Shown here: positions 1 to 64,000 of the stretch, one piece after another
Position numbering within the stretch: position 1 is the stretch's first letter
Layout: every line of letters begins with the position of its first letter
Assembly: GCA_019096195.1 (NCBI GenBank)
Contig: JAGTXK010000121.1
Coordinates: 62,001-126,000, forward strand
DNA length: 64,000 bases
Direction of reading: 5' to 3'
From: Boletus sp. NGJ
Lineage: Eukaryota; Basidiomycota; Agaricomycetes; Boletales; Boletaceae
The notes under the pieces: model-generated
Told to the model about the DNA's origin: nothing
The model's input: only the letters and a program-made list of their open reading frames with translations
The model's database searches: none
Translations under genes and position numbers: made by a program

Positions 1-1234
1 CTTGTATTTCCAAGGGTGGGACACAAGTCACCCACGGCATACCTTCTGGGGGTGTAAAATGGAGGGCCGCAACCCTCACTTTGGCCATGGAACCATCAGC
101 ACCATGTGGCAAAAAGATCGGAGACAACGTGTCGAAAGGTGCTTTCGGTGGTGAATGAGAGAGTGCAATGATGTACGTTATTTGCAAATTTGACCCTAGC
201 TTGAGTTGAGCCGCAAGCTCGGAGATGTAAGAGGCAAGAGTTCTCGCGGAAGCGGCATTGTGAGCTCCGTCCACCAAAACGACCGACGGATCAAAAGTCG
301 AATCTACCGTCACGGGTCGTGGTAGCGTGTGGAAGGTGAGCCTGCCAGGCCAAGAAGCACCCTCTATACCTGTACGAACAGTTTCGGTTGTGATCCGATG
401 GGAAAGGTGGTCGAAAGTTATCAATGCAGAGACGACAGTCAAAGAAAGTGATAGGTTATCGAGCTGATGAGTGCCGTGCAATGGAAGCTTGGCGTGAATC
501 GGTGAAGTAAACGGGGTGGAATAAAACGCGATGGGTTGTCCTGGAGGAGAGATGAAGGGTCGCTCAGAGGGCGAGAAATGATACTCCTCGCCTAAATGCA
601 ACAGATGGACAGGTGTGGTGGTGATGAAGTGGCCACGTATCTCTGGGCCCTCAACGACGCGTCTGGCAGAGACCTCGACGACGGGGTATCTTTGTGCTCC
701 AAGAACGAATGGCTTTCCGGACCTTGCGATTCTGGCTTTGTGTTCCGCAATGGACTCGATTGTATCTCCGAGAAATTTTTGATGGTCCAGATCGACTGCT
801 GTAAGAACAGACACCAGAATGCAGTCGTCCGGAATGACATTGGTTGCATCGTGTCGACCCCCCATGCCAACCTCGAGCACCACTATATCGAGCTTGGCAG
901 CTTCGAATATATGAAGCGCTGTCAGCGTCAAGAGTTCAAAGGGAGTCGCAGCAGTATTGAGGTGCTGATCCGCAGCGATGACGAGACTACGTGCATGGTC
1001 ATACACGAGCGGTGAGACGGGCTGGCCATTGATGAGGATGGCGTCGTGAACGGAGACGAGATGTGGGCTGTTGAACCTGCCAACGGAGAGTCCAGAGGCG
1101 TGTAGAATGGAGGCGATGAGGCATGTCACGCTGCCCTTCCCATTTGTCCCAGCAACGTGAATTGTCGGTCTCTTGAATGGCTCCAGGTGCGCTGCCAGCG
1201 GTCTAATACGTTCCAGACCGAGATGAATCGACAT
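1..1234 (-). CDS. FOL3: Dihydrofolate synthetase FOL3, 3' end cut off by window edge
   Basis: Adds glutamate to dihydropteroate to make dihydrofolate (ATP-dependent Mur-ligase fold, folate synthesis). The minus strand is open without an intron from ATG at 1234 to the left edge, giving about 411 residues; fungal FOL3 is near 430, so only a short C terminus is missing. The start MSIHLGLERI, the P-loop HVAGTNGKGSV (about residues 25-35), the GMGGRHDATN motif, the DLDHQKFLG segment and the DGAHN motif of the C-terminal domain match FOL3/FolC enzymes. The closer match is to FOL3 rather than the polyglutamating MET7, from the N-terminal LGLxRI stretch and the EGMPWV segment near the end. It is transcribed away from the MYND gene to the right, with about 150 bases between the two start codons. 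Confidence 0.93.
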   Translation of the reverse strand, partial: MSIHLGLERIRPLAAHLEPFKRPTIHVAGTNGKGSVTCLIASILHASGLSVGRFNSPHLVSVHDAILINGQPVSPLVYDHARSLVIAADQHLNTAATPFELLTLTALHIFEAAKLDIVVLEVGMGGRHDATNVIPDDCILVSVLTAVDLDHQKFLGDTIESIAEHKARIARSGKPFVLGAQRYPVVEVSARRVVEGPEIRGHFITTTPVHLLHLGEEYHFSPSERPFISPPGQPIAFYSTPFTSPIHAKLPLHGTHQLDNLSLSLTVVSALITFDHLSHRITTETVRTGIEGASWPGRLTFHTLPRPVTVDSTFDPSVVLVDGAHNAASARTLASYISELAAQLKLGSNLQITYIIALSHSPPKAPFDTLSPIFLPHGADGSMAKVRVAALHFTPPEGMPWVTCVPPLEIQ

Positions 1235-1387
1235 TCTCTAGTACGTGTACACCCCCAACTTCGCCGTCTTGTGTCGAGTTGCTTTGTTGGTTGACTACAA
1301 TGGAGTTCGGAACATCACCCCTTTGTCCCTCTCATCCAATATACAACCCATCCTCCCCTTACACACAGGGATACCAGTTCTCTCCCA

Positions 1388-3502
1388 ATGTACGAGACAG
1401 AAATCGACGTTAGTTCTAACATTTTTTATTGCTCTCGACACCCCCAGCTGACCATCGGATGACATCCCTCAGGACGCAATCAAACAGCTCCAGGCCGGCT
1501 CCCCCGGTGCACCCGCTGATTTGACATCCATCGCTCTTGCACCAACCTGTACTTTGGAGCAACACCATCTGATCACATCCGCCATTTATGCCACACTAGA
1601 TGACGCCCATCTTCAGATTTCAAAGAGGGACAAGAGCCTTCCTGTCCAACAAGTCTTATGCGTCGCGAGCCTGGCCTCCATCATCGTAAAGCGCCACGCG
1701 CGTTCGGAGGCGGATCGCACCCTCCAGGCTCTGGTGCTCCATTGGGCCGAGCTCCATCGGTGGATTCTGTATCTGAAGGGCGACTTTGTAGACCAAGAGA
1801 GTATTGATCTTTCATTTCGCCTCCTCGCCAAGAAATCCATTATTGACTTCCTGGGTGTCTGCGATGTTTCTTTCCTTCGTCATATGTTTGATCCCATCGT
1901 CGCATCTCCAGGCATCATCGCCACTCTCTTTTCCCTGTGGCGCATGGAAACACAGGACAGAAGGTTCTCTCTCCCAGCTGATCCACCGTCCCATCCTGTG
2001 TTTCACGTACAAGCAACCCTGGATTCATGGATGTGCGCGTTCTCACAACGAGAAAGGTGGGACTGGTCGGAGATCCTCCGTCCCTTCGGTGGCGAGGCTG
2101 ACGCTCTCGCCGCCACCGCTTTGGATCGCCTCCAACAAGACGCTACACGCATACCACTCAACTGTGACCTCGTCATATGGGATATCCATCTCATTACAAC
2201 TCTGTCCGTTAATGAGGTTATCCGCATCCCTCTTCTCAACCAGCACTCGATGACGATACTTACGAATGTCGTTACTTCGTTGGTGGACCGGTATGCGATC
2301 ACCAACCAACGTTCCCTCGTTGCCAAGTGTATATCTTACGGATATTGGTATATTCGCGCCTATGTGGAGTCTACCGAAGGACTGCCTTGGGTCTCCCAAA
2401 TTGTCGAAGCTGGCCTCTTGACCGCCATGCTCTCCACAGAACCATGGATCAAACACTTGAACGGTCAGGACAGCGAAGACTGGGAACCGTTGTTCCTGAT
2501 TCTTAGCCACATAATCCCCAAGTACTCGCTATACAACTCTGTTTTGAAACTTATAACCAAGCGGCTGGCGGCGATCGATACGGGTGACTTACCGGGAAAA
2601 CTCGATAAACATGGCATGCTATTCCAATCGTGGTCCGTGTTCCAGACGGTGATTCGGAGCAGAGCAGCGCTACACAACTTGGTTGTCAGCAATGAGACGC
2701 ATATCGAAACTTGCCAGAATGCAATGGTATGTTTACCGCGTCCTTTCCCTTGTCCGTAGCATCTACACGCCCTTCTGTATAGTGCGACAAATCCGGACCT
2801 CCTGGGTTATTCAAAAGTTGCGCAGGTTGCCTCCACGTTCACTATTGTAGCAAAGAATGTCAAGTGTACGATTGGAAGAACGGTGGTCATCAAAAGTACT
2901 GCCGTGACATTCAAGCTCGCCGTGCAGGTGAGTGAGGGAACCTTCTAGATATCAAGACACTGAGCACTGCGTCAGATGGCCTCGTATCGCGTCTGGCCAA
3001 GCGCGACGTCCGTTTCATCGACCGGGTCATCGCTCAGGACCTTAGTTTCTTCCGGGATCGCATCCAAGGCGCCGCCATGATGTTGAACCTTAATCCGGTG
3101 GTCATCGAGCTAGACTATACGGAAATCCCCGTGCAAGTTGACATTGGTTCCATCCACACCGTGCCAGCGATAAAGACGTGTGAATGCGACGTGCCCGTGG
3201 CCCAGAAATGGAATCATATGATCGAGCTTGCACAAAAGTCGACGTCAAGGAAAATCCTCGTGCGCGCGTTCTTACCGGGAGGCACGTCTGAAAAAGTGAA
3301 ACTTCAGTGTCTGCCTCTCAAACGGCTTCTCGGAGACTACGTTCCCGCGACGGACGAGGAACCGATGTCAGAATTCGATGAGACCTTCGATTTGCTATAC
3401 TCGCGTGCTGGACAGTCATTTGGCGTTGTGGATGCCGCGTTTCCGACTGAGGCGATAAGAGCATTGAGAGAAAAGACGGGCACCGAGGGAAGAAGGCTTT
3501 GA
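1388..3502 (+). CDS. MYND zinc-finger protein
   Basis: Predicted exons are 1388-1408, 1473-2726, 2783-2927 and 2976-3502, about 650 residues. The long middle exon encodes an all-helical region of no recognised family. The third exon encodes a complete MYND finger: CDKSG, then CAGCLHVHYCSKECQ, then DWKNGGHQKYC, with the cysteine and histidine spacing of the family. MYND fingers bind proline-rich peptides in partner proteins. A helical N-terminal part followed by a late MYND finger is common in uncharacterised Agaricomycete proteins. The second and third introns have GTATGT and GTGAGT donors and keep frame. The tiny first exon (MYETEID) is the least certain part: it is chosen because the frame of exon 2 has no upstream ATG and an acceptor lies at 1472. 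The molecular role cannot be inferred. Confidence 0.8.
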
Positions 3503-3990
3503 TGCAACTGATTGACCACCTTGATGTTACCGCATAATATGCGTGTACTTGGTCTTTTAAAGGGCTTGCTTGTCCCTTTATTGCAGCTACCTTAACGTAT
3601 TGCATTTTTGCTAGCTTTCCTGTGATGGTATAGACTGGACAATATACTGATATCGACCGAGAACCGGACCCAGGAGTGAAATCAGCGAGTAGCAAAGTCC
3701 CGAGGACAGATTATGTAGGATGTGAATGTTCTGGGTATCCCGGTGCTAGGAATGTCCAGTCGATAAATCACAATAAATGGGTTCTCGTACAATATGAGAA
3801 GTGTATCACAATGCGGTGGTATAGGCATCAAAGCCGATGAGGAAACAAGAGCAATCAAAACAAAGATCAAGAACACGTATTGGTCAATTTATTCAACGGG
3901 AATGTGTAGCCACCTTGTGCCCAAGTCGTTATGTTCGGATTGCTATAAGCATTTAAATGTCTAGAAAGCACTGGAGTCAGATTGCACCGT
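3503..3990. other. Intergenic, convergent 3' ends
   Basis: The region lies between the stop of the MYND gene and the stop of the KRE6-like gene, which face each other. It is AT-richer than the flanking exons and should hold both 3' untranslated regions. No conserved reading frame, RNA gene or repeat is seen. Confidence 0.6.
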
Positions 3991-6310
3991 TCAGATGACA
4001 CCGAGCATCACGTACGAGTTGATATATGCTGCAGTCGGGTAACCGGGAGGGTCGCACGTCAATGCGTTCTGCAGCCCCTGCCGTTGATATAGGCGAACGT
4101 AGTCGACATACATCGCACTGGGGAATTTAAGGGCCATGTAATCCTGAGCCTGGAAGGAAGCTGAAGAAGTATCAACAACTCTGTCACACTGGCATTGAGG
4201 GACCTGCTCACCAGACATGCCCAGGTTGAGGATGATAAACTGCCAAACTTTTCAGTCTAACTATATTCCAGCGTTGATCAAGGAACTGACCATCGGTTCC
4301 TCAGGAATCAGTCTCGAGCTGATCTTCGAGGTTGTATCGGGCCCGATGGAGGCTGATGTTACTTTCCACGTCTGCGCGCTTTGACTGTACCAAGTGATGT
4401 ATCCAGAGGCCCGATCACTGGGGTTCGACCAGTACTCAAATCCATACGTCGCATAGTTTTGTCCACCATAATTTTGACTACTGACGTCACTCACTGCGGA
4501 CAGAGCCTGCTGATAAACAGAGCCTTGGTAGGTGTTAAAGACAGTAATCGCCGAATCGTTGATGGTAGTCGCCGGGGACGCGTTGTTGAACTGGTACTGA
4601 TAGTTATAAGGAGCAACTTGGAGACTCTGGGATACTTGTCCTTGGAACGGGGACGTATACACATTTACTTGGGCTTCCAAGATGTCGATTTCCGGTACAC
4701 CGCGGCCCACGTACCCACTGCTCGTCGTTGGGCCGGGGTGGTCCGAATTGGAGCATGTACATGCGGAAAGCCGCTGGCCGGGCTGGTAACTTAGTGGGCC
4801 ACCATTAAGACCACCAGTAGCAGCCGCTGCTGGAGTACCGTCGGAAGTTTGATTGGGAAGTGTTCCCAAGTCGCAACTGTCATAACTGAACGGCCATGTG
4901 CCTGTGAACAGGGACGAATGAGCGTTCTACCGCAACAACGATAGGAGTGGAGAAAAGCACACACCATCTGTTGTTCCCCCATAGCCAGGGCGTCCCTACC
5001 CACTGGTAAGATTTGACAATCGATTGATCAAAAAGAACATACCAAATTGCCCATAGTCCATGCACCTATCACTTGTAAGAGGCCAACAGGATGCAAAGGT
5101 AGACGAGGCACTCACCAGGCCAGAACCCTGGAGACTGAGACGATCCTGGCAGACTAACGCTAACTTCAAGGTACCCGGTGGTAAAGCAAAGCTTGTTCCA
5201 TGAAGTTATCATACCTTGACGACAAAGTTGACAACGGAGAGAACATCTACAGGTCAATCACATACCACTCATGAAGTTCAGATTGTTGATGGGTTGTTCG
5301 GTGATCGTGACTACCAGCTTTCCGTCTTTTGTTGTCACCGCCTTCAGAGACCAGTTCAAGGTTGTCATTACACTTGATCAGGATGTCGGCATACCTGAGG
5401 ATCATACCACTCCAAGTCAGCCGTGGGCCTGAACGTACACCAACGTGAGTGTCCGAATCACCTCTACACTCATTGGTCGGTCGAACTCACCAGTAGTGCA
5501 AGTTGGCTGCTTCCCAAAAAGGATCATCGCCTGGCCAGAAAGTTCGACCGTCTGTGTTGAATTCATCGCTAAACATGAGTTTGTATGTAGAACCATCACT
5601 GGCGATCCGATATTGTGCGGACGAGGGCGTGTCGGGATCGATGAGTCTCGGCAAGCCGGGAAGATCTGGTACTTGACCGGTATAGTTGATACCACCGAGG
5701 TTATACCCAGATGTTGTGGCTGAGGCTGTCGTGTAATAGTGGATGATAGGATAGCCAGCGAAAAGAGTGATCAAGCCAACCACGAGGACGAGAAGCGCTA
5801 GAGCGTTTGCCCAACCTCGAGCTGAGAAGAAAGTGAAAGAACTATTGAGTGCTGCGTCCTGCACAGGATCAGGGTTATGGAGGGCATCGTCTAGATCGGT
5901 ATCCTTTGTATCCCACAAATACGGTGGTACTGAAGAGGAATTTCCTGTGACTGCACTGGGCATTTTCTCTCCTCCATTCAAGGAGGAGCCATCCGAGGGC
6001 GCAGCACTAAATCGAGAGTTTTGAAAAGCGGTGTCTCTGGCGGTTGACGGGTTGTACTACAAGACGGAGGATTCAGAAAAAATCAAGGCTGAGATGAAGC
6101 CGGACACACCGAATATGGGCCATAGGCCCCGCCAATCGCACCAGTGGCGACACCTTGTGCGATAGCACCTCTACCTGGTTGAAACTGACTGTTGAGAGAG
6201 GATGACCGTGCGGGGGCCCTGGAGGCTGTCTGTGAATGCATATTTGCTGGTTGAGGACTCTGTGGGACGGCGTAGTAGTCCTGCGCGCTCTGTGTTGGTT
6301 TGCGCTGCAT
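3991..6310 (-). CDS. KRE6: KRE6/SKN1-like GH16 protein of beta-1,6-glucan synthesis
   Basis: Type II membrane protein needed for beta-1,6-glucan assembly in the secretory pathway. Ten exons can be placed with consistent phase: 6310-6110, 6056-5491, 5428-5395, 5341-5266, 5214-5116, 5065-5043, 4995-4965, 4901-4291, 4239-4212 and 4160-3991, giving about 612 residues. A disordered cytosolic N terminus (about 150 residues) is followed by one membrane segment (ALALLVLVVGLITLFAG, about 150-172) and a glycoside hydrolase 16 lumenal domain. Family hallmarks are PTADLEWYDPQ, AWTMGNLGRPGYGGTTDGTW, the catalytic signature EIDILEAQ with both acidic residues kept, and a YVDYVRLYQR end. An upstream in-frame ATG at 6391 would add 27 residues; 6310 is preferred because the added stretch looks non-coding. 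AOS1 lies just upstream on the same strand. Confidence 0.93.
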
Positions 6311-6468
6311 GGACGTTGAGGGGAGAAGCGGAGCACAGGAACCTGGCAACGTTACTGCGCCAAATGTGGCTGTCCAAACTTGGACTGACACAGCGTCTCA
6401 CGAAATCCAAGGCCGCTTGGCAAGTGGGAGTCCCCATTAAAATCCTCAAATTTCTACCTTAGTGTATT

Positions 6469-7921
6469 CTACATATTCATTCGGCACACCGTACCGCTAC
6501 CGCTCGTTCCATCGAACACAAAGAAGTTGGCTATCGGCGCTTCTCGTGCAGCCAGTGCTTTCAGAATATCTTGGGCCAGCATCCCACCAACAACAGCACA
6601 TACTGGGGAGAATTCGTGAGAGGCTGCCGTGGACAGCGTCCTAGAATGACCGTGTCAACATCACAATGTACTCGTGTATACCATGGCACCCACTCGATCA
6701 GCTCCCGTGGCATTGTATCAAGCACTAGTTTGTTTACACCAGATGTCTCCAACAAGGAATTGGCTATCGACAGGAGTTGTGGCGCTTCCTCCACGCTCTC
6801 TGGCAGCTTTTCAAAGTGAGCATACTGGTACTCCCACATGGCTTCGTCATCCGTTACACGTCAGCATTCAGTGGGAACGATATCAATTCAGCTCACCCAG
6901 TATAGCATGTACGACAGCTGGATTAAGCTCCTTCGTCTGTCTCCTCGTCAAACTAGACCATTGGTGACGCAAGGCCATGTGCAAAGGCGAGTACACTGCG
7001 CTAGCCTTCATATTGCGAGGTGCATCACTCGGAGCAGACCGATCGCTGTCTCAATCGGTAAACGATCAAGAACGAATTTAGATGAACGAATCTCGAGGGA
7101 TACTCACGGGGAAATGTAATCATGCTTGAGTAGATCACAGAAAATGTAACCCATCAGACCAAAAGTTCCACCGGCGTAAAATGGCTTCCCGAAACGCCGG
7201 CAAACTTCATTCATACGAATCTTAAGCGACGTACCCAGTCAGCAATGGTGAAGACGACGAGTCTATGAACACGTGGCATCTCTCACCAGTCCTTCACGAT
7301 CCCAATCGGTCACGCAGACAAGGTCGACACTCCTGACCAGTGTATCAAGTGACTCCCGCTCTTGCAGCACATCGTGACTTAACGCCTGAATAGTGACGAG
7401 CGGATTTAGACTTTCTATCCGGGGCTTGGCGGCGTCCACTTTCTGTCGAGTAATAGCTCCATCAGTTCACAACGCCACCCGGAAAAATGCGTGATCATCA
7501 TTAGGATACCTTTTTCCCAACATCATCGTCTCGGAAAAAGAAACCTGTCCCGAGATCCTCTTCGCTGACTTTGTCCGTGTCAACGATAACAAGCTTTCCA
7601 ATTCCAGCGAGGACGATGTTCTTAATAGCCTCGGTTGCGGTGCCCCGTAAGCGAACGATTAGAATGGTCGCATTTCGCATTCTGTGCCGCCAAACGGTCA
7701 GTCTCTGGGCTGGAGGTCGTACATACACGATATTTCACCGTTGCTGAGCTTCGAGACCCCATAGTCGTATTTGACGATCGTAGACAGCAGCTTCGTCTAC
7801 AAGAAATTGGACGATGACATGTCTAACCTCAGAAACACGAAGAATGGCAATTCAACGCGAACTTACCCTCTGTGATCTGGACAGGATTCGATTTGGTGCT
7901 ACCTTCATAGTCTGATGACAT
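6469..7921 (-). CDS. AOS1: SUMO-activating enzyme subunit 1 (AOS1/SAE1)
   Basis: Noncatalytic half of the SUMO E1 enzyme; it pairs with UBA2 to adenylate SUMO in the nucleus. It begins MSSDYEGSTKSNPVQITE at 7921 and shows the family-specific YDRQIRLWGLEAQQR, then RMRNATILIVRLRGTATE and KNIVLAGIGKLVIVD of the ThiF/Rossmann fold, EEDLG, VTDWDREG, and the late SPVCAVVGGMLAQDILKAL crossover helix ending in NFFVFDG. About seven short introns are needed, all with usable GT and AG sites. AOS1 proteins lack the catalytic cysteine, as expected here. The LWGLEAQQR start and the VVGGMLAQD end favour AOS1 over the NEDD8 subunit ULA1. One residue of oddity: LIVRLRG replaces the usual LIVNLRG. Confidence 0.92.
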
Positions 7922-8234
7922 GTCAATGTGCGAGGGACAGTTGCCCTTCGTGCTTGCGGGTACTAAGGATAAAGTGGGAGTCAAGCCTTGACTTCGTCAT
8001 GACACGTGATCCAGGTGGCCGAATCAGCTCACATAGCAAAACACAGCTTTTATTGCTTTCAGAGACATCGACAGTACACTAAGTACATAGTCCAAAGCAA
8101 ATAACGGATATAGATATGATGCAGGTAACGTTCGTGTAGTGGTAGCAGCACGCCAAAACATTGGGATATCACAAACGCGGAATGCCAACAGAGCACAAGG
8201 GCAGAAGACAGTGGCGAGATGCGGGCCCATCAGA

Positions 8235-10740
8235 CTATAGGCATCCCTTCAGCACTTGCTGTACCATCTCGGTCATCATCCAGGCTGTCGATGGTAAGCT
8301 GCGGGCCAGTTAGGGTTCAACGAGGGGGACTTACAGATAATTCCGTTCAATCTCAGATAGAATTGACAGGAAATCCCCTAGAATGGCAAGCGTGGTTGGT
8401 GAGTCAATACAATGAAGTGAGGGAGGATCACTTACAAAGAAATGCATGCGCCCGCGCAGCAGATGCAGGGGCGGTCTCTGCTTTGCGGACCGTATCGAGT
8501 AACGTAGAGGCAACAAATCGGACTTTGTGGACCTGTAGAAGGTCAACTGCTGGAAAGTGAGAAACCGCAAGGTCCCACCAATGAGGGTCCGTTAGTAGCT
8601 ATCGACTGAATAGGTATGCTATCAAGAATTTCAGCATCATATGATCTCGGCATGCAATAGAAATGACCTGTGAAGGATGTTGAGAAGGTCACTTGCAACA
8701 GCTTCCCGGTCTTCCGCAACCTGATGGTCGTCGATGTTTGCCTGCAAAGAGATCACAAGTTCATCACGGTATTGCTCAATGACAAATCGGACGAGTTGCT
8801 AGGGCACCACTAATTACCAAACCATGGAGCAAAGCGATAGTGAAGAAATATTTACCTGGGTCACGTAAAGATTTGCTTGCATGACTAGAAATGGATTTAG
8901 CGCATTTGCACGGGAGGCCTTGGGGTTGTCGAAAAAGTCTTTCACTTCCGCGAACGTCGCCTGCCTAAAGCCAGCACCACCGTATTCAGCCGGGAGGCGG
9001 TTATGTGGGTGGGTCGGCTTTAAGCGCAATGGTTCGGGTGCATGCATAAGGGCTCCTAGGATACGCGAATGCAACGATTGGACCTCCTCAAGACGCGCCG
9101 TGGCAAATTGCCCCTGGGGAGGTGATCGCTTGTCCACCCTGATGCGGACCAGTATTTCACCCAATAAGGCAAATATTCTGGAGATATAATTCAGGCCGGA
9201 CACGATCGCTGTCTTTCCATGTGGCTGGGGCAAATATGCACTAGGTGTAATGCTGAACAAACAGCACAAGGGCAAAGTGGTGCTTAGCTGACGGTGATTT
9301 TGCGAAGGAGGTACGCACTATTCATCATCAAGCTCTTTGGGAAAATGGACTGTACAATCCTCGTCACGAAGACAAATTGGTCGTCCCAATAGAATTGACA
9401 TGGATTTGTCGGCTGAGTATTGAGACATAGAGAGTTTACGTTTGCTTGAAGCAGATATAATATGTACATACCGCCGAAAAGTAGCCAAAAGGTCCTGCGG
9501 CGGACCTCGCATTCGATGGGGTCCAGTCCTTCATAGGAAGCTTCTTCATGCATACGGAGGGTGACGGCGATATGGGCAGCCTCGCCAAAGGCTGCATGTT
9601 GCGTCGCATCATGGCCCTCGCAAAAGTGGTAGATGCAGTCGCTAAGGAAAATTCAGATCATATCGCCAAGGGGCGAATAAAGTCTTACAAATAGCGAACG
9701 ACGACGTGCATGGACGTGGGAGGATCATATGAAGCGATTGTGATATGCCGGCTGGCTTCGTAACAAGTCTGGGCGAGCTTCCGCACGACTGAACGTTTCA
9801 TGGGAAGATATGATTTCGGGACCTGTACAAGGGTAGACGCGACTGTTGACATGACTAAGGCGAAGAACAAGGGATCCCGCTCCTCCCTGCGCGAATGTAG
9901 ATCAGCCATGAACGATGACTTGTGAACACAAGGGGTGAGTGGGTAAACGAAATCGAAGAAAAGGGCGATAATGAGAGATATGGTGTCCCTGTGAGTGATG
10001 TCTTCTAAGCGGTGCGGGCGGTAGTAGTATGAAAGAGGGGGAATGGCCGTTGGAGGGAGAACAGGCAACGGCTGATGGTGCTTGTACGACCAGTTGTAGG
10101 CAGAAAATGAGCCATAGGGTTCGGAGGAAGCGTATTGTTGAGTATCTGCCTTTGGAGAAAGGATTGAGTTTGCAGTGGGCTCGTGTGATCCGTTGAACGA
10201 GGGGTGTGGGATGGCGGTAACGGGCGAATAATGGAAAGAATCGGCTGTAATGGGGTAACGGGAGGGTGGTATGATCGAGGGGGCTGCTTGAATTGGTGTG
10301 AGGGACGGCTCAAGGTAGGAAGGGGCTGGTTGTGGGAGTGGAGGGGAGACAGGGGTCCGGGTGGGACTGGCGAGGGAGCGACAGGCGGAAATTGGGGATA
10401 TTGCATCAGGGGCGGGGTCGCGGGTATCCGATTGGGTATTTTGGGCGGCGGCGGCGGCAGCCTCTTGAAGACGACGCAAGTACCTAGCAATGTGATGAAC
10501 AGGAGGGTCTGTGGATGGAGAATGGCGCACAGATTTGGGGGGCCTCTTTTCTTGGGTTGGTAGTCATAGGTACAGGGGATACCGAGTGCGACGCAGTGCT
10601 TGCATGATTGTTTGGGATCGTCGGGGTTTTCTCTGGCACAACGAACCTTGCGGGCTCTGCAGGCGTCGCAACCTGATGTAAAGCGTAAAGGGAAGGTAGG
10701 ATGACGTGATGCGGGGTAAACGCACTTTGAGATTGGCGCC
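8235..10740 (-). CDS. Zn2Cys6 transcription factor with fungal-specific TF domain
   Basis: Gene-specific nuclear regulator. The DNA-binding cluster reads CDACRARKVRC, then SCKHCVALGIPCTY, six cysteines with usual spacing, followed by the linker KKRGPPNLYLRRLQE once a 47-50 base intron near 10.5 kb is removed. A long proline- and serine-rich stretch follows, then the middle homology region (DTISLIIALFFDFVYPLTPCVH, CEVRRRTFWLLFG, then SILLGRPICLRDEDC), typical of PF04082. About nine further introns carry the frame to a stop near 8235, where two possible final frames exist. The 5' end is unresolved: the cluster starts at about 10672 behind an intron, a small exon sits at 10740-10726, and earlier exons may lie up to 11077. 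Targets cannot be told from sequence. Confidence 0.85.
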
Positions 10741-11128
10741 TGTGGAAGAGAAATGAAGTGGGTCAGCGATGGATCTGAGAGAGAAAAAGTAAAGATTAAC
10801 ATGACAAGCCAGAAGAAGACTGAAAAGGAAGGGACGAGAGCGTTGCAAGGGATGGTGTAGCAGGACGATGAGGGAGAGAGGATGAAGACAGCCGGAATAT
10901 CTTCGGTCTATCAACAACGCACTTTCTCTTACACCTCCCGTTTTCGGATAGGCTGGGATGCGGTGACCCAGAATTAGCGTTTTTCTTTTGCTCTATCGAT
11001 AGACATGGGTACGAGACAAGCTGTGGTTTTGGCCGGCAGAGATCTAGAGACGGACGTTGTCGCAAATCTCCCATCACTCGAAATTACTTGGCCAATTTAT
11101 TTATTATTTTCAGGATAATTATGTAATT
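10741..11128. other. Upstream region of the Zn2Cys6 gene
   Basis: This gap lies between the Zn2Cys6 gene and the stop of the PPR-like gene, both on the minus strand. It probably carries the promoter and 5' exon or exons of the Zn2Cys6 gene, including ATG candidates at about 11007 and 11077. None could be joined to the zinc cluster with confidence. Confidence 0.4.
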
Positions 11129-13483
11129 TCATGACCCCAGCGCACTCAACATCGTCCTCCCCCGCCCCACGTCCAGTCTCCCCTCCGCGCAGTGTCGTCG
11201 TACCATACTCCCAATCGCGTGTCGCTGCCTCCTCTGCTCCCCATCCCCCCATTCCGTCTTTCCTCGTATCAGATGCGCCCAGAAGTTGAATGCCATGACT
11301 GGATCCTCCAGGTGAAGACACGCAACGATGCAGCACTTCCCCACGTTCGGTGTGTGCACAGCGCTCCATTCCCCTGTCGTTCGCACAACCTCCCATGCCC
11401 GCCGAACATTAGCTTTCAGCCGCTCGTTGTCCATGCCTTTTCCGACCGCCACGCTCGCTTGGATCAGCGACACCATCGTTTTCGACGACAGCGACACACC
11501 AGCTTCTCGTGTCCGATCTAGAATTTCCGTCACTAGCTCGGAGTCTCCGTGCACGATCGCCTCATGCAACACGGTACCAAACGTGACCCTGTCCGGCCGC
11601 AATCCCTGATCAACCATGCGGTATACAATTTGACACGCCGCCCTCGGTGACTGGCGTGCCATTGCAGAAAGTGCGATATTGATGTCGTGTCGGTCTGGTA
11701 TCTCCCGCCGCCCGATCAGAACTCGCAACGGACGAAGCCCCTCCCCCATCTCCCCGAGCATGAAATGTCCCCGCGCAAGCGCGCTTAGGTCAAAGTGATT
11801 AGCTTCCTCCAGCGGTAGTATCGACTCCCGAAATGCCCCCAGAACTTGACGCGCGAACCAATAGTAATCGGTCCCCTTCTCGTCCAGACGAGGCGCTCGA
11901 ATCATCTTTTTCTCCAGCTTCGCCCGTGTCCACGAGTCGCGGCGAGTGAACAGACTAACCACCCGGAGCATCGTTGCTGCGTTCCCAACCACGAACTCGT
12001 GTCCATAGCCAATCGAGTACCTCTCCCAAAGCGCACGCGCTTCTGTCGCAAATCCCTGGCTGGCGGCCAGGGCAATGAAACGACCCCGATCATAACGGGG
12101 TATAGGCTCCGACGTGTCGACAACTTGTTTAGCCAGAGAGCGTGCGAGATGCACGTCATGTTTTTGTCCGACGAGGTATGCCATCAACCACGTTAACGTC
12201 GCGCCTTGGGGTGATGGGTATCCCTTCAGCATTTTGACTCGACGCGACTGGGTGTGACTATAGAACACGTGTGCGGATTCGCAGTCGCCCACACGCAATG
12301 CCCGGCTATAGAAGAGATGGATAGTTTTGGTGGGAATAGTTATACCACAGTGAGGTTCCACGAGATGGCACATGAGCCAAGCACATGCTTTAAACTGCGT
12401 GAGTGAACATCTCTCCAGAGAAGCATGCAGTAGTTCTAGCGCAAGGGGTTCCAAATCTTGTTTGAGACAATTTTGCGACTTCGTGATTGACGCGATGAAT
12501 CCCACACCACGATGATGCCAGTCCCAATGCAGGCAAGCCCGCGCCAGTGTAGATCTCACAATCACTGCAAAATCATGCGCGAGTGGAGGCGGGATATCGG
12601 CCAGGATCGCTTCGGCAGGTATATGGCCACGATCGGAGAGGGTTTGGAAAAGTTCAAAAGCTTCATGATGTCGTTGATGCGATACGAACTTGTCGATTAA
12701 TGCGTATGCAAGGGAAATGGTTTCAGGGGGTCGGTAAGATACGGCTTTTGCTCCCATAGGCGGCTGGAGCGATGCGAGGTGTTTCAGGAAAGGACAAAGG
12801 ACAAAGCTCATCAGAGGTTGGTCAAGCATGTCTGAAGTTGTATCATCTGTGATGGTTTTCATCACGTGCAACGATGCCGGTGCGGGCAAGACGAAGAGTT
12901 GATCTTGGCGGCGAATGATTGTGAGTAGGGATAGAGTCGTCTGTTTGTCTAATAGACTGGAATATCGGCGAGGGACGCAGAGGAGGGATACAGCTACCTC
13001 GGCACGCTGCTGTTCGTGAAGGAGATGGTCGTCCAGTACGTCTGCTGTAAGACTAGCCACGATATCCTGGGATCCATGCTTGACAGCTCCCTCTGCGAGG
13101 CGGCAAAGAACGTCTGTTGGTAGAGAGGCAGACAATGTGGGGTCTTTGGCGCGTAACTCTGCGTAGGCGTCAAAGGGGCCATGCTTAGTTTTCTCGGACA
13201 TGAGCTGCTTCGCCACCAGTTTAGGGTCAATTGCCGTCTTTGGCACCGAGTAACGCGATACACGCAATACTGTCTCCAACAGGGCTGGTCTTGGATCTGG
13301 AGGCGGGTCATCGGGTCTGATGGCGAATGGCTGTACCCCAACCTCCGGAAAATTCTCGCGAGTGACAAGATTGGAATGGCTGGATCTGAAATTAAGAGAT
13401 GTTCTGTCACGGACATGACCTTTGATGAGTCGTTGGGTAGCAGCTGAGTTGGAGGTATGCAGGATACGGCGACAAAGTAACAT
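11129..13483 (-). CDS. PPR-like mitochondrial protein, single exon
   Basis: One uninterrupted 784-residue frame, unlike its intron-rich neighbours. The N terminus MLLCRRILHTSNSAATQR is rich in arginine and hydroxylated residues and lacks acids, as in a mitochondrial presequence. The rest is all-helical with poorly matching 35-residue repeats. The clearest is around residues 600-690 (DINIALSAMARQSPRAACQ, then MVDQGLRPDRVTFGTVLHEA, then ILDRTREAGVSLSSKTM), which fits the pentatricopeptide consensus of paired helices with a D-R-V-T-F-type turn. Such fungal proteins bind mitochondrial transcripts or assist their maturation or translation. The exact RNA target is unknown. The start at 13483 is the only ATG preceding the presequence. 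Confidence 0.82.
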   Translation of the reverse strand: MLLCRRILHTSNSAATQRLIKGHVRDRTSLNFRSSHSNLVTRENFPEVGVQPFAIRPDDPPPDPRPALLETVLRVSRYSVPKTAIDPKLVAKQLMSEKTKHGPFDAYAELRAKDPTLSASLPTDVLCRLAEGAVKHGSQDIVASLTADVLDDHLLHEQQRAEVAVSLLCVPRRYSSLLDKQTTLSLLTIIRRQDQLFVLPAPASLHVMKTITDDTTSDMLDQPLMSFVLCPFLKHLASLQPPMGAKAVSYRPPETISLAYALIDKFVSHQRHHEAFELFQTLSDRGHIPAEAILADIPPPLAHDFAVIVRSTLARACLHWDWHHRGVGFIASITKSQNCLKQDLEPLALELLHASLERCSLTQFKACAWLMCHLVEPHCGITIPTKTIHLFYSRALRVGDCESAHVFYSHTQSRRVKMLKGYPSPQGATLTWLMAYLVGQKHDVHLARSLAKQVVDTSEPIPRYDRGRFIALAASQGFATEARALWERYSIGYGHEFVVGNAATMLRVVSLFTRRDSWTRAKLEKKMIRAPRLDEKGTDYYWFARQVLGAFRESILPLEEANHFDLSALARGHFMLGEMGEGLRPLRVLIGRREIPDRHDINIALSAMARQSPRAACQIVYRMVDQGLRPDRVTFGTVLHEAIVHGDSELVTEILDRTREAGVSLSSKTMVSLIQASVAVGKGMDNERLKANVRRAWEVVRTTGEWSAVHTPNVGKCCIVACLHLEDPVMAFNFWAHLIRGKTEWGDGEQRRQRHAIGSMVRRHCAEGRLDVGRGRTMLSALGS

Positions 13484-13546
13484 ATGTTAGCTAGAGACAG
13501 AACACGTGGTCAATTGTGTTTTTTCTTGTTCAGTACACCAGGCTGC

Positions 13547-14238
13547 TCACCGCATACCGCATGTGTAGCCAGTTCTTGACAGGGAATCTCGACGCCCTGA
13601 ATAAACGCGACCAAGACTTGCAGTCACCGGATGAAAATTTGGGAGAGCGAAAGGCAGCTATTACAAACAATGACAAATACCCGAAAGAGTAAGTTATTAG
13701 TAGCTTTGTACACCGCCAACGGTACTTACTAGTGCAAGTGACTGGCTCACATTGCAGTTTTCTTTCGTCGAATCACCCAGACTAACATGGGATCTGACAC
13801 CAGGTTCGTGAATACCATTTGACAGGAGTGCTTCGGCGACGGTCTGTGGGCCAACTTGCATCACCTTGACGGGACTCCTTTTGCACACGGTGACCGGGAT
13901 ATCATATCCCCAAGGAGTTTCGATGGAACGTCGAGGTACGGTGTCCCACGGTAGAACATTGAGTACTGTTCACGGCCCAGGCCAGCACGTTGTCTATGAC
14001 CCAGATATCGACATCCCCCGGTCCTCGCACAGATGCTAGCTGCAGTTACAGTCATTCAAATTTTCATCGTTAGTAACTGATGCGCACCTTGCAAGTGTGA
14101 CGATGTACGGGTGCTCTCTGAAGCGACAGCTAGTCTCCTGAAGAGGGTGGATTGTGCTTGAGAAGATATTAGACACGGGGACGACCCGAGCTCAGGAGGT
14201 TTCTTTTTTTGGACGACTACACTGGCACGTGGCTCCAT
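13547..14238 (-). CDS. Possible small gene, product not recognised
   Basis: I do not recognise this product. Two exon-like stretches on the minus strand are joined by well-formed introns. The 3' intron has donor GTAAGT at about 13729, branch CTACTAATAAC and acceptor TAATAG. It links a stretch containing DIPVTVCKRSPVKVMQVGP and HVSLGDSTKENC to a last exon ending GYTCGMR and a TGA at 13547-13549. An upstream intron has donor GTGCGC, branch TTACTAAC and acceptor CTGCAG near 14039. The join between the two parts, around 13960-13980, is not solved: the frames do not meet without a 35-base intron or an error. It may therefore be a real short gene, or a decaying one. The ATG at 14238 is one possible start. 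GRASP begins 41 bases away on the other strand. Confidence 0.35.
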
Positions 14239-14278
14239 GTTTGAAGCTGGTAGTAGAATTTTACCATCGTTTGCTGCA

Positions 14279-15528
14279 ATGGGTGCCAGCCAGTCGACAA
14301 GCTCACAAGCCGAGACATCTCATGCCCTTCATGTCTTGCGAGTCACCCCGTCTTCTCCAGCATCTCAGACATCCATCGAACCCTTCTTCGACTTCATCGT
14401 AGGTTACAATGACATAGATTCCTTTTCTGCCAAGACAGAACTCGACGCAACCGAGCTCGAACAAATCGTCGAGGAACACGAAGGAAGGGTTCTAAACCTT
14501 CTTGTTTGGAATAGCAAAACACGCGAAACACGAGGTTCGTCACCTTCTCCGCTCGCCACTGCAATCCTCGGGTCCATTGCGCTTTTCTGACAGCGGTTCC
14601 TATCGTGCCATCTCGGGAATGGGCACTCGCGCAACAGGGGGCTCTTCCACCGGAAGACTCTGGCACTTCGCCACAACCATCCTTACTTGGGCTTAGCATG
14701 CGCATGTGCGGATTCGAGTCCGCGACCGACAATGTATGGCACGTGCTTGAAGTGATGGAGGGAAGTCCTGCTGAGAGTGCCGGTCTGGTTCCATATGGTG
14801 ACTGGATAATCGGTTGGTCCGGCGGCGTCCTGAGCGCTGAAAATGATTTCTATGATGTTGTGGAAGCCGTATGGTGTCCTCTACCGTGGCCACACATCTT
14901 CTGACTTGCACTATTCCAGCACGTAGACAAACCCTTACGGGTCTATGTTTACTCCTACGATTTCGAGTATGCTTCTTGGGCTTCGACTTGCCTATCCGAG
15001 ACTCACGACACTTTTAGCAACCTTCGAGAGGTCGTCCTGGTTCCGAACCGCCATTGGGGTGGGGAAGGACTCCTTGGTTGCGTTTTTGGGTGTGTTCCCA
15101 TTCATCATGCCATGACGGCCGAGAAGAAATGACTTTTGTTTAGATTCGGTTATCTCCATCGTATTCCATCTCAGCCGACAGACCGCAAAGCACTCGGTGC
15201 ATTACACGAACACTCTGACCTCGAGGATCAACAGCTCTTCGTTCCTGCTGATGTCTCCCTAAATACAGCTCCCTCTGGTCTTGTGTCGGGTGACTACGGT
15301 CACCTCCCACGTCATCCATTGCCGACGGTCGCACACCCTCATCCCACGCGCGCCAGGGAGACAACCCGTCGGTCTGCTGACCACACATTTGGACGCGACG
15401 CTCAACTCACTTCACGCCCTGGCACGCCAAGACGCTCGGCCCAGACACCACGGCCTTCTTCTCAGCCGTCCGGTACAAGCCGCTCTTTCGGCTCTCCCCT
15501 CAATGGTGATTCGTCACCCCAATCATGA
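14279..15528 (+). CDS. GRH1: Golgi reassembly-stacking protein (GRASP/GRH1)
   Basis: Peripheral membrane protein of ER exit sites and early Golgi, also used in unconventional secretion. The start MGASQS gives an N-terminal glycine suited to myristoylation. Two PDZ-type GRASP repeats follow: LRVTPSSPASQTSIEPFFDF, then VGYNDIDSF; and SMRMCGFESATDNVWHVLEV, then SPAESAGLVPYGDWIIGW. The conserved GFGYLHRIP end of the tandem is present. Four introns fit (after TRETR, VVEA, YDFE and GCVFG). The C-terminal part is a serine- and proline-rich disordered tail ending at a TGA at 15526-15528. The same frame remains open for another 71 codons after this stop, see the findings; the annotated end may therefore be early. 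Confidence 0.93.
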
Positions 15529-15744
15529 TTGCGTTCGCACACTCAAAGGGTCTACACACGTCAAGGGACAGGAGCGACATCAGGTCTGTATTCGATTGCA
15601 AGCCCTACGCAGCAGCAGCTCAGTACATACAAGGCTTCATGGACGATAGAACACGGGAATGAAGAGGGTGATGAAGGCGACGTTTCTGATACCAATGGTA
15701 GCGTTTCAGGGACGGACGTTGGCAGTCTCACGAGCGTTGAATAA

Positions 15745-16107
15745 CTCCAGTGTTGGGTCCTTGGTCTGGATTCGTTTGTGCATCTCGCTTCACAACCTGC
15801 GGCAGATGTTCCTCGATGTTCCTCGCATCCAATGAACGTGTTACGGAGATGCTACCACAACGAGGCCTAATGAGGGATATAAAAGAAACACGAATGTTTC
15901 CGAGATGATGTCCTATATACAAAGTTGTTATGATGATACAAATATCTTTTTTCCGTTACATGTATATACTGTGTGACAGCGACTAGGTCTCTGGCGACTC
16001 TGTATCGGCCAACGCTCCAGTGCGTGGATTGAATTCTAGATGGAGGGCAATGGAGGGCCACACTGAGCGATCCCACGTGAGCGCCGTGTCATGCAGTTGA
16101 GCGAAGG
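15745..16107. other. Intergenic, convergent 3' ends
   Basis: The region between the end of the open frame downstream of GRASP and the stop of the MATH-BTB gene, transcribed towards each other. It contains AT-rich runs (around 15875-15970) suited to polyadenylation. No coding frame, RNA gene or repeat is seen. Confidence 0.55.
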
Positions 16108-18356
16108 TCACGAACCTTCTTCAAAACCTGGGTGCCGTCCATTGCGGATCTGACGCCACACCTTGCGCATGGCCTCCGACGCTCGGATTTCACCCCAGTG
16201 TTCCAGAAAGTAGTTCACCTGTACCTTTCTGACCTCGGCGAAAGTGGCAGAGAAAGGAGAGAACACCTCGAATGGAATGTTCTCCACAGTGAGAGACTTT
16301 TGAATGTGCTAACCAGATCGGTTAGAGCTTGACGCATGACGAGTGGCATCTCCTACCTGGTATGCCCTCTCTCTCAGCTCCAGGAGACCAAGCTCTGCAA
16401 ACTCTGAGACTGGGTCACGGGGTATGTTTATGATTCACTTACTGTCAGCCAAACGATATACCGCTTTCGCGGAACAGGGTGCAGGCCGCCCCGGTCGGCA
16501 TTGTTGCCACTTTTTGATCCACTCTCGCCTTGATGTGGGGTTGTCAGTGCGTGCGGGAGTTTTCGGACTGTCATGTAAACTCGACTGGCTGTCAGATGGA
16601 GTTGCTGTTGCTGTTGTCGCTGTTGTCGCTGTCAGCCTCCTCGATGATGCGGCGGCCGTAAAGGACGATGACAGGGGGGCGAAAACGATGACCTCTGTGT
16701 ATATCTGCGATGGTGGTGAGTGGAAGACAAGAGTTTGTCAAAGCGAGGTCGCACATAGTAAAGAACAGCTTTGTATGTCGCATAAGCGACATCGCCTACA
16801 ATAACCCGCATCTTTTTTGGTCCCGGAACAGTTGGTATCTCCGGGAGTAAAGGGACACGGTTCGAACATTCGGGATCGGTCATGAGGGCAACATCCTTGC
16901 TTCTTGGGGAAGATGGGTGAGAGAGCTTGGGCCTAACGTTGCGGGGTTCATCTCCTTCAGCAACAATCTCGGGTTCCACGGCATTCTCTGCGTTTTCTGT
17001 TCCTTCAATGTGCTTGACAGCACTGTCTTCAACCACGGACCCTTCGCCTGTGGTGTGAGAAGCGCCGGTCTCTGGAACATCAGTCTCGATGGTACCGTCG
17101 AAACTGAGTTCATCTGGGAGATCTGACATAAGATCATCCTCTTCATCGTCCGAGTCTTCGAATTGGCGAAATAAGCAAGTAGAATCGGATCTAGTGTCCC
17201 CTTCGTCATGATCCGACTGGGGATGACCCATATCAACATCCGTAGAGGCTTCCACGAAACCGGAGCCGAACACTAGGAAATAATGAGCTCCGCTCATGAG
17301 AGGAGAAGTGAAGCACATTACTGGATTGAAAGTAATCAGCACGCTGGAGTAATTTTTTGTTGGCATATATAATTCGTTTCTCCTTGGGTGTACTTCTACT
17401 CGGGACCACGAACTCGATATCGGAGTAGAGGGGATCGTCTAGGAGTGTGCCAACACACTCCAAATAAGTCTTGGGGACGGGTTGTGTGGGATTGGTTGGA
17501 GGTTGTATCGGAGGCTGGGGAGAAGATGTGATGGCGCAGATAATCAAGAATGTATCCGATTCCTTGACTGGGGTGGAGTGATAATAGACATGATCTCGCC
17601 TGGCAAACTGGGCCCTGTGGAGAATTTGAGGGCGAAAAGGAGCGTATTTACTCGTGAGCATCATACCATCCCCAGTTTGCGGTCTGTAAAGATGGGTGAG
17701 GGAGGCCAGTGGGACAAAAAGACGTGGCAAACCTTGGACGAAAATGAATGATTGTGCGCTTCCTTGATGTTGAACAGTACTGTTTTTCCAAAGCTGGAGG
17801 AAGAGCCGAGTGTCAGTGTTGGTAAAATGGGGAGCTGTTGTGGTATGGCTTGCCTGCGCAGTTCGAAACTGAACTTGAAGACGCCCTCCCGGGTCCATCT
17901 GCATGCCAAAGAGAGATGGGCGCGACGGGCGGATGATAGGGGTAGAGACATACTTTCCGTCTACGGCGTTGTCCTTTTCCTCCGCGGTTGGCTGGGATAT
18001 GTCAATGGAGACTGCACGGTGATTGGGCATGTACCACGGACTTCACAGGAGAGGTACAAGCTAACAAAACCTCCGCCTTCGGTTCCCGAGTTTGCATAAA
18101 ACAAGATCTGAGCGTAGTAAAGACTGCGGTCGAGTGGAGGACAGGGGGATAGGAGCGCACCTGCCACTGGCCTGCGCCGAATTTGACCGACTTTGTCACC
18201 TTTGACTTGGACTCTCCTTTGCTGTACGTGCGTTGGTGAGTGTACGTTTGCGAGCACTATGGGCGATTACCTTGCATCGAAGAGGGATTTGAGGCCTCGA
18301 AGAGTCCACTCGAAGGTGATTATTGAGCTTTCGTTGGCATCCTGAGGTTTTTCCAT
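16108..18356 (-). CDS. MATH-BTB domain protein
   Basis: Likely substrate adaptor for a cullin-3 ubiquitin ligase, from its domain order; this role is known for animal SPOP and inferred here. About ten introns are needed. The N-terminal MATH-like part starts MEKPQDANESSIITFEWTL at 18356 and holds KSLFDASKGESKSKVTKSVKF, QILFYANSGTEGGGFVSLYL and VFKFSFEL. The BTB part starts LYSDIEFVVPSR, then IYANKKLLQRADYFQSMFGS, and resumes after a long acidic insertion (EDSDDEEDDLMSD and following) at VIVGDVAYATYKAVLYYIYT. The insertion between BTB halves is larger than in animal proteins and is common in basidiomycetes. A threonine-alanine run comes from the short repeat at 16601-16636. The tail ends VWRQIRNGRHPGFEEGS. 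Confidence 0.87.
16601..16636. repeat. Imperfect GTTGCT/GTTGTCGCT short tandem repeat in coding sequence
   Basis: A run of GTTGCT and GTTGTCGCT units on the plus strand; read on the minus strand it encodes an alanine-threonine-rich stretch (TATTATTATAT) in the MATH-BTB protein. It sits in a predicted disordered loop, so length change would be tolerated. Confidence 0.7.
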
Positions 18357-18545
18357 GGTGGGAGATGGAAGAGAGTCCCCTCTGACCCGGGGTAATTGAA
18401 GTACGCCATGAACGAGCTGCTACGCAGAGAGTATATTGTCACGTGTCGGTTGCTTGGAGGTCGTTACGACGACTGCCACGGTGGCAAGCCCTTCAAGAAT
18501 AGGACGACCCGCCCTCTGCCCATTCCCTCGGCCTCCTCCCCTTCA
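18357..18545. promoter_or_regulatory. Shared divergent promoter of MATH-BTB and RSP5 genes
   Basis: Only 189 bases separate the two start codons, which point in opposite directions, so both promoters must overlap or share elements. Both genes act in ubiquitin ligation if the MATH-BTB inference holds, but this alone does not prove co-regulation. No clear TATA box is seen. Confidence 0.5.
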
Positions 18546-21279
18546 ATGTCGTCCGAGGACCACTCCACCGTTCGAATAACAGGTACGTCCATCATACAAC
18601 TCTTGTTCTCCACCACCCAACATCGTTCCCAGTTCTTGCCGCCAACTCCCTCGTCAAGCGCGAGGTATTCAGTCTCCCCGACCCCTTTGCCGTCGTTTCC
18701 GTCGACGGCGATCAGACCTATACCACAAACGCAGTCAAGCGTACCCTCTCTCCCGCGTGGAATCAGCATTTTGACATGTCAGTTTGCCTTTCCGTCCAGC
18801 GCCATGTTTCTGACCGGTCCTCCACGTAGCTCTGTCCGCCCTTCATCCTCTATACTCATCCAGATCTTTGACCAAAAGAGATTCAGAAAGAGAGACCAGG
18901 GCTTCCTTGGCCTCGTCAAGTTGGCCGGAGACCAAGTCCTCACCTTGTCAGCAAACGGTCACGGTAGCTCTCTTCCTCCCTTCCTCCTCCTTCTTCTCAC
19001 CATTAACGCTACTAGGTCTCATCAGCAGAGATCTCACACAGTCCTCGAGCGGTGCCCAGGTGTACGGCAAACTCCTCTTTTCCCTCTCTCTGCCGCATAT
19101 CGGAGGATCACGGACTCGTGCTCAGCAAGCGCCCACTGCCATTCCTGCGCTACAGCTTCCAGACGTACCATCGTTGCGTTCGCGCAGGAGCGCCCCGTCC
19201 CTTCGTCCAGAATCGTCGACACACAGCCCTCACCATTCTTCCATGTCTTCCTTTACTGCTCTTGAGGGCTCTATACCTTCATCTTCCACCCGCTCCCGCA
19301 CTACTGGAGAAACACCAATCTCTCCTGCTTTACAGACACCCCTCCCACTTAGACATCAGCCGAGCGTTCACAGCGGACTTGGAGTGTCCTCTCCCGACAG
19401 TGCAACGAACCAGAGTTCGATTCATCGAGATGAAGTCGGCCCTCTCCCCCATGGTTGGGAGCGTCGTTTCGATGCAAATGGAAGAGCATACTATGTTGAT
19501 CATAATACCCGTTCTACCACCTGGCAACATCCTGTTCCCTCATCAGAGACTCCATCGCAGCGTCTCCCGTCGTCCTCCCGATCCCAATCACAACCGCCAC
19601 AACCTTCCGCTTCCAATGGGATTTATGCCGATGTCCCCTTACCCGATGGATGGGAGGAACGTCGCACTCCTGAAGGGAGGCCATACTTTGTGGATCATCG
19701 CACAAGATCGACAACATGGAACGATCCCCGATCATCCCAGGTCACCCTTGCTGCTGCCTCGGCCTCTGCTAATGCCAGTGCCAACCTCGGCCCACTTCCA
19801 TCTGGATGGGAAATGCGGTTGACATCCACAAGTCGGGTTTACTTTGTCGACCATAACACTCGCACGACAACATGGGATGATCCACGCTTGCCAAGCAACC
19901 TAGATTCAAATGCCCCTCAGTATAAGCGTGACTATAGGCGAAAGGTGATTTACTTCCGGAGCCAACCCTCCATGAGAATGAAAGATGGCAAATGTGAGTT
20001 CAAGCTGCGCCGAAATCGGGTCCTGGAAGACAGTTTTGCTGCGGTCATGAAGATGCGTGGCGATGACATGAAGCGGAGGTTAGTCGTTAGGTTCGAGGGT
20101 GAGGATGGTCTAGACTACGGAGGTGTCTCTAGGTATGACAAAAGCCATATTCCTGGCTCACCTCTGATTTTTCCACCAGGGAATGGTTCTTCCTGATTTC
20201 TCACGAGATATTCGATCCGTCGTATGGGCTCTTTCAATATTCCGCACACGACAATTACACACTTCAGATCAATTGGATGTCGGGGATTAACCCTGAGCAC
20301 TTGACGTACTTCAAGTTCATTGGGAGGATCATAGGACTAGCGATATTCCATAGACGGTTCTTGGACGCATATTTCGTCACAAGCTTCTACAAGATGATCC
20401 TAGGCAAAAGACCGTCTCTTTCGGACTTGGAGGCCGTTGATGCAGATCTACACCGGAGTTTAGTATGGATGCTGTAAGGACCACTCCATGTCCCCAGTGG
20501 AGCTGGCTAACCAACATCTGAATATTAGGAAGAACGACATTACCAATGTTCTCGATGAGACTTTTTCAGTCACCGAGGACCGCTTTGGAGAAATCATTGA
20601 CGTTGAGCTCAAGCCCAGCGGAGCAAATATCGTTGTCACCGAAGAGAACAAAAAGGAGTATGTCGAAGCTGTCGTTGAGTACCGCACCAAGACAAGGATA
20701 AAAGAACAAATAACCACACTCCAGGAAGGATTTAGGGAGCTCATTCCCTCGGAATTAATTGACGTGTTTGATGAACGGGAGTTGGAGCTATTGATCGGTG
20801 GCATGTCTGAGATTGACACGTACGTTTGTTTCTTGATAGATTTTGGCAAGAGGTCTAGAGGACTGATTTGACTGGCCGCAGGGATGATTGGATCTCGTAC
20901 ACCGACTACCGCGGCTACGAGAAGACAGACCAAGTTATCGAGTGGTTTTGGCAATGCATCCGGAGTTGGCCGACTGAGCGCAAAGCTCGTTTGCTGCAGT
21001 TTGCAACTGGGACTTCACGAGTTCCCGTCAATGGTTTCAAGGATCTTCAAGGGTCGGATGGGCCTAGGAGATTCACGATCGACAAGTCTGGAGATCCTTC
21101 ACAATTACCTCGGAGTCACACATGTTTCAATAGGATCGAGCTCCCCCCTTACGAAGATTACGAGAGCTTGGAAAGGAAACTAACATATGCTATTGAGTAT
21201 GTCGATTCAATCCCATTGCCTGCGAGGATTGTGTACTAATTCTTGGACCAGGGAAACGGAAGGTTTCGGAGTAGAGTAG
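18546..21279 (+). CDS. RSP5: NEDD4-family HECT ubiquitin ligase RSP5
   Basis: E3 ligase that ubiquitinates membrane proteins and factors carrying PPxY motifs, or their adaptors. Seven introns are predicted. The C2 domain (about residues 10-120) starts [20 protein letters not shown] and binds membrane lipids. Three WW domains follow, each with two tryptophans and the middle YYVDH or YFVDH strand: [40 protein letters not shown] and [20 protein letters not shown]. The HECT domain runs from [20 protein letters not shown] to the end. The catalytic cysteine is in [14 protein letters not shown], and the protein ends EETEGFGVE as NEDD4 enzymes do. C2-WW3-HECT is exactly the yeast Rsp5 order. Start at 18546 gives [12 protein letters not shown] directly before the C2 strand. 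Confidence 0.96.
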
Positions 21280-21518
21280 CGGACTATTCTTCGCTTTTGA
21301 TCATGCGATTTCATTGTTGTATCTATATCCTGCTAAACCTTGCATGTGCCCTAGCTATTCGTATAGTATCTTCATCTACAAGGACAGCATAGTATGCCAC
21401 GATTTGTAACCAAACCTACCCTTGCAACAAATAATATAATTCGCACACTTGGAAGTATGGTGCCATCAGTCCACTTTGAAGTTCCCGCTTGGCGAGAAGA
21501 CTGTTGTATCAAGGTATC

Positions 21519-23799
21519 ATGCGAGTAGAAGACGGGTTTCAGTTGGTACGTCGTCCAGTCCGCATGGCGTAGTTATTAAATTGTATCTCAGTACAGCTCC
21601 CACCCTGCAGACTCATTTCACTGAGCGAAATGCATATCTCAGTGACCCAGTGCTGCCCAATTTACTGAAGAGGGTTTTACCTTCAAAGTGCGACCGCTCC
21701 ATTGACTAAGCTTCGAATCGCTCACGGACATCCAGGATAGCAAACGAGATTGAACCCGACCTCGTGCGTCTTGGTACGGAAGTTATCACCAGCAAGTGTT
21801 TCCTTTGATGCTAAAGGTCAAATCCTGACTCTGTTCAAGGTGTTCGTGCTATTAGCGAGCGCGCCACCCCTCCGCACCTGACCCAGTACAACCACTGGGG
21901 GCAACGGATTGATCAGCTTGACACCTCTGAAGCATGGAAGGAGCTGAAAGGCGTGTTCTTCAAGGAAGGCATTCCCGGCATCTTTTACGAGCGGAAGTAT
22001 GGCAAGTTTAGCAGGATATATGGATTCGTCAAGTTGCATATGCTCGTCGGAGATTCCCATGTGGTGAGCCGAGTTTGTCTTGTGTGCGGTCGGCTGGACT
22101 CAGGGTCGGGCCACTTTGCAGGTAGGATGCCCGATTTCTATGACAGATGGGTGTGCCAGAGGTGAGAGCTCCATTTCAAGTTGATATCGTCGACGCAACT
22201 GATGCAATGCTCTAAACAAGTCCTTGAGCTCGTCGGTACTCCGGAAATGAAGACTAGCTTATTCCCTCGTCTTACAAGGTACGCACGTTCATCAAGGAAC
22301 ACGAAGGACTTTCTCATTGGTTGGCAGTCGTGATCCTTCCTTTGGCTTTACATCAGGACAATGGATGACCGAGGCATGTGCATCCACCGTCTCATATCGT
22401 AGCGCAATTCACACGTGATCTTTAGCGACCAGGCGGCTCAGATGTATCTCTCACTGAGACAATTGCTATTCCAACTGAGCATTCCGGGGATCCGATGTGG
22501 CCGGCATACCAACTGGATGGGTTCAAATGGTTCTCGAGTGCTACTGATAGTGACGTGTCCGTTGCACTGGCGCGTACAGGGGACACCCATGATGGTTCGC
22601 GTTCGCTCTCCCTTTTCCTAGTTCCCCTTCGCATGCCGCTCGTCTTGCAGCCTGGAGAACCTTCCCCGTCTCCGATCAGCAATGGCATCTACACGCACAG
22701 ACTAAAGAACAAGATTGGGACGCACATGGTACCTACCGCCGAGCTCACTTTGAAATCGACGACTGCTTACCTCCTTGGCTCACTCAATCACGGTGTCAGG
22801 AATATCCTTCCTGTTCTCTACATCACTCGCATCCATAGTGCCATCTCTGGAACGGGCCACTTGCGCAAATGTCTGGAGATTGCAATTGCCTACTCAAAAG
22901 TCAGGAGCATCTCGGGTGGTAAGCAACTGCTCGAGGAGAATGCGGTACATGTGGCACAGTTAGCCTCCATCAGTCTCGTCTATCGTGCCCTGACGCACCT
23001 TGTCTTTGGCACAATTTCGTTCATGGGGAAAGTGGAGGCCAACGTGGCGAGCAAGGATGACGAAGCATTGCTGAGGATTTTGACAGCTGTAGTCAAAGCG
23101 TTCACTGCAGAGAAGGCGGTTTCGGCCATGGAGGAGAGCATGACCGCTCTGGGGGGAATGGGCTACATGGAAGAGGTGGGTATCGGTAGGTAAGCACTTT
23201 TATCATAGCGGCCGTTAGTTTGCACTCAGATTGTACACGGACAGATCTATTCGCGATGCTCTAGTAGAGAAGATCTGGGAAGGCACCACCTCCGTCCTCG
23301 CCTTGGATCTTGTGCGTAGTGCCAATGACCCAAGCACTTTTGCGGCGTTCACGAATGTCAGTTTGTCTTCTTGGTCACCCGAGAAATGCTCGAGAACTGA
23401 GATATGTCAAAGTGGGGAACCAAGATCCTCGATTCCTGCCCATCAGAACTTGGGAGCAAAGTACGGGCACCCCTGGAAGCCGTCAGAGCTGCTTTCCAAA
23501 CGATCGATGACATTTATCGTCATCCCACAAGGATCTCGCCTCTACTGCCCCGGCCAGGTCTGATGTTAGTGGGATACGCTGCATCAGCGGCAATGCTTCT
23601 TGAACATGCGGTGTGGTCGCACAACACGAAGATATCAGAGCGGGACGTGGATGCCGAGGTATTCGTGCGTTGGGTGAATGAAGGTGGTTTGTCGTCTTCA
23701 GTTCGGGAAGTACTTGAAATTACTAGGGGACTCGGACACCATGAAGAGCGTATCCGGATGAACAGCACGCTTGCGTATGGGCCCGGGCCCAAGCTGTAG
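21519..23799 (+). CDS. AidB-like acyl-CoA dehydrogenase
   Basis: FAD-dependent acyl-CoA dehydrogenase of the AidB branch; the substrate is unknown. Predicted start MRVEDGFQLTHFTERNAYLS at 21519, after joining a small first exon across a 65-base intron. The chain continues IEPDLVRLGTEVI, YNHWGQRID, FTSGQWMTE, then RPGGSDVSLTET (the AidB active-site segment), LDGFKWFSSATDSDVSVAL and the C-terminal helical domain with YSKVRSISGGKQLLEENAVH, GGMGYMEE, IRDALVEKIWEGTTSVLALD and LEHAVWSHNT. About eight introns, several with GTGAGT-like donors. E. coli AidB binds DNA and is induced by alkylation; fungal members are cytosolic or peroxisomal enzymes of unclear role. The 5' end is less certain than the rest; an ATG at about 21456 lies upstream in another frame. 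Confidence 0.85.
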
Positions 23800-24046
23800 A
23801 GTTTCTGATTGAACGACGTCTTTTAGAACACTTGCTCTACTGCATGTTTTTGATTGGGTTGAAGAGGGCAGTAGTTATTACACAAGATCTCTTGATCACC
23901 ATGCGGAATTGTTTGGCCAAGTACACTGACATTCGCTGGTTGGACTTTTGAACGCTTCGGAAAGCTCACCCCAAGGTCCATGCCATAACTCATCGTGGGA
24001 GTTGCAGTTCCTCAGATGTTTCCGTTTCCCAGATCAGCGTCGCTCG

Positions 24047-24858
24047 ATGTCAGTCAAGTTTCGCGTTTATATCGTGCGACATGGCGAAACAGACTGGAAC
24101 AGAACGCGAAAGTTACAAGGTCAATCGGACGTCCCACTCAACGAAACCGGGCTCAAGCAATCCATGTTGGTCGGCGAAGCTCTCAAGGACGTACCGTTTG
24201 CAAGAGCGTTGAGCAGTGACCTCCAAAGGGCACTCAAGGTAAGAACATAATGTTTTTCGGATCCAAACAATTGGACTAGTTTTTCTCCCAGACCGCAGAG
24301 TGTATTCTCCAATACCACTCCGACGTCGTTTTCGAAAAGGACGAGTCGATCCGGGAGCGAGTAAGTGCACCGCTGCTCGAGTTTATCATCCGCTCGACTG
24401 CGGTGCTGTCGCAGTATTATCTAGGTGAATCGCGAGATGAATTTTCGAGATCTGACACGCCGGCACCCTCTGCAGAAACGATGCCCGAGTTTGCTGCGAG
24501 GTGTCTGGCTTGGTATACGAGTTCGATCGAGGATTACATGGTGGCGACGGTCAAAGAAGGTGTCCCCGTGGAACAGCCCCATAACACCCTCGTGGTCTCT
24601 CATGGAGGTTTTATCCTGACTCTCCTTACTGCACTGCAGGCAAACGGAGCGGTGACTTGCCGTGAGGGTGTCGAGATCGGGTACTGCCTAAACACCGGTG
24701 TGTCTATCGTCGAGTACACTGACATACCTAGTGGAGGAGAAAGACCTTTTGGGGGAACCTTGGTTCGGTACTCGGGCGTAGAACACCTGGTACATCAGAA
24801 CTTACCACCCCTAGAGGTAAACGCGGACGTATTGGGGGATGCATGGTGGCAACCCTAG
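24047..24858 (+). CDS. Histidine phosphatase, TIGAR/phosphoglycerate mutase-like
   Basis: Member of the histidine phosphatase superfamily. The N-terminal motif VYIVRHGETDWN carries the phosphorylated histidine and the arginine next to it; the second catalytic histidine is in VVSHGGFI near residue 165. The segments LQGQSDVPLNETGLKQ and ALSSDLQRALKTAECIL match the fructose-bisphosphatase-2/TIGAR group. Two introns lie after LQRALK (donor GTAAGA at about 24240) and after ESIRER (donor GTAAGT). The start at 24047 (MSVKFRVYIVRHGE) leaves the usual four to eight residues before the active strand; an upstream in-frame ATG at 23948 is less likely. The substrate may be a sugar phosphate; sequence alone does not decide. 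Confidence 0.85.
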
Positions 24859-25090
24859 GCCAAGAGATACCTTGCGAGGTTCTGTTGCATTTCGTTGATT
24901 CATTACCGGCTAGATACCTCTTGTACATGCTCACTACAACCTTTGATTATTCCACTGGTCACAAAGCCACACGTGTGGCCTAGTTGGTGTCTAGTTTACA
25001 CTCCCGAACAAGAACACTAGTTTATGATGCACGATTATAGGGAACTATGTGGCAGCTTGCGACAAAACTCAATACGCCAATCCATGGTGA

Positions 25091-25813
25091 TCAAAAATAA
25101 CCGTACCCAAGTAGCCCCCGGCCTCCCCAGCCCTTTCGAGGGGTAAATTGCAATGATAATTCCTGTCCATCGCGAAGCACTTGTATGCGCAACTCGTGCT
25201 GCAACACTGGCTTAACACCATTGAGGGGATGATCACTGACTAACGTACATCTTCACTGCGACCAACGAGGTCAGCCAGAGGTTCCAGAGAAGAAGCTGAG
25301 AACGAGGCGGTGGTCAAATGACCGAATTTTATGACGAGGTCTTCGCGACGAAGGCCCTATTCTGTGCGTCAAGTAATGCAAGTTGTGAACAGAGCGCGGG
25401 CATACCGCATGCGCAGCAGGACTGTCCGGTGCGACGCCGTCTACTTTCGCAAAGGGGGACAGACTTTCTCCTGTATGCGTGCTTGGTGTCGATGACGCAT
25501 CAGCAGGTGCTGGGGATGAGATGGAAGGAGGTGCGAGGGAGGGGTCATAGACCTTTTGCAACGCTTTCTCGATCTCGTCCATGGTGTACTTGAGATCGTT
25601 CCTCAACTCGACTATGCGAGCCCGAGCAGAGCGAATCGCGTAAATGTCCAGGTCGGCGCGTGGAAAGCCTTCGGCATCGACGAGGGGTGTTGTCATATCG
25701 CAATTGTTTGCTCCGAGTATGGAGAGCTGGAGACTGATCTCTGCCTCGATGCCATCCTTGACATGGATCAACGCGCGAGCATTCTCTCTGGGACACTGTG
25801 CGGAAGGCAACAT
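25091..25813 (-). CDS. NAS2: 26S proteasome assembly chaperone PSMD9/NAS2
   Basis: Chaperone that holds the Rpt4-Rpt5 ATPase pair during assembly of the 19S particle and leaves before maturity. The N-terminal helices contain KDGIEAEISLQLSILGANN, then MTTPLVDAEGFPRADLDIYA and RSARARIVELRNDLKYTMDE, the most conserved block. A serine- and proline-rich linker leads to a C-terminal PDZ domain: PFAKVDGVAPDSPAAHA, GLRREDLVIKFGHLT, HELRIQVLRDGQELSLQFTP, then GWGGRGLLG. Two introns fall in the PDZ part (about 25.4 kb and 25.2 kb). The ATG at 25813 starts MLPSAQCPREN. THI4 ends only 93 bases upstream on the same strand, so the promoter must be very short or overlap the THI4 3' end. Confidence 0.9.
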
Positions 25814-25905
25814 GAAGACGGTAGCCAACAAACTTGCAGGTCAATTACATAACATCGGCAACACCAGCGTTACAACTTGGCGACTACAAATATACAGTAC
25901 GTTCC

Positions 25906-27028
<1,123 letters not shown>

Positions 27029-27441
27029 GATGGAGGTTTTCCGAGGGTTCGCTGTTCTTATATACTGTTTTAGGGGCAGCCAAGCGACACACAACGAATA
27101 CTGTGAGAGTGTACAAATTTCTCATACGGACCACAAGTTCGAGGCTGGCAATCTTCTGGACGTAAACAATGGCGGCGTTGCCACGTATCGAATCGATCGG
27201 CCGATAGCCTCGACTGAGCGCAGGTCCAAGTGCGCACTGCAACGGGTCGGTTGGCTATGCCTTGCGGTGCATCCGCAACGATTACGGTGACGAATGGCGC
27301 AACATCGTTACCAGTTGATCGCGCGCCGTAACGTGAACTAGCCCTTGCAAGTCCCTTACTGCCTTATAAACGTCCCCCTAAAATCCCCGCCGCCGTACAC
27401 CCCCTTGGAGCCTTCCCCCAACCACGACGTACACGCCCAAC
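27029..27441. promoter_or_regulatory. Divergent promoter region of THI4 and ARO7
   Basis: 413 bases between the start codons of two biosynthetic genes transcribed apart. Apart from the TATA-like box on the THI4 side, a pyrimidine-rich C-run block (27355-27420) directly before the ARO7 ATG resembles the CT-rich core promoters of highly expressed fungal genes. No coding frame is supported inside. Confidence 0.45.
27057..27064 (-). promoter_or_regulatory. TATA-box-like element of THI4
   Basis: The minus strand reads TATATAAG about 29-36 bases before the THI4 start codon. It is a good TATA match, and THI4 is a strongly expressed, thiamine-regulated gene in other fungi. The closeness to the ATG would place transcription start almost at the coding start. 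Confidence 0.45.
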
Positions 27442-28531
27442 ATGCTGTCCCAGAATTTTATGCTCGAGCAAGACCCCCTCTCTCTAGAACGCATCCGATC
27501 AGTCCTGGTCCGCCTCGAGGATACCATCATCTTTGATCTGATAGAGCGAGCCCAATTCGCTCACAATCCCCAGATGTACATCCCCGCCGCCTTTTCCGAG
27601 CTCACAGAATTGGGTTTCGACGGCAGCTGGCTAGAGTGGTTCTTGAAAGAGACTGAAACTTTCCATGGTCGGTCTCCCTTTTTAGTTCTCTAAACTTGGC
27701 CTGCCCTCACACCCACCCCCGCCACAGCGAAAGCGCGCAGATACACCAGGTATGGTTGTTGCTCATATATTGCCCCATCGCCCAGCCCGTGACGACTACA
27801 CAGTCCGGACGAATATCCGTTTACGAGCGATCTTCCACCGCCCGTTTTGAAGTCGCTCGACTTTCCAAAAATCCTTTATCCAAACGATATCAACGCAAAC
27901 CCATCCATACTTTTATTTTACACGCGCGTCATCGTCCCACGCATAACCAAGCCTGCATCCAAGCACTCGAATGGCATCGTCGGTGACGAAGCACTCGAGG
28001 ATGGCAACTATGGCAGTGCTGCCACCATCGACGTCGAGGTTCTGCAAGCCATCAGCAAGCGTGTCCATTACGGTATTCCCCCAATCTCGTCACGAAACAC
28101 GGTGGCTGACGAGTCATTCAGGGAAATTCGTATCAGAGTCAAAATTCTCCGCTGACCCTGCCGCATTCATTCCTCACATTCGCAAGCCAAACAGGCAAGC
28201 CCTTGAAGCGCTGATAACCAAACCGGAGGTGGAGCGTAAGCTGCTCTTGCGTCTCCGCAAAAAGGCCTCCATATATGCACAGGAATTCAATCCCGATGGC
28301 GATGCTATCGCGAATTCCCATGCGAACGGCACAGCCAAGATAGATGTAGACGGAGTCGTGGAGTTGTATGAAAATTACATTATTCCCCTTACCAAGGAAG
28401 TCGAGGTACGTTGATAACATCCATCTCAAGATCACATCAATCAACTCCTTTCCAAGGTCGACTACCTCCTCCGTCGACTGGACGGTTTGACAGAGGAAGA
28501 AATCGATCGGCTTGCTGCGAGACACGTCTGA
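27442..28531 (+). CDS. ARO7: Chorismate mutase ARO7
   Basis: Converts chorismate to prephenate, the branch step to phenylalanine and tyrosine (all-helical AroQ fold, cytosol). Five exons join cleanly (introns at about 27670, 27740, 28070 and 28407). The protein tracks yeast Aro7 from end to end: [20 protein letters not shown] with the catalytic-site arginine, [89 protein letters not shown] and a closing [17 protein letters not shown]. The loop that binds tyrosine or tryptophan in yeast is recognisable, so allosteric control is likely but not shown. The ATG at 27442 gives the normal short start [19 protein letters not shown]. Confidence 0.96.
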
Positions 28532-28901
28532 TCCATCCACACACCCCCTTGGTAGACGTTGTCCTCGTGCTTGTACTTTCTTCTCGTTCTTGTGAATGTA
28601 GACTTCCTTGCTCAACATAACGCTTCGAGAAGCAAGATGTATATCAGACGAACGGGGCTACACGTACGCAATTGGTATGCAACCCAACGCGCATAGGTGA
28701 AACAAGAAAACAAAAGATCCTTACTAGGCCCATGGGCAAAGGTGTCACATATAAAGCTGTATGCAATAAACGGGAAGGTATCGAGTCAAAAGCACAAATT
28801 GGCAAGAGATGCACGAAAAAAAAAAAAAGGAAAAAAAAAGGAAAAGGAGAGGCGCGATAAGCAAGAACACGAACAATTCAGGAGCAGGCACTAAATATAT
28901 G
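28532..28901. other. Intergenic, convergent 3' ends with poly-A tracts
   Basis: The gap lies between the stops of ARO7 (plus) and the septin-like gene A (minus). It contains A-rich tracts at 28817-28828 and 28832-28840 within a purine-rich block, read as T runs for the minus gene. No coding frame or RNA gene is supported. Confidence 0.55.
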
Positions 28902-31030
28902 CTACAACCCGAGATCTGGGCGGGTGCATCAACACGCATGTTCCATCAGGAAAGCACGGAGCTGCTCACCTTCGAAAAGACGCTTCGTCTCCTCAGGACC
29001 TATGGACCGAGTGGCACGTTTTGCGAGAAGCTTCTCGGTCCTATATTTCTCATACAGAACTTCTCGGGTGTGGGCCTTGAGAACCTGCCATTTCAATCAA
29101 CCGTGTGAGCGTTAGCACGATTGCCACGTAATGTGGTGCAGACAGACCTTCATGTGTGTTAGCAGGATAGCCGTTCGAAGCGCAGCAAAATCGCAATGCT
29201 CAGGGTCAAGTACGTCAACAGTCCCCCATCGAAACTTCCTCGTGAACACGCCTCTGAGACTCTCTGGCGGAGTCATAGATACGGCTGATTTGCGAGATAC
29301 GATGGGGCTGTCTTGAGTCGTGACCGTTTCCACAGAACTAGAGGCTCTTTCTCCGTCCTCATGACTGAGAGAATAGTTGGAATCAACGGTCACGGGTCGT
29401 GGCCGCCGAGGTTGTGGGGAGCTCAGAGGCTCTGGAGCGATGAGCGCAAACGGGAGCAAGGTGTCCAGGTCAACCTTGGTTACAGTTTTAGCTGAGAAGC
29501 GGATGTTTGCGACGGTCTCTTCGTCGGTCTCGTCGGGGTACTGAGGTTCCCTTTCGTCGTGCGCGATAGACGAGAGGTCCCGACGCGAGCGGGAGCGGGA
29601 TCGGGACGTGCGGGTCCCTTTCAGTCTGATCACGGTACGCGAAACTCTGTCCTTTTCAATGTCACCATCAGCGATACCGTGAGAGTCACCATTCTCAACG
29701 TGATGGGATGAACCATTGATTCCATTTTGCGGACCGTCCGTAACCTCCTCCTGAGGCGGTGACTGTAAATGGGGTTCCTCTCCAGGCTTCGGAGCGGAAA
29801 ACACGCCAAAGCCTAGACCAGCCTGTCGTAACCCTCTCCGCACGGCCGTCTTCACTGCGAATAGGCTTTCGTCTGTGAGAGAATCCGCCTTGGCGATAAC
29901 AGGAAGCAAATTGACACGAGCCGAGAGGCGACTGATCACGCGCAGCTCGGCGGGTGACATCATAATATCGCCGGAATACTCGTCGGGCTGATCGACTGTC
30001 GGAAACAGAGAAACCGTGGTTTCAGAAACGGTCCTCCCATGTCCGCGATGTCCGCGAGCAACGCTCCTCGTCGACGTGGGGTCAACCATGAAGATGCATC
30101 TGGGAGCAGTCAGACGAGGGTGCCAAAAGTGTGCGTGACCAGCTTCTCTTACAGATGCACATGTTGATCCCCTCTGCTCTGCCTGACCACCTTGGATTCC
30201 TGAACGGAGCTCTAAGCAAGGAAAATTCACGACAGCTCAGTCTTACGAACCTCGTTCATGGTGGCCGCATAGTGCTCGTCGATGTACTTGATGATATTGG
30301 TGACTTGATGCTCGACGTCCAACTCTTTCCCCGAGGTGAACTCTAGGCCCGGGGTATCAATGACCGTCAAAAGTACCCTGTCATACCGGGATTCGCATAT
30401 TTCAATACATGCAGTTTCGATACTCTGCGTGTGCTTCAGTCCGCCTTTGAGGAATCGATTCAGAGCGACGCGTTGATCCCCGGTGGCGGCAGGGGATATG
30501 TCAGCCGTATCGAGTAAGAGGCGCAACAGGGATGTTTTGCCGGTGCCACGCGCACCGACAACCTGACGCGGGTGTGAGCGAGGAAAGTCGCTGGAGAGTG
30601 GGGGGGAACGAACCATGAGGTTGAAAGCTGGCGGAGTACGGCTCCTGCGTTGGGTCCGACGGGTCGTAGTGCCAGCACTGGATGGACTTCTCCAATTCTC
30701 GAACGCAGACGGGGGATGAGGCGATGTATACAAAGAAGAAATTTTGGCAGGTTTTGCGTCTGGTGTCTCGGGTGGCTGACCTGAGTGAATGCGAAACGGT
30801 TTATGGAAAGGAATGGGGGCATGGTCGAGGGAGTGGAGAGAGCTTTTGACCGCACCTTGGTATAGGTGAGGCTCCGGGGTTGGGGGCGTTTCGCGCAAGA
30901 CTGAGACATCCACCAGGTTCTCTGGCCACGGAATACCTTGAGGATTGAGCTCTGGCAGCGACGGGGATGTTTTCAACGGAGCAACGCTGCCTGCGCTGTT
31001 GGCTCTAGGCCGCTTCCGGAACGAAAACAT
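28902..31030 (-). CDS. Divergent septin-like GTPase A
   Basis: P-loop GTPase of the septin class, much diverged. Six exons fit. The N-terminal about 150 residues are disordered (start MFSFRKRPRANSAG). The G1 loop is VVGARGTGKTSLLRLLLDTA, G3 is VIDTPGLEF, and G4 is VIAKADSLT with the septin-typical AKAD. The end of the G domain, FRWGTVDVLDPEHCDFAALR, then THMKVLKAHTREVLYEKY, matches the septin WG..EV..EHCDF and LK..T...YE.YR signatures. A long insertion with an RS run (RTSRSRSRSRRD) sits between G4 and the WG block. The last exons end RSIGPEETKRLFEDLGL at 28902; no coiled-coil tail is seen. Classical septins polymerise at the bud neck or septum; whether this one does is unknown. Confidence 0.82.
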
Positions 31031-31598
31031 GGCCGTGGTCCGCGAGTTGGTATACAAAATGAACAAGAACGAGTGGACAGAGCAAACGAGAAAAGAACGT
31101 TCGCGACCTGCTGGATAGGACGAGATGAGATGTACAGAGTTTCTTTGTGGAAGAAGGCCGTTTTCAAACACGCAAACGGAGAAAGAGACGCGCTTATAAA
31201 ATTAAGGGACCCCCCTTTCGACATGGCAACCAACCTCACATACACATCACTCGACTGTCTCGAAAACTTTCATTTTCCAAACATACATACAGAAGACGAT
31301 GATCGATAGCTGTGGTCGAAAACAAACGACAGTGAAAGAGAAAGATGAATCACTTCAGAACCAGAGACAGAAAAAGTACAGTACACAAGACGGTCCGACT
31401 GCGAAAAACGAGATAACCCAAAAACGACGATTCGACGACTTCCGAGTGATGTGAGAGCAAGCTTCCACGGAGCGAGCATGAACGAATCAATGCTTCTACA
31501 GTCCATACCTGGACGGAAGATATGACATGGGATGTACGGGGGTGATAAGACTCGCGGGGTAGCCAGAACCTCCGGGAGATGTGTGATACAAGTGTTCT
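31031..31598. other. Intergenic between septin-like A and double Zn2Cys6 gene
   Basis: 568 bases between two genes on the minus strand, holding the 3' end of the upstream gene and the promoter of septin-like A. Several purine-rich stretches (31200-31420) are visible. No supported coding frame, repeat or RNA gene. Confidence 0.5.
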
Positions 31599-32964
31599 TC
31601 AGGGTATCATGTGACCGGTGGATTCATCCACCCTCATTCTCTTTTGGATCTGGGAAGACTCGAGGTCGTCGATTTTTCTTTTCAGGTCAACATCCATGGA
31701 TTCCCCAGGCGTGTCCTCAAGGGGGGTGCCGTTCTGATAACGTACGTCGCCAACTACGGTAGAAGACGGGGGTGACTGGGTGGGAGGGGAATGTACTGAA
31801 GGGGCCACGACGTTTGGTGGGACTTTTGATGATAAGGAGGCACGTCGAGAGCCCTTTTTGTTCGCGCCATTGTTACTGCTGTCATGATTGTAGTTGCACG
31901 GGAGTGAACGCCGTGCGCAGCTCGAACACGCTGGATGAGCACCATCACATTTGGTTTTCCGTGCTATAAACACCATCAACTCAGGCACGCTCGACCCTGT
32001 CGGGCACCTCACCTCGGCAAAAATTGCAAGCCACTACCTTGGGCCCTGCGCTCGTGGTTTGACGGGGGGTTCTTCCTGGCACGGTAGACGCACGCTTCCT
32101 TTGGGCGGCCTGCTGCTCGGATGCCGGTCTGATCGGGGGGAGCGGGGGCGCCGTCATCGTTGCTGCCGGGGAGCTTTCAGGAAGCGCGAGTGTGGCGATA
32201 TGCGGCAGCTCGTTATCCTTGAACAGGGGACGTCCGTCCGGAGCCGGAGGTCCAGAAGGGGCGTGTTTCGGCCGGACGACGGGAGTGAGGATGGGGAGAG
32301 GTTCCCGAGGCTCGGACGGTCCAGCCACAGCTTGCGGGAAGCCCTCTAAAACCGGACGCTTCTCGACGTTCGAGCTCCTCCGCGACAACGGTTGGGAGGG
32401 CATCTCGGGAGAGACCGACGGATCGTTCTCATCAGCCGATCTCTCCTCCGCACTGCCTTCAGACTCGCTCTCGTCTTCCTTGCGTCTGTGAGAGTTGCGC
32501 CGCTTGCTGGTCTGCGGCATATAATCACAGGGGTTGGACCGCTTAACACACTGACCGCAGGCAGGACGTCCGCCATCGCATTTGAGTTTACGAGCTGTGG
32601 CACGATCGGTTCAGCCTTAATCATCTTCCGTAAGAGCTTCTGCGACGCACATCGGCAGAAATTACATGCAACGGTAATCTTCTTCGTCCGCTGTTTCGAA
32701 GACCCTAGTGAACGTGCTCAAATGGGTCGTCGGATAAGGGCAAAAATGCGGCTTACTGCCAGTGGACTTGACATGGTTGGGAGGAACGGCCGGACCATCG
32801 CCCATGGTCCTCGAGATAGGCATGGCACGCGCGTCTGTCCCTGGCGGAACATCTCGGGAAATAGACAAAGAAGGGTGCCGAACGGCCCCGTGTCCACACG
32901 TCTCGATGCTCAAGACGGGCCGTGGTGTGTGTGACAGGGCAGCAAGTTGAGTGCGCGGAACCAT
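31599..32964 (-). CDS. Double Zn2Cys6 cluster protein, possibly fused to septin-like B
   Basis: Putative DNA-binding regulator. Predicted exons are 32964-32757, 32704-32651, 32594-32013 and 31963-31599, about 402 residues if it starts at the ATG of MVPRTQLAALSHTP. Two complete binuclear zinc clusters lie in one chain: VACNFCRSRKLKC with ACGQCVKRSNPCDY, and about 190 residues later VACNFCRARKTKC with ACSSCARRSLPCNY. Each cluster is split by an intron at the same point, just after CNFCR, which suggests internal duplication. No PF04082 domain follows. The first exon is in frame with, and directly continues, the last septin-like B exon, so this may not be a separate gene. The C terminus is serine-rich and ends ESTGHMIP. 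Confidence 0.75.
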
Positions 32965-34506
32965 GTTCGGCTGTATTTGGTGTGCGTGGAGAGAGTGGTG
33001 CTGGATGAGATACTCATTCCTGAATTTGTCGAAAAGATACTCTCGGGTGTATTTTTGCAACGTCTATCACGGCGTCAACTTTGACAAGGGGAGCGATCGT
33101 CAGTACCACCTACCTCCATGTGGTGGAAGATGGCATGTCGTAACGGGAGAAAGTCACACTGATTAGGGTCGAGTACGTCCATGGATCCCCACCGGTAGCT
33201 CCGTGTGAACTTGCCACGAACGAGCTTGGAAGATGGCTGATAGGATGACGGGGTGTACTGTTGGACTAATTCATGACGGGAAAGGGGCAGGTGAGTGACG
33301 CCATCGCTATGCGAGTAGATTTCGGGGGATATGAGTGCATAAGGAAGACGCAAGAGAGGAGTCGCGGGCGAGGTTGGAGGAGACGGCTGACCGGGAGAAG
33401 ACCTGGTCGTGTGGCTGCCATAGCCATTGACCATTTCACTCTTGACAGGGAGGCCAGACTCGACCACGTCTTTACGGTGCTGATACTGCGGGTGCGTGTC
33501 CATATCGAAGATCCCGAAGCCAATGCCGGCTTCTGCGAGATCTCGGCGTACGGCCATCTTGACAGCTGTTAGACGGTCGTTTGTCAACGTGTCCGCGCGC
33601 GCTATCACGGGAAGCACGTTGACTCGGGCAGACAGCCTTCTTATTGTGTTGATTTCCACGGCGGGGAGGGTTGGACGGCAGAGGATGGGATTTGTAGTTA
33701 CTGGTGGCTCAAGAATGACGGGTTCGGTGTCAGTATGGGAGAAACTGTTGGTGCGAGCCCTGGATACGAGGGGGGCGGGAGGGCCAGGGACGGAAGGGGG
33801 GACGATCATGTCGGGATCCAAAAAGTATATACACCTGGATGGGTGGGGTGGGTCAGCTGCATGAGATACGGGGCTTAAGCGCCCATGTCAAGGGAACGCA
33901 CAGGTGGATGTTGTGGTCCCCTGTCTGTGCCTTCCAATCCTGGAGGGATGAGTGAGGGGGAGGGGGAGGAGGGGGAGAAGATGAAAGACTGACGTCGTCG
34001 ATGCCGTCTGCGAATCGGGAGTCGACCTGGCGGATGATTTCCTGGATGGTCCGCTCGGCGGCATGGTCGTCGGCAAAGTCGAGGGAGGGGGTGTCGATGA
34101 GGGTGAGAGCGAGGATGAGAGGAGACGAGTTTGGGTCGAGGGCGAGGTCGATATTGATGGAGGCGGAGCGAATGTGGGAAGTGTGGCCGCTGCAACCCTG
34201 TACGAATTTTGCGACGGAGGCGAGCTGGTCCTTGGAGGCAGTTTGGGAGATGTCGCTGGTGTCGAGGAGGAGACGGAGGAAGGATGTCTTTCCGGTGCGC
34301 TGGCCAGCAACCATGAGGGTGTATCCTCTGACGGTGCCGGGGAGGGGATCGAGGGCGTTGCCAGCTGTTCCGGGGTGCATGCCGTTTGGGGAGTAGCGGT
34401 TGGTGTGAATGACGGGAGTAAAGGGGCGGATGGGCTGGCGGGATATGTGGCGGTCGTTGGCGTCGGTGAGGAAGGGGAGATCGGTGTTGTCGACGACGAG
34501 CGACAT
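32662..34506 (-). CDS. Divergent septin-like GTPase B
   Basis: Paralogue of septin-like A. Exons are 34506-33994, 33939-33902, 33834-33114 and one starting at 33063. G1 is VAGQRTGKTSFLRLLLDTSD; G3 is LIDTPSLDF, with serine for the usual glycine; G4 is VIARADTLT, with arginine for the lysine of AKAD. The domain closes with YRWGSMDVLDPNQCDFLPLR, then LQKYTREYLFDKFRNEYLIQ, as in septins. If the intron at 32756-32705 is kept, the frame stops at 32662 (about 557 residues). If it is spliced, the frame passes into the double Zn2Cys6 protein. The start MSLVVDNTDLPFL at 34506 follows an AT-rich block. The altered G3 and G4 residues suggest weak or no GTP hydrolysis. Confidence 0.8.
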
Positions 34507-34675
34507 GGTGAGGACGACGTCCGTGCCAGTCCGTTCGGGGGAGACAGAGCGAGGGTTGCCCGCGAGGCGAGGCTGGCGCGGGGATGATAAAAGAGGGCCT
34601 CAACGGAGCCGAGCGTCAGATACCGAGCCAATCGGATCCCTCCGTGCTACCTTGTTTACCCATCCTCGATTTTTA

Positions 34676-34733
34676 TTATCTCTACCGCGGAACTATACTG
34701 TATATTATTATATTTTATTATTTTATTCCGTTC
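34676..34733. other. AT-rich block between Zn2Cys6 gene and septin-like B
   Basis: A strongly AT-rich stretch with repeated TATTATT and TATATT words. On the minus strand it follows the stop of the Zn2Cys6 gene and precedes septin-like B, so it probably serves as the polyadenylation region of the first and part of the promoter of the second. Confidence 0.45.
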
Positions 34734-34750
34734 CCCGCCCAGATTCCCTT

Positions 34751-35807
34751 TTATGGAACCCCCGAGGGTCCGGCCATATCCGGGTCCCCCGCGCTCTTCC
34801 TCCCCGCCTTCTTCCCCCGTGACCCCTTCGGCGCCTTCCCCGGCCCTCGCCGTCGGGGGTGCTCCTGGTACTTGCACGCGAGAGAGCGCGTCTCGCAGTT
34901 GGAACATCGCGGTCGTCCCCCGTCACATCGCAGTTTCCGTCCTGCAGCGCGAGTGTCATTTATCACCTTCCTGCCATCCCTCTGTCCCACTCACCTCTGC
35001 AGAAATCACACGCAACGTAGATCTTCCGAGCAGGTGGCCTCTTTTCCTCTCCTTCTGCTCCCATCTCCACGCGCCCTCTCTTCCCTCGTCTGTGCGTGTC
35101 TGTCTCTGCCGTCCGCTCATCCTCCTCCTCGTTCGCACTCGGGATCCGTGCCATAAGTGGCTCCTCCGGCAGCCGCAGTTGAGGCAATACCGGAGCAGGT
35201 TCATAAATGTCGGGAGACAGCATGCCCAGCTCTCCGAGCAGATGGCTCACCGGGGGGAGGACGACCCTGGACGAGGAGCCTTCTGGATGTGTCCCCGGAG
35301 GTGGCAATGGACCAAAGGACATTCTCCTGTCCCAATCGTCGGAGCCATACAACGGTGCCGAGCGGTGTCGACCGTATTGTGAATCTAGGTAGTGCGGCGG
35401 CCGAAGTAGCCGGGAATCAGAGTGATCTTGGGTCAAGGTCAACTTGGATGGTCTGTGAGGAATCGTTCGGTTCGCTTACCACGGTGAGATGATGCCGACA
35501 CTCGCCCGCTTTGAGGGTCAATGATCGGTGTGAGCGGTGGGTCGTCGCCAGGGCTGAATCGCGAAGGGAATCTTGGAGGGGATTCGTCCCGTTCAGGCGA
35601 TGGCCAGTCGAATGCACGAGTTAGCAGAGGGATGTCGTAAGGGGATTGAGTGGTTTCGTCTGTGCTTCGCCTTCTCTCCAGTGCACGGAGTTGCTCCACT
35701 GACCGATGCAGTTGCCACGAGGATGGGTCCTGGTCTTGTTCGGTGTCGCTGGCTGTCCGATCGCGCAAGGGAGATGTTGGGTGATCGGTTGGTGGTGGTC
35801 TGCACAT
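34751..35807 (-). CDS. Zn2Cys6 protein with C-terminal cluster
   Basis: Putative DNA-binding protein. The zinc cluster is near the C terminus, not the N terminus: YVACDFCRGRKLRC with RCSNCETRSLACKY, split by an intron (donor GTGAGT near 35000) directly after CDFCRG. That is the same place as in the double-cluster protein 2 kb away, and the residues around it are alike (RKLxCDGGRP). A basic, glycine-rich tail ends DPDMAGPSGVP. An upstream intron near 35475-35425 joins SGRVSASSHRD to the middle exon (HSDSRLLRPPHYLDSQYGRH). The first visible ATG is MCRPPPTDHPTSP at 35807; an earlier exon may contain MFSFLRRQRRSEW (35926), so the 5' end is uncertain. Confidence 0.7.
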
Positions 35808-36004
35808 GGGAGGCCGTATCTGAGCAGAGATCGGGTGCGTGACTCAGAGATATAGAACGGAATGGAGGATCTCGAGGGGTCCACAGGCCATTCGCTTCGA
35901 CGTTGTCTCCGCAAAAAGGAAAACACGCCGTGGAGGAGAAGCGCGTGGAGGGGGAGGACGAAGCTGTGAGGGCTGTTAAACAGGAGCGGATGGACGCGGA
36001 AACG

Positions 36005-36028
36005 AAAAAAAAAAAAAAAAAAAAAAAA
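36005..36028. repeat. A24 homopolymer
   Basis: Twenty-four adenines in a row on the plus strand, upstream of the Zn2Cys6 gene transcribed leftwards. Poly(dA:dT) tracts exclude nucleosomes in fungal promoters, so this may help promoter opening. Confidence 0.8.
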
Positions 36029-36847
36029 GGACGGAGAGATTGTTTACATCCGCGCATTGGCAAGGGATTTGAAAAGAAGGATTTTCCGAGGGGGAGCGAG
36101 AATGTGTCTGTCGTCGTCGGGAGCCGGGAGCGTCGACAACCGCACCGTCGCTCATAAAAATGAGGGAGACTTTTGATGTTTGTGGCTCTGATTACCCTCG
36201 TCCGCTCGTTCGCTGCATCGTCGAGTCGAGTCGAGTCGAGTTGGACTCGTTTCTCGTTGAACGAACGGTCGGATGATTATTTTTCTAAATTTCTGGTTGA
36301 GCGGTATGACAAACGTGAAACATTGACAGGATTGATCGAGGGGACTCGGTGTCTTTGCCGCGCCTTCCGGATATGTCTACGTTGATCCTCGTCTCTGGTA
36401 ATCCCCCAATAGCCTATTTTTCAGCGCATTCTGCTCTACCGTATCCACACACCTCCACGCACGTCCACGCTCGCCTTTCAGTGCTGAGCCGCTTTCAAGT
36501 CAGACGACAGCCGTGCTTGCTTGTCGTGATCTGTTGTCATAGGCGCGATGTCGACCACAAGCGAAACGGAGTCTGAATAGATCGGAAGCACCAAGGCCTG
36601 AGCACCCGCTTTCCTCTCGTTCACCGGTGCCGAGCGCTGTTTAAAGTATGACCCTCATGAGTGCGCTCTCGTGACCAGCCGAGATACGGTCGCTGGCAGA
36701 GTCAGAGACCTGCAGACAATGTCCATGGCAGACCTGACATCTGTCAATCTCGAATGCATATGGATGACTGCACTCGTTAAGGAATCCGCTGACTCAGCAC
36801 ACTTGGTAACCCGCAAAGTTTTCGAATTCGGACTCTCCGTATTGATC
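36029..36847. other. Divergent intergenic region upstream of ILV3
   Basis: About 820 bases between a leftward Zn2Cys6 gene and rightward ILV3, the longest non-coding stretch of the window. It contains a four-copy TCGAG repeat at 36221-36240. The frame of ILV3 remains open upstream to an ATG at 36671, but this extension lacks presequence features. Other open frames here (for example around 36349-36576) look random. Confidence 0.45.
36221..36240. repeat. (TCGAG)4 pentanucleotide repeat
   Basis: Four perfect copies of TCGAG in non-coding DNA between the Zn2Cys6 gene and ILV3, preceded by CATCG and followed by a partial copy. Each unit boundary forms overlapping CTCGA/TCGAG palindromes. Confidence 0.8.
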
Positions 36848-39097
36848 ATGCTGTTTGTGTCAAGAAACGTCCGTAGGCTCGCAAGGTCGTACTCTTCCTC
36901 GGGTTCAAAATACGACGAGATTCCCGTCATGAACCGCTACAGCCGCGTCGTCACACGGCCCAAGGACCAGGGTGCAAGTCAGGTCAGTTACCCCTCACCA
37001 TTTCCAACTATCAACCCCCGAATCGATCTACAGGCGATGCTGTATGCAACAGATGGTGTCAACACCGATGCCGATTTTCAAAAGGCCATGGTTGGCGTTG
37101 GTAGTGTCTGGTAACCCACTCGCCTTGCTACTCCCTTTTGCATCTAACCGCGCTTGCAGGTATGAGGGCAACCCGTGGGTATTCCTCCACCGTGAATCAA
37201 GTCCAGCGTAAACTCATTGAACAGATGTAACAAACATTTGCTCGGTCTCGGTCATATCGTCAAGGCGTCCATATGCGAATCCGAGATGATCGGATACCAA
37301 TTTGGCACTGTCGGTGTCAGCGATGGCATCAGCAATGGAACAGCGGCGATGAACTACTCATTGCAATCAAGAGACCTCATCGCAGACCAGGTCGAAACAG
37401 CCGCAGGTGGTCACTGGCTCGATGGCATGGTCGTCATCCCAGGATGCGACAAAAACATGCCCGGTGTGCTCATGGCGCGTGGGTAATTCACTCACAGGGA
37501 CCGTTCGGGTCTAATTATACACAGTCGGCAGGCTCAATCGGCCTGGCCTGATGGTTTATGGAGGTTCCATCCGCGCGGGTTCGTGCCAGGGACAGCCCCA
37601 GCTCGATATTATCTCTGCCTTCCAGTCATACGGAAAGTATTTGCAGGACGGACAAACCTCCGAGGCAGAAGCATACCGTTATAATACCGTGCGACATGCG
37701 TGTCCTGGCCCAGGTGCCTGTGGTGGTGTGCGTAGCAGCCCGTGATTTTCCATCTCACCATACTAAGTTACCCGAAGATGTACACAGCAAACACTATGGC
37801 CAGCGCTACCGAAGCGCTCGGCATGACGTTACCGGGGTCGTCGTCCTTCCCCGCCGAATCCGCAGAAAAGATAGAAGAATGCAAATCTGTTGGCGTCGCT
37901 ATGCGGAACCTTGTCGAAAAAAATATGTTGCCAAGAGATATCATGACAAAGGCTGCTTTCGAAAATGCAATGGTGCGTCTTTTTCGCTTGCACGTTGTCA
38001 CGATACAGCCTCGAAAAGAATTTCTTGAACGTAGACTCTGGTCATGATCCTCGGCGGTTCTACCAATGCAGTGTTGCACCTGATTGCCATCGCGCATTCC
38101 GTCGGTATCACGCTCACCGTTGATGACTTTGCCCGAGTTTCAGATGCCACCCCGTTCTTGGCTGATCTAAAGCCAAGCGGTAAATACGTGATGGAGGATC
38201 TTAGCAAAATCGGTGGTGTGCCTCGTACGTGTTCATTCATTCACTTTTGGACAGACACTGAGTTGTGTCCAGAGGTGCTTTATTACCTATTGGAGAACAA
38301 ATACATTGACGGAAACACTCTGACGGTCACGGGGAAAACTCTGGGAGAAAACCTTGAGCGCTGGGTTCACAAGTACGGCAAACTTTCCACCGATCAAGAC
38401 ATCATCCGTCCACTTGAGAACCCCCTCAAACCGACAGGACACATTCGGTGAGATCGGCTCACTATGTGTCATGTCTGCTTATGAAATGCAGAATGCTAGG
38501 ATTTTGCGGGGCAACCTGGCTCCCGGTGGTGCAGTCGCCAAAATTACAGGAAAAGAGGGACTGACCTTCAGCGGAAAGGCACGGACGTTTGACACCGAGG
38601 AGGAGTTCACCACTGCCGTCGAAACTGGCACCATCCGGCGGGGCGAAAAGACAGTCGTCGTCCTCCGCTACCTCGGTCCCAAAGGGGGTCCAGGTATGCG
38701 GGAGATGCTCAAGCCCACCAGTTTAATCATGGGTGCAGGCTTGGGTCACGACGTTGCGTGTCTGACTGATGGCCGCTTTAGCGGAGGGTAAGTATGAGGA
38801 TATATATACATATTGCGGCGAATCTGATCCGGGCGTGCACGCAGATCGCACGGTTTCTGTATCGGCCATGTCGTACCCGAGGCGCAGGAGGGTGGTCCAA
38901 TTGCTCTCGTGGAAGACGGGGACACGATTTCGGTCGACGCAGTGTCGAATACCATCGAACTCGAGGTCTCCCCCGCGGAGATGGAGCGGCGAAGAAAGGC
39001 ATGGAAAGCCCCACCTCTCAAGGTGACCCAGGGCACTCTGTACAAATATGTCAAGACGGTGACAGATGCCAGCCATGGCTGCGTGACGGATTCGTAG
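36848..39097 (+). CDS. ILV3: Dihydroxy-acid dehydratase ILV3, mitochondrial
   Basis: Third step shared by valine, isoleucine and leucine synthesis in the mitochondrial matrix; a [2Fe-2S] enzyme. The start [20 protein letters not shown] at 36848 is a good matrix presequence. The chain follows with [33 protein letters not shown] (iron-sulfur cysteine), [33 protein letters not shown] (second cysteine), [28 protein letters not shown] (third cysteine), [51 protein letters not shown] and a normal C terminus. About nine introns are needed, two with the donor GTGGGT. All three cluster cysteines are present. RIO1 faces it with only 37 bases between stop codons. Confidence 0.95.
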
Positions 39098-39134
39098 ACT
39101 CAAAAATGTAGTGCTAGTCACGGCTGTCGTGTAG

Positions 39135-41043
39135 CTATGGACGAGCGTTTCTGATCCTCCGCTTTTTTTCCGCTTTGGGCATCTTGTTTTTCCGCTTTTC
39201 CCGTGCTTCCGCCTTGACCGCCTTCTTACGCTCCTGCACACGAGCGCTTAGCTGCCTGCGAACAATTCGGTAAAACACACACACACCTTTTTGGCTTCCC
39301 TATCTTCGTGCCGATGGCCCCGGGGCACCCTCCGCTCCGGTTCCTCGGCCTCCTCATCGCTCGTGCTCTCAGAGTTGCTGCTCTCTGACGACTCGCCCCC
39401 GTCGAGACTCGCTGCAGACGAACCGACCAAGCCAATAGTATTGGCGTATATCAGCTTCTTGCCCTCCCCCCCTTTGAGGACATCGATGTCGCGTTCAGGG
39501 TCGTAGACTTCGTTCAGTGTCCGTGGGATGTAAGATCGCAAGAACACGTTGTCTTCATGGGCTGTCTGTCTCTTGGCGTTCCCCGTCTGGTCGACCTCTG
39601 CAAAATCCTGAGAGATGTCCTCTACGGATTCACACGCCTCCGTGATCCACCGCTGCAAAAGCTCGCTGTCGTTCTCCTTTGCCCCGCTTTCGTCCCCGGT
39701 AATGAACTCGAAACACCGTCTCAGCCCGAGACACCTGACCCCAAACCGCTCAAAGAACTCCTCGACATTCTTGATGTCGTTTCGAAGGAAGTCGAATGCA
39801 TGCGGATGGTCGTGCTCGACGCTTTGAGAGACGTCGATGATATACAGATGAGCGTTGTGATAGAGGATATTGTATTCGGATAGATCTGCGTGCACGAGTT
39901 TGCATCCATGATACATCCGTCGCATGTTGAGCACTAATTCCTGGTATAACGGAGGATATTCGGACGCCGATATCTTCGCATCTTTCAGTCGTGGAGAAGG
40001 CCTGGAATAGCGTCACACTTTGCGGTGACACGCAGTTTGCGAGTAGCACATACCATCCCTCTTGGTCGCCCAGGAACTTCATCACAAGCACGTTCTCTCG
40101 AACCTCTACGGGTTCCGGGCAATGTATCCCAGCGGTGACTAGACGCTTTAGGTTACGCATTTCCTTCTCTGCCCATAGCCGTACCATCTTGCGAGGGTTG
40201 TGTCTGCTGTATCCTCTCCTAAATCTATGTTCGCCCGTGACATAACGGTCGCGATCTTTGAAGACAAGGATGGACGTCTTATAGATCTTGAGCGCCAAGT
40301 GAACAGAGTCGGGGGTGAGTGCGTGGTATACGTTTGCCTGACTGGATGTAAGACGACATAAAGAGGAAGGGGTTTCTGCCACTGCACCTCTTTTCCCGTG
40401 CTGATGCATCCGTTGACTTCTTGAATCACTCCACGACCGACCATCTTGAACAATATGACTCGGGTCCGAGGATCAAGTACCTGTTCGGAAGTAGCTCGAT
40501 CGGATTTGTCTTTTGCGTTTGCATACGAGCTTGGGCCCTTTCGGTTGACGCCAACGCCCATCGCGTATGGCTGGTCTATCTTGGAAATCCTCGAGGAATA
40601 CTTTGACAGTGCCGCCAGTTGGGTAGTAGTCTTGTCTTTTGCACGTGCATGGACGATCGGATTGCGGGGATGGTTCACTGCAGGGAGCAGCGCTACGGCA
40701 GAGTTCTGGTTTGTGGAAGAGACGGCGCCTTGGACGTTCCCACTGCGGACAGCGACGTGCTGACGAAGACGATTGAACTGCTTCGTGAAATCTGAGTGTG
40801 CAGCATTCTCAGCATCAGGACGGACGGACGATCAAAAGCAGTCTCACCTCGTTCTGCGATCTCCCAGTCTTCGTCTTCTGCTCTGTCGTCCTCGTAGTCA
40901 TCTCCGCTTAGTCGGTCGTCCTCGTCTTCGCTGGGTTCTGACCACTCGAGCAACTGGGCATCATCGATGTAATGGCCACCCTGTCTCGGGTCGTGCTGCT
41001 GGGCATCTTCTATCGCGTCGACGACATCTATATGGGTAGCCAT
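39135..41043 (-). CDS. RIO1: Atypical protein kinase RIO1
   Basis: Kinase/ATPase for late cytoplasmic maturation of the 40S ribosomal subunit. Five exons fit. It starts [16 protein letters not shown] at 41043 with an acidic N terminus. The kinase part has [15 protein letters not shown] (flexible loop, split by an intron after STGKE), [20 protein letters not shown] with the RIO1 signature [21 protein letters not shown] (catalytic loop with Asp and Asn) and [20 protein letters not shown] (metal-binding Asp and RIO1-type ending). After the kinase comes an acidic serine-rich stretch, then a lysine-arginine-rich tail ending [16 protein letters not shown], as in yeast Rio1 nuclear-localisation tails. 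The VQSVEHDHP block distinguishes RIO1 from RIO2. Confidence 0.95.
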
Positions 41044-41303
41044 TGTGGACGTTTGAGTCCAAAGATCAGTGTATTCGGATAATCTGCCCCTGTCCAGCAC
41101 TTTGCTCAGTACTTACACCGAGAAAGATTGCGCGCGATAACACGCAAACAAGTGCAACACCCTCGCACCCGGATCAACATGCTTTTTTTCTGACGGGGAT
41201 CAAGGCTGCGGCAAACACCCCTCACACCTAGAAAATATTAATCAAACCCGCAACCTCCTCCAACTTGAAGTCCTCCACCAACCGTCCGCAACAGTCCCCC
41301 GTC

Positions 41304-41998
41304 ATGCAGGCAATCCGCAAGCGAAACCCTTTCACCTTTCAGTCAGAGGACCACCCCAATAGAGAAGAAGTGCTCGATGAACAAGGTAATAGCCCTTTGT
41401 AGCGCATGAGCTCACCACCATTGCGTACTTACCAGCTCACAGAACAGGCAGAGCTAGTGGATCGAATCAAGGAACATAACGTGTCGTCGAACAAGCAGAA
41501 TCGAATCACTCTACAGCTCATGCTCGGACTGTCATGTACACTGTGCGTCGTTTCCAGTCCTACCAGTCCCAAGTTCTTTTTGAGCCTTGCTCCCGCAGAC
41601 ATGTCATATACATGCTCTCAGATCGAACGACCCCACTCTTTGTGATATTTCCCCCATCTCCCGAGGCTGGCCGAGCCAACGCCCCGCTGGACATGAGTGG
41701 CATTCTTGCCTACGTAGCCATCCTCATTCACGTCAACCTCAGTCTCATCGTACACCCTTGGAACGTTGTCGTCGCGGGCCGCGTGATTCGGGCAATCGGG
41801 TTCCTGGAAACGTTTGCATGGTCAGCTGCTGCGCCATCACTCTCTCTGTATTCCGGCCGGGCTTGGCAGACGACCGTGTGGTGGTGTATCCCAGGCTTCC
41901 TGACATATGTCGTCTATGCAGTTCATGGATGGATAAGAAAGGCGGACGAAGATGTATCGGAGTTGGATAAACTAAAGTACAGAGCACCTGGTGCATGA
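41304..41998 (+). CDS. Small multi-pass membrane protein, unknown function
   Basis: I do not recognise this family. Three exons (introns at about 41392 and 41541, donors GTAATA and GTGCGT) give about 195 residues. The N-terminal part is hydrophilic (MQAIRKRNPFTFQSEDHP, then EQAELVDRIKEHNVSSNKQN), so it faces the cytosol or nucleus. Then come about four hydrophobic segments: ITLQLMLGLSCTLHVIYML, ILAYVAILIHVNLSLIV, IGFLETFAWSAAAPSLSLYS and VWWCIPGFLTYVVYAVHGWI. A charged tail follows (KADEDVSELDKLKYRAPGA). The short size, four membrane passes and hydrophilic start are seen in many ER or mitochondrial proteins. RIO1 is transcribed away from it across 260 bases. Confidence 0.7.
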
Positions 41999-42325
41999 GT
42001 AGCGTTCTTTGGTGGCGGATACACCATGTAGTGAATCCTAGAGAACGAGTGCAATGTGCAACGAAATCCACAGGTAGCAAAGAGCACTCACTTGGGGTAT
42101 TTTTGCCTCGTCATGCAGAAGAAGTATCCACTTGTGTATTCCCTCGAGGCAGACAGAAACATTCGGCTTGAATCCCCTCGTTGTATTGACCTCGAGAGAA
42201 ACCAGTAAAGGTTGACTTCCACGTCGAGTGCGGCACGCATCTGACTATTTCGTCCGTTCCATCACCTCTAAGCTTGGACACGCGAGCACTCAGACTGGTA
42301 TGATTAGCTCGTCGGCGCGGGGCAC
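41999..42325. other. Intergenic between two plus-strand genes
   Basis: 327 bases holding the 3' end of the membrane-protein gene and the promoter of the next gene. No coding frame with splice support, repeat or RNA gene is seen. Confidence 0.5.
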
Positions 42326-43322
42326 ATGAATAACTCCAACTCGACAGCGTTTGGAGCATCAGTCGCTCTGGTGTTGGAGGAATCGAGGAACATAAAGGAG
42401 CTGCACCGGTCGGCTCGTACCAAGCTACTCCAATTCGCTATCGACGCCTGCTTGGTTACTCATGGTGTCCGGTCAGTATTTACTGGAACCTCTTCTAGAG
42501 TTCTGCCACGATGGAGTCGACAGCACAGGTTATTTGGTGGATGCAATCTGTCCACCGAACCCGATGCAAACCTTTACCACTCTCTTGAAGGCCCTCCGCA
42601 TAAAGGTGCGCTGGTTGGTGTTTAGTATTTACCGTGTCATCCAGCGTGTAACGATCAGAGCTACGACAGAGCTCGGTATTCAAACATGTCATGTTTTGGC
42701 ATCATATCCCTACGATGCAATCGTTCTTGGTCCATATCCCACTGCTGCAGGAGAAGCTCGTTGCCTTGCTCGGTAGAGCCAGGGAATGTGTCTTCATCAG
42801 ACTGGATAGATGCCTATCGGTGGTAAGCAGGGCTATCACAAGATGCCGTCTTTGTTGTCCCTAATCGTATCCCAGCCAAGAGAACCTCCTGAAAGCCTCC
42901 GGGAGGCGCTTCATGACATGAGATTCTTAATGGCAGAGTCCCCTGACGCGCTGTCACTCTCCTTATCCGATACATTCACGGAAGATATCCTTATCCCGCT
43001 CGCGGCGGTCATGGTCGACTACCCTGTTGCATATTTCCCTGCATATTCAGCGCAGACATCGTTTCTGGAAGGAGAGGTACTGGACATTTATACGATCTCT
43101 TTCAAAGGGATAATGGTCTCAGATTCTACCTTGGATCTTGGGAAAGAACATGTATTGTTGAAGTTTTCCTGCCCACAAGTCCTCGTCAGCAATTATGCAG
43201 AACTGTCACCAGGTACAGTGATCGAGAAACTTCGAGTCAAGTTTACCGCCAGTCTTGAGCGTGTAGGAGCGCGTATTTCTGTCACTCATCACACAGAAAC
43301 TTTGGATAGAGTAGCGTTATGA
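42326..43322 (+). CDS. Conserved-looking protein, family not assigned
   Basis: I do not recognise it firmly. Several exons are visible: an N-terminal stretch from ATG 42326 (MNNSNSTAFGASVALVLEES), a stretch with LLEPLLEFCHDGVDSTGYLV and ICPPNPMQTFTTLLKALRIK before a GTGCGC donor at about 42606, and a long last exon from about 42810 with EALHDMRFLMAESP, MVDYPVAYFPAYSAQTSFLE, VLLKFSCPQVLVSNYAELSP and an end VTHHTETLDRVAL. The YPVAY, FSCP and C-terminal TL..VAL features vaguely recall the UPF0739/C1orf74 family (DUF4504), but that is a weak impression. Joins between the first exons could not be solved. The stop lies 8 bases from the stop of the facing cyclophilin gene. Confidence 0.5.
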
Positions 43323-43330
43323 AATACAAC

Positions 43331-45754
43331 TCAAAGCAAAAACTGCTGTTCTACATCTACGTTGACAATTTTGATATCTTCAAATGGCTTATCTACCTTG
43401 TTCACCTTGACGTTTTCAATCGCGTGAACAACCTCGAGTCCAGAAAAGACGCGCCCGAATATTGTGTGTTTCTTGTCCAGCCATGGCGTTGCCGTCGTAG
43501 TAATGAAGAACTGTGAACCGTTCGTGTTCGAACCCGCATTGGCCATGCTGACGGTATACGGGCTGGATGTGATGTCAGCAAATGACTCCTTCCATATGTG
43601 CGTCGCTAACATACCGATCGTGCTTAAGTTCATCCGAGAATTCGTCCTCAAACTCTCTGTCCCAGATAGACGTGCCTCCAGTTCCATCCCCGAGTGGGTC
43701 TCCCGTTTGGATCATAAATTTTGCAATGACACGATGGAATATAATACCCTCGAAATACCCACTTCTTGCGTGACCCACAAAGTTCTCGACTGCCTTTGGT
43801 GCTTGGTTGGGGAACAGCCGGAGGTGGATATCTCCCATCGAAGTGTGGATAACGGCAGAGTTGGCGAGCGGTGATGGTCCACCTTTGCTAACTACGGAGG
43901 CAGTTGCGATGGACTGTTCTTCGCGAGTAGGCTTTTCATTGAAGACATCTCGATCGTTCAATTTGCTATCCCTGAGGAGAGTCGTCAATTTGGATCACCG
44001 ATGCACGATATTCTTTCAACATACTCTGGTTCTGAGCGTGTGAAGAGATAGAACCTCTGGCGTTTGTAGCCTGTGCAGAAGAGTGTGGGATCACGACTGG
44101 CTTTATTGGCTAGGATCGGATTTGCGGATGCAGCCATGGCCAACGTTGTAAGACCCTTCTTAGCAGGTGCTCCTTGGTACAGGGTGAGGTTCATCCATCG
44201 GACAGCCTCGTCCTTTCCCAGCACTCTGACAACTCGGTTTGTCACCGTGTTCACCACTAAACGAGAACGTCAAGCACCGGGGACTGGAAGCCAACAGAGA
44301 CAAACCTTTAATTCCAAGCAAGGTCGGGTAGATGACAAACGCCCCACTCTCATCCCATATAACATTACTCCACATTCCTGGTATCCGTCCGTCCGGACCG
44401 GGCATCTCGAGTTCACGTTCCACTGCAAGACGTCTACCGAACTCCATGTCCTCGACCTTGTACACACCCGTCCCTGCTTGCTGCATTTCTTGGATCGCGG
44501 CAAGGGATTCATCGTATTTCCGAGTTAGCTTCCCGGACAGGAATGAAAATATGCGGACTTGTCGGTCGGGTAGAGAGAATGTCACAAATGAGTTGGAATC
44601 AGGGGAGAGGGTGATGCACGTAGGTATTGATTTCGACTAGGGATTATGAGTTATCCAGTTTTTTTTTTTCCTATTGAACGTCGACACACCTTTTTGAACT
44701 CGTATAAATCAGTCGAGTTCTTGAATGACCACATGCCAGGGATATTCTCTGGCAGCTCAAATGGTTCAATGGGCTGCCAAAACTCGACAAATCCATTTTC
44801 ATCCGCAGAGACAACCGTGTCATACCGGTCGCTGTACTGAAGGATTTTGAGTACTTTGATCCCGGATTCAATGGAAGGAGACACACAGTAATCAGGTGAA
44901 CTGGTGAACGGTGCAATTTGTCGATCGAAACAAGGGGTTTGTCATCGCCTCTACCATCGTAGATCTTAATGACACCGGTGTTTTGCTCTGAGCTGCACGC
45001 AAGGAGTAAGCAATATAACGACACGAGAAGAACACCCAAGGGCTCACACTGCTAGCAGCCCCTGAGCCTGACCACGCCTGTGCACCCAGCAGCATGCATG
45101 TGGCACGAAGCCAAGCTGGAGCATGTTTATCATGTCTTTTCCAGTCAATGTCGGCACAGATACCCAAGCTAACCACGCGCACCAAAGTTCACGACATCGA
45201 ATACCTTCGCCGACCCATCTTCTGATATGCTGGCAAACAACTGACCATCCGCGCTCACTGAGACACCTACAATCGGTGAGGCGTGCGCTCGAAAGTGTTT
45301 TACGAACTCAATCCCTGTTTCTTGCTTCTTCCACAATTTCAAGTGACCGTCGATGGACGTGGTAATGAGGAAATCAGTCCTGCAACAAGAGTGAGCCTAC
45401 TTTGTAAGTTTCGTGTTCCCAAGACGCACTTCGTCATGACGCAGAAAGTCAGCGCGTCCCGGTGCATGAAAGACCGGTAATACTGGTCTGTATTTGGAAG
45501 ATGTTCAAGGTATAACTTTTCATGCGGAAGGACTAAATCAGGCTCAGGGATGTATCCAGAGCAAAAGTAGACATAATGTAGTCACCTTTTCGTTTCTTCT
45601 TCACAGTTCCATTCGCGCCTGACGGCATGGGCATTGGCCCAATGTCCTCGTCACTTTGATCGTCATACATAGACGCATCTGCAGCAGGTATAGCGGTCTG
45701 CTCGTCCCGTTCTCGCTTTCCGAGCACGGTCGCTTCATTTTCTGAATCCGACAT
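43331..45754 (-). CDS. WD40-repeat cyclophilin (PPWD1/CYP15-like peptidyl-prolyl isomerase)
   Basis: Nuclear prolyl isomerase of the spliceosome-associated PPWD1 type. Start [20 protein letters not shown] at 45754. The N-terminal WD40 part runs through [70 protein letters not shown], and [20 protein letters not shown]. The C-terminal cyclophilin domain starts [20 protein letters not shown] and has [20 protein letters not shown] (catalytic Arg in FHRVI), the Q of [12 protein letters not shown] and [14 protein letters not shown]. About seven introns. The tryptophan that binds cyclosporin is retained. WD40-cyclophilin order and length near 640 residues match human PPWD1. It ends tail to tail with the unassigned plus-strand gene. 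Confidence 0.93.
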
Positions 45755-45844
45755 CTTGCAAGTAATTGCTGAACAAAGTCGCACTGCCGAGTTGCACGAC
45801 ATAGTTATCACGTGATGGTAGTACTATTATAAGTGAAGTTAAAG

Positions 45845-47054
45845 CTACATAACGGTGCAATCCTTGTCCGTCTTTGACGAAGTCTCTTTGGCACGCTGCG
45901 CCTCCTCCTCTGCTAGCAACAGCTTCTCCTGCTCTGTCAAAAGCTGTGGTTGTGTCAGCATTCTCGTGACAATTCTACTTGAATTCTAAACATACCCCCT
46001 TCCTTGCACGGTCCAACATCGCCCTCCTCCTGCTCTCTCTTTCCGCCTTGGCACGACTAATGATGTGTATATATAGCAGAGTAATTACGCCGTAGCGAAA
46101 ATAGATGGGGGAACGAATGACATTGGATCCAAAAATTTCGTAATTTGCGAGTTGGAAGGCGTTCGACGTTCGATGGGTGATGGTTTCGGTTCCACAGTTG
46201 GCGGTGACAGTGACGACGACGGTGATATGGGTTTGGGTGGGGAAATGGGGGAAGAAAGAGTGCTGGCGGGTTATGAGTGTTTACTAAGTGAGAAGGCCGA
46301 GACAAGCCTCACCGGTCAGTTTTTGAGAAGGGCTTGCTCGATGCGGCAATATTCAAAGAGGTCGAAGTTCCAGACCATGAAGGGAGAAGACTGGCGCGAG
46401 AGCTGGATGTGTTCGATGACTGCGTTGCGGACATCTTTGCGGAGAGCTTGGAACCTGCCCATGAAGACGTGCCATGCGACTTGGAAGAGGAAGCTGCAGT
46501 CGACGGAAGGCTCGAGCAGCTGTGGTCCTTTGGGAAGCGGTGCTGGGGACAAAACTGCTTCCTGCAGGCCTGCAGCCCGCGTCAGGATGTATACTCGAAT
46601 GAAAGGCAGAGCGGGACGTACATTACAAGCAATCGGGGCATAGAGGACCTTTCCACATTTGCCTCTTGCACACACAGGCTGAGACCTGGTCCTGCCAGAT
46701 TTCCCCGTTATGACACTACACTCCGTATTGATATGACGTTCCATGCGGATGTTGGGATCCTCTCCAAGGGGTATAGCAACTGGGGTATTGCAAAGCGGGC
46801 CTAAGGATGTATGTGAGCAGGTGAGCCGACGGTCAATTGAGCGACTCACAACTGGGAGCAACACGATTATGCTTGCTTTCGTCATATTGTGGACAATGGT
46901 GTGCTGCAACGAGAAAGTGCTCTCCACAGAAATTCTTTGAACAGTGCTGGCACTTGAATGGAAGGAAGTCGACAAGCAGGCAAGAGGACTCGGAGCATTG
47001 CTGCCCTACGGACAAGAGCTGGGTGTCCTGTTCAGCGTTGGTGTTGGATTGCAT
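45845..47054 (-). CDS. AN1-type zinc-finger protein (ZFAND2/CUZ1-like)
   Basis: Likely partner of the proteasome or Cdc48, since CUZ1 and ZFAND2 proteins act so under arsenite or protein stress; that role is inferred. Start MQSNTNAEQDTQLL at 47054. The first AN1 finger is GQQCSESSCLLVDFLPFKCQ, then HCSKNFCGEHFLVAAHHC. The second is VCARGKCGKVLYAPIACNAC, then RKQFCPQHRFPKDHSC once an intron near 46.6 kb is removed. Between them lies PLCNTPVAIPLGEDPNIRME. The tail is serine- and proline-rich and ends with a charged helix (RAKAERESRRRAMLDRARKG, LLTEQEKLLLAEEEAQRAKE). Five introns are predicted; exon limits in the serine-rich part are less sure. It shares a 115-base divergent promoter with the histidine phosphatase. 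Confidence 0.88.
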
Positions 47055-47169
47055 TGCAGAGATGATGAAGGTAAGGAGACAAGCGTGGAGACGAGGACGC
47101 GCAAGCATGCTGTGTCGGAGAACTCTCCAGGACAATCGACCACATTCGGTCATCTCCAACGTATTATCA
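47055..47169. promoter_or_regulatory. Short divergent promoter, AN1 gene and histidine phosphatase
   Basis: Only 115 bases separate the two start codons facing apart. Regulatory signals for both must fit there or inside the opposite gene. No TATA box is apparent. Confidence 0.45.
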
Positions 47170-48348
47170 ATGCTCACCATATCATTTGTAAGTACATCCA
47201 ACTCGCCATCTTTTCGCTGACACGTTCTCCTTGGTATCAGATCAGGCATGGAGAGTCTCTCGATAACCTCGTGAGTAGCGTTACACTCTACCATACTCGA
47301 CGCTCATCTTCGTGCAGCGATCGCACTGGGCAGGCCATAAGGATGCAGAGCTGAGTGAACTCGGTGAGTCGCACCCACGAAATACCCGCAGTTGACCAAT
47401 CCAGCTATCAGGGGTACGAGTGAGCACAATAGCTTCCCTTTTCCCGCGTATCCCTTATCGTATCCATAGCAAGCCAAAGCCCTCGGTGAATCCTATGCCA
47501 ATATCCATCTTGATGCGATCATCTCTTCAGACCTCAAGCGTGCCCATGCAACGGCCGTGGCCCTCCTCAATGGCCAACCCGATCCAAAGCCATCCTTCAA
47601 AGTAGATCCTGACCTCCGAGAACAGTGCTTTGGTGACGCCGAGGGCAATTCGTGGCTGATGCGTCGGATTCCCGATAAATCGCTCGATGATCATTTCAGA
47701 GATGGTCAATACCCGATTTTATTCAGCCGGCACGAGAGATTCCCCAACGGAGAGAGTTTGAGTGACCTTGCCGCACGGGCAGAACGCTCTATTAGCGATC
47801 TTGTATTGAAGCCCTACCTCTCTCGTGCGATTTCGTCGGGTGTCGAAGACGTACACGTTGCGGTAGTTAGCCATGGTCTCTGCATCAGTGAACTCATACC
47901 TGCTCTGCTGAAGCGGAACAATGGCGGTGCGCCGACCGAGGATTACAGAGGCTTAATGAACACCGCTTGGACCAGAGTCACTGTACAAGTCAAGGTAATG
48001 TTTGATCCCCTTTGACTAGTGCGATTGACAAAGTGTATGCAGCCTGGAGCGGAACTACCACAGATAACCAACGAGCTCAAGGACATACCCCCGTTAACCG
48101 TCACGGTCACCGATGTGAACCGACACGAGCACATCACTAACGTTGTGAGTTACCTGCTTCATAGCGTCGTTCACCATTTTTTTCAACACGATCGTTCTCA
48201 AGAAGCGTCAGAAGGGGATCGTCGAGCATGACCCCAAACAGCGGAGCATTCGCGAATTTTTTGGTGGGGGTGGCGCGAAGAGGCCCGTTGAGGCACTAGA
48301 ACACGCAGAGAGCAACGCATTGGATGAGGTAGGGAGTCCACGGATGTA
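47170..48348 (+). CDS. Histidine phosphatase with C-terminal PIP-box-like motif
   Basis: Second histidine phosphatase of the window, distinct from the one at 24 kb. Start MLTISFIRHGESLDNL at 47170, where the phosphorylated histidine is in IRHGE. The chain continues RSHWAGHKDAELSELGVRQA, ISSDLKRAHATAVALLNGQP and VAVVSHGLCISELI with the second histidine. Six introns fit. Similar basidiomycete proteins are annotated phosphoglycerate mutase-like; the substrate is unknown. After the domain come about 80 more residues with PGAELPQITNELKDIPPLTV and a tail KKRQKGIVEHDPKQRSIREF. The tail contains QRSIREFF at 48239-48262, an exact match to the PCNA-interacting QxxIxxFF motif. It ends DEVGSPRM. Upstream ATGs exist but none lies closer to RHGE. 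Confidence 0.88.
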
Positions 48349-48482
48349 GACCTTTCGAGTGCGGTATTACTTCTAGCTGTAGGCTACATGCAGGATACCG
48401 AGGAGAATCTGATGCGGAGATCATGGTATTTAAATGACAAGATACAGTGGAGCGACTGACTTATGTATGAGTGTTGAGTTGC

Positions 48483-48795
48483 TCAGACATACGGAAGCAG
48501 TCTTTTCAGGGTGACTGTCTGCGATTGACTAGAGTACGTCGTTTGAGCAAGGTTGTTTTTCCGTGCGGGTCTCTTTGACACATTCTTGTGCGAATGGTTG
48601 GCATGAGCCTGGCATGGCAAAGACTGGTTAGCCAATCGAGTTGTACTCGGACGGACACGGAATGCCGACTCGTTTGAATTTTCCGCTAGCGATGGCGCGC
48701 CATCGCTTTTTGGCACCACTGTGTGTCTTTAGTTTTGGAAAGTTGGCAATGGCCGACGTCGAGAACGACCGCACTGTCGAGAGTAGGCTGAACAT
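48483..48795 (-). CDS. Mitochondrial ribosomal protein bL35m
   Basis: Small protein of the large mitochondrial ribosomal subunit. Two exons: 48795 to about 48668, and about 48605 to 48483, split by an intron with donor GTCGGC and acceptor TGCCAG. The start MFSLLSTVRSFSTSAIANFP is a mitochondrial presequence. The L35 signature is complete: KLKTHSGAKKRWRAIASGKF, then KRAHANHSHKNVSKRPARKN, then LAQTTYSSQSQTVTLKRLLP and YV. The length of about 83 residues is normal. It is transcribed away from UFD2 with about 80 bases between the start codons. Small and spliced, it is easily missed by simple gene calls. Confidence 0.93.
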
Positions 48796-48876
48796 GTCGA
48801 GGAGAAGGTGGTCTTGGTCACGTGCATTCCTGTCGTTTGTCGGCTCGGGTGAGGCCTCTGCAGCTGACCGACTACC

Positions 48877-51800
48877 ATGACTGACCCCCAAGACGACGCC
48901 GATCGCGTAGGGACGCACTCATTGACAGCGTTTGCTGACGCTGATTTTACCCTCAGATCCGCGCAAAGCGTCTCGCAAAGCTGCAGGTTGGGCGATCAAG
49001 TGCGCCATCGCCCGAAGCTGCGTCCACTTCAGCCCCAGTCACTCCTCCCCCCGTGCCCAAGTCAGCTCAGCCGAAACAAGCTTTGCCAGCTCCACTGGCT
49101 CCCCAGAAGCCACAGACACCGATACCATCCGTGCCACCCAAGAGGAAACAACTCCCGGTCACCAAGCTTGATATACAGACATGGGAAGATGAAACGCTTA
49201 CACAAATATTCAAAGTTACACTCAAGGTACATGCAACAGCACCGCTCGTCGCGTCTGTCAGACATCTCACAACAAGTAGCGTTCGGTAGCGGAACGCAGC
49301 AGCTATGACATCGTGTGGCTCAAGAGCCTCGGAGCTGAACTCGCTTCAGAGGGATACCGTGAGTCGAGTTTACCTTCAGCTATGTACAACTATAATCGGG
49401 TCATGGAACAGCCTCCACAATGAACCTCTCCGGGGACATTGCCGATCGCCTTCTTATATCTCGATTAGAATTGGACCCTCAGGCAATGTCGTGAGTTCAG
49501 TTGACGCGTTCATCTTATCCATTACAAAGCCCCGCCCAGGGACGACTTTGATTATGTCCCCGTGCTTGCATCCCTCCCACCCCAAATGACAGTGTTTGAA
49601 TACTTGGTCGGCTGCTGGAAACGCCTCAATAGCGCCAAAGCGAACCTGGTCAAGAAGGTTGGAATAGCCCATGGTGTGTGTACCGAACGCTCACACATTG
49701 CGCCACAGACTCCAGTCAACGAGTTGCAGCAAGCATCTGCGCTCATTGAAAAGACTCGAGATCTTATCATCAGTTATGCCGGTCTTACTTTGCAAGAACC
49801 AGAAATGTTCCCCCAACCCGTAGGGTGCGTGTCAAACTGTGCATCACCCATCTTCACTCTAATGCTTAACACAGGCGAGAACTTGGTCCGTCTGAATTTG
49901 TTGGCTCGTTGCTGTCACTATCTGCTCTTTCCACGCCACTTGCAACCGTGTCCTCCCCGAATTATGTCCTTTCCCCAACAGAAGTCGAGCCCTTCCTTCA
50001 AGATATTGCTCGACGTTTCGAACCAGACAACGAGCTCGATGGCGTGCTTGGACCGGTCGTGCAACGGCTGCTATCCCACACGTCTCTTTCCAGTTCCGAG
50101 GGCTTGGCAGGAGGCGACTCTTCCTGGCGGGGTGTAGTCGGTGGCGTGGAAGCACTTGTCTCCATCAGGAGCATAGCGGTCATGTTTACTAGACTGGACA
50201 GGTGGAATCCACCGGATGCTACGGCATCTACCTTTGAGACGGTAACGTTGATGGGTCCTTTGTGCCGACTCGGGGTATTCAGCAGGGAATGGGTAAGATA
50301 AGGTACATGCTTATGTCGGTGTCAGCCATGACAGTCTTAACAGCCTATTGTTGCGCAAAATTATTTCTCTGACCCAACCAAACGTTCACGAAATGACGTG
50401 GAATCCTCTACCGCGAGTCTCAGGGGTACAGTGAAGAGCCTGCAGGTAAGTAAGCCATGGCAAGCTCAATATCGAGTATGTCACCCCATCCACAGTCATC
50501 GCTCTTTCAAATATTCAATACTCTCATACGAGCATCCCCGGAGTCCAGGGAGGCAGTATTAGAGTACTTTGCTACCGCGGTTAAGCTAAACGTCAAGCGA
50601 GCCGGGATGCAGGTACATGGCATGCTCATACTTTTACCTGCGACGCTCTCAAATGTACTTCTCAGGTCGATCCCCAAACAGTTGCAAGCGACAGCTTCAT
50701 GGTCAACTTGCAAAATGTACTTCTTCGCTTGGCAGAGCCATTTATTGATGCTCGTTACTCCAAGGTTTGTCATGCTCGATTTAGTGGTTCTCATACCTGA
50801 CGACTCATCCAGATGGATCGCATTGACCCGTTGTACTTCGCTATCTCCAACCGTATCGATGTGAGTGAGGAGACGCGCATCAAAGCTACGTCAGAGGAGG
50901 CGGGTCAGTGGGTAGAGGCAAACAAAGGCAATGGTAAGCTACTCAATCTCGGCAATCGGTTAGAGGCACTTAATCTATGGGACAGCTGCAACACCAAACT
51001 TCATTTCTGAAATCTTCTATCTCTGCAATGCCATGGGACATTATGGCTACCTGAGAACCACGCAGACGTATGACGATTTTGCTAAGCATCACGATGAGTT
51101 GCAACGTCACCACGATATGATCAATGGCGATGGTTCTTGGATAGGTGTTAGTTGCCCTCATTCCTCGGTCCATTCTGTGTTCACGTGCTTTTCAGAGTCC
51201 CTTCCATGCACGGACGGAAGCAGCCCTCAACCAAATGAAGGTGCGCATACTCGGTCTAAAGGAGCATCCGACATCTGATTTATGACCCAGACAGAGATGG
51301 CGAAAATTCAAGCACATCAGTTTGCGTTCCGCGTGCAATTGCTCGAGCCAGATTTTGTCTTCCGATATATCGGTTTTACTAATTTTGTCTCAACCTGGTT
51401 AATACGAAGAGCAGACTCGAAAGGTTTGCATCCTACTCCCCTGGTCGAGTACGTTGTTTCCGGTCAATGAGTATGTATTGTTGAGCATTTGGCAGATTAC
51501 CACTCCCTCAGGAAGTTCCTATGTCATTCAGGGTACTTCCGGAGTATATCTTGGAAGATGTGGTGGAATTTTTCCTTTTCGTCACCCGGTACGCCGTTCT
51601 TCTAACATGCACAACACATGTTTATGGACGGATTCTGCAGTCACTCGCCAGACAGCCTGAATTTATCCGGAAAAGATGAATTGCTCGTGTTCGCTCTCAC
51701 TTTCTTGACATCAACCTGGTACATCAAGAACCCTTTCTTGAAGGCCAAAATTAATGAAGTACGCACATGGAACAGTCTTGATGGGCAATGCTAATATTCT

Positions 51801-53283
51801 TATAGGCCGTATTTTATGGTGTCCTTCCATACGGAAATGAACGAAGCGGAATTTTGGGCGGAACGCTGAACAGCCATCCTCTGGCACTGAAACATCTGAT
51901 CCCGGCACTGACACACTTTTATACTGGTGGGGATACTTTGACCTCTGCATGTATCTGATTCTGAGACGGTCATTCCAAACAGAGGTTGAACAGACAGGAG
52001 CAAGCTCACAGTTCTATGATAAATTTAGTGAGTGTTCATGTCGTTATTATAGGGGTTCTTTTAAATTGCGGTCAAATCTCTAGATGCTAGGCAAGTTCTG
52101 TATCTACCACTGATATCATGGGTCTGATGGGCCTTGAAGGCGGAACATTGCGTACATCCTCAAAGCTATCTGGAGCAATCCTGCTCACAGGCAAGCACTC
52201 AATGCGGAGGCGCAGTAAGTATAAAATCGCGCTGCAAAGAGGCGACCCGTGTTCACGAGTCTTGATAGAAACGTCGAAAAATTTGTTCGCTTCATCAATT
52301 TGATGATCAACGACGTCACCTACCTCATGGACGAGTCCCTCAGCGAACTGACGCAGATCCACAACATCCAGACAGAGATGCGCGACCAGAATGCTTGGGC
52401 AGCCCGCCCTGCTCAGTACCGGCGCGAACGCGAGGGCCAGCTCCGTGGGCTCGAGCGTCATGCGTCCAGTTATACCACCCTCGGGAAATCGACCGTAGGG
52501 TTGCTTAGGGACTTTACTGCAGAGACAAAGGCGCCGTTCATGATGCCCGAAATTGTGGACAAGCTCGCTGCCATGTTGGATTACAACCTCGAAGCGCTCG
52601 TCGGCCCCAAATGTGGAGAGCTACGCGTCAGGGAACCGGAGAAGTATCACTTTGACCCAAGGCAACTGCTTAGTGATATCTTGCAAGTTTACCTGAACTT
52701 GAGCGATCAGGACGAGTTTGCACGCGCAGTCGCCAATGACGGACGCAGTTACAATAAAGGGCTATTTGAAAGGGCCATCGAGCGCGCCAGGAAGATTGCT
52801 TTAAAAACAGAGCCCGAGCTCGAACAGATGCGTCTATTCATCGACAAGGTCGAGGAAGCGAAAGCGACGATTGAGGCTGAAGAAGATTTGGGAGAAATTC
52901 CTGATGAATTCCTAGGTAGGTCTCGTTCTTGCAAGCAAAAAATACATTTTCCGAGCTCAACCACGCTGCGATTGGTAGATCCGTTGATGTTCACACTGAT
53001 GCGCGACCCGGTCATTCTGCCGTCTTCTGGAGTAGTTATTGACCGTGGTACGATCAAATCGCACCTCCTGTCTGATGCCAAGGATCCATTCAACCGATTC
53101 CCACTCACGATTGACGAGGTCATTCCAAGTAAGTCACTTTACTGTTTCTTGCTGCAACGTATTGACTTGGTAACAGATTCAGAGCTGAGAGCAAGGATAG
53201 ATGCTTTCGTTGCGGAGCGACATAGTCAGAGAGCTGGCAGATCTGATAAGCCCACAGAAGACGTGGATGTGATGATGGGCTAA
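48877..53283 (+). CDS. UFD2: Ubiquitin chain elongation factor E4 UFD2
   Basis: U-box E4 ligase that lengthens ubiquitin chains with Cdc48. About seventeen introns. Start MTDPQDDADRIRAKRLAKLQ at 48877. A proline-rich N-terminal part is followed by the Ufd2 core: VTKLDIQTWEDETLTQIFKV, MTVFEYLVGCWKRLNSAKAN, VEPFLQDIARRFEPDNELDG, YFSDPTKRSRNDVESSTASL, LQNVLLRLAEPFIDARYSK and FHARTEAALNQMK; later NIAYILKAIWSNPAHRQALN and FINLMINDVTYLMDESLSEL. The C-terminal U-box reads DPLMFTLMRDPVILPSSGVV, IDRGTIKSHLLSDAKDPFNR, then LTIDEVIPNSELRARIDAFV. One intron (52091-52139) uses a GC donor. Its order and length are as in yeast Ufd2. Confidence 0.94.
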
Positions 53284-53426
53284 TACAAGCACCTTTCGTC
53301 AAGATGTACTGCTAGTGTCCGCTCTGTCCGCTGTGCAAACAATTTAAGTGACTCGGATCAGACAATCAGTGTATAGCGTGCTACAACAGTCAGCTTGAAG
53401 GATATGACCAAGGCAGCGTGAACGTC

Positions 53427-54296
53427 TACTTCTTCCTCTTCTTGCCTCCCCCACGACCCAGGCTTGTTGAGCCCGCTCTGGCTCTTCCTGCCGTTCCTCC
53501 CCTCCCCGATTTCGACGGTCGACCACCACGGCCAACCTTGGGTTGTATCGAAGCTGAAAAGTCGTCACGATCGTCCCAAGAAAGAATGACCACCACAAAC
53601 CTGGAGAAACCTCTTGTACCTCCGGCTCCTCCTCGTAGTCAGTCCCCGCATCCGTCCCCGTCACGACGCTGTCCCTCGGCGTAAACGCAGCCTCTTCCCC
53701 ACTCTCCTGCGTCAACGCACTGCTGTCGCTATCCCCCCCAACCAGTCCCGCCATGTCCGCCTTGTTCTTGTTCCGTTTCGGCGCTTTCGATTTGCGCGTC
53801 TTGCTGGGCTGACGAGGCGAGGGCGCAGGCGTCGACGAGGGGATGGAGGCCGTGGCGCTGATGCGGCGTGCTGCAATCAGCGACTCGAACATCTCGTCTG
53901 CCGGCAGCGCGAATTCATCGCGAAAAAAGGGATGGCGGGAGAGATTCTCTGAGGGAGACGGGGAGCGTATGACTTGTGGGTAAGGACCCGATGTGTCGAA
54001 GTTGTCCGTATCCTGTGGGCCCATCCGTCCGTCAGTTACTTTGCTTTTTTTTTTTCCGTGGCGTATGGGAGCCATACCGCACTCTCCAACGCCTCGAGAT
54101 CATAGCAGGTCCTCAGTTTAGCCCAGATGCTGTCCACGGGGATGACGCGGCCGGTGTCGTTGTGGATGGCGTTGCGGATGGCGAGGACATGAAAGTGTTT
54201 GTGTGTACCGACCGGGCGCGCTCGCATCACGGAGCGGAAAAAGGAGATTTCGCCCTCCACGCTATCGAGGAACTCTTGTGGTGTCTGATTGTCCAT
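53427..54296 (-). CDS. EAF7: NuA4 histone acetyltransferase subunit EAF7 (MRGBP/CT20)
   Basis: Chromatin protein of the NuA4 complex. Three exons. Start MDNQTPQEFLDSVEGEISFF at 54296; the CT20 domain continues RSVMRARPVGTHKHFHVLAI, RNAIHNDTGRVIPVDSIWAK, then LRTCYDLEALESA, all highly typical. After the domain is a disordered region with PFFRDEFALPADEMFESLIA, then a basic KTRKSKAPKRNKNKAD block and an acidic stretch (DYEEEPEVQEVSP). The last exon is glycine-arginine-lysine-rich (KVGRGGRPSKSGRGGTAGRA, then RGGGKKRKK). The last intron could be taken in two ways; the one giving the GRGG and KKRKK tail (donor GTTTGT) is preferred since animal and fungal MRGBP end in basic tails. UFD2 faces it with 143 bases between. 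Confidence 0.92.
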
Positions 54297-54625
54297 TGCG
54301 ATGACTATGGTGAGGGTAACATTTGCTGCCACAACGCAGGTAAGAAAGACGTGGTAAAAGAACAACACGCGTAGTTAAACAGCGGTGAGCCACACCAGTG
54401 GCCGGGTATAACACTATTTTATAAACAGCACAGTAAGGAGTGAATAACGGTCGGGTGAAAGAATGGTTCGTTGGATGATTGAATTACGTGGTGTCTACCA
54501 AAATGACCAAGAGTTCAAACAAGGTGATGCTTGTTCTTGTCCATTATTGCATGCAAGAAAGTGACGGGGAACGGGATGCGAGATGCCCAATGGGGACCGA
54601 TATGCGCGGTCTACTACTTTGCTTG
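54297..54625. other. Intergenic between EAF7 and the serine-rich protein gene
   Basis: About 330 bases upstream of EAF7 and downstream of the serine-rich membrane protein gene (both minus strand). No coding frame or repeat is supported; it should hold the EAF7 promoter and the 3' end of the upstream gene. Confidence 0.5.
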
Positions 54626-57366
54626 TTATCTTGGCGCGAAAATGGCAACGAGGACGATAAACGGAATGTATGTAAACAATGACACGACCGTCATCACGCG
54701 GCATCGGAAGCGCCATGTTCTTGCGTCTGTAATGGAAGAGGTCGGATACCGAGGCATTCGAAGAGAAGGTAAGGCTTACTGTGTTCTATCTGAGGGTCGT
54801 CGATGGCTACGCCTTTTTCGGCGTCAACGCCCCCAGCAATTCTTGTCGTTGGGACACGGAGGAAAAGCCCAGCTATCCACCAAACAGGGAATAACAAAAA
54901 ACCAAAGAAAAAACACCATGCTTGCAATGGTGAACCAGGTTCGTCTTCTGTCGCAAATCGAAGTCCCCATGGTGTCTCATTAGGCTTTTTCGGAGGCTTG
55001 CGAGGATCTCGCATATGGAATTTGGTCGACGGGGTGACGGATGGGGCATGTGGTGATATGAATGCGCTTATGGGTATCGAAACTTGGGACATGGATTGAC
55101 GTCGTTCGTGCTTTCTGGTTGTACTTGGAGTAGGAGGCTGGCGGGAACGAGTGGATGCAGCACGCGAAGGTGTGCGAGGTGGAGCAACGCGAGCGCCGGT
55201 ACTGCTGGAGAGAGAAGTGAAGTAGTGGTTACGACTTCCAGATTGGGGTGTCTCTTGCACAGACGATGGTCGCGATTGCGCGGGAGTAGCGAAAGGAGAG
55301 GATGAGGACAGACGAGCGCGCTTGCGGTGGTACGACGACGGAGCGTGCGAGGAGTTTGAGACTCGCTGACCTTTGAAGTTGCAATTTGAGCAAGGGCTGA
55401 TAGAGCGGTCTGAATGGCACTTACTTCGGCTTTGGGAGGGAAGAAGAAATGTTGCGCGTTGGCCTTCCTTCTTTTGTTCTGGGGGAGTGATGTCTATGTT
55501 GTCCTCTGCTTTTCGCTTCCCTTTACTCTTATCACTCAGTTGCCTAGGCGCAGGCGTGGGGGTGGATGGTTCTCCCTGCATAGAAGAAGACATGGGCGTG
55601 TTGATGGGCGAGACGCGACCAGGACACAGTGAGCTTGATGGTGCGGGAGCAGAGAAAGAATGGAGTAATGGAGAGGCCTGCGGCGCTTCAGACGAGGTGG
55701 GGTCGCTTAATCCCGAAGAAGTATAGGTGGCGCCACTAGCCCCATTGTTACGACCATTCCGGGCCACAATGGCTGATAAGCCGCGTTTCACTTCGGCCAT
55801 CGTGAATCTTCCTGGCTGCTCGCTAGCTCTGGGGTTCCCAAGGTCGAACTGAAGAGAGTGGGGTCTGGGGAGTGTTGTTTCCCGACCGTCTGGGTGAGAT
55901 TCGGATGTTGGATGATATCGTAGTGTAGAAAATAAGGAGTTGGACTGACCTGGAAGCGTCGCCGACGCTGTGGAGGGCGGTGGGGAACTCGGTCGCGATG
56001 GATGAGGGAAAGGTAAAAATGATGGTGACATGGCACCCCGATCGGGCCTACGAATGGGGTCCGCGCTTGGACCACGTGTTAGTGCCTCACGTTTTCCCGA
56101 GGACCCCGGAAGAGTGTCGGGTGCGGGTGTCGCCAGGGACAACCTCAGAATCTCGCGCGAGACCTCGGCAGGCCACGCTTGATTCACACTCGCCTGGTAT
56201 GAACTCCAGTCTGCGCTCGTCCGTCGCACCCGTCCACCTCCAGAGACCGTCCTTGCACGTCGACGTCCAGTCTCGTGTTGCTCTGCCATTGCCTGCTTCG
56301 CCCGAGCAAGGCTCGATTGATCTCGAGCTGAACGTCCGAGCTTGAGAGACAACGAACCGAGTAAATCGTCCTTGCGGTTTGTCGGTAATGTGTTGGAGCG
56401 ATCGCGAAGCGCGTACAAAGTGGGCTGGCCAGTAGACGTTGACTTTCTACGCGAAGAGAGCACAGCCGCCAACTCTGGGTGGTCAAGGGGAGGGAGGGGA
56501 GGCACTGGAGAAGGGTATGCAACAGAAAAATCCACAGGATTATTAGGCGGCGTTGGATGGCCAAAAGTGTGAGGTGAATCACAGGCTAGTTCTCGATTTA
56601 CAGGGGTCCAAGGAGACGTTACTGGAACTGTGTGGGAAGGTGATCTCTGTGGCGTTCGCGGATACCGTTTGGACGACATCGTGTTCGTCGGAGACGAGGC
56701 TTTACTACTGAATCGGTTGTCGGGTGATTGTGGAGATCTTGGGCTCGGACTTGAATACCTTTCACGCGTGCTGTCAGAGAGTCGTGAAGGGTTGGTGAGA
56801 CGGCTCAGCGTGAACATAGACGGGGTGCTGTCTGTGCTGAGGTTCTTACTGTCTCTCGTGGGAGATGGAGAATGCAACGTCCTCTTGGGGTTATCTGGAG
56901 GGGGTGTGCATCCAGAAAGACCAGCGACGTCTTGAACTCGGCGTTCGCGTTTCCTTCCAAACGTCGACCATTCACCACCGGCTGCAACTTTAGAGATGCG
57001 GCTGATCGTGAGCCTCGATTGGGTTCGCGGTGAGATGTCCACGGATGAGCCAGGGGGCAACTCTTCACGTTCAGAGAGAGGCCCCGACGTGTACTCTGTC
57101 GGTCTGGGGCGGAAACGGGCGTTTCTACTACCAGCCGCAGAAGGCAATCGAGTGCTCGGTGTGAGACCGAGAGGCAAGGTATCCTCAGCTTCGGCATCGA
57201 GGAACGAACTGGGATCCTGGAGAATCTTGCGGTCGATCTGCAACCGTGGCGCAGAAGGCTCGTGCTGGAGTTGCAGCGTGGTGTCTTGCGGGGGCAACTC
57301 TGGTGTAGGTTGACGACGAACGGGACGGCGGAGACGAGAGAGGACGGAAGAGACGTCCCAAGGCAT
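54626..57366 (-). CDS. Serine-rich disordered protein with two C-terminal membrane segments
   Basis: Function not known. Start MPWDVSSVLSRLRRPVRRQP at 57366; the first exon is a single long frame. About 770 residues of serine-, proline- and arginine-rich low-complexity sequence follow, with many SP and TP sites, so phosphorylation is likely. A conserved C-terminal part begins ETPWGLRFATEDEPGSPLQ and holds one membrane segment (AWCFFFGFLLFPVWWIAGLF). Removing a 53-base intron at 54779-54727 (donor GTAAGC, acceptor TTACAG) joins it to NARTWRFRCRVMTVVSLFTY, then IPFIVLVAIFAPR and TAA at 54626. That gives a second membrane segment. Without the intron the frame stops at 54694 in an unrelated tail. 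The hydrophobic end suggests anchoring with a long cytosolic disordered part. Confidence 0.75.
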
Positions 57367-57607
57367 GGCACTTTGGGAACGTGAGCTCGACGGGGGTTGG
57401 TCTGGTAGCAGAATACTGACCTTGATTGAGTGGAAATCCCGGTAGCATCGCAGAGGCCGAACACGCCTCAGATTGGTCAAGACTCGAGAGCGCATTCCAG
57501 GAGCACGAGGATGAGGGCACACAAGTCGACCTCTCTAATGGGGGTCGCAATAACTGGGCACTACACGTCGGACCAGTTCGTACTCAACACCTTCAACATT
57601 GCCCACC

Positions 57608-59623
57608 ATGGACCGCCTGGACTCTTTCGCAAGTACCCTCTCGAGTATGACCATATACGACATCAAATCCATGTACAACCAGGTATATCAACGAACCAGT
57701 CCATTTTCGCTTCCTTCTCACCTCCCATAGGCAAAGAATGCCGTGCTCAACATAAGCGAGATGGAAGCCAAAGTCAGAGAGGCAACCAATGACGAACCTT
57801 GGTATGCTTGTACCCCTTCCCTGCAGTACACGTTTTTACATCTGTATTTCCAGGGGAGCAAGTTCGACCTTGATGCAGGAGATCGCTCAAGGGTGAGACC
57901 TGTCATTACCACTCCTCCTTGTAGACCGCTGATCGGAAAATAAGCACATTCAATTTGTGAGTTCACGACGTCGCTCAACTCATAGATACCCTTATCCGCT
58001 CGCAGTCAAACCTTCAACGAGGTCATGCCTTGCATATACGGTCGATTCATGGAGAAGGAAGCTCGGCAGTGGCGACAAATCTACAAGGTATCCTCATCTT
58101 ACAATCTGCATGCGCGACTGCTCATGATTCCATCCCAGGCCTTGCAACTCCTCGAGTATCTCATCAAGCACGGCAGCGAGCGTGTTGTCGATGACGCGCG
58201 CTCGCACATTTCTACCCTGAAAATGCTTAGAAACTTCCATTACATAGACGACAAGGGTAAAGACGAGGGTCAAAATGGTGCGTGTCTCCCTCCACGTCTC
58301 TCCCTGCTTTATCATGCATTTCACTCCATCAGTTCGCAATCGTGCTCGTGAATTAGTCGAGCTTCTCTCCGACGTGGAAAACATTCGTACGGAGAGACGT
58401 AAAGCAAGGACAAATCGAGGAAAATACACCGGTACTGGTAATGATCCAATGAGCTTCACCTCTGGAGGCAGTCGCTTCGGCGGCTTCGGCAGCGACAGTC
58501 TGGGTGGTAGTAGCGGGTACTACGGAGATAGAATGAGCGGAAGAGATGGTAAATGATGGTTCTTCTCATCTAGACCCTAGCTGATCCGTATCGTTAGATT
58601 ATTATTCTGGTGGGAGTTCAGGAGGCTTCAGGGACAGTGGTGGTCGCCGAGATTTCGAGGAGTACACTGCCGGAGACGACGATGCGGTCACCCGGAGGTC
58701 CAACTCCGTCTCCCGGAGCAATGTACCTTCGCGCTCCGCAGCAGCTGGTTCCTCTTTACGCACACAGACCCCGTCTACTCCAGCCACTGCGCAACAGAAG
58801 GCACCCGAGGTCGATCTCCTTGGTGGCCTGGATGATACGCCTGTCAGCACTGTACCGTCCGCCATCAACACAACCAACCCTAACAAGGCATTGCCTTCCT
58901 TGACTGGATTCGATGGTTGGGCCCTTGTTTTGATCATCGCTTGGGCTACATGCTGACATCTCGACAGAAGACGAATTTGCAGATTTCCAAGCCGCACCAC
59001 CTCCAACTTCCCCAGCTTCTCCACCCGCTACTCGCCCGACTCTGATGGAGATGCTGAATTCCTCACCCCCAACAAACCGCCCTCCAGCATCCATCGTCAA
59101 CCCGACGTTGGCGTCACAAGCTCAGAGAACAACCTCCCCGCCGGCTTTCAACGCACCAGCACTGAACCCGCTCTCCTCCGTCACTAACAACAAGAGGCAG
59201 TCCCAGTCCCTTGGTGCTACGATATCCCCTACGCCCACACAGAACACCCTTTGGTCGTCGTCGCAGCCGCTTTCGCCCACCATGTCCACATTCACGCCCG
59301 TCACTCGGACGTCCACGGCTGCGCCGAACAAGGCACCGGCCTCGGGACCTGCGCCGCCTACGTCTGCCAAAGGCTTGTCTGGATTTGAGGACTTGTGGTC
59401 CATGTCGCTCGGTACCCCGTCTTCCTCCGGCACCACCGTTAAATCTGCGACTGTCGGAAGATCGATCAAGGATCTCGAAAAGGAGAGGGCACAGGCGGGC
59501 ATCTGGGCGTCCTCACAAAAACCAGGCGCTGCGACGAGCTTTGGTATAGGAAATACGTTTGGGAATTTCGGGCCCGCCAAGGCTGGCGAAACGACGGGCG
59601 GTGGAGATGATTTGTTGCTTTGA
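57608..59623 (+). CDS. ENT3: ENTH-domain epsin, ENT3/epsinR type
   Basis: Clathrin adaptor of trans-Golgi and endosomes. Start MDRLDSFASTLSSMTIYDIK at 57608. The ENTH domain has NISEMEAKVREATNDEPWGA, SSTLMQEIAQGTFNFQTFNE, KALQLLEYLIKHGSERVVDD, HYIDDKGKDEGQNVRNRARE and LVELLSDVENIRTERRKART. About six introns lie in the first half. The EPWGASSTLM form and the position of the basic helix fit ENT3 better than ENT1/2, which carry ubiquitin-interacting motifs absent here. The long glycine- and serine-rich tail holds DEFADFQAA, close to gamma-ear binding mot (DFxxF-like), GFEDLWSMSLG and a C-terminal DDLLL. These are inferred adaptor contacts. Confidence 0.93.
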
Positions 59624-60013
59624 GTCTATCTCGAGGTCGTGTGGTGTTGCTTTCTTGAAGATATTTGGGCGGTGTCCTTTCAGAGTTATTCCCACAATGT
59701 AGAGGGCCAGTCTGTTGACAAGCCCCTTTGAAAGACATTCTTCCAAGCTGATAAATTGATTGTCCACAGTTTTCGAAGGAATCGCATTGTGCGATAGAGA
59801 AAAGTGGTGACAGGAATGAGTGAGCAAATTAAGAGGTACAGATACAATCGTTCACTTCAAGAACATTGGCAATGAATCAGGAGGAACGTTAGAATAAGAA
59901 ACTCGAGAATATGTGGGTGGGTAGGCGGTGAATCTGCATCGAACAAAACAAAGATCACCGCAAAACAAAGACAATGGTTGAAGGGGGGAAAGCGGAGAAC
60001 CTAGTGGTACATC
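59624..60013. other. Intergenic, convergent 3' ends of ENT3 and NOT2
   Basis: About 390 bases between facing stop codons. It should hold both 3' untranslated regions. No coding frame, RNA gene or repeat is supported. Confidence 0.55.
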
Positions 60014-62264
60014 TTAGATGCCCGCCATCTGCATCCTAGGTTGACCTGTAGACTGATTCGACACTGGTGCCCCTATTGCCCCGGGGACTTGTTGTCCTTG
60101 AGCACCTTGGGTGGCTTGGTTGAGTACCAGCCCTGGCCCCATGACGAATGCTGGAACGGTCTTCTCCTCCAAATCAGCGTATCGCACCGTCATCTCTTTT
60201 CGTTCCTTTGTCCATGATTCGGGGTCCCACCATGTGTACGTACCAACTTCACCCCCTGGGATTTTCGTCGACGGTGCGCTCCCACTCTCTTTGGTTATCC
60301 AAATCCGGAGATCTTTGTGATACCGCCAGTTCCGATTCCACCTGTTGGACAGGTGCGTGAGTATTATTACCTGAGCATTTAATGGCAGAGCACAGGAATA
60401 TGCAAACAATGAATAAGTCCAAGCCGACTCACAGTTCCTGGGCCGCTATTTCTTGTAGTGCATCCCTCGGACTCGAGTAGAACATGTAAAATAATGTCTC
60501 GTCGCTGAATGCCCCTGCTTTACTTGGCCCAGGTGGCGGAGGCTGAACGTTATAACAGGAAGGAAGATGGAAGTCCGGTTCTACGCTCCGTGCTGCTGAC
60601 TGATCGGCCCATGGTGTTATGAACGTCGAGTACAGGTTCCTTCGCATGACACGGTTGACAATTCCCTTTTACTCTATGAAACCCAGGACTCACCCCTCAT
60701 AACCCATGTCGAGGCCCACCGCACCCAAGTCCGTGCCAACGCTACTCAAACCACCGTCCGCATCGACGCTCGCATTCTTTATCATGGCCAACAACCCCAA
60801 CAGTCCCCCATCGGTCAGCGGCCGAAATGAGCACTTGCTGAGCAGGCGTTTGTGGATGGTGATGAGGTTGGTTTGGGGCTTGTGCAAGCGAGCTATGCAG
60901 CTGTGCATGAGGATGAGGTTGCAGCGGATGGCTTCCGTTGGACGCATACGGGCTGACTCCAGGTGGTGGAACGCCTGGTGGGGCATTGAGATGTTGCTGT
61001 GATGGCTGTGTCTGAGGGGGATTATTGTTCGTATGAATCTGTTGTCCTTGCGAGGACGGTTGTACTGGCGTTGACTGTAGTTGGCCCGGAAGTTGACCCT
61101 GCACGAGTGGTTGAGACTGTGGTTGCGATTGCGACTGTGTCTGACTCGCAGGTGTTGAACCATTTGGTTGCGAAGGTGGAAGATTGGTATTGGGAGCATT
61201 CCACGCCGCATGTGACACTTGATTGAGTTTCAAGGCATAATTTTGCTGGCAATTTGGTGAGTATTTTCGTGACAGAAACAGGAGCCGCCAACATGCACAC
61301 ATGACGCACGAACAGAAAATCAGGGAATCAAGGTAACCACCTACCCTTTGTTTCTCAGCGTCACCCTGTGTTTGGAAACCGGGATGGATACCCCGCAAGT
61401 TGAGCATTCCCGGTATGCCTGATTGTTGTGTTCCTGCGAGCGCGGAGGACATATTGTTCGCGTTCGGTTGCTGGGCGCCATTTAGCGAACCTAGTATATT
61501 TGTTCGATGATCGTTGAAGCCGTTCAATCCAGGTGGATGGGCTGGCGAGTGATTCTCGGATGATTGTGGCTGATTCTGAGACTGAGGTTGGCTCTGAGAG
61601 GATAGTGTTTGTTGACCGCCCAAGGCAGGGAAATCTTCTGGACCAAAATCTCTCGGCTGTGCACCTATTGCGGTTGCAGTTGTGCCTTGGCCTGCCTGAA
61701 TCGCGTAGCTCGTTACACTCGAGCCTGGTGGATTGTTGGCAGACGACGTGAGTCCGGCACTGGCGAGCGAGGCGGGGGCGTTGTTGTTAGAGGACGGATT
61801 CGAGCTGTTTGTCTGGCCAAGCGATCCTAGCGCGGGGAACTCGTTTGGATCAAACCCGACTTCGCTGGCGGAGGAGGCGGATGGGGCGCTTGTAGGCGTC
61901 GCTGCGGGTGGATTTGGGCTCATATGGGGTGGGAGAGAGGCGGCACCATTCTGCGCGAGGACGCCTGCGCCGGTAGCGAAGGGGAATGTGGCGGATTGTG
62001 GCTGCTGCCTCTGGAGGAAGGGAGACTGTGGTACGGCGGGAGTGCGGTGCGGGTTTTGTTGTTGGAGTGCGGGTGCGGGGTAGGTGCGCTGTGGGAGGGG
62101 GTACTGGGACGTCGGATAGGGCGATCTGAACTGTGAAGAGAGACCGGCGGGGGGAGCGAGGCTCGGAGGGCGCTGTGGTGGTTGACCTGGCAAAGGTGAG
62201 CTCGGGGAGGGAGGAGGAGGAGGAGGAGGAGAAGAAAAAGGGAAGACAGACCTGGTCTGTTCAT
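60014..62264 (-). CDS. CDC36: CCR4-NOT complex subunit NOT2
   Basis: Part of the deadenylase and transcription complex. Start MNRP at 62264, then an intron (donor GTCTGT) to GQPPQRPPSLAPPAGLSSQF. The N-terminal two thirds are disordered and glutamine-, proline- and serine-rich; two copies of an FPALG motif occur (FDPNEFPALGSLG and FGPEDFPALGG). The C-terminal NOT box begins ADRWGLLGLLAMIKNAS, then DLGAVGLDMGYEG, RNLYSTFITPWADQSAARSV, FYMFYSSPRDALQEIAAQEL, NRWNRNWRYHKDLRIWITKE, and GTYTWWDPESWTKERKEMTV, RYADLEEKTVP. It ends GQPRMQMAGI. About four introns. The NOT box is complete. It is transcribed away from RPC9 across 164 bases. Confidence 0.94.
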
Positions 62265-62428
62265 GGTGTCGGACTGTCCTTGGCGAGAGGGGAGTTGATA
62301 AGTTTGTTTTCCTTGTTTTTTTCCCGATATTATTATGATATTCCAAGTTTCTTTTTCGTCTCCCTTGGAGGTGTTGTTCTTTGTTTACTTCTCAGAGTTG
62401 ACTAACCCTAACCTTAGCTCAACCCCCC
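62265..62428. promoter_or_regulatory. Divergent promoter of NOT2 and RPC9
   Basis: 164 bases separate the start codons. It contains AT-rich runs at about 62300-62345 and the telomere-repeat-like word AACCCTAA at 62404-62411, 18 bases before the RPC9 start. Confidence 0.55.
62404..62411 (+). promoter_or_regulatory. Telobox-like AACCCTAA near RPC9 start
   Basis: The plus strand reads CTAACCCTAACCTTAG around here, two near-copies of the telomeric CCCTAA word. Such boxes bind Myb-type factors (Tbf1 in yeasts) in promoters of growth genes; here this is an inference. Confidence 0.4.
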
Positions 62429-63154
62429 ATGGAGGTCATCAACCCCCGCTCAGCACTCCTCTCCAACTTCGAGGTCCTCACCCTCCTCCGCGAGCTCGAC
62501 GCAGACCACATCGCACGTACAAAGACCGCAATACGCATAAAAAAAGAAGAAGACACCTCCGGAAAACCCACCCTCGAACCACACACAGAAGAGATCTCCG
62601 AGAACCTACGCACCGTCGAACTCGAAGTGAGCTCCCCAGTCCACCGCACCCGACCAACCCCCTTGACGCACCACCCAGGCAATCCAATACCTCTCCGCAG
62701 AGTATCAGCCCACGTCGCAACAGTCCGATCATGGCATATCTCAGCTTGTCCGCGACCTTGCTCCCTTCTCCCTCACAAAAGCGGAGAAACTGCAAGTCGT
62801 AAACCTTGCCCCGACGGAACCCGTCGAACTCTATGTCGTGTGTCTCTCCTCCGATGTACACCCTATCGTCCACTCATATCTCCCGTCCGATAGATTGTCG
62901 AAGAACTCGAGGACCGCCTTGGGGATCGCATGGATGAAATTCTTGGCATAGTCTCAAGGTCCTTGTCCACCACGGCAGCAACTACCCCTTCCCAGAGTGC
63001 GTCTTCGACGAATGGTCCTGCCTATAATATCGAAACAGTCGATGCATACGAGATAGAGCAAGGATGGGAACAGGACGGAGAGGGTACTGAATTTGATGAC
63101 TGGGGGGAGGGCCTCGGAGTTGAAGGTGATCTCGATATGGAAGACGACGGCTAA
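62429..63154 (+). CDS. RPC17: RNA polymerase III subunit RPC9 (RPC17/CRCP)
   Basis: Stalk subunit of RNA polymerase III, pairing with RPC8/Rpc25 and contacting Brf1 for initiation. Three exons. Start MEVINPRSALLSNFEVLTLL at 62429, then RELDADHIARTKTAIRIKKE. The second exon reads AIQYLSAEYQPTSQQSDHGI and VRDLAPFSLTKAEKLQVVNL, then APTEPVELYV; the third starts IVEELEDRLGDRMDEILGIV. The last third is acidic and disordered (EGTEFDDWGEGLGVEGDLDM). The NLAPTEPVELYVIVEELEDR block is diagnostic for the family. Introns have GTGAGC and GTGTGT donors. Confidence 0.95.
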
Positions 63155-63351
63155 GAGCTCGTCAAGTTATGCTCATCACGAATGTGTCACCTACCCGGGC
63201 TTCACGACGATATTCTTCATCTAACTCCCTGGACGACGTTGGTTTCTTGGCCAACATAACCTGCGATGAAGACCCCAATGCCAAACAAATGGGCATTGCA
63301 AAGTTCACAACTGTTGGTATTTACACATCTCAACGGACGAATTAAAACATA

Positions 63352-64000
63352 TCAAACATCCTTGATTTGCTCTTCGCACCATTCCCATAATGCCTGTCCA
63401 ACCTTTGGATCATGCGCGTCCTTATGAGATGGTCCAATCCTCGCCCAAGGAACGAGATACTAAATAATATTGCTTAATATCACGAACGATGCAAATGTCA
63501 TGAAATCCCACCTTTCCCCCAAGATCCGCGGCGGCAGGGGAAGTACTCGCATACAGATGCGTGAGGGCCCCGTGGCCGATATCGTAGAATCCCAAATACT
63601 GTAGTTTCGTGAGTGGATCGGTTCATTCTTTTCATCACCGCAACGCTCTTACCATCACGCGGCGAATGATCGACCCCATGTGTCTCTGCAAATCAGAACG
63701 TATATTTCCTGGGTTCAAGGAGATAGACACAATGCCCTCAGTTCTGTACCTCCTGTCGAGCTCTGATGCGAACACGACGTTGCCCTTTGGATATTCTCTC
63801 TCCGTTAGAACCGCGAAAAGCAACATTCATGTATTCTACTCACAAACTTGCTCTGGGCGTACAGGTTGAAGGTCGAGTACTTCTTACGGGCAGATGTGTC
63901 TTTGAATGTTTCGAATTTCAAAGAGCCCATTATGTGCGCAGAAGATGACACCGTCACTATCCGAGCTTTCCCATCTGACGATGTCTTGGCTGTTGAGATC
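63352..64000 (-). CDS. Short-chain dehydrogenase/reductase, 5' part beyond window edge
   Basis: NAD(P)-dependent oxidoreductase of the extended retinol-dehydrogenase-like SDR group; the N-terminal cofactor loop is outside the window. Visible parts are IVTVSSSAHIMGSL (catalytic serine strand), STFNLYAQSKF with the YxxxK catalytic pair, VVFASELDRRYRTEGIVSIS, LNPGNIRSDL (the NPG motif), YDIGHGALTHLYASTSPAAA and GGKYLVPWARIGPSHKDAHD, then VGQALWEWCEEQIKDV. Three introns fall in the visible part, near 63.83, 63.63 and 63.51 kb. Stop at 63352-63354. The ALTHLYA and GKYLVPWAR segments are common in fungal SDRs near secondary metabolism or lipid turnover; the substrate is unknown. Confidence 0.88.

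Follow-up and report, generated by a model that had tools for sequence, protein, structure and literature searches.

One may ask whether a single protein can carry both a septin and a DNA-binding part. Septins are GTP-binding proteins of the cytoskeleton, zinc clusters are DNA-binding domains, and on the minus strand of a Boletus sp. NGJ contig (JAGTXK010000121.1) the two are read one after the other, so that the locus holds either one gene or two neighbours that have been taken for one. The window, i.e., the whole stretch that was analysed, comprises 64,000 nucleotides (positions 62,001 to 126,000 of the contig), and all positions given here are counted from its first letter. The reading favoured here, to which a probability of roughly three in four is assigned, is that one gene, with splicing as predicted in Table 1, specifies a protein in which a divergent septin-like G domain is followed by a linker and, at the C-terminus, by two Zn2Cys6 clusters.

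The frame itself is straightforward. The earlier note had proposed seven exons that join with matching phases and no stop into about 859 residues, with GT-AG ends at every intron and a septin-like G domain followed by two zinc clusters, and all of this was confirmed: the joined frame has exactly 859 residues and a stop, which ends at 31599, and the six introns, 49–67 nt in length (the first is 54 nt and in frame), are all GT-AG. Pfam was run on this protein, its two neighbours and four of the 22 gene-finder models; in the fusion protein it reports the septin profile PF00735 in three stretches (E 2.4e-33, 116 bits versus a cut-off of 26.2) and the Zn2Cys6 profile PF00172 (Zn_clus) in two (E 8.9e-20), both well over the Pfam cut-offs. 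A sequence search of the PDB with the septin half and its tail (526 residues) gave 43 distinct sequences at E <= 0.1 (best 6.5e-17), every one of which is named as a septin or as a yeast CDC/SHS septin. Coding signal is negative in 4 of the 13 segments of the gene, including 32999-32880 and the 54-nt exon. Relatives of the fusion protein were not confirmed either in viral contigs, scanned with the protein and with alignments of the septin pair and of the clusters, or in bacterial and archaeal genome contigs, scanned with the protein and the septin pair, a result that says little on fungi.

Table 1. Features of the fusion locus and of the genes on either side of it (positions in the window)
Feature	Position	Strand	Details and basis
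Septin / double zinc-cluster fusion gene	31599..34506	(-)	seven exons, 859 aa; joined frame, GT-AG introns, Pfam
Exons 1-7 of the fusion gene	34506-33994, 33939-33902, 33834-33114, 33063-32757, 32704-32651, 32594-32013, 31963-31599	(-)	
Septin-like G domain	33000..34326	(-)	~residues 61-445, long inserts between pieces; PF00735, PDB matches
P-loop	34285..34308	(-)	AGQRTGKT (septin B: GARGTGKT); region one residue shorter than in septin B
G3 motif	34084..34095	(-)	DTPS (septin B: DTPG)
G4 motif	33591..33602	(-)	ARAD (septin B: AKAD)
Open linker	32757..32999	(-)	septin domain end to key intron; in-frame ATG at 32964
Key intron	32705..32756	(-)	52 nt, phase 1, GTAAGC...CTAG; lowest-scoring of the six introns
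Zinc cluster 1	32527..32666	(-)	C-X2-C-X6-C-X6-C-X2-C-X6-C; split by phase-1 intron 32650-32595
Zinc cluster 2	31896..32028	(-)	spacing as cluster 1; interrupted at the same codon by phase-1 intron 32012-31964
Septin B	28902..31030	(-)	septin-like paralogue, stand-alone, immediately downstream of the fusion; 618 aa in six exons, C-terminal end ...LFEDLGL
Upstream zinc gene	34751..35807	(-)	316 aa in three exons; a single Zn2Cys6 cluster at the C-terminus; PF00172 5.3e-11

The six-cysteine pattern of the Zn2Cys6 transcription factors (PF00172) is present in full and in two copies. The fusion differs from these factors in the number of clusters, in their C-terminal position and in that Fungal_trans (PF04082) gives no Pfam match to the protein at E <= 0.1. 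The two clusters agree with each other at 22 of 36 positions, and with the cluster of the upstream gene at 23 of 36 (cluster 1) and 20 of 36 (cluster 2); the cysteine spacing is the same in all three, and a phase-1 intron interrupts each of them at the same codon. By BLAST, the zinc part of the fusion gives two matches to the upstream protein, both confined to the clusters with short flanking stretches, and to septin B a single chance-level match (E 7.7). Septin B (PF00735 at 1.1e-47) aligns with the fused septin at 3e-42 with 40% identity over the best stretch, and the first three introns of the fusion gene have counterparts at the same place and in the same phase in this paralogue, which stands alone, without a zinc cluster. 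Its last intron is of phase 1 and lies past the septin domain, ahead of a last exon encoding DLGL; the key intron of the fusion is also of phase 1. These BLAST and intron comparisons show that zinc-cluster genes and septin-like genes lie in a row at this locus. Septin B downstream, with its three shared intron positions, and the single-cluster Zn2Cys6 gene upstream, which the gene finder missed, are new here. Elsewhere in the window Pfam identifies a dihydroxy-acid dehydratase (ILVD_EDD; 36719-39097, plus strand), a SKN1/KRE6 beta-glucan synthesis protein (4261-6839, minus strand) and a protein with three WW domains (18408-20196, plus strand).

Whether the two halves belong to one transcript turns on the linker and the key intron. 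From the end of the septin domain (~33000) to the key donor at 32756 the septin frame runs without a stop, and the zinc exon is then in phase. Outside the predicted genes, a given frame stays open over 246 nt at 2367 of 37122 positions (6.4%), so that the chance of an open, in-phase tail is about 2% (6.4% times one third); this is suggestive and points to a fusion without deciding the matter. The GTAAGC and CTAG sites of the key intron are as they had been described. Its splice score, 6.6, is the lowest among the gene's six introns, and none of 52 reference introns scores below it; a real intron may still score this low, since the septin B intron 30250-30200, which is backed by its shared position, also has 6.6. 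For acceptor 32705 the donor at 32756 makes the best-scoring pair (3.2, versus 1.2 for the next), and with this pair the septin frame continues into cluster 1. By score, the key intron is third (3.2) among the possible exits from exon 4, behind 32665-32595 (3.4), which needs the key intron to be kept, and 32756-32691 (3.3), both of which end the septin within 9 residues. Further septin-ending exits are 32899-32841 (2.3), which would lead to a TAA that overlaps the key donor GTAAGC (at 32756-32753), and 33040-32971 (2.2), which would truncate the septin domain at its conserved end. Because other exon 4 splices score as well as the key intron, the single-gene reading was graded slightly lower.

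The rival that survives best is a set of isoforms at one locus, a possible but tentative reading in which an internal promoter and the ATG at 32964 would give the zinc protein alone, and the kept key intron or the acceptor at 32691 would give the septin alone; it is compatible with the fusion as a third product. The weakness of the key intron and the further exits from exon 4 speak for it, as does the acceptor 14 nt past 32705, which scores 4.4 versus 3.8 and ends the septin after 9 residues. The ATG is flanked by A at -3 and by G at +4, presumably a favourable context. Rival acceptors are, however, not rare, as in 8 of the 52 reference introns another acceptor within 20 nt scores at least as high. 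Similarly, the frame with the key intron kept does stop 31 codons on, at 32662, inside the zinc-cluster exon, just as the earlier note had it, but such a stop is generic, because five of the six introns of the gene give a new stop when kept. The regulated splice that the note derived from it is thus possible, with nothing special to this intron. The 54-nt exon 32704-32651 is bounded by phase-1 introns, and its skipping keeps the frame and drops the first two cysteines of cluster 1; a length that is a multiple of three is found in 10 of 37 internal exons of the gene-finder models. The same note had offered two genes, the second starting at the ATG at 32964, as its alternative. As separate, non-overlapping genes these are hard to make, because the unspliced septin frame stays open into the zinc-cluster exon and the other septin-only ends overlap the zinc reading or cut the conserved septin end; the start codon and the promoter proposed with it fit better as part of the isoforms of one gene.

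One gene was also called by a gene finder that received no coding or splice examples from 30500-36500 and counted that sequence as noncoding background, and the start and stop of its call are those of the 859-aa model. The finder misses the first intron, which is supported by the intron of septin B at the same place, and misplaces the intron inside cluster 1, which is supported by the cysteine pattern. When cuts were forced at 47 points and the best solution for each cut was taken, no best-scoring solution kept 33040, 32670 and 32300 all coding. Forbidding introns at the key-intron site cost 0.0 to 3.3 nats over nine settings, and in the one setting inspected the fallback was still one gene, with cluster 1 broken. 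The finder's single-gene call is nevertheless weak evidence, because the program merges true neighbours. Thi4 and Nas2_N, which adjoin on one strand (25240-27028, minus) and which we take to be normally two genes, make a useful control for false fusions, and the merge was preferred by 4.9 nats. A second control pair at 22495-24858, by its motifs presumably an acyl-CoA-dehydrogenase-like and a phosphoglycerate-mutase-like gene, was merged as well (6.2 nats), where the split rule passed introns with an edge on the cut, so that neither this value nor the 3.3 nats of the second septin test is a clean two-gene comparison. In the finder model g2 (10005-13483, minus strand) a further Zn2Cys6-like cluster (CDACRARKVRC...) follows a long unrelated first exon, and this model is probably two genes merged.

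That two genes were wrongly joined here too, with a sequence error or a different splice masking the true septin end, is an unlikely explanation, albeit one with a precedent: the RefSeq model XP_662412.1 of Aspergillus nidulans AspE, since withdrawn, had apparently been fused in error with the adjacent gene, according to the passage on it in PMC11238149. The bias of the finder to merging and the near-equal scores of the alternative exits from exon 4 are in its favour, and so is the length of the tail, as septin B ends about 22 residues past the end of the septin-septin alignment and the fused copy runs 82 residues more to the key intron. Against it stand the forced cuts, at none of which the best solution kept both halves coding, and the occurrence of the same architecture in Pleurotus ostreatus, in a set corrected with RNA-seq (PMC7295025). 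The fusion in Boletus is not proven by sequence alone, because the key-intron signals are the weakest of the gene, exits of about equal score leave the same exon and the finder merges true neighbours.

The P. ostreatus gene is the best evidence for the single-gene reading, which is supported by the open frame and by this published gene of the same architecture. The protein, PoZCP55, one of GenBank MN652925-MN652990, is described with three septin domains (PF00735) and two C-terminal zinc clusters; it forms a separate clade among the 66 zinc-cluster proteins of that fungus and is one of the four among them with C-terminal clusters (PMC7295025). The remark of the earlier note that no septin-transcription factor fusion had been described was therefore wrong. 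The gene structures of this set were corrected against mapped RNA-seq reads, and the relevant passages of PMC7295025 do not mention reads that span the junction of PoZCP55 itself; the expression section of that paper names PoZCP14 as the one gene unexpressed in any profile. The Fungal_trans region, described there in 43 of the 66 proteins, is common and not universal in that set (PMC7295025). As far as the published description allows the two to be likened, the layout is the same, with PF00735 matches (three stretches in the Boletus protein) followed by two PF00172 clusters. By analogy, the three 'septin domains' of PoZCP55 most likely represent a single septin domain interrupted by inserts, as in Boletus, and the Boletus fusion is most likely a further member of the PoZCP55 kind, with orthology judged from architecture. 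Within the literature searched, PMC7295025 alone describes this architecture; the relevant passages of PMC4035324 mention a septin and, as separate proteins, zinc-cluster factors, and those of PMC9862757 a septin only.

The septin half of the fusion resembles the septin family (PF00735) in its profile match and in the region around WG...CDF, presumably the septin unique element, where RSYRWGSMDVLDPNQCDF aligns with Septin-1 (chain 8dkt_A) among the solved septins. It departs from the family in the G1, G3 and G4 motifs, in the long inserts and in the tail, which is predicted to bind DNA. If the canonical forms are taken to be GxxxxGK[ST] for G1, DTPG for G3 and xKAD for G4, none of the three motifs of the fused septin conforms, and septin B has another sequence at each of the three GTP motifs compared; we assume that a looser P-loop pattern, with A or G in the first place, would accept the G1 of the fused copy. 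That these changes mark a decaying septin duplicate which ran into its neighbour, so that the fusion is transcribed with a non-working septin half, is improbable, since the half is free of stops over ~445 residues, has a positive coding signal in the true frame in five of its six segments, and retains the RYRWG...DPNQCDF region, and since the same architecture is described in P. ostreatus (PMC7295025).

How could such a gene arise, and what might its product do? The fusion may have originated next to septin B, the tandem septin-like duplicate, through splicing of the terminal phase-1 intron of a septin copy to the phase-1 zinc exon of an adjacent gene. The likeliest mechanism, which we hold tentatively as a whole, is the following. 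Two zinc clusters in one chain could read two DNA half-sites, should they bind DNA as expected, and the septin domain, with GTP handling perhaps weakened by the altered motifs, may serve as a module for self- or cross-assembly, possibly with septin B, or for anchoring. The coexistence of a canonical and an altered septin copy suggests a division of labour. Much more doubtful is a switch, in which the fused septin would pair with septin B, nucleotide-dependent assembly would set where the DNA-binding half acts, and the splice from 32756 to 32705 or to 32691 would pick between the tethered and the septin-only form. In any case septin B is a ready partner candidate for the fused septin and, if the architecture is conserved, the fusion would form a direct link between the machinery of cell shape and the control of genes in mushroom-forming fungi.
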